Notes under the pieces: generated by a model
What the model saw: only the letters and a program-made list of their open reading frames with translations
What the model was told of the DNA's origin: nothing
Database searches by the model: none
Shown: one piece after another, positions 1 to 33,102 of the stretch
Layout: each line of letters opens with the position of its first letter
Position numbering within the stretch: the first letter of the stretch is position 1
Translations under genes and position numbers: made by a program
NCBI GenBank assembly: GCA_028870115.1
Contig: JAGWQH010000043.1
Location: 1-33,102 of the forward strand
Direction of reading: 5' to 3'
Origin: Candidatus Methylomirabilota bacterium
GTDB lineage: Bacteria > Methylomirabilota > Methylomirabilia > Methylomirabilales > Methylomirabilaceae
DNA: 33,102 bases

Positions 1-1241
1 GAAAGGAAGAGGAGCCTTCCATCATCCTTGGCCCTCCACATCCCGAAGAGAGTGACGAGGAACGCGATCGAGGTGAGAATGATAGAAAGCACATGGGGAA
101 CGGAAAGAATGGGAGACACGAATTCCTGAAAGGCATGGTGGGAAAGCCCATAGACTTCTGCCCATGGGATGAACGAATCCACATCCCCGAACTCCTTCGC
201 CCTGATAAACCCCAACATAGGCAGGATAAATTTACCTGCATGCAGGACCCCGGGTAGGTTCAAGAGAACCATGAGCATGCCCAGCCCACCGGCCCGCCAT
301 AAGGTCAGAGTCAAGGGTTGCCTCTTCAGGAGATGTAAGAACAGGCCATACACGACAAGGGGCGCAACAGCGAATGGAGCAGCCCCAAGGGGATAGCTGG
401 TGAAGGCTGCGGAAAGGGTAAGAGCCGAAAGAAAGAGGGCCTTTCGGTTCTTCTCCCTCAGCGCAAGAACCCCCAAACCAAGGGCGACGGGGATAAGGCT
501 TAGGCTCATGACGTGCATACCATAATCGTTATAATGGATCCACATCAAAGTGGGGCTGGCGGCGGCCAAGAGGGCGGCCAGCAAGGCTCCTTGCCGGCCC
601 ATACCAAAGACGCATCCGGCTGAAAATCGATAGGCTAGGACGGCCAGACCGATGCAGAGAGCGGTGATCAGGGAAAAGGTCTCGTGAGGCTCGGTCCCTG
701 AGAGCTTATTGACGAAGGCGTGAACGTAGTTGAACCCAAGGGGAGTCCCCCAGTTAACAAAGGAAAGCTGTACGACAGCCGGCTTCGATGGAAAAGGGGG
801 AGGAGTGGGCAAGCCGCTGGATTCCAGATATGCCGTCACATTGGCATACAAGACCTGGTCGCCATTTGACCCGAGTGGCCCGAGTCTTCCTGACCGCCAC
901 ATGGGATAGACGGCAACAACCAGGGCGAGCAAGGCGAGGGCAAAGGAGAAGAAATGGTCCTTAACTGCCAGGGGGATTCGCTTTTGATAAATGAGGGCAA
1001 GCAGGTTGAAACATGTCGAGAGGATTAGGGTGATGATAAGCGCTACGCCGGCGGACCACCCTGCCCCACCGCACCAATACCCCACAATGACAATCAGGGA
1101 GAGGCCGGCGAAGGGCGCAATCAGCAGCTCTTCACCCCGGATCCGTTCATATGAAAGGAGCCATGTCACCCCAAACCCTGAATAGAACAGGAGGCCGCCA
1201 GCTACCAGAAGAATCCAGGCGAGTGCCAGCACAAACTCCAT
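1..1241 (-). CDS. Large polytopic membrane protein, probable GT-C-type glycosyltransferase (partial, C-terminus outside window)
   Basis: The frame is open from an ATG at 1241 to the window edge, giving 413 residues without a stop. The protein starts MEFVLALAWILLVAGG and is a series of hydrophobic segments (about ten) separated by short polar loops. A long periplasmic-looking loop at about residues 117-165 contains GSNGDQVLYANV followed by a Pro-rich stretch, as in oligosaccharyl/mannosyl-transferase-like GT-C proteins where an Asp-bearing first loop holds the active site. No family can be named with certainty; an O-antigen polymerase or uncharacterised membrane protein is also possible. It lies 32 nt downstream of the DegT aminotransferase and is probably the last visible gene of the 11.4 kb operon. 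An outer-membrane glycan role is inferred from context. Confidence 0.75.
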   Translation of the reverse strand, partial: MEFVLALAWILLVAGGLLFYSGFGVTWLLSYERIRGEELLIAPFAGLSLIVIVGYWCGGAGWSAGVALIITLILSTCFNLLALIYQKRIPLAVKDHFFSFALALLALVVAVYPMWRSGRLGPLGSNGDQVLYANVTAYLESSGLPTPPPFPSKPAVVQLSFVNWGTPLGFNYVHAFVNKLSGTEPHETFSLITALCIGLAVLAYRFSAGCVFGMGRQGALLAALLAAASPTLMWIHYNDYGMHVMSLSLIPVALGLGVLALREKNRKALFLSALTLSAAFTSYPLGAAPFAVAPLVVYGLFLHLLKRQPLTLTLWRAGGLGMLMVLLNLPGVLHAGKFILPMLGFIRAKEFGDVDSFIPWAEVYGLSHHAFQEFVSPILSVPHVLSIILTSIAFLVTLFGMWRAKDDGRLLFL

Positions 1242-1273
1242 ACGAGATCTCGACCCCTGCGCCGGGCGTCGTG

Positions 1274-2470
1274 TCAGCGAGAGTAGAAGGACATGACCTT
1301 CCTCACCGCCTCGATCACATCCGACACATCCTGCTCTGTCATTTTGGGATACAGCGGAAGGGAGAGGACCCGCTCTGAGGCCCGTTCAGCGGTAGCGAGA
1401 TCGCCAGGCTTGAAGCCAACAGCCTGTCGATAATAGGGGTGAAGGTGTAAGGCGCGGAAATGGAGCCCGACACCGATATTCTCCGCTCTCAGAGCCGCCA
1501 TGATGGTGTCGCGATCTGCCTTCAGCCTCTCCGTCCGCACAATGATCACAAGAAGATGATAGGCGTGCCTCACATCGGCCCTTTCCCCCAACAGAACAAG
1601 TCCAGGGATCTCCCCCAGACCTGCGCGATACCGCTGAACGTAGGCTCGGCGGATTCGCCACCACTCCTCTACTCGCTCTAATTGCCGAAGACCAAGCGCC
1701 CCCTGGAGGTCGAACATATTATACTTGTAGCCGGGATACACCGCTTCCCAGTGTTGAGAGCCCTCTTTGGCGTACCGTTTCCAGGCATCATGACTGATGC
1801 CGTGCAGGCTCAAGACACGGACCTTCTCGGCCAACTCCTCATCCGTCGTTGTGAGCATCCCCCCCTCTCCCGTCGTCAGATTCTTGGTGGCATAAAAGCT
1901 GAAGGCAGTGAAGAGGCCGATGGTCCCGATCTTTCGGCCACGATACGATGCCTCAATCGCATGGGCAGCATCCTCGATGACGGCAAGACGATGTCGTTCG
2001 GCAATATCCAGGATGGCATCCATCTGGCACGGGTGGCCTGCAAAATGAACGGGAATAATGGCCCTGGTCCGCGATGTGATCTTCTCCTCGACATTCCGGG
2101 GATCAAGATTCAACGTCTCCTCTTCGACATCGGCGAAGACAGGCCGCGCCCCCTGATGGATGATCACGTTGGCTGTCGCAGGGAAGGTAATGGGCGAGGT
2201 GATGACCTCGTCTCCAGGCCCAATGCCGAGAGCAGCCAGGGAGAGGTGAAGTCCGGCCGTGCAGGAGTTAAGTCCAATAGCATTCCGGCAGCCGATATAC
2301 CTCCTGAAGGCTTCCTCAAACTCCTCGGTCCTTGGTCCTCGCGTGATCCATCCCGACTCCAGGACCTCGGCCACCGACTTGATGGCCGCCTCCTCGATCC
2401 ACGGGCGGTGAAAGGGCAGGAATTCCGTCCGCACTGGCGTTCCGCCGTGTAGGGCAAGCGCTTCAGACAT
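1274..2470 (-). CDS. DegT/DnrJ/EryC1/StrS-family PLP-dependent sugar aminotransferase
   Basis: This 398-residue protein has the normal length of the family. Enzymes of this type transfer an amino group, usually from glutamate, to a keto group on a nucleotide-activated sugar using pyridoxal phosphate. Visible landmarks are the N-terminal LHGGTPVR, the cofactor-contacting IEDAAH (D167, H170) and the Schiff-base lysine K196 in FYATKNLTTGEGG. The ATG at 2470 overlaps the end of the upstream deacetylase by 8 nt (ATGTCTGA), implying translational coupling. With the 4,6-dehydratase at 8.6-9.6 kb it could complete a 4-amino-4,6-dideoxy (or 3-amino) sugar nucleotide; the exact sugar cannot be read from sequence. 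Homologues are common in O-antigen, EPS and glycoprotein loci. Confidence 0.93.
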   Translation of the reverse strand: MSEALALHGGTPVRTEFLPFHRPWIEEAAIKSVAEVLESGWITRGPRTEEFEEAFRRYIGCRNAIGLNSCTAGLHLSLAALGIGPGDEVITSPITFPATANVIIHQGARPVFADVEEETLNLDPRNVEEKITSRTRAIIPVHFAGHPCQMDAILDIAERHRLAVIEDAAHAIEASYRGRKIGTIGLFTAFSFYATKNLTTGEGGMLTTTDEELAEKVRVLSLHGISHDAWKRYAKEGSQHWEAVYPGYKYNMFDLQGALGLRQLERVEEWWRIRRAYVQRYRAGLGEIPGLVLLGERADVRHAYHLLVIIVRTERLKADRDTIMAALRAENIGVGLHFRALHLHPYYRQAVGFKPGDLATAERASERVLSLPLYPKMTEQDVSDVIEAVRKVMSFYSR

Positions 2471-3299
2471 GCCGACAAACCTCCCGGTAGTTGATTAGAG
2501 CGATTCCCAGTTCCTCGATGAGGGCCTTGATCCGGGGCGAGATGAGAGCGTTGAGCTCCCCCTCTCGATCGTAAAGGCGCGACTTGGGCCATTTGTCGAG
2601 GACCGCATCCCGATAGCCGGGATGCACCATCACCTCTGTGACACCTTGCTGCAGACCCTCGAGGATTCGCATGAGGCTGCGCTCGGTCAGCCGTCCACTC
2701 TCCGTGATGCCGGCGAATCGATCGGAAGAGGCAAGCCCCGCTATGGCTACCCGCCGACTGTGGGAAGCGGACAGTAAAGGAATGAGGCTCCGCCTCAAGC
2801 CCACATCAACGAAACGTCCCTTGGGAAGGCGTACGTCTTTGATACCGTAACGCTTGGCCATAGCCAGAACAGTCTGGATAATCCTCGGCAAGAGGTGCAG
2901 ATGCATGTGGCTGTCGAGCTTTTCGATGTTAATCCCATAATCCAAGACCCTCTCGATTTGGGCCTGGAACTCCAACTGAACTTCTTCAAGCCTGATTCGA
3001 CCTGTCAACCATTTCATGGCAAACGCACCCAATGACCCATGAAACCGTCCATCCGATCCCACCAATGAAGGAATCTTTTGAGGAGAGAGGGCAGGAATCC
3101 CTTCCACAAGCGTGAGGTGGATACCGACTGATAGCCCGGGATGCTCCCGGACCAGGGTCACCGCCTCATCGAAAGCTTCTCCTGTGGCCATCAACGAGGC
3201 GCTTGTCAGAATTCCATCCCGATACGCCTCGACAATACCTTTATTGATGCCCGGGCTCAGTCCAAGGTCATCGCCGTTGACAATGGCCCTTCGCTTCAT
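2463..3299 (-). CDS. YdjC/ChbG-family carbohydrate deacetylase (HpnK-like)
   Basis: The 278-residue protein belongs to the YdjC fold of metal-dependent deacetylases that remove N-acetyl groups from sugars; a relative, HpnK, acts in hopanoid pathways. The start MKRRAIVNGDDLG gives the metal-binding Asp pair D10/D11. GIHLTLVEG supplies a His, and DSHMHLHLLPRI supplies the second and third His region. The ATG at 3299 was chosen over an open frame reaching 3329 because GGAGAG stands about 6 nt before it and family members begin almost exactly here. It overlaps the upstream GNAT gene by 32 nt and the downstream aminotransferase by 8 nt, so the three are probably co-translated. It may trim an acetamido sugar of the glycan before re-acylation, which is inference. 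Confidence 0.9.
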   Translation of the reverse strand: MKRRAIVNGDDLGLSPGINKGIVEAYRDGILTSASLMATGEAFDEAVTLVREHPGLSVGIHLTLVEGIPALSPQKIPSLVGSDGRFHGSLGAFAMKWLTGRIRLEEVQLEFQAQIERVLDYGINIEKLDSHMHLHLLPRIIQTVLAMAKRYGIKDVRLPKGRFVDVGLRRSLIPLLSASHSRRVAIAGLASSDRFAGITESGRLTERSLMRILEGLQQGVTEVMVHPGYRDAVLDKWPKSRLYDREGELNALISPRIKALIEELGIALINYREVCRHV

Positions 3300-3918
3300 G
3301 CACATCTCTCCAAACCATGATGACGTCACCGTTGGCTATTTTCTCGTGGAATCGGAACCCGAACCTCTCATAAAATTTGAATCCTCTCTGGTTCTTCCCC
3401 TGAACGACCAGCCAACAGAAATCGACACCTCGTTTCCTATACTGATCCAAGGTCCACTGTATCAGCGTCGAGCCGATACCCATCCCTTGAGCGCTGGGCG
3501 TGACGGCAAATATATGGATGTAAGGCCTTCCCCAAAGCCTCCTGATTGCCGGGTCGCGATTGAACGCGATGCCAGATTCGAGATACAGCTTGACGATATG
3601 AAGTGGCAAGCCGTATCTCCCGGTCGCAAAATGCCAAAGCCAACGCAACACCTGGCAGTGGACGAAGATAGTCCCGGCCCGCATGTCACGACACGGGCCG
3701 ATGACAAAGCCAAGGATCTTCTCATCCAATCCATACACCCAATTGTTCTCAGGATCCCATGAAAGGTAAAAACGTAAGTAATCGGCAATGAAGGTCCGTC
3801 GATGAACTCCCCCAAAGACCTCCTCGGTACGGTCGGGGAAGCACTCGGTATAGATATCGACCAGCGCATCAATGTCTCGGTCTCGCACCGAGGGGTGCCG
3901 AATGATTCCTTCAGCCAT
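3268..3918 (-). CDS. GNAT-family N-acetyltransferase
   Basis: The 216-residue protein has a C-terminal GNAT fold. The acetyl-CoA-binding motif A lies at about residues 139-152 (VTPSAQGMGIGSTL), preceded by strand YIHIFAV and followed by a typical RGVDFCWLVVQ strand and a FYERFGFRF motif. The ATG at 3918 was chosen because GAGGGAT precedes it by about 7 nt and the frame upstream overlaps the FemAB-like gene with low-complexity, non-homologous sequence. A loop of about 60 residues between the N-terminal part and motif A (residues 75-135) is longer than in minimal GNATs. It sits 19 nt after the FemAB-like gene and overlaps the deacetylase. The substrate may be the amino sugar made by the adjacent aminotransferase, which is inference. 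Confidence 0.85.
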   Translation of the reverse strand: MAEGIIRHPSVRDRDIDALVDIYTECFPDRTEEVFGGVHRRTFIADYLRFYLSWDPENNWVYGLDEKILGFVIGPCRDMRAGTIFVHCQVLRWLWHFATGRYGLPLHIVKLYLESGIAFNRDPAIRRLWGRPYIHIFAVTPSAQGMGIGSTLIQWTLDQYRKRGVDFCWLVVQGKNQRGFKFYERFGFRFHEKIANGDVIMVWRDVHEAKGHCQRR

Positions 3919-3937
3919 CGACCCATCCCTCAAGGGT

Positions 3938-5065
3938 CTATGGGATATCCCTGATAATAGCAGGTCCAAGTGCTCTTGCCATGAAAGCCGGCAGCCGCTT
4001 CCAGATGGCGACGGCGACATGGAAACTCGGGTTTGTCGGGTCCATATCGGGCATCCGGATTCCATCGGCGAAATGATATTCGTAGAAAAGCGGGAAAGGC
4101 TGGGCTCCCCATTGCCGCTTGAAGAAAAAGGTCCCGGAATCCCACCGGCTTCGGCCGAAATCGAGATAGGCAAGGCCGCGCTCGCAACCAAATAGAATGG
4201 TCTCCCAGATGAGCAGGCTCATGGGAGAAAAAGCCCTGGATTCAATGAGGGCTCCTCCATAGAGCGGGAAGACTGTGTCCTTCGAGGTGACCAGCAGCAC
4301 TCCCCCGATAGGTCGCCCCCTATGACTGACCATCAGGATCTCCGATTGATTCTGAAACTCCGCAAGGATATTTCGGTAAAAGATAGCTCGGTGAAACGGC
4401 GTACCCAGATCCCTCATGTGCCGGCTGACCAGGCCGGCGAAAGCCTCCACCAGTGAATGGCCTCTCTCAACCATGAGGCCTGAGTACATTGCCTTTCTGA
4501 CGGCCTTCCGAGCCCTTCCTTCGAGCCTCGACCACAGAGCCTTGGGGCCACGGCAAAGCGACAAAACAAAGGTGCAGTACTTGTCCTTCAGGATAAGGCC
4601 CTGATCGATCCGGCGTGATCCACGGATTTCCAGATATTCGACCCTCTGCTCAATAGCCAGCTCCCTGGCTTTCTCGACCAAAGATCGAGACGCCTCCGCG
4701 TCATCAGCTATCAGGCCTCCGTAGGAGAGATATGGCGCCGTCACCATGAACCGCCCGAAGATCCGACTTTCGATGAGGAAGAGCGGTAGAAGTCCGACAA
4801 CTCGCCCGCGCTCTTGGGCCATGAGGTAGAAAGGCGTATGGTGATATGTCTTCTCCACCATGTTCCGCCACCCGAGGAGGTGGGCAAAGGTCGCATGAGA
4901 GGAGGCTTCAACGAAGTCCTCCCAGGCCTTCTCCTGGTCCGGGGCCAACAAGGCCACATCTATCGCCGTTCCTTCAGGCACGACCGATTTTCCCCCGGGT
5001 GAGCCGAAACCCGCTTCATGAGGCAACTTCACAGTCTCCGTGTTTGCGTCGGATGGCAGAATCAA
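3938..5065 (-). CDS. FemAB-like acyltransferase, PEP-CTERM/exosortase-associated type
   Basis: The protein is a double-GNAT FemAB relative. Landmarks are FAHLLGWRNMV near the N-terminus, VVGLLPLF, PYLSYGGLIADD, and the C-terminal FGRSRWDSGTFFFKRQWG followed by PLFYEYHF. That last block is typical of the FemAB family found next to exosortase/PEP-CTERM polysaccharide loci. FemAB enzymes use aminoacyl-tRNA to add amino acids to peptidoglycan precursors; the substrate of this subgroup is unknown. The start is uncertain: the longest frame opens with TTG at 5065 and has no ribosome site. GTG at 5032 follows GGAG closely. GTG at 4981 follows GGGGGA and best matches where relatives begin. No PEP-CTERM tail is seen on any protein in the window. 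Confidence 0.85.
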   Translation of the reverse strand: MILPSDANTETVKLPHEAGFGSPGGKSVVPEGTAIDVALLAPDQEKAWEDFVEASSHATFAHLLGWRNMVEKTYHHTPFYLMAQERGRVVGLLPLFLIESRIFGRFMVTAPYLSYGGLIADDAEASRSLVEKARELAIEQRVEYLEIRGSRRIDQGLILKDKYCTFVLSLCRGPKALWSRLEGRARKAVRKAMYSGLMVERGHSLVEAFAGLVSRHMRDLGTPFHRAIFYRNILAEFQNQSEILMVSHRGRPIGGVLLVTSKDTVFPLYGGALIESRAFSPMSLLIWETILFGCERGLAYLDFGRSRWDSGTFFFKRQWGAQPFPLFYEYHFADGIRMPDMDPTNPSFHVAVAIWKRLPAFMARALGPAIIRDIP

Positions 5066-5072
5066 TTACACT
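5044..5072 (+). promoter_or_regulatory. Weak candidate promoter of the plus-strand methyltransferase
   Basis: TTGCGT at 5044-5049 and TACACT at 5067-5072 are separated by 17 bp. If used, transcription would begin near 5079, a few bases from the ATG at 5082, giving a leaderless or nearly leaderless mRNA. This fits the lack of a Shine-Dalgarno before that ATG. Both hexamers are poor matches to consensus, so this is tentative. Confidence 0.22.
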
Positions 5073-5081
5073 TATTGGTAA

Positions 5082-5789
5082 ATGAAGCGAGCCGATTACG
5101 ATCCCGAAGGGAGCGGGCAGTATTACGCCCTTACAAGCGCCAACCCTGTGAGGAAACGATGGCATCTCAACAAGCTCCGGCTCTTTCATCTGACAGACAT
5201 CTCACCTGAAGATTACGTGATGGATGCGGGCTGTGGTGCGGGAAACCTCATTTCTGAACTGGTCCCGTATTGCCGGGTGGCCGTTGGTTGCGACATCAAC
5301 CACGCCCGCTTAGCCTTCGCCGCCCGAAGGGGCCGCGGCACTTACATTCAGGCCGATCTCACGCAACTCCCCTTTGCTGACCACACATTCGAAACGATCT
5401 TCTTTATGGAGGTTATTGAGCATCTTGAGCAGCGGATCATCCCGCAAGTCTTGAGCCAACTCTATCGGATCCTCAAGCCAAAAGGACAACTTCTTATCAC
5501 AACCCCCAACTACCGAAGCTTGTGGTTCGTCATAGAGCTCCTGGCCGACAACCTCCGTCTGGCGCCTGAGATGGCCGGCGGAGAGCACATTTCCAAATAC
5601 CATCGTCGAACGTTGGCAAAGACCCTTACTCAGGCGCGCTTCACCATTCGGAGAATGGGGACCTTTAATCACCTCTCCCCCTTTGTCGCCATCTTCTCCG
5701 ACCGATGGGCGGAGCGCCTTTACCGCTGGGAGCTGAAGAAGAGCCGGGCCGGCGGAAATCTCCTCTACGCCCTGTGCGAAAAATCCTGA
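5082..5789 (+). CDS. Class I SAM-dependent methyltransferase
   Basis: The 235-residue protein has the Rossmann methyltransferase core. Motif I is VMDAGCGAGNL (about residues 46-56), the acidic motif II is VAVGCDIN, motif III is YIQADLTQLPF, and the post-motif region is FFMEVIEHL followed by ILKPKGQLLITTPNY. This is the Methyltransf_11 pattern common in EPS loci, where such enzymes methylate sugars or lipid carriers. It is the only plus-strand gene in the first 12.9 kb. Its ATG is 16 nt from the outermost start of the divergent FemAB-like gene, and no ribosome site is visible. Its 3' end overlaps the convergent GT2 gene by 25 nt (5765-5789). The substrate is unknown. Confidence 0.9.
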   Translation: MKRADYDPEGSGQYYALTSANPVRKRWHLNKLRLFHLTDISPEDYVMDAGCGAGNLISELVPYCRVAVGCDINHARLAFAARRGRGTYIQADLTQLPFADHTFETIFFMEVIEHLEQRIIPQVLSQLYRILKPKGQLLITTPNYRSLWFVIELLADNLRLAPEMAGGEHISKYHRRTLAKTLTQARFTIRRMGTFNHLSPFVAIFSDRWAERLYRWELKKSRAGGNLLYALCEKS

Positions 5790-6538
5790 TCGCCCCGATA
5801 CCTGCCCTGTCGATCCCGGCGATAGATCGTGATCAGATCCCGAAAAGCCTGGTACGCGTTCTTGACGAGCTTGACGCTGCTCACTTCCCCACTGTAGGCG
5901 AACGTCACCGGAATTTCCGTAATCCGGAGTCCAAGGCGTTGCGCGATCAACAGCACCTCCACGTCAAACGCGAAACCGCAAATGTCGACCCGCGAGAAGA
6001 TCGCCTTCGCCGCCTCCGCTGTAAATCCCTTAAGGCCACATTGGGTGTCCACCGCGCGAATTCCCAGTATAGCGCGGACCACCCAATTGAAGAATCGGCT
6101 CATCAGGTGTCGCTTGTACACGTAGCGGAAATAGCGAGGGTGAAGGTAAAACAGGGACGCGGCGTGAACCCGAGAACCAACAATAACATCATGGGACTTC
6201 ATCCACAGCGGCAGAAGGAAGGCCTCGATCCCCTCGATTGGGTAGGCCAAGTCAGCGTCTGTATAGAGGATGAACCGGCCTTTCGCCTCCAGGACCCCCT
6301 TCTTGATCGAATATCCTTTCCCCATGTTTCGACTATTGCCCAGTACCTTCAGTTCCGGATAGCGTAGCGAGAAGTCGCCAAGAGTCGCCTCAGTGTGATC
6401 GCTGCTCCCATCGTCGACGATGATAATCTCGTGGGAATACGGCTGCTTTTCAAAGTAGGCCTGAAGCCGACGGAGGCTTTCCTTAATCTCCCTCACACTA
6501 TTGTAGGAGGCGATCACCAACGAAATGTCCGGGCGCAT
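5765..6538 (-). CDS. Family 2 glycosyltransferase, dolichyl/polyprenyl-phosphate glycosyltransferase-like (no membrane helices)
   Basis: The 257-residue GT-A enzyme starts MRPDISLVIASYN and carries IIIVDDGSSDHT (D42, D43) and the metal-binding YTDADLAYP (D94, D96). The CGLKGF block near residues 165-170 and the later GFAFDVEVL are hallmarks of the DPM1/ALG5 group, which transfers a hexose from a nucleotide to a polyprenyl phosphate. It lacks the C-terminal membrane helices seen in the GT2 at 10.4-11.4 kb. The ATG at 6538 lies 9 nt after the stop of the GT-C gene at 6.5-8.6 kb, so the lipid-linked sugar could be the donor for that enzyme (inference from family behaviour and adjacency). Its 3' end overlaps the convergent methyltransferase. 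Confidence 0.9.
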   Translation of the reverse strand: MRPDISLVIASYNSVREIKESLRRLQAYFEKQPYSHEIIIVDDGSSDHTEATLGDFSLRYPELKVLGNSRNMGKGYSIKKGVLEAKGRFILYTDADLAYPIEGIEAFLLPLWMKSHDVIVGSRVHAASLFYLHPRYFRYVYKRHLMSRFFNWVVRAILGIRAVDTQCGLKGFTAEAAKAIFSRVDICGFAFDVEVLLIAQRLGLRITEIPVTFAYSGEVSSVKLVKNAYQAFRDLITIYRRDRQGRYRGDQDFSHRA

Positions 6539-6547
6539 GTCTGGTTC

Positions 6548-8575
6548 CTATCCCTTCTCCGGTCGCCACCTAACCTCGTAGACATCCAGGTCGAAATCAG
6601 GGTAGCCCCCTGCCACCTCGAACGCAATCAAGTTGAGTCCCCTGTTCAGAGAAGGACCCACCTCGTACACCACCTCAGTACTCCTCGTCACTGGGGTGAG
6701 ATACGATCGAGACGCGATGGGTTCAATTCGCCGCCCGTTCAGATACAGCGCCTCGATTCCGTGCCGGCTCGCCTTCAATGGAAGATCACGGAGAGCCAGG
6801 ATGAGATGAAGGTCATCAATCATACCGTTCGCCTCAATCCAGCCCCGGCAGTAGATAGGAGAGCCTCCCCAGGAGCTGAGAGGCGTTTGAGCGTATACTG
6901 ATCGATCGGGCAGGTTTCGAGCTGGCAGGGGTTTAGCAGTCCATGTAGAGTCATCGAACGTCCTATCGAACCAGCCAGGGCCTGGTCGATCCGAATTCTT
7001 CCAGAAACTGGACCGGATTGACGGTTGGTATTTCACAAGCCAGAATGGCCCAATCTTGCGGAATGCTCCTTCAATGCTGCCGGGCCAGTCCCGCTCTCTC
7101 AGGACCGCGTAATGAGCCTCAGTTCCCCCTTTGGTCTCTCCTCGCCGAAGGATATGGAAAAAGAAGCCCCTGTCCTCAAGCAGGTCCTCAAAGGCCGACC
7201 CATGGATTTGTCCGTGAAAGGCAGCTTCGTCCAAAGGGGAGTCGGCAAGGATCGCCTCCGTAAGAGCCCGTTTGTACTTCATAGCCATGATCTCCAAAAA
7301 GCCTCTTTCCTGAATAAACCACAACGGGTCTGGAAACCGAAGCATAATCTCCGTGGGCAGGCGCAGAGATCCGACACTGAGGACCTCCCGGCGGAGGGCA
7401 GCCAGAAAGAAGATCTGGGTAAAGACGATTAGGCCGACGACGAGGGCTACCGACCACGAGGCGACCCGCTGGACAAGACGGGTGAATCCTTTCCGGGCAG
7501 TTGCCTGAAGGGCCCGGTCCGTGACAATCCCAATGACCAGAAACTGGGCAGGATAGAGCAGATCAAAGTAGTACCACGCCAAAGCCTGCTTTTTCTGGAT
7601 GAGCACGGAGACGGACACGACAATCCACAGCAGCAAGAGCCCTTCAGCTCTTGGAACCGCCCCATCTTGCCGCCAGCGGCGTATCGTGGAAAGAAACACC
7701 CAGAAGAAACCGCCAACGAAGAGGGCCAGCTCCAGGCGTTGAACAGGCGTGAAAAAGGGAGCCCGGGCTGATGAGAAGCCCTGAGCCATGCGTACCGCGA
7801 TGTTGAAAGGACCCTGAAGAGCCTTCCATGGCATCTCAAGCTGAGATTCCCGAGCCACCACTTGGCTATCCTGTCCGATAAATCGAAAGGCGTCAGGGAA
7901 GGCTTGAAAGTCTCGCTGCGCCTCAAAAACGAAATAGGGCACAAAAAGGATCACAACGAAAGCCAGGCCAGCGAGGGCATGACGCCATGCGAATGACTGC
8001 CTGAACAGCAGGAGTGAGAGGAGAAGGACGAGGCCTAAGGCGAGAGCGCTCAGATGAATCTGAAGGAGACAACCGAGCGCCATGATGGCTACGGTCAACC
8101 CCCACGCCCTTCCTGCGATAAGATAGGAGTAGAGAGCGTAAAAGAAGATCACTGTGAAAAAGGGGATAAGCCCGGGATTCCAGAGCCCCTTAGAACTCAC
8201 GACAGCCATGGGGAAGACACCGTACAGGGCAGCCGCCACAAGGCCTGCAGTTGGACTGAAGAATTCACGTCCTATTCGCCAGGCGAGATAGACGGAGACG
8301 AGGTTCAAAAGGTTGATGAAAAGGACGACCACCCACGGGTCGCTGCTCAACCAAAATGGCGCAGCGATCACGTAGTAGTAAAGCGGACCGAGGGCATAGA
8401 GATTGCGGGCAATGGGGCCGACGATCGGAAAATTCTGTCCTTTGGCGATCTTGAGGGCCTCAGTGGCATCCCGAGCTTGATCCATCATAAACCAGCCTAG
8501 GTCGAGGCCCGTGAGGCGAACCCCAGCCGACAAGGCAAGGATGCCCACCAGTAGCCACTTCTCCCACTTCGCCAT
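6548..8575 (-). CDS. GT39/ArnT-like membrane glycosyltransferase with C-terminal beta-sandwich domain
   Basis: The 675-residue protein begins MAKWEKWLLVGILALSAGVR. Its first exterior loop carries MMDQARDATEA (D32, D36), the position of the catalytic Asp in GT-C mannosyl/aminoarabinose transferases that take sugar from a polyprenyl phosphate. About eleven hydrophobic segments follow, up to roughly residue 430. After a soluble segment, the last 150 or so residues read WFDRTFDDSTW, YCRGWIEANG, IEALYLNGRRI and LNLIAFEVAGG, a pattern of galactose-binding-like jelly rolls. This is an unusual addition for the family. The ATG at 8575 was chosen because the longer frame overlaps the dehydratase gene with unrelated sequence. 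It probably acts on the outer face of the inner membrane. Confidence 0.87.
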   Translation of the reverse strand: MAKWEKWLLVGILALSAGVRLTGLDLGWFMMDQARDATEALKIAKGQNFPIVGPIARNLYALGPLYYYVIAAPFWLSSDPWVVVLFINLLNLVSVYLAWRIGREFFSPTAGLVAAALYGVFPMAVVSSKGLWNPGLIPFFTVIFFYALYSYLIAGRAWGLTVAIMALGCLLQIHLSALALGLVLLLSLLLFRQSFAWRHALAGLAFVVILFVPYFVFEAQRDFQAFPDAFRFIGQDSQVVARESQLEMPWKALQGPFNIAVRMAQGFSSARAPFFTPVQRLELALFVGGFFWVFLSTIRRWRQDGAVPRAEGLLLLWIVVSVSVLIQKKQALAWYYFDLLYPAQFLVIGIVTDRALQATARKGFTRLVQRVASWSVALVVGLIVFTQIFFLAALRREVLSVGSLRLPTEIMLRFPDPLWFIQERGFLEIMAMKYKRALTEAILADSPLDEAAFHGQIHGSAFEDLLEDRGFFFHILRRGETKGGTEAHYAVLRERDWPGSIEGAFRKIGPFWLVKYQPSIRSSFWKNSDRPGPGWFDRTFDDSTWTAKPLPARNLPDRSVYAQTPLSSWGGSPIYCRGWIEANGMIDDLHLILALRDLPLKASRHGIEALYLNGRRIEPIASRSYLTPVTRSTEVVYEVGPSLNRGLNLIAFEVAGGYPDFDLDVYEVRWRPEKG

Positions 8576-8601
8576 ATCCCGAATTACACCGAGACCCTGA
8601 C

Positions 8602-9624
8602 TCAATACGTGGACGTCTTCCCGGCAGGATCCGTGACGGTCACGGAGCGCATCCAGAGCCGCTGCCGCCACCACTCTTGATGCTCGGCATACCAGCGGAT
8701 AGTCCGCTCGAGGCCGACCTCCACATCGGTCTCCGCCTTCCAGCCCAGGACCTGAGCGGCTTTTGCTGTCGAGCCGAGATGTTGTCTGACCTGGCCCGGC
8801 CGGTCCTGGGCAAAGCACAGGAGGGAGCGAGGCTTTCCCAGCATCTGTAAGATTCGCTCGGCCACGGTCAGAACCGGAGTATCGCTCCCGGTCCCCAGGT
8901 TGATCGTCTCCCCGGCAACAGTCTGCAGATCCGCATGCAGCGCCAGATCCAGGGCGCGGCAGAGATCTTCTACGTACACCCAGTCCCTGGAGAAGCTCCC
9001 ATCCCCATGGATGATTAACGGTTCATCCATGAGGGCGTTCGTGATGAAGCGGGGGATCGCTTTCTCCAGGTGTTGATGAGGCCCGTAGGTATTGAAGGGT
9101 CGCAGGATTACGCAGGGGAGACCGTACGACCTATAGTACGAGTAGACCAATCGGTCGGCGCCGGCCTTGGCGCTGGCATAGGGGGTGGTCGGGTTGAGAG
9201 GATGATCCTCGGTCATGGGGGTAGAGGTCGCCGTCCCATACACCTCGGAGCTCGAGATATGGACAAACCGCTCGATCTGCCGCTTCAGGACCGCGCTCAC
9301 GACGGCCTGGGTACCCAGCACGTCAGTCTCAAAGAAGGTGACGGTATCAGAGAGCGAACGCGGAACATGGGTCTCCGCTGCGAAGTGAACGACAGCATCC
9401 GCCTCGGCCACCAGCTCCTCTACGATAGCCCCATTTCGGATGTTGCCGTAGCAGAACCGAAATCGGGGATGGTTGTGAAAGGCTTCCGGGAAGTTGTCCA
9501 GACTCCCCGCATACGTGAGGGCGTCCAGGACGATCAGGCGATACTCTGGATAGTGCTCCATGAGATGGGCGGCGAACCGGCTCCCGATGAAGCCGGCGCC
9601 TCCCGTGATTAAGATCCTTTTCAC
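8602..9624 (-). CDS. NDP-sugar 4,6-dehydratase (extended SDR; RmlB/LegB-like)
   Basis: The 340-residue enzyme has the NAD-binding GGAGFIG (residues 8-14), LDALTYAGSLDN resembling dTDP-glucose dehydratases, HFAAETHVPRS, SSSEVYG (124-130) and the YxxxK pair Y149/K153. It would convert a nucleotide-hexose to the 4-keto-6-deoxy sugar, the usual substrate of DegT aminotransferases such as the one at 1.3-2.5 kb. RmlB proteins have T-D-E at the active site; here the middle Asp is Ser, as in GDP-mannose and LegB-type UDP-GlcNAc dehydratases, so nucleotide specificity is open. The start is GTG at 9624, supported by AAGGAG 7 nt upstream. It lies 26 nt after the WbqC-like gene. Confidence 0.9.
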   Translation of the reverse strand: MKRILITGGAGFIGSRFAAHLMEHYPEYRLIVLDALTYAGSLDNFPEAFHNHPRFRFCYGNIRNGAIVEELVAEADAVVHFAAETHVPRSLSDTVTFFETDVLGTQAVVSAVLKRQIERFVHISSSEVYGTATSTPMTEDHPLNPTTPYASAKAGADRLVYSYYRSYGLPCVILRPFNTYGPHQHLEKAIPRFITNALMDEPLIIHGDGSFSRDWVYVEDLCRALDLALHADLQTVAGETINLGTGSDTPVLTVAERILQMLGKPRSLLCFAQDRPGQVRQHLGSTAKAAQVLGWKAETDVEVGLERTIRWYAEHQEWWRQRLWMRSVTVTDPAGKTSTY

Positions 9625-9650
9625 AATACAGCTCCTTCCCGTCGCTCCCC

Positions 9651-10382
9651 TCAGGGCAGCGCGACCGCCCTCTGGCCGGTCAAGATGTCGAGACTGTCAG
9701 GCCCATGGTTAAACAGGAGATCGATCACCGAAAGGTACGGAATAAACGAACCATACAACTGATAGTACGAGGGATGCCGGTAATCGTGAAACTCAAGGGT
9801 AATCCCTAACGACTCCAGGCGGGACGGATCGATGTACGACCGACCTACGGCTCCCTCCAAAAAGCGTTGCGCCCCTAATCGCCGGCACAGGAAGGCGACT
9901 CGTCCCGCGGGATCTTTCCCCCCTGGCTGCGCACTACGGTAGTCGCGCTCCAACCCCTCCTGTGACGAGATGAGGATCTTCGTCTCAATCCCCAGGACGC
10001 CGAGCAGATAGAAGATGATCTCAAGATCGAGGTCCGCCAGATATCGCCACGAACGCTCGTACAGCGTCGCAAAGAAGGCCTCATGTGCCTGAAAATAGGG
10101 AGCACGGGCGTAGCACTGGCGGATCTGGTTCCAATGGCCGCGCCCCCAATGGCTCTGGCTGCTGATCTCGACCTCGCGAATGCTCTTACTGCACAACCCG
10201 CGGTTCACCACCGGAACAGTGAGCCAGCCCCATCCATGAGGAGTCTTGATCTTGTTTCGGTTTCGCCAACTGTGCCGGCTATAGGGCAGATCGTCGTACA
10301 GGATGAAGACATCACAGCAGGCTATCTGATCGAAAAAGCCCAACCAAGGCAGATAGCCCGGTTGTACCGCCCCTAGCCTCAT
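9651..10382 (-). CDS. WbqC-like family protein
   Basis: The 243-residue protein matches the WbqC family: it begins MRLGAVQPGYLPWLGFFDQI and continues with FILYDDLPYSRHSWRNRNKI, KTPHGWGWLTVPV and, later, YKQLY-type YYQLYGSFIPYLSVIDLLF plus NHGPDS near the C-terminus. WbqC proteins occur in O-antigen and surface-glycan loci, often beside sugar aminotransferases, but their reaction is not firmly established; a role in acylating an amino sugar has been considered. The ATG at 10382 overlaps the stop of the upstream GT2 gene by 4 nt (ATGA). An open frame continues upstream to 10871 but lies inside the GT2 gene and shows no homology, so it was rejected as the start. Confidence 0.88.
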   Translation of the reverse strand: MRLGAVQPGYLPWLGFFDQIACCDVFILYDDLPYSRHSWRNRNKIKTPHGWGWLTVPVVNRGLCSKSIREVEISSQSHWGRGHWNQIRQCYARAPYFQAHEAFFATLYERSWRYLADLDLEIIFYLLGVLGIETKILISSQEGLERDYRSAQPGGKDPAGRVAFLCRRLGAQRFLEGAVGRSYIDPSRLESLGITLEFHDYRHPSYYQLYGSFIPYLSVIDLLFNHGPDSLDILTGQRAVALP

Positions 10383-11362
10383 CCCAACCCCGCCTTTGCC
10401 CCAGCAGCACCCCCGATTTCCTCCTCGACCACGTAAAAGGGCAACGCTTGAGCGGCGTGATAGCCCCGGACGACGAATTCGCCGAGAAGACCAAGGATCG
10501 TAAACTGAACACCGCCCAGCACGAGGAAAAGAATGGCGACCAGGACGAAAGGGCCGACGACCATTCCGAAGGCGAGCCGACCCAGAAGGGCGCCACAAGC
10601 CACGAGACCACCCACAAGGGCGCCCAGGATACCCGCGCATCCAATGATGCGAAAGGAGCCGGCTGAAACGACGAGCAGAAGCTCGAAGGTCAAGGCGAGC
10701 AGCCGAAAGGGCGTATACTTCGACTGCCCGCGCCGCCGCGCATGGTTGGCAATAGGCACTTCTCCAACCGCATGGGCCGCGGTGACAAGCCGCACCGCCA
10801 AAAATCGCCGCAAGTCCCCGGACCGATTGATCTCCTGGGCCACCCGCCGCGTCATCGCGCGAAACCCACAACCGTGATCGTGGAGGGTCGCGCCCGTGGA
10901 CAAGCTCACCAACTTGTTCATTACGGCGGAACCGATCCGCCGAGCGATTCCTAAGTCCTGCCGATCAGCCCGCCATCCGGTGACCAGATCGCACCCCTCA
11001 CCGATCTTCGAAATGAATCTGGGCACTTCTTCGGGATCGGACTGAAGATCGGCGTCCATCAAAATGACAATGTCGCCGCGACTTCGCTCGATCCCGGCCG
11101 ACAGCGCGGCGTGTTGGCCAAAGTTCCTGACAAACCTCACGGCCCGGACGCGAGGATCGCCGGCAGCCAGTTCGCGAAGTCGCTGAGAGCTCCCGTCCGT
11201 ACACCCATCGTCAACGAAAATGATTTCATAGGAGGATCCCAGCCCGTCCAGCGTCTTGGTGAGCCGCTCGTACAGCTCCGAGAGGTTCGCTTCCTCGTTG
11301 AAGACAGGAACGACGACGGAAAGTGCGATCGCGCTGCCTATGGACTTCGACACCGCGAACAC
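10379..11362 (-). CDS. Polyprenyl-phosphate glycosyltransferase, GT2 family with two C-terminal membrane helices (GtrB/ArnC-like)
   Basis: The 327-residue protein has the DPM1-like GT2 core: LSVVVPVFNEEANL, IIFVDDGCTDGS, VRNFGQHAALSAGI and the metal-binding ILMDADLQSDPEE. These are followed by the HGCGFRAM block and by two hydrophobic hairpin segments at about residues 228-260 and 265-295. Members transfer a sugar from a nucleotide to undecaprenyl phosphate at the membrane, producing the donor for GT-C enzymes. The start is GTG at 11362; a second GTG three codons later is possible. The gene follows a well-formed promoter (11429-11458) and is the first of the minus-strand operon running to the left window edge. 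It overlaps the WbqC-like gene by 4 nt. Confidence 0.9.
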   Translation of the reverse strand: MFAVSKSIGSAIALSVVVPVFNEEANLSELYERLTKTLDGLGSSYEIIFVDDGCTDGSSQRLRELAAGDPRVRAVRFVRNFGQHAALSAGIERSRGDIVILMDADLQSDPEEVPRFISKIGEGCDLVTGWRADRQDLGIARRIGSAVMNKLVSLSTGATLHDHGCGFRAMTRRVAQEINRSGDLRRFLAVRLVTAAHAVGEVPIANHARRRGQSKYTPFRLLALTFELLLVVSAGSFRIIGCAGILGALVGGLVACGALLGRLAFGMVVGPFVLVAILFLVLGGVQFTILGLLGEFVVRGYHAAQALPFYVVEEEIGGAAGAKAGLG

Positions 11363-11428
11363 TTTTTGCCCTTGACCCCCATTGCGCGTGTGTGAATCGG
11401 ACCGAACCGGCCAACAATACCGGGTTTC

Positions 11429-11458
11429 ACTATATCAGGCTTGAAGAAAAGCGGTCAA
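11429..11458 (-). promoter_or_regulatory. Candidate sigma70-type promoter for the 11.4 kb glycan operon
   Basis: On the minus strand TTGACC (11458-11453) and TATAGT (11434-11429) are separated by 18 bp. The predicted start site near 11422 gives a leader of about 60 nt before the GTG at 11362. It lies just downstream of the FG-GAP gene, so the operon can be transcribed independently of it. Confidence 0.6.
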
Positions 11459-11473
11459 GGGCGAAAGCTGGTA

Positions 11474-12628
11474 TCAACGTCGAACGGCGCCGGCGGTCCG
11501 CCAGACCTGCACTCCGCCCTGGTAGGCGGCGATCCCGAGGTCGCGGAGGCCGTCGCCGTCCCGATCGCCGACAACGATGGTCTCCGGTCGCCCGACTTTG
11601 GCCGGGAGACCCACCACCTGCACCTCCGTGAAGTCTCCCTTTCCATCCCCGAAGAAGACCTGAATCCGGCCATCATAGCTCCCGGCAATGAGATCCAAGC
11701 GTCCATCACCGTTGAAATCGGCAAGCGCCACGTCCAGGTATAACCCGGAGCGGGGTAGACCTTTTGTCGCCAAGGGCCGCCAGCTTCCCTTCCCGTCGCC
11801 GAGGAAGACATGAATCCCCTCTGGGTCCAAGCAGCCGACAACGAGATCCGGGTAGCCGTCTTGGTCCAGATCGGCCACGGCGATGCCCCAGCAGTTGGCC
11901 CGGGGGAGGCCCTCGGCCGCCTTCCTCCAATGCCCCTTCCCATCCCCCAGCCACACTCCCAGCTCATACGAGACAGTTCCAACGAGATCGAGATGGCCGT
12001 CTTTGTTCACATCGACAAACGTGAGTTTGTGGCCACCTTCCCGGGTAGGAAGCCCCTGGGAGGTCTCGACCCACCCCCCCTTACCGTCCTGCAGGAAGAC
12101 TCGAATCCCGCCTGAAAGATGGCCGATGATGGCCAAGTCCGGCCGGCCATCGTGGTTAACGTCGCCTATCGCCACGTCCTCACCCTCAAAGGGAAGCTGC
12201 GCGGCAAGCCTCCAGTTCCCTTTCCCGTCGCCCAGGAAGACCTCCCCGCCAGAGGTGACAAGGTCCAGCCGGCCATCGCCGTTGATATCGGCAAACCTAA
12301 CCCCCCACCGGCCGCTGAAATGGCGAAGCAGCCCGGTCGAAGCCTCCCGCCAGCTTTCCCCTTCACGCAGGAAGACATGCGCCCCGTCCCCCTTTCGCGC
12401 GACCGCCGCCAGATCGGGCCTGCCGTCGCCATTCACATCGCCGAAGGCGAGCCCCGTCCAGCCGCCCTCAGAGCCCTGAGGTTCCGAGTCGGGAAGCCCC
12501 GACGATGCCTTAATAAACCGGAGAGAAGGGATCTCTTCCGCATGAAGCGGCAACGCAAAAAGCACAAGACTCACCAGTGCGCAGCCGATCCGCCACCTTA
12601 TTGTTGCAGCTCGCTTCATCATCGTCAT
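11474..12628 (-). CDS. Secreted FG-GAP/VCBS repeat protein (seven-bladed propeller)
   Basis: The 384-residue protein has a Sec signal peptide: a basic start, hydrophobic core CALVSLVLFAL and likely cleavage after PLHA (residue 30). It is followed by seven calcium-binding sites of the form D-x-N/D-x-D-G-x-x-D-L, near residues 64, 114, 156, 206, 253, 304 and 355. The regular spacing of about 50 residues and the count of seven predict one closed integrin-type beta-propeller with no other domain. The proteins bind ligands or partners rather than catalyse. Starts at 12628, 12622 or 12619 are all possible, and none has a convincing ribosome site. It is divergent from the Asp-box propeller gene at 12.9 kb, with repeats between them. 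Confidence 0.9.
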   Translation of the reverse strand: MTMMKRAATIRWRIGCALVSLVLFALPLHAEEIPSLRFIKASSGLPDSEPQGSEGGWTGLAFGDVNGDGRPDLAAVARKGDGAHVFLREGESWREASTGLLRHFSGRWGVRFADINGDGRLDLVTSGGEVFLGDGKGNWRLAAQLPFEGEDVAIGDVNHDGRPDLAIIGHLSGGIRVFLQDGKGGWVETSQGLPTREGGHKLTFVDVNKDGHLDLVGTVSYELGVWLGDGKGHWRKAAEGLPRANCWGIAVADLDQDGYPDLVVGCLDPEGIHVFLGDGKGSWRPLATKGLPRSGLYLDVALADFNGDGRLDLIAGSYDGRIQVFFGDGKGDFTEVQVVGLPAKVGRPETIVVGDRDGDGLRDLGIAAYQGGVQVWRTAGAVRR

Positions 12629-12927
12629 CGGCTTGACGGGAAGAATCGGGTATGGTAGGGTGCCGTCATCACGAACACCCGCGATGCGCCTGTTCTGTAA
12701 ACCTTCATATACCCTTCGACAGGCTCAGGGTGAACGGTATATCTATTGCGAACACTGACTTTTTCCGTTCGTGCTGAGCCTGTCGAAGCACGAGCAGAAG
12801 CTTGCAGGACAGGCGCCGAGCTGGCTACGCTGATCGAAGGCATTCGCCAGCGTTTGAACGACATACACCAGCAACTCACGACTTGCCCACCGGTAGGCCA
12901 ACAAGAACCCACGAGAAGGAGGAGATC
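12629..12927. other. Intergenic region between divergent propeller genes
   Basis: These 299 bases hold the inverted dispersed repeat at 12713-12789 and no gene. I find no pair of hexamers good enough to call a promoter for either flanking gene. The last 15 bases carry the ribosome site AAGGAGGAG for the gene at 12928. Confidence 0.5.
12713..12789. repeat. Dispersed inverted repeat (CTGAGCCTGTCGAAGG type)
   Basis: The left arm at 12713-12737 (25 nt, starting CCTTCGACAGGCTCAGG) is nearly the reverse complement of the right arm at 12765-12789 (ending GAGCCTGTCGAAGC), with a 27-nt loop. Four of 25 positions differ. Related sequences occur at 14.4 kb and 19.5-19.7 kb. This is a known kind of intergenic dispersed palindrome in many GC-rich bacteria; it codes for the VRPELVEG-like peptide when read through. 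Confidence 0.85.
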
Positions 12928-14262
12928 ATGAGACACCGTCTGCTCGGATTGGCTTGCATCCTGATCCTCATCGCCGGATCCGGCTTCACGTTTCAGCGCC
13001 CCCGCCCGGAGGACTCTTCGATCCAGGCGAGGGATCCGGTCATGGCAGCCGATCCAAACGGCCCCCTCTACCTCGCCTGGGTAGAGACGAGAGAAAAGAG
13101 CCAAGTCCTTATGTTCACCCGCTCGACCGACGAAGGGAAGACCTGGGAGCCGGATCGCCGGCTCGATCTGGGGGTCCCGGAAGGGGCCCAGGCGTCAGGT
13201 CCACAGCTTGCCGCCGACGGCAAAGGGCATCTTTTGCTCGTGTGGCGGAACCGGGTGAAGGGGGAACTGAAGGCCGTCCTCGTCGTCACCTCACCAGACT
13301 TCGGGAAGAGCTGGTCGGAACCGAAGCCGCTCAACACGGGTGACGGGTACCAGCCCCAACTCCGCCTCGACGACAAGGGACAGGCTGTCGTCGTCTGGTA
13401 CGAGCACGAGCGCGGGCTCTCAGTCCGGCAGATTAAAGGGACCCGCGTCCTCGTCGTCACCTCACCAGACTTCGGGAAGAGCTGGTCCGCCCCGGTTGCG
13501 CTGGACGACGGCTCAGGAATGGCCACCATGCCTCAGCTCGCTACCGCCGGTCCCGGCCGGCTCGTCGTCGCCTGGCAGGAGGTCAAGGAGAGGCGGACTC
13601 CCCTCTTCGTCGCAACGACCGCCGACGGCGGAAAGAACTGGCAGACCACAAAGCTCGACCGACCCGGAATAGTCGCCGGAGCCCCGACGCTGGCCGCCGA
13701 CCAGAAGGGCCACATTATGATCAGTTGGGCGGAGACCGTCGAACTCCCAGACATTTTCACCGTTGTCTCGTCCGATTTCGGGAAGAGCTGGTCGAAGGAG
13801 ATTCGACCACGAACGACAACGCCGGGCGAGACACCGGCTATAAATCCCCAACTGGCCCTCTCATCGACGGGAAAGGCGGCGCTGGTCTGGGAGGACCAGC
13901 GGGCCGGGGCTTCAGACATCTACCTCACCGTGTCGTCCGATTTCGGGAAGAGCTGGTCGAAGGAGATTCGACTCGACACCGGAGAGCCGGGCGGCACCCC
14001 ATCCAGGTCCCCCCATCTGGTCCTCGACCCCACCGGCCGGATCGCCGCCGTCTGGGAAGAAAAGGCGGGTGGAGCGTCCCGACTCCAGGCATCTGTCTCC
14101 CCTGATTTCGCAAAGAGCTGGCAGCCCCAGCCCATTCCGGAACCGGCAGCCGTCTCTGCCACACGGCCTCACCTCCTGCTCGCTAAAGGCCGGACCTTCC
14201 TCGTTACCGAGATCAGCCAACCGGGAAAGCAGAGGATCGTGGCGACCCTTCTTGCTCCCTAG
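12928..14262 (+). CDS. Secreted Asp-box (BNR/sialidase-like) propeller protein
   Basis: The 444-residue protein begins MRHRLLGLACILILIAGSGF, a signal peptide with cleavage probably near residue 20-24. Seven Asp boxes (S/T-x-D-x-G-x-x-W) start at residues 66, 122, 179, 231, 281, 336 and 391, spaced about 50-57 residues apart, again suggesting a propeller. True sialidases also carry an Arg triad and a Tyr/Glu pair that I cannot assign here, so binding or an unknown hydrolase is as likely as sialidase activity. The start is set by the strong AAGGAGGAG site 4-12 nt before the ATG; an open frame reaching 12802 runs through repeat sequence. Several boxes are duplicated almost exactly at DNA level. 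Confidence 0.88.
   Translation: MRHRLLGLACILILIAGSGFTFQRPRPEDSSIQARDPVMAADPNGPLYLAWVETREKSQVLMFTRSTDEGKTWEPDRRLDLGVPEGAQASGPQLAADGKGHLLLVWRNRVKGELKAVLVVTSPDFGKSWSEPKPLNTGDGYQPQLRLDDKGQAVVVWYEHERGLSVRQIKGTRVLVVTSPDFGKSWSAPVALDDGSGMATMPQLATAGPGRLVVAWQEVKERRTPLFVATTADGGKNWQTTKLDRPGIVAGAPTLAADQKGHIMISWAETVELPDIFTVVSSDFGKSWSKEIRPRTTTPGETPAINPQLALSSTGKAALVWEDQRAGASDIYLTVSSDFGKSWSKEIRLDTGEPGGTPSRSPHLVLDPTGRIAAVWEEKAGGASRLQASVSPDFAKSWQPQPIPEPAAVSATRPHLLLAKGRTFLVTEISQPGKQRIVATLLAP
13276..13487 (+). repeat. Exact 41-nt duplicate within the Asp-box gene
   Basis: Positions 13276-13316 and 13447-13487 are identical over 41 nt and encode VLVVTSPDFGKSW. The units are 171 bp (57 codons) apart, one propeller blade. 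Confidence 0.9.
13768..13972 (+). repeat. Exact 40-nt duplicate within the Asp-box gene
   Basis: Positions 13768-13807 and 13933-13972 are identical over 40 nt and encode SSDFGKSWSKEIR. The units are 165 bp (55 codons) apart, one propeller blade, indicating recent duplication or conversion. Confidence 0.9.
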
Positions 14263-14293
14263 TGTCTCATTGCGAAAGTCCGTGCGCATTGAT

Positions 14294-14362
14294 CGTCATA
14301 CCCGCGAAAGCGGGTATCCAGGAAAATCAATTGATTCCCGCTTAAGACCTGCGGGAATGACG
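14294..14362. repeat. Paired hairpin repeat, CCCGCGAAAGCGGG type
   Basis: TACCCGCGAAAGCGGGTA at 14299-14316 folds into a perfect stem with a GAAA tetraloop. A second arm at 14333-14362 contains TTCCCGC and GCGGGAA around a 9-nt spacer and is partly complementary to the first. Sequences of this kind are scattered between genes in many proteobacterial genomes. Here the second hairpin has lost part of its stem, so this looks like a decayed copy. Confidence 0.8.
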
Positions 14363-14390
14363 TAACGTGTATTATTGCAATCAAGCGCTA

Positions 14391-14485
14391 GTGTAGTGTA
14401 TCCGACGCTTCTTGACATATTCCGTTCGCCCTGAGCCTGTCGAAGGACGGAGTCGTTGAAGGCGTCCTTCGGCTTCGCTCAGGAC
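14391..14485. repeat. Dispersed inverted repeat (CTGAGCCTGTCGAAGG type), long form
   Basis: CCGTTCGCCCTGAGCCTGTC followed by GAAGGAC (14422-14448) pairs imperfectly with 14464-14485. The flank at 14391-14421, GTGTAGTGTATCC with a nearby CTTGACATATT, recurs at 19491-19530, so the repeat unit is longer than its palindrome. Confidence 0.85.
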
Positions 14486-14592
14486 AAGCTTGCCGCTCTC
14501 CGAATCAGCGCTTTTCCCTTCCCTTTTCGACTCCAGCCTTGCTGAATATAGACCCACAAGCTGATGTACCCCTGATCTCAGACACCAAAAGA

Positions 14593-14630
14593 AAAGCCGA
14601 GGGAGGGGATATTGCCCCTCCCTCGGCTTT
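14593..14630 (-). terminator. Rho-independent terminator of the secreted-protein gene
   Basis: A perfect 16-bp stem (14593-14608 with 14615-14630) closes a 6-nt loop. On the minus strand the hairpin follows the stop at 14650 by 19 nt and is followed by a T-rich TTTTCTTTT run. On the plus strand the downstream run is only GCCTT, so it is stronger for the minus-strand gene but may also stop the convergent propeller transcript. Confidence 0.9.
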
Positions 14631-14649
14631 GCCTTGCCACAACAAGCGC

Positions 14650-15543
14650 TTACCGTGTGCGGTCGCCGTAACTGCTGAACATGTAACCGCTGAACACGAA
14701 GTTGGTCCCCTTGATCTGCGTCTTCATGAAGGCAATGAAATCCTCGTCATCGCCTCCCGTATAGATTGACGTGACCACGATCCGACCATCTCGTCCATTC
14801 ACCTGGGTAGTGTAGGCTTCGAGAAGGGCACGGGTCACGCACGTGCAGGGCACGGGTACCGTGATAATCAGGTTCTCGTCAGCGTCGAAAACGAAGAGGT
14901 CCACCCCTGCCGAGAACTTGGTGGGATCGTTGACCGGGGAGTCTGCCAAAGCAATAAGGTCGTCACCCAGTCGGTTCTGTGTCTCTGTGGCGGACTTTTT
15001 CTTCGGGCAGAACAGATACAGCTCGTTGTCAACACCGTTCGCATCGAAGTAAGCCCCAGTCCAGGTGTCTGCAAAGACGTTCCATATCCCGGCACCGTCT
15101 TGCTGGTTGATGTGGTGGAACCGGGTGAGCGTTCCCGCCACTAGGTCGATCACGATCGTCTCAGCGGACAGCCCAGGGGTGGCGGCGCCAGCGTTCGCAT
15201 TGATAAGGATGCCTCCCTCACCGGTGGCGGGCTCCAATACTTTATTCACGCTAAAAAAGTCCACATCAGCCGTCGTGAGTGGCGGGTGAAGGTCCCTGAT
15301 GAATTTACAGTCTTGATCGTAGAACCGGATGTTGGGCACCGCCCCGGGGCCAAACGGGTTCTCAACGACCAACAGTGTGATGGTATTTGCATCGGCCCGG
15401 TAGTAAGGAACGTAGAGCTTGGAATCGAGGTCAAACACATCCCACGGGGCAGCCGCTGCCGACCGTACGCCCAAGGCGCCGAACCCCACAAGCAGGGCCA
15501 GCGAGAGAACAACTCCGAACTTCCATTTCATCGTCTTCTTCAC
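14650..15543 (-). CDS. Secreted protein of unknown function
   Basis: This 297-residue protein is not recognised. It has a clear Sec signal peptide (MKKTMKWKFGVVLSLALLVG, with cleavage probably near SAAAA, residues 29-33). The mature part is acidic and beta-rich, with segments such as KLYVPYYRAD, ITLLVVENPFG, NIRFYDQDCKFIRD and LFVFDADENLIITVPVPC. It has four Cys, including a CTC pair. There is no membrane anchor, PEP-CTERM or LPXTG tail. The GTG at 15543 was chosen because AAGGAG stands 6 nt before it; an ATG four codons later lacks that. The gene stands alone, with its own promoter (15671-15700), a leader of about 120 nt and a strong terminator, a layout expected of an abundant exported protein. 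Confidence 0.82.
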   Translation of the reverse strand: MKKTMKWKFGVVLSLALLVGFGALGVRSAAAAPWDVFDLDSKLYVPYYRADANTITLLVVENPFGPGAVPNIRFYDQDCKFIRDLHPPLTTADVDFFSVNKVLEPATGEGGILINANAGAATPGLSAETIVIDLVAGTLTRFHHINQQDGAGIWNVFADTWTGAYFDANGVDNELYLFCPKKKSATETQNRLGDDLIALADSPVNDPTKFSAGVDLFVFDADENLIITVPVPCTCVTRALLEAYTTQVNGRDGRIVVTSIYTGGDDEDFIAFMKTQIKGTNFVFSGYMFSSYGDRTR

Positions 15544-15616
15544 TGTTATCTCCTTCTTCAGAGGGTGATAGGCGACTCATCCTGATATTCCGGCTTTCTC
15601 TCTCCCCAGCTCTCCA

Positions 15617-15646
15617 GGTACGACTCTTCTGTAAGCCACCTCCTTT
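15617..15646 (-). promoter_or_regulatory. Conserved-looking leader element with GGAGGTGG
   Basis: On the minus strand AAAGGAGGTGG begins at 15646 and is followed by CAGA and CGTACC. A similar order of blocks occurs in the leader at 31515-31544. No start codon lies at normal spacing after the GGAGG; the true start is about 95 nt further on. Function unknown. Confidence 0.35.
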
Positions 15647-15670
15647 CTCGATCGTGATTGATTAGCGCTT

Positions 15671-15700
15671 TTTGTACTCTACCGCTCCTACCTTTGTCAA
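15671..15700 (-). promoter_or_regulatory. Candidate promoter of the secreted-protein gene
   Basis: On the minus strand TTGACA (15700-15695) and TACAAA (15676-15671) are separated by 18 bp. The predicted start near 15664 gives a leader of about 120 nt ahead of the GTG at 15543. Confidence 0.6.
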
Positions 15701-15708
15701 GGGAAAAA

Positions 15709-16194
15709 TCACCGGCCTTTAGTCTGATACCGCCGGTACCAAGCTCCATCAACCCTGACCCACGGCTCCTCCAGGACGTGCTTCACAACCCCACCCTTTC
15801 GAGACTCGACGGCGAGGAGCTGGATCTCAGTCTCGACCGTGACCCGCCCCTCCTCCCCATCCACTGTCACCTTCTCGATCCGGTATGAAAGATAGCGGAG
15901 GGGGCTTTCTCGCTTCGTATCTTTTGGGGGGACCTGCCACCGATCCTTGGGAGCGAGCAGGCTCCAGATGGTGGGCCAGTCGTTGTGAAGTTGCGCCTCC
16001 CAATAGGCGGTGGCCCGTTCCCGAAGGGCCGCCTCGCCGTTCGACTCCTCGGCCCAAGTCGGGGAGATCACAATAAAGAGAAGGAGGGCGATTGTCCCGA
16101 TTCGGGCGAGCCCGAAACCGCTGCCGTCGGTTCGCGCAGGCGTTGGGCGTGTCGCCCAACCGTTCTTATGCAAGGCGCACCCCACGATACGCAT
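15709..16194 (-). CDS. Small exported protein, possibly NTF2-like
   Basis: The 161-residue protein has a long basic N-region followed by a hydrophobic segment (about residues 31-47) ending TWAEE, consistent with a signal peptide or anchor. The mature part reads ALRERATAYWEAQLHNDW and WSLLAPKDRWQ, then VTVDGEEGRVTVETEIQLL and WVRVDGAWYRRY. This helix-then-curved-sheet pattern recalls SnoaL/NTF2-like proteins, but the match is by eye only. The ATG at 16194 overlaps the 3' end of the Tat-exported gene by 29 nt and has no ribosome site, so translation probably depends on the upstream gene. The two are likely functional partners. Confidence 0.72.
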   Translation of the reverse strand: MRIVGCALHKNGWATRPTPARTDGSGFGLARIGTIALLLFIVISPTWAEESNGEAALRERATAYWEAQLHNDWPTIWSLLAPKDRWQVPPKDTKRESPLRYLSYRIEKVTVDGEEGRVTVETEIQLLAVESRKGGVVKHVLEEPWVRVDGAWYRRYQTKGR

Positions 16195-17248
16195 GACAGA
16201 GATCGCCGATGAAAAGCGAATAGAGCGACCGATCCCGGACCTTCACCATCTTCAGATCGAGGGCCGCCACGGCCGAGAAGATCCGGTAGAGGGCGGCCAG
16301 ACCTTCCTCCATCCGAGCCTTTTGGGCCGAGGTCGGAGTGAAAATGGCGTGCCGCTTCGCATAATGGAGGACCTCGAAGGCATGGCCTGTAAACTTCAGC
16401 TTCGCTTCCAGCCGGTTCGCCTCCTCCCACGGGCCTGACGGCAACCCCGCATAGAAGCGATCGATCAGATCGACGTCCGCCCACAGCCGATAGACCATGA
16501 GATCGAGTTGCTCCTGAAGGGTTCGGCGGTACGCCCCGGCATAGCCGTGTCTGGCCGCCGCGACCAGGCTGTAGGCCGAATGGGTCCCACCGCAGGTGAA
16601 GCGGTGGATGGGGAACTTCTGCGGAAGCGGCCGATTCCCTGCGGCGTAAGGCCCCATCCCCCGAGTCGCCTCCTCGATGGTCTCAAACCCGAAGGCGACG
16701 AGGTCCTTCAGCCGAACCTTCTGACCATAGGCATTCGTCCACTCCTCGGCTCGAAGCTCGGAGAAGGCGATGAGCGACCAAGCAAGGTCGTCCTTGTCAA
16801 AACTCCTCGGATCGAAGGTGAGGAGCGCTTTCGCCCCTTCTGCCAGGTCGTTCAGGTGATAGCGACCGCCCTCGACCCGTATATCCTTTTCGCGTGGCAC
16901 CCCAGCCTCCAGGAGGGTCTTCAAGGCCACACTGGTGTGGCCCTCGACCTCGCGGGGCACATAGAGATACGGCGTTCCGTTTATGTCCTTCGCCCTGACG
17001 TCGTTCGTCAGGAGATAATCCACCGCGCTTACATCACCCAGGGAGAAGCCACGACCCAACGCTCGGACTCCGTGCATCACAAGCCACGGCTCTTGGCGAT
17101 CGGCCGCATACCGTTCGATGAGCCTTCTGGCCGCTTCTTGAGGGCTTTCTCCAAAAACAGGGTTCGGGAGAGCCAGAGCGATCGCCCCAACCCCCATTGC
17201 CCTCAGGAAGGTCCGCCGGCTGATAACGGCACAACAGCACTGACCCAT
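16166..17248 (-). CDS. Tat-exported protein of unknown function
   Basis: The 360-residue protein carries a twin-arginine signal, SRRTFLRAMGVGAIALAL, within the first 30 residues, so it should be exported folded, possibly with a cofactor. The mature part is helix-rich, with HGVRALGRGF, HLNDLAEGAKALL and the conserved-looking CGGTHSAYSLVAAARHGY. The repeated helix pairs and the CGGTHS/HGVRAL segments suggest an alpha/alpha-toroid such as in polysaccharide-active or terpenoid-cyclase-like folds, but I recognise no family. The ATG at 17248 was chosen because GGGAGA stands about 5 nt before it; GTG 17266 and ATG 17260 also lie in frame. It is preceded by a long leader with its own promoter. Confidence 0.8.
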   Translation of the reverse strand: MGQCCCAVISRRTFLRAMGVGAIALALPNPVFGESPQEAARRLIERYAADRQEPWLVMHGVRALGRGFSLGDVSAVDYLLTNDVRAKDINGTPYLYVPREVEGHTSVALKTLLEAGVPREKDIRVEGGRYHLNDLAEGAKALLTFDPRSFDKDDLAWSLIAFSELRAEEWTNAYGQKVRLKDLVAFGFETIEEATRGMGPYAAGNRPLPQKFPIHRFTCGGTHSAYSLVAAARHGYAGAYRRTLQEQLDLMVYRLWADVDLIDRFYAGLPSGPWEEANRLEAKLKFTGHAFEVLHYAKRHAIFTPTSAQKARMEEGLAALYRIFSAVAALDLKMVKVRDRSLYSLFIGDLCHAYRGVRLA

Positions 17249-17326
17249 CGCTTCTCCCATATTCACTCAGTCGCCGGCGAACAATGACGAGTCGCTAACT
17301 GCCAGCCAGATAGCTCGTGTTGAACG

Positions 17327-17352
17327 GCGTGAAATGGTTCCTCCTTTCACGC
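17327..17352 (-). promoter_or_regulatory. 5'-leader hairpin displaying GGAGG in its loop
   Basis: On the minus strand GCGTGAAA (17352-17345) pairs perfectly with TTTCACGC (17334-17327). The 10-nt loop between them is GGAGGAACCA. The loop therefore shows a consensus ribosome-binding sequence about 91 nt before the true ATG at 17248. Confidence 0.5.
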
Positions 17353-17499
17353 TCGTACCCCTTAGCCACCAGAGCGCCATCGCAGCCACAGCTATCGTCT
17401 GGACTAAGTTGGCTGCAAACGACAAAAAGGCGATCTCTGCGCCGCTTGCAGCGTGTCACGTAACGCGCCGGCTCGAACATCGATACCAGATTCTTAAGT

Positions 17500-17529
17500 T
17501 TAATAGTCGATTGAACCACCGTTTGTCAA
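17500..17529 (-). promoter_or_regulatory. Candidate promoter of the Tat-exported gene pair
   Basis: On the minus strand TTGACA (17529-17524) and TATTAA (17505-17500) are separated by 18 bp. The predicted start is near 17493. Confidence 0.62.
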
Positions 17530-17571
17530 GTCTTTTTTGCCGTCCGCTTTTTTGGCCATCAGGAGATCGAG

Positions 17572-19485
17572 TCACGACTTCCGGTCGGGGAGCTTGGCAA
17601 GGGCCTGGCGAACCTGCTCGCCCTCGGGGGCCGTTGGATTCAAGCGGAGGTAGTCTTCGAGGATACCGATCGCCTCTGGAACGCGGCCATCCGCTTCGAG
17701 AAGAGCAGCCAACGTCAAGAACGGCTCGGCCCAGCGCGGGTTAAGTTCCAGGGCCTTCCGATACAGGGCGATCGCCTCCTGCTTACGTCCAGCCCGCAGG
17801 AAGACGGCTCCCGATTCCACATGAAGCTTTGCGTTCGTCGGCGCCCGCTGCAGGAGTTCCTGATATCTGGCCAGCGCGAGGTCGTAGCGCCCCTGTCTCG
17901 CATAGGCCCTTGCCAAGGAGAGCCTGGCCTGGAGCCCATCCGGGTTGAGTTCCAAGGCTTTCTCCAGGGTCGAGACCGCCTCCTCGATGCGTCCTGCGTC
18001 CAGATATGCCGACCCGAGGACTCTGAAAGCAGCGTAGTCCGGCTGCAGCTCCACACCCCGTCTGGCCTCCTCGATAGCCAACGCCGTCTGGTCATGATTG
18101 AGGTACGCGATCGCCAGGTTGAGGTGGGGCCGCGATTTCTGCGGGGATTTCGTCGCCGCGTCGAGCCAGAGGGCGCGCTCGTCCTGCCAGACGGTGTTCC
18201 GCTGAATGGTCCCCAGCCCCCAGGCCATCGCCACGATCCCGACGATGACACCGACCTGGACCTTTCCATACTTTTCGGCCAGCCATCCACTCAACCAGCC
18301 GACAAAGAGGGCGAAGCCGACGCCTGCGAGATAGACCCGATGCTCGGCCGCCACATCAAGGAGCGGCACGATACTCGAGGACGGTATGGGAGCGATCAGG
18401 AACCAGCCGATGGCGAAGGCGAGCATCGGGGCTTTTCGAAGAGTGAGGACGCCGGCAACGGTAAGCCCAATCAGGATGAGGGCGCCGAGCACTGTCTGCA
18501 CGTCCAACCAACCTGGGGCCGGCGGGATATCGGGATCGATGTTGAGGCCAACGGGAAAGAGGAACAGGCGAAGGTAATAAAAAGGGATCACCTGAAGCTG
18601 GGTCAGGAAGTACTGAAGCCGTGGGAGTTGCTGACCATGGTGGAGTCTTGGCCGCGACAATGTGCCATCCGGGTGGGGTTCGACAACCATTCCCCAGGAG
18701 TAGAAGAGAAAGATCGCAGCCGCGAGGCCCACCCCGACGAGAAGGGGCCAGTTCCTCCGGGCCCACCCCCTGATCCCCTCTTCCCGGTGCTGAAAAACCA
18801 GCGAGTACAGGAGCAGCATCACCGGCAAGGTCGCCGCCTCCTGTTTCGAACCAAAGGCCAGAATACCGGAAATAGCGGAAAGCAGGTACCAGCCCCACTT
18901 CCGCCGTTGGGAGGCGACACGTTCCCCTTCACCGAACGCCAACACACTCCCAAGGTAGAAAGCGGCGCACAGCACCGATGAGCGACCGGAAATAAAGACC
19001 ACAGCTTCCGTAAAGATCGGATGGATCGCCTGGGTGAGGGCCGCCGTCGTGGCGACCAGGCCGACCATTTGATCCCCCGGCGTGAGAGCTTCAAGCAGTT
19101 GTCTGGCCAGGAGGAAGGTACACAGCACGACAACCAGATGGAGGAGAAGATTCACGATATGATACCCTGTGGGGTCTACACCGCCGAGAGCGTGGTTCAC
19201 GGCAAAACTGGCGAAGAGGACGGAACGGCTGAGGAAGGCCCCGATGCTTGTGAAATGGAAGGCAATTTTCGGCAGGTCGCGCATGTTCTGGATCACGCGG
19301 ATACGCGGGTCGGCGACAATGGTATCGAAATCGTCAAAGACGAAGGGGACGGAGAAGGTGTTTGAATAGACCACGACCCCAGCCAGGAGGGCGATCCCGA
19401 CGGGGAGGAGCCATCCGAACGGATAGTGACTCGCCTCTACCCTTTCTACCCTCTTTGTCTTCTTTCCGGCCACCCGATCTTTCAT
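17572..19485 (-). CDS. TMTC-like membrane O-glycosyltransferase with C-terminal TPRs
   Basis: The 637-residue protein combines about ten membrane segments (residues 24-445) with five TPR units from about residue 451 to the end (for example LGSAYLDAGRIEEAVSTLEK and ALYRKALELNPRWAEP). The first loop, VYSNTFSVPFVFDDFDTI, holds the paired Asp D51/D52. It matches the VFDD signature of animal TMTC proteins, which O-mannosylate proteins using dolichyl-phosphate mannose and carry TPRs in the same order. In bacteria such proteins are usually annotated only as TPR proteins. The ATG at 19485 has only a weak AAGG nearby. A dispersed repeat begins 5 nt upstream, so expression probably depends on read-through from the glycan operon. 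Confidence 0.85.
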   Translation of the reverse strand: MKDRVAGKKTKRVERVEASHYPFGWLLPVGIALLAGVVVYSNTFSVPFVFDDFDTIVADPRIRVIQNMRDLPKIAFHFTSIGAFLSRSVLFASFAVNHALGGVDPTGYHIVNLLLHLVVVLCTFLLARQLLEALTPGDQMVGLVATTAALTQAIHPIFTEAVVFISGRSSVLCAAFYLGSVLAFGEGERVASQRRKWGWYLLSAISGILAFGSKQEAATLPVMLLLYSLVFQHREEGIRGWARRNWPLLVGVGLAAAIFLFYSWGMVVEPHPDGTLSRPRLHHGQQLPRLQYFLTQLQVIPFYYLRLFLFPVGLNIDPDIPPAPGWLDVQTVLGALILIGLTVAGVLTLRKAPMLAFAIGWFLIAPIPSSSIVPLLDVAAEHRVYLAGVGFALFVGWLSGWLAEKYGKVQVGVIVGIVAMAWGLGTIQRNTVWQDERALWLDAATKSPQKSRPHLNLAIAYLNHDQTALAIEEARRGVELQPDYAAFRVLGSAYLDAGRIEEAVSTLEKALELNPDGLQARLSLARAYARQGRYDLALARYQELLQRAPTNAKLHVESGAVFLRAGRKQEAIALYRKALELNPRWAEPFLTLAALLEADGRVPEAIGILEDYLRLNPTAPEGEQVRQALAKLPDRKS

Positions 19486-19490
19486 GCCTT

Positions 19491-19697
19491 GTGTAGTTTA
19501 TCCAATGCTTGTTTCGCTTCTTGACACATTCCGTTCACCCTGAGCCTGTCGAAGGGAGAAGTATTTTAATGGGTTCCGTTCATGGGTTCGACAAACCTGT
19601 CCTGAGCCCGCCGTTCTCCTTCGACAAGCTCAGGACGAACGGCTGGGATGTTGAAGCCTGCGCTGAGCCCTGTCGAAGCGGGCTCACCACGAACGGA
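19491..19697. repeat. Cluster of dispersed CTGAGCCTGTCGAAGG repeats, partly coding
   Basis: Arms are visible at 19531-19555, 19617-19642 and about 19661-19696. The left flank 19491-19530 matches 14391-14421. The cluster fills the gap between the TMTC-like gene and the GT4 gene and supplies the last 43 codons of the GT4 gene. Confidence 0.85.
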
Positions 19698-20852
19698 TTG
19701 TAAAGGTATGTGTGAGACACTACAGTAGATGTCGAGGATCCGCTGAAAGAGCGCCGGCCTGCGATACTCCCCCATCACCTTCTCGAAGGCGTTCCCTGTT
19801 AAGGAAGCCTTCAGATCCTGATCCACGAGAACCTCGAACAGCTTCGCCGCCAGATCCCCCGGATCCAATTTCTCCAGTAAGAGCCCCTCCAGCCGGTCCT
19901 GGATGAGGTCTGTGACCCCACCCGCCCGAAACGCGACGCACGGGACGCGATGCGCCATCGCCTCAAGGAGTCGCGTCGGCAGGCCCTCCCAGGCGCCGAG
20001 GGCGACGAAGGCGTCAGCGATGGCGTAAAAGCCATGCAAGATCGCGCGATCCACCACAGGATCGAAGGCCCCGGCGAAGACCACCTCCGACCGCAGCGTC
20101 GGGTCAATCCTCCCGAGCAGCACGTGTTGATACCGGGGGTCGACGGGGCCGACAAAAAGAAGTTTCACGGCGGGGATTCGTTGCCTCAGAAGCGGCAACG
20201 CGTCCAGGAGCACGTCCGGGTGCTTCTCGGGGATGATCCTTCCTGTGAAGAGGACGACCCGTGATCCATCGAGTTGATACCGGCTCCGGATTCCCCGTTC
20301 CACCCCCGGTTCCCGTTCTCTTGGCTCCACACCGGTCGGTGCGACGACGTGCACCTTCTCCGGTCTCACCTGAAAGAACGATATGAGCCGCTCACGCTCG
20401 CTCGCTGAAAGGGCGATCACCGCGTCGGCCCGCCGGAACACGACCGCCGCCAAGGGCTTGGAGAGTCTCAATGCGATCTGCGTGCTCCGGGACGAGACGG
20501 TCGGATACAGACCGTGAGAGGTCACGACAAGCCTTGCCGTGCGCTTCAGCAAAGACCCGATGATGCTCGGCCACAGCCAGGGGGAGTGGACGTGGATGAG
20601 ATCGTAGCGATGGCGGGTGAGATACCTTGCCAGGCCCACCGGAAACGGATTCCGAAACAGCACCGGAAACGCGTTGAACCGCTTCGCCGGGAAGCGGTTG
20701 ATCTCGTCGGCGGAGAGCGCCGTCTCCATATCGGTCGTCAACACCTCGACGGTGTGGCCGGCACGCGCCAAATCCCTGACCAAGTTGTACACGTGCAGTT
20801 CGGTGCCCCCGATGTGGGGAAGATAGACGTGGCAGATCTGGGCGACCTTCAT
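19566..20852 (-). CDS. GT4-family glycosyltransferase with a repeat-derived C-terminal tail
   Basis: The 428-residue GT-B enzyme starts MKVAQICHVYLPHIGGTELH, with the glycine-rich loop and a His that contact the acceptor and donor. It has VAPTGVEP and FTGRIIPEKHPDVLLDALP at the start of the C-terminal lobe, and WEGLPTRLLEAMAHRVPCVAF with the E-x7-E nucleotide-sugar site. The likely product is an alpha-linked hexose added to a lipid-linked glycan in the cytoplasm. The ATG at 20852 overlaps the upstream GT4 stop by 4 nt (ATGA). The family would end near the ILDIY segment, but the frame continues for about 50 residues. The final 43, including AVRPELVEG, are read from the dispersed repeat, so the native stop was probably displaced. 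Confidence 0.9.
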   Translation of the reverse strand: MKVAQICHVYLPHIGGTELHVYNLVRDLARAGHTVEVLTTDMETALSADEINRFPAKRFNAFPVLFRNPFPVGLARYLTRHRYDLIHVHSPWLWPSIIGSLLKRTARLVVTSHGLYPTVSSRSTQIALRLSKPLAAVVFRRADAVIALSASERERLISFFQVRPEKVHVVAPTGVEPREREPGVERGIRSRYQLDGSRVVLFTGRIIPEKHPDVLLDALPLLRQRIPAVKLLFVGPVDPRYQHVLLGRIDPTLRSEVVFAGAFDPVVDRAILHGFYAIADAFVALGAWEGLPTRLLEAMAHRVPCVAFRAGGVTDLIQDRLEGLLLEKLDPGDLAAKLFEVLVDQDLKASLTGNAFEKVMGEYRRPALFQRILDIYCSVSHIPLQSVRGEPASTGLSAGFNIPAVRPELVEGERRAQDRFVEPMNGTH

Positions 20853-22030
20853 CCGGCGATCCGTTCATACACCCGTTCGAGGCGGTCTACCACCGGCCTG
20901 GGCGAATAGCGCTCTTCGATCAAAGACCGCGACGCCCGACCCATGGCCTCTCCCAGCGCCGGGTACCTGAGGAGTTCAATCAGGCGCTCCGCCATAACCT
21001 GATCGTCGGCAGCGACGAAGGCGTGAATGCCGTCTTCGACCTCGATCCCTTCGATACCGTCTGTCGTCGTGACGACGGGGACCCCATAGGCCATCGACTC
21101 CAACACCTTCACCTTCATCCCACTCCCGAACGGAAGAGGATAGGCGAAAGCCTGCACCTGTTCGAAAAGCCGCCGGGGATGAGGCAGGTCGTCAAGGATG
21201 GTGACGCCGGGCTCGCGAAGAAATGTGGCGAGATGCCGTCGCGCTTCCCAGCCGGCGATCAGGAGCTCGGCATCCGGAATCGCCCTCCTCACCCGGGGCC
21301 ACACCGATCTGATCAGGTGTATCGCCGCCAGGCGGCAGGGCCGAAAGTACATCGACCCGATGAGCCCTACCGTCCGGGTTCGAGGGAGGCGAGGCATGAA
21401 CTCATACAGGCTTGGATCGATGGCGAAGGGGACGACAAAAACCTCGGCCTCAGGGTGGAGCGCCTTGACCCGTTCCCCGTCGCTTCCGGTTAACACCCTG
21501 ATCGCGCGAAAGCGCTGCATCACCCGCCGCTCCCCTTTCTCCTGCAGCCTGGCGAGCAGGCGCCGTCCAGGCGAAGGGTGCTGTAGATCGATGGAGGCCA
21601 GCCAATGGATCGACAGGAGCGCGCGGTCCCGGTCCGTCCCCAAATAGCCCAGCCACAGATCCTCGAGATGAATGAGATCGTAGCCGGCGCAGAGCAGCCG
21701 GTCCAGGTCCCGCTCCAGGCCGCTCGGGATGAGACGGGAGTACCCGGGAGCCGCATTGCGGAGGAACTGGCCCAGCCGTCCTCCATGCCGTCGTAAGGGT
21801 GAATGCCGATCTCGGAAAATAGAAGGATACAGCTTCAGCTCAAGGCCTGTGCTTCCCAGGAAGGACATGGCCCGCTCAGCCTCGTGGGCCTTTGAGAAGA
21901 ACGAGAGGCACGTCACGCGGTGCCCCCGCTCGGCCAACTCCTTCAGCAGCCCGTAGTACCACCGGGCCGATGTGGGGCCGAACGGATCCGGCACATCCGG
22001 CGTGCTGACGATGATCCTCAAACGCTCCAT
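20849..22030 (-). CDS. GT4-family glycosyltransferase
   Basis: The 393-residue GT-B enzyme starts MERLRIIVSTPDVPDPFGP and shows IHLEDLWLG, the interdomain VVPFAIDPSLY, then GLIGSMYFRPCRLAAIHLI, AELLIAGW, and the C-terminal FGSGMKVKVLESMAYGVPVV. This Glyco_trans_1_4 pattern occurs in EPS loci, including those linked to exosortases. The sugar and linkage cannot be assigned. The ATG at 22030 lies one base after the TAA of the double-GT2 gene, so coupling is likely; no separate ribosome site is seen. The open frame further upstream to 22390 is antisense-like sequence inside the neighbouring gene in another frame and was not used. Confidence 0.9.
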   Translation of the reverse strand: MERLRIIVSTPDVPDPFGPTSARWYYGLLKELAERGHRVTCLSFFSKAHEAERAMSFLGSTGLELKLYPSIFRDRHSPLRRHGGRLGQFLRNAAPGYSRLIPSGLERDLDRLLCAGYDLIHLEDLWLGYLGTDRDRALLSIHWLASIDLQHPSPGRRLLARLQEKGERRVMQRFRAIRVLTGSDGERVKALHPEAEVFVVPFAIDPSLYEFMPRLPRTRTVGLIGSMYFRPCRLAAIHLIRSVWPRVRRAIPDAELLIAGWEARRHLATFLREPGVTILDDLPHPRRLFEQVQAFAYPLPFGSGMKVKVLESMAYGVPVVTTTDGIEGIEVEDGIHAFVAADDQVMAERLIELLRYPALGEAMGRASRSLIEERYSPRPVVDRLERVYERIAG

Positions 22031-22031
22031 C

Positions 22032-24041
22032 TTAGAGGGAACGGAGCCGGTGGGGACGCCAGTGCACTCCCCATTTCCGCTCGAAGAGCCGTCGGTTCCC
22101 ATCAAACAGCTTGAAGTAAGTATCTTCCTGAAGTCTCCGCATCGTCCCCCGGCCGAAATGGTGGGTGAACACATCCTCCGCGCACAGGAGCGTGTAGCCG
22201 CCCTGCCTGACCCGATGCGCGTAATCGTCGTCCTCAAAGGTGCCCAGCCCGAACTGCTCATCAAGGAGGCCGATCTGGTCAACGAGGCTTCGCCGCATAG
22301 CCACACAGAACATCTGGAGCATCGCGATCTCAAACGCCCGGCCTTCCCAGCGCCGGTACCGCTCCTCGGCAAAGACTTCCAACTCCTCAAGTGAGGTGTA
22401 GCCGACCGCGATCATCTGCTCATTGGCCGCATCATTGGTGACCGGCCCCACCATACCGACGTTCGGATTCTGCTCCAGATAACGAAGCAGTCGGCTCAGC
22501 CAGCCCCGCGTGACAATCGTGTCGTTGTTCAGCAGCACAATGTAGTCACCCCGTGCCTTCTGAATCCCCTGATTGGTCGCCCGAGCAAATCCTTCGTTCC
22601 GATCGTTACAGATGAGCTGAATAGCAGGCCATTGCCGGGCAAGCTGGCCCACGTAGCTTCGCGTCCCGTCCGTCGACGCATTGTCCACAACAATGATCTC
22701 AAGGTGTGAATCATCCGTATAGCACAGTATGCTCTCCAGGCAAAGCTGGGTTAGCGCCAGCCGATTCTTTGTGAGCATCACGATACTGGCCTTCGTGGTG
22801 TGTCCCCCGGCAGCCATCCGCCCATTGAGAGCGCCGGCTCCCTGGTCGAGCAGTCGTCGGGCTCGGAGCGCCTGAAGATAGGCCTCGGCGCGCTCCACTG
22901 CAAGCGGCGGTTTCGGCTGGATCCGCTCCCGGACGAAGTCAACATTGAGGAACCAGCGTTTCACCGGTGGGGGCAGATAGCGGCGGGCCACATGGTAGAA
23001 CTCCCTTTTCGCAAACCAAGAGAGGTCTTGCGCAACACGCATCAACTTACGCCTCAGAGCACTGAACAGCCAGCCTTTTATTAACGTCCTCTCAATGTCT
23101 CGGGTAGAAACACGACACGCTCTCTGGATCTGCCGACGCTTCTTGAGCATCCTGGGGAAACCCCTCAAGGCTGCCCCTTTTGCCTTCAGAAATGGGAGGG
23201 CTTTTCCTCGAGGAAAGAAGAACAGCAACAGAAGGAAATCAAAGAGCAGATGCCAGGGCCAGTATTTCAGTAAGAGCAGCAAGGGCATATTTTTAATGTA
23301 GACATATTCATTATTCCGATGGCCGTAATAGATATAGGTGTTGCTGTCAGCCCCGATCGTGGCGCTCAAATGATGGTAGACAATCGCAGTCGGCACATAG
23401 AGGCATTTGTAGCCCATGAGCTGTGCCCGGAAGCTGAGGTCGGTATCCTCATGGGCCAGAAAAAAATCTTCATCCAGCAAGCCGATATCGTCCAACATCG
23501 ACTTCCGATAGATCGCAGCCCCCGCGCAAGCTCCGAAGACCTCTCGAGGCTGATTATACTGAGCCGCGTGTTCCAGATGGCCGATCTTCCCCGCTATTCC
23601 TTCAACGGTGTAGAAGTCCCCACACGTGTCCGCGATCTCTCTTGTCTGCCAGAGGAGCATCTTCGACGCACAAAAGCCGATCTCCGGACGCGCGTCTAAC
23701 GCGTTTACAAGTTCCTCCAACCAGCGAGGTTCAACTTCAGTGTCGCTATTGAGCAAAGCAATATATCCGCCTCGCGCATGCCGGATGCCGATATTGTTAG
23801 CGGCGCTGAATCCTAAGTTCTCATCCAGCGCAATGACGTCCACTTCCGGGAAGCCTGCTGTGACGAATTCGACTGAGCCGTCGGTAGACCCGTTATCGAC
23901 TAGGAGGATTTCAAAATCTCTGAACGTCTGTTGGCGCAAGGCTTGAAAGCAAGCCGCCAAGAGTTCTTTACCGTTCCAGTTGACCGCGATAACGGTCACG
24001 CAAGGGGGGTCAGCACCATGAGCGGCGTTGTACGTCGTCAT
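22032..24041 (-). CDS. Tandem GT2-GT2 glycosyltransferase (rhamnosyltransferase-like)
   Basis: The 669-residue protein carries two GT-A domains. Domain 1 (about residues 13-260) has VTVIAVNWNGKELL, ILLVDNGSTDGS (D49), LLNSDTEVEP (D100) and HEDTDLSFR, the pattern of WbbL-like rhamnosyltransferases. A hydrophobic stretch at 252-277 may attach to the membrane, and a basic linker follows. Domain 2 (about 417-655) has SIVMLTKNRL, IIVVDNASTDGT (D453), LLNNDTIV (D507) and FEDDDYAHRV. The enzyme may add two sugars in succession. The ATG at 24041 follows the Uma2 gene by 3 nt and overlaps nothing. Two complete, unlike domains argue for processive or bifunctional chain building rather than simple duplication. 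Confidence 0.92.
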   Translation of the reverse strand: MTTYNAAHGADPPCVTVIAVNWNGKELLAACFQALRQQTFRDFEILLVDNGSTDGSVEFVTAGFPEVDVIALDENLGFSAANNIGIRHARGGYIALLNSDTEVEPRWLEELVNALDARPEIGFCASKMLLWQTREIADTCGDFYTVEGIAGKIGHLEHAAQYNQPREVFGACAGAAIYRKSMLDDIGLLDEDFFLAHEDTDLSFRAQLMGYKCLYVPTAIVYHHLSATIGADSNTYIYYGHRNNEYVYIKNMPLLLLLKYWPWHLLFDFLLLLFFFPRGKALPFLKAKGAALRGFPRMLKKRRQIQRACRVSTRDIERTLIKGWLFSALRRKLMRVAQDLSWFAKREFYHVARRYLPPPVKRWFLNVDFVRERIQPKPPLAVERAEAYLQALRARRLLDQGAGALNGRMAAGGHTTKASIVMLTKNRLALTQLCLESILCYTDDSHLEIIVVDNASTDGTRSYVGQLARQWPAIQLICNDRNEGFARATNQGIQKARGDYIVLLNNDTIVTRGWLSRLLRYLEQNPNVGMVGPVTNDAANEQMIAVGYTSLEELEVFAEERYRRWEGRAFEIAMLQMFCVAMRRSLVDQIGLLDEQFGLGTFEDDDYAHRVRQGGYTLLCAEDVFTHHFGRGTMRRLQEDTYFKLFDGNRRLFERKWGVHWRPHRLRSL

Positions 24042-24044
24042 CGG

Positions 24045-24614
24045 TTAGAACGTTCCCTCTAGCACGGATTCTGTCGACAGCACGATCTCCGGCAGCGCAA
24101 GGGGGGACATCACTTCTCCCGGTCCAACCGATCGGACCTCTTGGTAACCCGCCCCGGTGGGATCTCGATAGATTGCGATCGTCCGCTGGGCCAGGGTGAC
24201 GAGCCAGACCTCGGGGATCCCGGCCTGGGCGTACAGCGGCACCTTAACCTCGCGGTCGAACTCAGCCGAGGTCTCAGCCACCTCCACGACAAGCAGGATG
24301 GCCTCGGGGCTAGGATGGGCCCCGGCATAGAAGTCGGGTCGGGGTCTGGCCAGGACCAGGTCGGGCTGAAGCTCCGAATGGCGGCCCAGGTCAATCGGAT
24401 TCTGGACTCGGACGATGGCGGTCTCGCCCACTCGCTGGGAGAACAGCCGGTTCAGTCGATCGACACAGGCGGCATGGCGACTCCCAATTGGCGTCATCTC
24501 GATCAGCTCCCCCTCGACCAGCTCAACCCGGCTATCCTCTGTCAGGATGCGGGACTCAGCCATCCGACGAAACTCCTCCACCGTGAAACGATGCCTCACA
24601 AGCTGGACCGTCAT
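24045..24614 (-). CDS. Uma2-family (DUF820) PD-(D/E)XK nuclease-like protein
   Basis: The 189-residue protein is a full-length Uma2 member. It starts with MTVQLVRHRFTVEEFRRMAE, followed by VELVEGELIEMTPIGSRHA. The putative catalytic residues are D85 in LQPDLVLARP, E111 in LLVVEVAETS and K124 in REVKVPLYAQAG, then IPEVWLV. Members have a restriction-endonuclease fold, are abundant in cyanobacteria and mobile regions, and have no firm physiological role. AGGAGA stands 7 nt before the ATG at 24614. It lies between two glycosyltransferase genes in the same direction, with 3 nt to the next gene, yet has no obvious glycan role. It may be an insertion that became co-transcribed. Confidence 0.9.
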   Translation of the reverse strand: MTVQLVRHRFTVEEFRRMAESRILTEDSRVELVEGELIEMTPIGSRHAACVDRLNRLFSQRVGETAIVRVQNPIDLGRHSELQPDLVLARPRPDFYAGAHPSPEAILLVVEVAETSAEFDREVKVPLYAQAGIPEVWLVTLAQRTIAIYRDPTGAGYQEVRSVGPGEVMSPLALPEIVLSTESVLEGTF

Positions 24615-24682
24615 GCCGCGTCTCCTGCATTCACAAGATCATTCGCCTTCACGCTCTTCACCTTCCCCGGACGAAGCATGAG

Positions 24683-27217
24683 TCACTGTTGAGCATCCTT
24701 GAAGAAGTAAGTAAGCGAAGCCGGCATAAGATCAGTTCCAGAAAAGACCCATAGCACATGGGGTCCCTTGCTCAAGTGTTTGATCGAGAGAGTTGTTGAA
24801 AATCCTGAGGATTTCGCACGTAGATATTTGGGATTGTCCCGAGCAACGTCAGGCCTAGGAGCCTCTGACACACAGGATCCGAACTTTTCACCATCTATCC
24901 AGATATCCAGATACGCCTTGCGTCCATCAGGATGGAAGGCCCACCCTTTGACCACGAGTTGATCTTGCTCGACCAATTCGCCCATCTGAGGTGTCTCCAA
25001 CCAGACTATCGCTGTCTCCACATAAACATATGAAGCCCGACTCTCCTGCGTTGGAGTAAGTGCTTGTATCCCTGCTTTTTCCATAACAACCATATCATGG
25101 TACAACATTGGGCCTTGCCTGAGGTAAGCTGAGATCTGGAAGAAGCGGGACCATTCCCGCTCGATATAATTTCGTGAATGGTAGGTCGTTTGGTAGAAAT
25201 TAGGCAAGCCGTCTACCCCACCTTGCTTAACTACCCTCTTATAGACGAAGCCTTTCTTTTCGAGTTGCATGTAGTCCTCATCAGAAAGGTCTCCATACGC
25301 CTTGTAATCACCGTGAACGGTCAGAATCACAATGGCCCCCGGCTTGGCTATGCGCTGAAGCTCCTTGAGCCAAGCAAATTGATACCCCTCATCCAAGTGT
25401 GTGAGCACAGAGATCCCATAGATAAGGTCGAAGCTTTCATCTGGAAAGGGAAGCGGTGGTAAGGGATCGTTTTTCGTAAACTTGGCAAAGGGAATGTTCT
25501 TCTTGCACCAATCAATAGTTTCTTTGCTTATATCAGCTCCGTAAAGCTGGCAGGCAGGCACCAGATCTTCAAACCGCCGAAGAACACGAGCGCATCCGCA
25601 CCCGAAATCAAGGATGCTCTTCACATCATGGAGGTTCCTGCCGATCAAACGTAGTGCCCAGCGGATCTCTTCCGACACATTATAACCGCCGTACAAATAG
25701 CTCATTGATGTGGCCTTGGGGCCGCCAATCTGCTGCAGGAGGAAGTCCGGAGGGATCGGATAGCTTTTGCTATCGATGTGAAGTTTGAGCGTGTCGAGCA
25801 AAGAGGAAGCCTGTGCCGCTAGGGAGCACCTTAGTTTCTGTTCTTGCAACGGCTGCCGATGTGTGCTGTTCTTCTCCAAGGAAGCGTGCTGCTCTTCTCC
25901 AAGAAGGTTAGCGCTCACGCCGCGTCCAGCCCGGTCTTCTATAGGGGTTATCGTGGACGGCTCGCCCTGTAACAGCTTCGTATAGTCCGCCTCCAGAAAC
26001 AGCGCATCCCCCTCGATGCGGGGAGGCGGCGTGATGTGTCGACTGAAGGTTTCCAGCAGGCCGGGATCATCGGCCATCGCGCAAATCTTCTTTGCCAGGT
26101 CGTCGCTGTCCCCCATGCGAAAGGTCAAGCCGTTCACGCGATCTTGGACCATCTCCGCCATGCCCCCAAGGTCGGTGGCAATCACGGGGATTCCGAAGGC
26201 GTGGGCCGTGCTGATCACCAGCGGCGCGTTCTCGTACCAGATCGAAGGAACCACAATCACATCGATCTCCTCCAGGACCCGGGCGACGTCCTGGAAGTCG
26301 TATTCGCCACAGAACTCGATCCTCGGATCCCCGCCGGCCAGCGCCAGTAACGACTGGTAATAATCCCGCCTGTCGAAGTAACCGCCGTGAATTTTCAGCC
26401 GGATATGATCGGATGCAATCTTTTTAACAGCCTCCAACAAGGTATGGACACCCTTGTGCGGGAGGATGGTGCCCACAAAGCCAAAGGTGATGACGCCCTC
26501 TTGCGAGAGCCTGCCTTTCTTGACGAACTTGACCTTGCTGTAATCGAACCCGTGCCGGCGGTAGACAAAGCGGTCGGTATCCGATCCGTTCTGCTTGAAG
26601 ACATCAATCAAAAACTGCGAGGGCGAGATGACCGTATCCGCCAGCCGGAGAGCCTCTTGGGTGCGACGATATCGTTCGAGCAGGGCGTCTGTCCACCGGG
26701 CCTCGTAGCAGTGCCGCGCGCAATTCCTGCCCGAATCCGCTCCCTCGCACAGCGAGCCGTCCGGTCGCAGCAGCGTCGCTCGTGGACACAGCATCCAATA
26801 GTCCGTGAGGTGCGTAACGATCTTTAAGCCCCGGCGCTTCGCCGCGTGCAGTATGGGAAAGATCCGCATCAGGTGAGTGGTGTGGAGAATATCGAACGCC
26901 TGCTCGGCGAGCAATTGCTCGAATGCCGCTTCAAGCTGGGGATCTCTCAGCCGGAAGGAGAGGTCCGGCTCCACGGTCCCCCCCTGAAAATCGTTGTGTC
27001 GCCACGCGACGACCGGGACTCTTTCAAAGTAGTATGGTTTGCACAGGATATCCGCATGAAAAGGTTGCATGCCATCGGCGCTCAGATGATCGTAGGTAAG
27101 CACCATGGCGTAATGGCCCATCCGTTGCAACTGCTTGACCAACTCGAGCGTATACCGCTCTGTTCCTGTATAGTAGGCAGGGAGAAATTGGTGGCAGGCG
27201 TAAAGTATTCTCATCAT
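24683..27217 (-). CDS. Three-part protein: GT4 glycosyltransferase, SAM methyltransferase, C-terminal beta domain
   Basis: The 844-residue protein begins MMRILYACHQFLPAYYTGTE. Residues 1-415 form a GT4 enzyme, with VGTILPHKGVHTLLEAV at 248-264, WYENAPLVISTAHAFGIPVI around E329, and GGMAEMVQD. A charged linker (416-470) leads to a class I methyltransferase (about 500-715), with ILDFGCGCARVLRRF, GADIS, FDLIYGISVLTHL and IVILTVHGDY. Residues 745-840 form a small beta-domain, with VVKGWAFHPDG, DIWIDGEKFGS, RPDVARDNP and SSGFSTTLS, often attached to bacterial glycosyltransferases. It could add and methylate a chain-terminal sugar. The start ATGATG overlaps the upstream stop. The methyltransferase half reads as noticeably more A/T-rich than the GT4 half. 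Confidence 0.9.
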   Translation of the reverse strand: MMRILYACHQFLPAYYTGTERYTLELVKQLQRMGHYAMVLTYDHLSADGMQPFHADILCKPYYFERVPVVAWRHNDFQGGTVEPDLSFRLRDPQLEAAFEQLLAEQAFDILHTTHLMRIFPILHAAKRRGLKIVTHLTDYWMLCPRATLLRPDGSLCEGADSGRNCARHCYEARWTDALLERYRRTQEALRLADTVISPSQFLIDVFKQNGSDTDRFVYRRHGFDYSKVKFVKKGRLSQEGVITFGFVGTILPHKGVHTLLEAVKKIASDHIRLKIHGGYFDRRDYYQSLLALAGGDPRIEFCGEYDFQDVARVLEEIDVIVVPSIWYENAPLVISTAHAFGIPVIATDLGGMAEMVQDRVNGLTFRMGDSDDLAKKICAMADDPGLLETFSRHITPPPRIEGDALFLEADYTKLLQGEPSTITPIEDRAGRGVSANLLGEEQHASLEKNSTHRQPLQEQKLRCSLAAQASSLLDTLKLHIDSKSYPIPPDFLLQQIGGPKATSMSYLYGGYNVSEEIRWALRLIGRNLHDVKSILDFGCGCARVLRRFEDLVPACQLYGADISKETIDWCKKNIPFAKFTKNDPLPPLPFPDESFDLIYGISVLTHLDEGYQFAWLKELQRIAKPGAIVILTVHGDYKAYGDLSDEDYMQLEKKGFVYKRVVKQGGVDGLPNFYQTTYHSRNYIEREWSRFFQISAYLRQGPMLYHDMVVMEKAGIQALTPTQESRASYVYVETAIVWLETPQMGELVEQDQLVVKGWAFHPDGRKAYLDIWIDGEKFGSCVSEAPRPDVARDNPKYLRAKSSGFSTTLSIKHLSKGPHVLWVFSGTDLMPASLTYFFKDAQQ

Positions 27218-30200
27218 TTGATACCATAAGATATCATTTCATTTATTTTCTCAGCATTATCTGAAGTTATCCCATTCTGAACCATACCGGCATAATAATC
27301 TCCAACATCCGCTCCCACCACCATTGCATATATCTTGTAAGCGAAGTCCAACATATCTTCAGCGCTGAGCGAAGAGTATCTTGCCGACAGGTAACTCGTG
27401 ATGTAATTCTTAATCGCCCCTTCGACAGTATCCCAAATGGGGTTACCGGACGGCGTCTGAAATTCCATCATTCCATCCAGTCGACTGAAGAGCCGGTCCA
27501 GTGTGACCTCACCCACAGCGAGACGCTCTCCCCCCTGGCGGTATGCGACGAAGAAATCCCGCAACTGCTCCGAAAACGCCTGGGGCTCGTACAGGGCCGA
27601 GCGTGAAACAGACCGGCCAAACGCATTGAGCGTCCCATAGACATCCTTGGCGCATGACAAGAGTTGATCGATGGTGTCGATCCCCATCAACTGCCACTTG
27701 AGCGGGTCTGCATTCTTAAAGAAACCCAACTGAGTAATGGTATCGACATAATACTTGGACAGGTGATAGAAGGCCGACCGGTTGTGGGAATGGCACACCG
27801 CCCGATCCCCCAGGAAACCGATCTTATGACCTGCCTTCAGGCAGCGAATGCCGTACTCAAGATCTTCCGCAAAGGCCATCTGCCGGTACTGCAGTTGGTC
27901 CCAAATCGACTTACGATGCATCGAGCAGACGTCATCCAGACCGGCAGCGCGCCGAATGTCCTGGGGGGGCATGTCGTCGATCCTTCCGAGATCGTCGATG
28001 TGGCTGATCCCCGTATCCAGGCCGACATACTGAAAGTGGATCCAGTTCTGCCAGCACGCAAAGAGATCCGCGTCGGAGCGGGGGATTTGACGCGCGCTGA
28101 CCGCTGCGAGCGCGAGGTCGGATAAGAGCATCCTCGCCATCTCATAGTAGAGGTCGTCGCTTGCGGGTATGGCATCTTGCGTTGTGAACACCACCAACTC
28201 CCCCGAGGCGCGCTCGCCGCCGTAGTTGCGGGTTCCTCCGTGATTAAACTGCTCCGGGGGGATGGAAAAGATGTGCGCGCCGTAGCTCTTCGCAATCGTC
28301 ACGGTCTCATCGGCGGACCCTGAATCGACCACCACGATCTCCAGCTCCCTGAGACCCTTCTGTTGAGTGATCGCGCGCAGACAGCTTTCAAAATCCTCAG
28401 CGACCCCGTTCTTGGTCGGGATCACGACCGACACTTTCGCGGGGATCTCCACCGGCCTGACAAGGCGGGGAATCGGGATCCGCACGGGGGCGAGCGGCCT
28501 CTCCTCCGGTTTGGCGAGGGTGGCCCTCGGGATCCGCACGGGGGCGAGCGGCCTCTCCGTAAGGGCGGTCTCCTCGGAGACCACGCGCATCACACGGCTT
28601 AGGACGCCCCAAACCCCAAACTGCCTGAGAGACTCCATGGCCAGGCGCCGGATCTCGCCAAGCGGCTTACGAGAGAGAACCATCAGGTCGCCCCAGATCG
28701 CCGAGGCGAAATCTGCCGATGCTCCCGGCGCCACAGAGGCGGACAGGGTGAGCTCCACCTCCCGGTCGGCGACCCGATGAAGGGGCATCCGCAATTGCAG
28801 CCACCGCCTGTGGTGAGGAAAGCGAGTCGGATGGCTCCACCGCTTCCGAGTCAGCGATCGACCGTTGTCGCGGGACGACACGGAGACCGTGAACTCGACG
28901 CCGCTCGGGTTTCGCCCCCACACCTCCGGCAGAAGCGCCACACAGGCCCGGAACACTGCTCGCGGCGGCACCGTGAGCCGATAGGTTACCCGTGACGGCG
29001 GATGCACCAGGAACGCGTCTTTCGCCTGATGCCCGATCCGTACCGCGGGGATCCAACGAACAGCCTCTTCGAGAGAATGGGCACCCGAATGCTCAACCTC
29101 CGTGGGGGTCATGAAGCGGAACGGATGAACGGTATAGGCGGTGCGATACCATAGCTCCCGAAGGACCTGGAACCCACGCGCCCCTTTCCGCCACAGACCT
29201 CGTGGTCCTTCGCCGAGGGCGTACAACCCCGCGTGAATCCGCCGGAACGGCGCCGTCAGTCTCCAGCTTAGCGAGTTGAGCAGCATCTCCAGATGGTGCC
29301 GAAGCCGCCCCGCCTCCGCTTCCAGCGCCGCCTTCGCCGTCTGGAGCTGCTGCGCCTGATGCCGCTGCTCCGCCACCTGGGTCGAGAGCGCCTGGACCGC
29401 CTGATCTCGCTCCGCCACCTGGGTCGAGAGCGCCTGGACCGCCTGATCTCGCTCGGCCACCTGGGTCGAGAGCGCCTGGACCGCCTGATCTCGCTCGGCC
29501 ACCTGCGCCTCCAAGGTCTGAAGCCGTTGCTCCAGCTCCGGCCCCTGAGTCCGCAGGCTCTGTGTCTCCGCTTGCGCGGTTGATGCATACAGGCTGAAGC
29601 GATCAATCGCCTCTTGAAGCGCCCGATCTTCATCCCCCCGTATGCCGCGGGCCTCTTGCGACAGGCGGACGTAGAGGCGCAGGGCCAGATACAGCGCCTT
29701 CGCGGGAAAGGCGAGCGCGGACTCATCCATGGCATCGATGAGGACGGTGCGGTGGTGGTGGAGCGCGTCATCAACGAACGCTTTCACCGCGGCGCGGATC
29801 TCGGCCTGTTCGGCCAGCTCCGGTCGCCCCAGGAAGCGAGCCACCCGCGCCAGCTCCTCCGGCCAGCGCTCCATCATATCCTCATAGATGAGAAACAGCC
29901 GGGCCGCGCCGGCGGTGTGGTCCAGGGCGGACTGCACATGCGCCAGCCACAGATTCACGCCCTTCTCAAACGGGAAGCCGTCCCGCCGATGAAGCGAACG
30001 CGCCACATCCACAGGATTGCGTAAGCAGATGACGTACGCCATGGGCGGCAGCAGCCGCTGCCAGAACGGCAGGGTCAAACAGGTCCGCGGATCCTTCCAC
30101 CCCCACAGCGGCGCACCGCCAAAGTCGCGCCGGATGAGCGCCCGCGTTCGTTGTCGTAACTCCGCAAGCGCGGGCATGTTCTCCCAGCCTGGAAGGAAAG

Positions 30201-30420
30201 CCGGCGGTTCATGCCAGCTTCCGCCAAGCGTCGAAAGAAGTTCGTCATTGAGATCCGTAAGCTGTTGATGCTCCCAGTACCCCTTGGCATTATCTTGGCT
30301 GGGCGGCATGAGATGCGCCTCAGGCCCCAGGTACACCCCCAGCAGGTTCAGGATCCTCATAATGAGTGAGGTTCCGCTCCGGTGCATGCCGAGCACGCAC
30401 ATGATCTTTGATTGGTGCAT
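27214..30420 (-). CDS. Sulfotransferase, coiled coil, beta domain and GT2 glycosyltransferase in one polypeptide
   Basis: The 1068-residue protein starts with a sulfotransferase domain (about 1-250). Its PAPS loop is VLGMHRSGTSLI, with ICLRNPVDVARSLHRR as the 3'-phosphate site. Residues 283-380 form a coiled coil containing three exact 14-residue repeats (VAERDQAVQALSTQ). Residues 460-585 look like a beta-sandwich. A linker (620-650) repeats ERPLAPVRIP. Residues 661-900 are a GT2 domain, with VSVVIPTKNG, IVVVDSGSADET, FTTQDAIP and FAEDLEYGIRCL, then a helical C-terminus. It could transfer a sugar and sulfate the glycan. AAGGAG lies 10 nt before the ATG. As the first gene of the 30.4-17.6 kb operon it may set its composition. 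Confidence 0.9.
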   Translation of the reverse strand: MHQSKIMCVLGMHRSGTSLIMRILNLLGVYLGPEAHLMPPSQDNAKGYWEHQQLTDLNDELLSTLGGSWHEPPAFLPGWENMPALAELRQRTRALIRRDFGGAPLWGWKDPRTCLTLPFWQRLLPPMAYVICLRNPVDVARSLHRRDGFPFEKGVNLWLAHVQSALDHTAGAARLFLIYEDMMERWPEELARVARFLGRPELAEQAEIRAAVKAFVDDALHHHRTVLIDAMDESALAFPAKALYLALRLYVRLSQEARGIRGDEDRALQEAIDRFSLYASTAQAETQSLRTQGPELEQRLQTLEAQVAERDQAVQALSTQVAERDQAVQALSTQVAERDQAVQALSTQVAEQRHQAQQLQTAKAALEAEAGRLRHHLEMLLNSLSWRLTAPFRRIHAGLYALGEGPRGLWRKGARGFQVLRELWYRTAYTVHPFRFMTPTEVEHSGAHSLEEAVRWIPAVRIGHQAKDAFLVHPPSRVTYRLTVPPRAVFRACVALLPEVWGRNPSGVEFTVSVSSRDNGRSLTRKRWSHPTRFPHHRRWLQLRMPLHRVADREVELTLSASVAPGASADFASAIWGDLMVLSRKPLGEIRRLAMESLRQFGVWGVLSRVMRVVSEETALTERPLAPVRIPRATLAKPEERPLAPVRIPIPRLVRPVEIPAKVSVVIPTKNGVAEDFESCLRAITQQKGLRELEIVVVDSGSADETVTIAKSYGAHIFSIPPEQFNHGGTRNYGGERASGELVVFTTQDAIPASDDLYYEMARMLLSDLALAAVSARQIPRSDADLFACWQNWIHFQYVGLDTGISHIDDLGRIDDMPPQDIRRAAGLDDVCSMHRKSIWDQLQYRQMAFAEDLEYGIRCLKAGHKIGFLGDRAVCHSHNRSAFYHLSKYYVDTITQLGFFKNADPLKWQLMGIDTIDQLLSCAKDVYGTLNAFGRSVSRSALYEPQAFSEQLRDFFVAYRQGGERLAVGEVTLDRLFSRLDGMMEFQTPSGNPIWDTVEGAIKNYITSYLSARYSSLSAEDMLDFAYKIYAMVVGADVGDYYAGMVQNGITSDNAEKINEMISYGIK
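29377..29502 (-). repeat. Three tandem 42-bp repeats in the coiled-coil region
   Basis: Three adjacent 42-bp units encode residues 307-348 as VAERDQAVQALSTQ three times. They are almost identical at DNA level, differing for example at the GCG/GCC-type third base of one unit. A fourth, diverged start (VAEQRHQ) follows. The unit is two heptads, so copy-number change would keep both frame and coiled-coil phase. Confidence 0.93.
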
Positions 30421-30719
30421 CAGTACGCTGCTCCTTAAGGGCTTACCGCGGCTCCGTCCGGCTCATGGCCACGAAGGACCTGGCGATCTAAGAAGATATA
30501 AGGCAAAATTGCGGTGACCAAGAACGGCGACAATAAGAATTAAGAATAAGAAGAAGATGCGCTTCGCCTCCGATGTAACCCCTTTTCTACTACAGGCTCA
30601 ACGGCTTGTCAATTCCTGAGCGGACCCGCTGAAGGTCAGCTTTTGCGCTTGACACGCTGCCGGGCCTTCCGATATAAAGACGTGGTCTGTGCATACGGTA
30701 AACCAAGGAGGAAGGATTG
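30421..30719. other. Divergent intergenic region
   Basis: These 299 bases separate the minus-strand glycan operon from the plus-strand lipoprotein gene. The part near 30473-30590 is A/T-rich. The plus-strand promoter is at 30649-30678. On the minus strand a TATATC (near 30497) is the best -10 I see, without a matching -35, so the operon promoter cannot be placed with confidence. Confidence 0.5.
30649..30678 (+). promoter_or_regulatory. Candidate promoter of the TPR lipoprotein gene
   Basis: TTGACA at 30649-30654 and TATAAA at 30673-30678 are separated by 18 bp. The predicted start near 30685 gives a leader of about 35 nt with AAGGAGG before the ATG at 30720. Confidence 0.68.
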
Positions 30720-31421
30720 ATGGGAAATACGCGAGGACACACGACGAAATGGCTCCGGCGTCTCGCGCCGCTGCTGGGTGTGCTGATCCTTGGGGCCTGC
30801 GCCGCGACCCCGACAAAGCCCGCCGCGCCGCCTGCGCCGGCGCCGACAGCATGGGAGGAAGCGCGCGGCTTCTTTGAGGTCGGCATGGGGCGGTTGCGCA
30901 ACAACGACGCGGACGGCGCGATCGCCGCCTTCACCAAGGCCGTGGAACTCAACCCCAAGCTGAGCCTGGCCTATTACAGTCGGGCCAACGCCCGGCACCG
31001 ACAGGGGGATGACGCCGGGGCGATCGCCGACTTGACCAGGGCCATAGAGGCGGAACCCACGCTGGAGGACGCCTACCGCCTCCGTGGCCACCTGCGCGCC
31101 AAGACGGGGGATGACGCCGGGGCGATCGCCGACTTGACCAGGGCCGTGAAGCTCAACCCCGAAGAGCTGCTCGCGTTCCTGGAGCGAGGCCGCCTGCGCG
31201 CCAAGACGGGGGATGACGCCGGGGCGATCGCCGACTTCACGACCGCGATCGAACTGGACCCCTCCGAGGTCACCGCCTTCGTGCAGCGGGGTCTGCTCCG
31301 CGCCAGGACGGGGGACAAGGCCGGGGCCATCAAGGATCTTCGGGCGGCGCTGGCGTTGGGTATCCCCTCTCCGGAGCATCAGGCTGCCGCCCGAACCACG
31401 CTCCAGGAGTTGGAACGGTAA
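30720..31421 (+). CDS. TPR-repeat lipoprotein
   Basis: The 233-residue protein has a lipoprotein signal: basic start, hydrophobic LLGVLILGAC with the lipobox Cys at residue 27, then an Ala/Pro-rich linker. It should be lipid-anchored in the periplasm, probably at the outer membrane because no Asp follows the Cys. Four to five TPRs of 34 residues follow (for example AIAAFTKAVELNPKLSLAYY), with the repeated core GDDAGAIADLTRA. TPRs mediate protein contacts, often in outer-membrane assembly or polysaccharide export. The ATG at 30720 is preceded by AAGGAGG; a TTG immediately upstream is less likely. The repeats are nearly identical at DNA level over 102-bp units. Confidence 0.88.
   Translation: MGNTRGHTTKWLRRLAPLLGVLILGACAATPTKPAAPPAPAPTAWEEARGFFEVGMGRLRNNDADGAIAAFTKAVELNPKLSLAYYSRANARHRQGDDAGAIADLTRAIEAEPTLEDAYRLRGHLRAKTGDDAGAIADLTRAVKLNPEELLAFLERGRLRAKTGDDAGAIADFTTAIELDPSEVTAFVQRGLLRARTGDKAGAIKDLRAALALGIPSPEHQAAARTTLQELER
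31004..31240 (+). repeat. 102-bp TPR-coding repeats
   Basis: Units begin near 31004, 31106 and 31208. Positions 31091-31135 and 31193-31237 are identical over 45 nt. The period of 102 bp equals one 34-residue TPR. Confidence 0.92.
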
Positions 31422-31436
31422 CGCCGAAGATTTCAC

Positions 31437-31466
31437 TTGACAATTGATAGGGCTGTCCAATACACT
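31437..31466 (+). promoter_or_regulatory. Candidate promoter of the beta-helix protein gene
   Basis: TTGACA at 31437-31442 and TACACT at 31461-31466 are separated by 18 bp. The predicted start near 31473 gives a leader of about 160 nt before the ATG at 31632. Confidence 0.58.
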
Positions 31467-31514
31467 TCGCCGAAACAAGCGATGATTCGTTAACCGTAAG
31501 CATCGGGGGGGGCG

Positions 31515-31611
31515 GAAGGAGGTGAGCGGCAGAGCAGACGAACCGGTCGTCAACAGGAGAGTGGAAGCCGTTTCCTAGAAGTGAACCTACCCCGGAGGTG
31601 GTGCCTCCGGG
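31515..31611 (+). promoter_or_regulatory. Structured 5' leader: GGAGGTG element and GC-rich hairpin
   Basis: GAAGGAGGTG at 31515-31524, followed by CAGA and CGAACC, resembles the leader at 15617-15646 on the other strand. It lies about 109 nt before the true start. Further on, CCCGGAGG (31591-31598) and CCTCCGGG (31604-31611) form a perfect 8-bp stem with a 5-nt loop 20 nt before the start. The hairpin sequesters a second GGAGG. Function unknown. Confidence 0.4.
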
Positions 31612-31631
31612 CGAAGAAAGGAGCACACCTG

Positions 31632-32645
31632 ATGAAAGGATGGCTTAATCGAAGGTGGGTCCCGGTCCTCGCGGGCCTGCTCGGGTTGTCGGCGCTTGCG
31701 GGCTTTTCAACACCCGCCGTTGCCGGAAATGTCTCTGACTGTGGCGACTTCAGCGCGTCGGCCGACACGCGGTTCGACATCGTCGCCAATATCCACACCA
31801 GCATCCACAGCGGGACTTGTCTCACCTTTCCGCGCGGTTCGGTAATCTTCCTGAACGGCTATATCATTGCCGGCTTCGATCAGAACGAGCCCACGATCGG
31901 GATCTCCGTCCCCAGCGACGCCTTTATCTGGGGACCGGGGGCCGTCCGGCGGTTCGGCGTCGCCATTTCGGGGGGCAGTGATGTGGCGGTCGAGGGTGTC
32001 CTGGTCGGGCCCGCGCACATCGGCATCCGACTCGGCGACAGCTACAAGGTCAAGGAGGTCCGGGTCCGCAACTGCGTCACCTCGGGTGGCGACGATATCG
32101 GGATCCGGCTCGGCCAGGGCGGGTTTATCGAGTCGTCAATCGTGCGTGACTGCGCAACCGGCGTCCTCACCGAGACGAACAACAAGATCTGGAACCTCGT
32201 CGTCTCGAAGCACCTGATCACCGGGCTGCAGCTTGGCCTAACCAGCGCCAGCGGTTTCGGCAGCACGGCTGGCGGCGCCGGCGCCAACGGCAGTATCACC
32301 GGCGGGTCCGGCGCGGGCAATGCCGTATCGCGCACCGTCATCTCTAGCCCGAAATCGACCAACACCGTCGGGTTGGATTACCGTGGGTGCGGCAACACGG
32401 GCAGCCCAAGCACCGGCGGCGGCTGCCAGGATGGAAGCAACTCCGTCCAGGATCATTGCACCAGTGCCGGTCTAGGGGGCAACTGCTCCACCAGCGGCTC
32501 ATATGCCAACAACATCCTCGTCGGCGGCGTCTCAACGGCCACCGTGAACGTGGTCACCGACACTGCCACCAACTGTGGCGGCGGTGTCGTCCCCCATTCC
32601 ACTGGTCCCACTATCACCGGCGGCCTTATCAGCCATGACTGTTAG
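31632..32645 (+). CDS. Secreted right-handed beta-helix (parallel) repeat protein
   Basis: The 337-residue protein has a signal peptide ending STPAVA (about residue 31), then a Cys-containing N-cap (GNVSDCGDF). After that come short repeated strands such as VIFLNGYIIAGF, GIRLGDSYKVKEVRVRNC, DDIGIRLGQGGFIESSIVRDC and NKIWNLVVSK, typical of NosD/PbH1-like parallel beta-helices. The second half is Gly/Ser/Thr/Asn-rich with paired Cys (RGCGNTGSP, GGCQDGS, GNCSTSGSY). The ATG at 31632 follows AAAGGAG by 9 nt; the longer frame to 31581 reads through the leader hairpin. Such proteins bind or cleave polysaccharides, but no catalytic site is visible. A paralogue follows 70 nt later. Confidence 0.87.
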   Translation: MKGWLNRRWVPVLAGLLGLSALAGFSTPAVAGNVSDCGDFSASADTRFDIVANIHTSIHSGTCLTFPRGSVIFLNGYIIAGFDQNEPTIGISVPSDAFIWGPGAVRRFGVAISGGSDVAVEGVLVGPAHIGIRLGDSYKVKEVRVRNCVTSGGDDIGIRLGQGGFIESSIVRDCATGVLTETNNKIWNLVVSKHLITGLQLGLTSASGFGSTAGGAGANGSITGGSGAGNAVSRTVISSPKSTNTVGLDYRGCGNTGSPSTGGGCQDGSNSVQDHCTSAGLGGNCSTSGSYANNILVGGVSTATVNVVTDTATNCGGGVVPHSTGPTITGGLISHDC

Positions 32646-32715
32646 CGTTGCGTGGCTCGCCAAGCACCGGGTCACCCAGATAAAAACTCAACCAGATCAA
32701 CGCAAGGAGGGAGCA

Positions 32716-33102
32716 ATGATGAAACGAATCACCGGACTACTGGCTGCGGGGGGCCTGTTCCTCCTCATGGGGGTCCTGCCCAGCCCGGCGGCGGCCGCCA
32801 CATCCGTGACGGGCTGCGGCGGCTTCGGCGACGGCGCCAATCTCCGCCTGGACGCCGACCTGAACGCGACCGCCTCGTGTCTGACCGTCGGCAACGCCTC
32901 AGTCATCGACCTGAACGGCCACTCGATCACCGGCCCCGGCAATGAATCAGGGCCGACAACCGGCATCGCCGGCGGCGGCAATGTCACTATCAAGGGCCCC
33001 GGGATCGTCCGCTACTTCGGGACCTGTATTCGCGTCGGCAACTTCTCCCTGATCCAGGACGTCCTCGCCGACGACTGTCACGATGCCGGGATCGTGCTCG
33101 GC
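32716..33102 (+). CDS. Secreted beta-helix protein, paralogue of the preceding gene (partial, C-terminus outside window)
   Basis: The frame is open from the ATG at 32716 to the window edge (129 codons). The strong AAGGAGG ends about 5 nt before the ATG. The protein has a signal peptide (MMKRITGLLAAGGLFLLMGV, cleavage near PAAAA) and then follows its neighbour closely: VTGCGGFGDGANLRLDADL for the N-cap, SVIDLNGHSITG for VIFLNGYIIAG, IKGPGIVRYFG for the WGPGAVRRFG segment, and DDCHDAGIVLG for the GIRLG repeats. The two are tandem duplicates that diverged well beyond DNA similarity. The 70-nt gap has no promoter of the kind seen before other genes here, so co-transcription is likely. Confidence 0.88.
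   Translation, partial: MMKRITGLLAAGGLFLLMGVLPSPAAAATSVTGCGGFGDGANLRLDADLNATASCLTVGNASVIDLNGHSITGPGNESGPTTGIAGGGNVTIKGPGIVRYFGTCIRVGNFSLIQDVLADDCHDAGIVLG

Follow-up and report, generated by a model that had tools for sequence, protein, structure and literature searches.

We analysed a stretch of 33,102 nucleotides (the window) in which a minus-strand gene at 17572-19485, the target, encodes a protein that, from its sequence, is best regarded as a divergent member of a bacterial family of TMTC-like glycosyltransferases. In relatives, genes of this family are coupled to genes for exported proteins and for a polyprenyl-phosphate-sugar synthase. The window holds the same set, with the synthase (10379-11362), an Asp-box propeller (12928-14262) and a Tat-signal protein (16166-17266), and its TMTC-like gene is not orthologous to the propeller-coupled clade. 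The best reading of this arrangement is dedicated protein O-glycosylation by the TMTC-like enzyme, which we hold with moderate confidence.

Architecture and family membership of the target

The target frame is open over its full length and encodes 637 amino acids. The gene and its parts are:

17572..19485, minus strand: TMTC-like GT-C glycosyltransferase with C-terminal TPRs (PMT_2 and TPR Pfam matches, family alignment and motif table, AlphaFold2 model)
18124..19416, minus strand: membrane GT-C part, residues 24-454 (PMT_2 at residues 98-264)
19330-19335, minus strand: DD motif, residues 51-52 (invariant across 44 members)
17596..18168, minus strand: TPR array, residues ~440-630 (Pfam TPR, paired helices in the model, TPR proteins as top Foldseek matches)

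The Pfam model PMT_2 scored 26.6 bits against the whole protein and 28.8 bits against the GT-C part, with a cut-off of 26.1, and many TPR models (TPR_16 at 7.6e-27 among them) matched residues ~440-630. The AlphaFold2 model was calculated from an alignment of 32 sequences from the window and the loci and shows a long-helix membrane bundle followed by paired TPR helices (mean pLDDT 88.6, pTM 0.90). Foldseek with the full model returned TPR proteins only among the 50 matches listed, so it is silent on the GT-C fold, neither for nor against. Neither the GT-C sequence alone nor a family profile matched any sequence in the PDB, and Pfam detected no Wzy_C / O-antigen ligase domain (WaaL/PglL oligosaccharyltransferase family) in the target. 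The combination of transferase and TPRs is real. It agrees with the initial annotation, which had described a VFDD first loop (residues 49-52), a multi-pass membrane part and C-terminal TPRs in the order of the animal TMTCs.

A profile check against TMTC models, proposed at the same time, succeeded for the family and not for the target: TMTC_DUF1736 (Pfam) matched 17 of the 38 relatives in the family (best 1.3e-10), and there was no match in the target even at E<=10 nor elsewhere in its genome. The family was found in 27 of 41 relatives, in up to six copies per genome, and its occurrence is therefore not due to chance; the window's genome has one copy. Identity between the target and its relatives is 23-34%. 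With the target protein as single query, a scan of genome contigs gave two distant loci only, and a plasmid tblastn gave TPR regions only.

The TMTC motifs are given in the accessible text of PMC7801869 as DD, SHKSYRP, RxD, KE(T/Q)xxT, DW and ERxxY. We compared these positions in an alignment of the target with its bacterial relatives, which contained no human sequences. Across the 44 members of the motif table, D51, D52 and P156 are invariant; H155, R168, K214 and Y385 are shared by nearly every member. The target has M1 (DD of the first loop, D51 D52), while M2 (..YRP), M3 (RxD), M4 (KE), M5 (DW) and M7 (ERxxY) are each kept in part, as SRS, RxS, KQ, DP and E-H-x-x-Y. It is the sole case of SRS for YRP among the 44 and also carries S170 and Q215. 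Thus the family residues Y86, P88, D170 and E215 are missing, and DD, R87, H155-P156, R168, K214, D317, E381 and Y385 are kept. Judged from the alignment, most TMTC motifs are common to the family and the target has lost several (YRP to SRS, RxD to RxS, KE to KQ).

Exported partners and candidate donor synthase

The genes of interest around the target are:

12928..14262, plus strand: exported Asp-box (BNR) propeller, candidate acceptor (BNR_2 2.7e-25; conserved neighbour of TMTC-like genes)
16166..17266, minus strand: Tat-signal protein, fold of no PDB counterpart, conserved cluster member (homologues in relatives' clusters)
14650..15543, minus strand: exported protein, probable relative of a ~445-aa exported cluster protein (signal-like N-terminus; profile comparison)
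11474..12628, minus strand: exported FG-GAP repeat protein (FG-GAP_3 4e-61)
31581-32645, plus strand: exported protein, unnamed
10379..11362, minus strand: ArnC/GtrB-type polyprenyl-phosphate-sugar synthase, candidate donor maker (ArnC homology, cluster synthase profile)
5765..6538, minus strand: soluble GT2, dolichol-P-mannose synthase-like (3e-13 to 5mlz, best solved relative)
6548..8818, minus strand: second GT-C (PMT_2) glycosyltransferase without TPRs (PMT_2 1.4e-7; 8 predicted membrane segments)

The first five entries confirm that several exported proteins are encoded nearby, as had been noted. To place the propeller among relatives, BNR_2 genes were mapped in 19 genomes. All 11 genomes of the genus (probably Methylomirabilis) that carry an Asp-box propeller gene have it no more than 3.5 kb from a TMTC-like gene, and in eight of these the pair either overlaps or is separated by 40 nt. 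In the window's genome there is a single TMTC-like gene and a single BNR_2 gene; they are separated by 3.3 kb, lie on opposite strands and are non-adjacent. The propeller frame opens at 12802, with a likely start at 12928; propeller N-termini are lipoprotein-like in most relatives and signal-like, without the cysteine, in the window. Co-occurrence with both FG-GAP and Asp-box genes had been suggested as a check. It is strongly conserved for the Asp-box propeller, and FG-GAP was rejected as a conserved partner, as no FG-GAP match was found near the relatives' TMTC-like genes. In G005, a genome assembled as one contig, the propeller-coupled TMTC-like gene (L033:9064-11129) is divided between two ORFs in different frames and may be broken there or carry a sequencing error.

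The clusters of 10 relatives each encode one homologue of the Tat-signal protein, at 36-43% identity, and within the genus the Tat-signal protein and the propeller are distributed over the same 11 genomes. Its model (pLDDT 85.5) had no PDB fold match at E<=0.001. The family (16166-17266 and L023-L031) has invariant TCGGTH, GH and CHAY motifs and looks enzymatic or metal-binding; in Acidobacteriota it was present in three of 396 genomes, with no TMTC-like or propeller neighbours. Profile comparison of 14650-15543 with the ~445-aa exported cluster protein gave P 3.9e-6 over 62 columns only, and the two are probably related. Exosortase H is usually part of the set, with eight genomes having it inside the cluster region, and XrtH with an IPTL-CTERM protein is found in or beside relatives' clusters; the window's genome gave no exosortase match. 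In another family of the class, the locus L086 carries genes for XrtH, a truncated TMTC-like protein, and the Tat, exported and propeller proteins. An ice-binding-like protein that carries Ig-like repeats and ends in an IPTL-CTERM tail is also encoded at this locus, just before an exosortase gene (L086:4182-5651). L084, also from another family of the class, has the Tat, exported and propeller genes together with no TMTC-like gene beside them.

In the tree, joining of the target to the propeller-coupled clade was rejected (AU p 5e-7), and its placement within all 15 genus rows was rejected less firmly (p 0.014). Propellers adjoin at least three other TMTC-like lineages, namely an eight-member clade, L031:2533-4530 and L025:5140-7254. 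Since propellers accompany at least three lineages and the target falls outside the coupled clade, these results suggest that the TMTC-like enzyme of the window was replaced inside a retained gene set.

A second TMTC-like clade (L024:12119, L032:9432, L038 and L039:8634) has a different exported partner. An exported collagen-like gene lies directly upstream of the TMTC-like gene in four of four cases, with GXT- or GPS-rich repeats in three of the four (in the best two, 23 of 29 triplets are GXT and 19 of 20 are GPS):

L024:14144-15310: exported collagen-like protein with GXT or GPS repeats
L032:7093-9364: exported collagen-like protein with GXT or GPS repeats
L039:10712-11791: exported collagen-like protein with GXT or GPS repeats

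In bacteria, collagen-like GXT repeats such as those of BclA are O-glycosylated. Collagen-like genes that are not next to a TMTC-like gene are present as well, both in these genomes and in others, which makes the link one-directional; as general partners, collagen-like genes were rejected, being tied to one TMTC-like clade only.

The window synthase is a full-length ArnC/GtrB homologue (2e-57 to ArnC structure 9hwj, residues 13-316). It was detected by profile and is overlapped by a WbqC frame, listed at 9651-10871, which is over-extended and whose real start is probably near 10380. In relatives, a full-length ArnC/PgfS-like gene with two TM segments (PgfS-like at 146 bits) is coupled to the TMTC-like gene or lies near it, and in seven clusters the end of the TMTC-like gene and the synthase gene overlap by 1 nt, which bears out the guess of a link between transferase and donor maker. 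As in three-component systems, a polyprenyl-phosphate-sugar synthase is thus encoded with a GT-C in the window, and coupled to it in relatives. A profile of the relatives' cluster synthases scored 242 bits against the window synthase and 555-637 bits against the coupled ones, which indicates that the former is probably not their orthologue. A second ArnC-like gene is present elsewhere in the window's genome.

Two polyprenyl-phosphate GT2 genes had been proposed, of which 10379-11362 is certain and 5765-6538 is plausible only, from its sequence. As the latter abuts the GT-C gene 6548-8818, it probably serves that GT-C and not the target, and the two look like a donor-transferase pair of their own. 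The GT2 at 22032-24041 was rejected as a donor maker, being a tandem soluble GT2 and no lipid-P-sugar synthase.

Protein or glycan as the acceptor

In protein O-glycosylation, the ArnC/GtrB-type membrane GT2 (10379-11362 in the window) would load a sugar onto polyprenyl phosphate, and a putative flippase would move the lipid-sugar across the membrane. The inner-membrane TMTC-like GT-C, with its first-loop DD site presumably on the periplasmic face, would use this lipid-sugar to modify Ser/Thr of exported proteins whose genes lie beside its own, holding the acceptor with its TPRs; the diverged target may itself be active. The likeliest acceptor in the window would be the Asp-box propeller. In relatives, one enzyme clade would act on Asp-box lipoproteins, and another on collagen-like GXT/GPS proteins.

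We favour transfer to protein because the GT-C/PMT plus TPR architecture comes with TMTC motifs and TMTC_DUF1736 matches in the family, because propeller proximity (11 of 11), overlap or 40-nt spacing (8 of 11) and the 1-nt synthase overlaps are conserved, and because at least three TMTC-like lineages have a propeller coupled to them and the second clade follows collagen-like genes in all four cases. A further reason comes from the animal TMTCs, which add single mannoses to beta-strands of cadherin domains and are proposed to recruit their acceptors through the TPRs (PMC11292533). Counted against this reading are the L084 propeller set without a TMTC-like gene, the collagen-like genes elsewhere, the polysaccharide glycosyltransferases upstream of the target, the non-adjacent propeller on the other strand, the missing Y86, P88, D170 and E215, the non-orthologous synthase and the second ArnC-like gene. 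S-layer proteomics of one Methylomirabilis species detected no glycans on its S-layer protein (PMC8671808); this also counts against the reading, though that protein is not a cluster protein, and the S-layer has no support as acceptor. Of the initial proposal of bacterial O-glycosylation of secreted propellers, the conserved coupling stands, and we infer the propeller to be the substrate, with L084 and the upstream polysaccharide genes as evidence to the contrary. As a tentative generalisation, in bacterial TMTC-type O-glycosylation each transferase may be genetically coupled to an exported acceptor of its own, either an Asp-box propeller lipoprotein or a collagen-like GXT/GPS protein, and to a polyprenyl-phosphate-sugar synthase, sometimes with an exosortase.

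The main alternative is extracytoplasmic decoration of a glycan, either a surface polysaccharide or a lipid-linked one, by the TMTC-like enzyme in a GtrABC-type or three-component system, with the exported proteins as glycan-binding or assembly partners. Glycan genes dominate the window (GT4, GT2, sulfotransferase-GT2, DegT aminotransferase, epimerase/dehydratase, WbqC and FemAB/GNAT), and the target lies 80 nt downstream of one of them on the same strand:

19566..20852, minus strand: GT4 glycosyltransferase, polysaccharide side, directly upstream of the target (Pfam GT4 1.5e-30)

The C-terminus of this GT4 protein (19566-19700, ..PAVRPELVEGERR..) resembles a translated dispersed repeat. Unusual fusions were also observed at 27214-30420, 24683-27217 and 22032-24041 (sulfotransferase + coiled coil + GT2; GT4 + methyltransferase; tandem GT2-GT2), with a Uma2 gene between two of them.

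Taken alone, the neighbourhood of the target supports both protein O-glycosylation and glycan decoration. Glycan side chains are known to be added by pairs of a synthase and a GT-C, according to the accessible text of PMC11127046, and L084 shows that the propeller can be kept without a TMTC-like gene. However, neither a C-terminal TPR array nor translational coupling to an exported repeat protein defines GtrABC-type systems, no flippase gene was recognised among the annotated cluster neighbours, and two TMTC-like clades with two unrelated exported proteins fit acceptors better than a shared glycan; we judge a glycan acceptor to be the less likely of the two. Another explanation concerns the target only: it could be a diverged copy, inactive or re-purposed as a TPR scaffold in envelope assembly, while its relatives are active. 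Its low identity to relatives, the unique SRS, S170 and Q215, and the lack of a DUF1736 match would fit such a loss, but the full-length frame, the kept residues from DD to Y385, the confident model and the retention of the surrounding gene set make it unlikely. The neighbourhood could finally be incidental, a mobile cell-surface island that gathered unrelated glycan and secretion genes, as the mixed strands, the many unrelated glycosyltransferase genes, the Uma2 gene and the non-conserved FG-GAP gene might suggest. This is very improbable given the proximity in 11 of 11 genomes, the gene overlaps, the coupling to several TMTC-like lineages and the presence of part of the set in L086.

Comparison with known systems

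Protein O-glycosylation of this kind has a partial counterpart in the Pgf system of Streptococcus mutans, where the PgfS synthase works with membrane transferases on adhesins, and the relatives' synthase is PgfS-like. Pgf is a Gram-positive system with transferases other than TMTC-like ones and no TPRs. The loci also resemble exosortase sorting of PEP-CTERM and IPTL-CTERM proteins (XrtH, TIGR04177) through the XrtH and IPTL-CTERM genes of relatives, unlike the window's genome, in which exosortase was not matched. Three-component extracytoplasmic systems (GtrABC, GT136; PMC11127046) share the polyprenyl-P-sugar synthase plus GT-C; in contrast, their acceptor is a glycan, and neither a TPR array nor an exported repeat protein coupled to the system is mentioned in the accessible text of that source.

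The enzyme class is not new, since full-length prokaryotic TMTC homologues are published (PMC7801869). According to the accessible text of that paper, many prokaryotes carry such homologues with a transferase plus TPRs, among them the uncharacterised AMJ42_05695 of Deltaproteobacteria with the same domain order; unlike the present loci, they appear there without a stated gene neighbourhood or acceptor. The initial annotation's view that the arrangement was undescribed holds for the pairing and not for the bacterial homologues. What is new is the pairing: no coupled set involving Asp-box or collagen-like proteins turned up in the literature searched, which had most subscription journals outside its scope. 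Sequences of prokaryotic TMTC homologues have been on record since 2021, and the same literature proposes no acceptor for them. The conserved set of propeller, TMTC-like gene and synthase offers a small testable unit of candidate acceptor, transferase and donor maker. If it acts on protein, it would represent a new way of O-glycosylating folded repeat proteins and a simple bacterial model for the animal TMTC enzymes.

The closest likeness is to TMTC1-4 (CAZy GT105), the protein O-mannosyltransferases of the animal ER. Both have a GT-C/PMT membrane part followed by TPRs and a DD in the first loop, the RxD, K(E), D and E..Y motif positions are kept in part, and 17 of 38 relatives match TMTC_DUF1736. 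Unlike TMTC1-4, the target is bacterial, misses DUF1736 and motif residues, and is encoded near a candidate donor synthase and a candidate acceptor, and its donor would be a bacterial polyprenyl phosphate.
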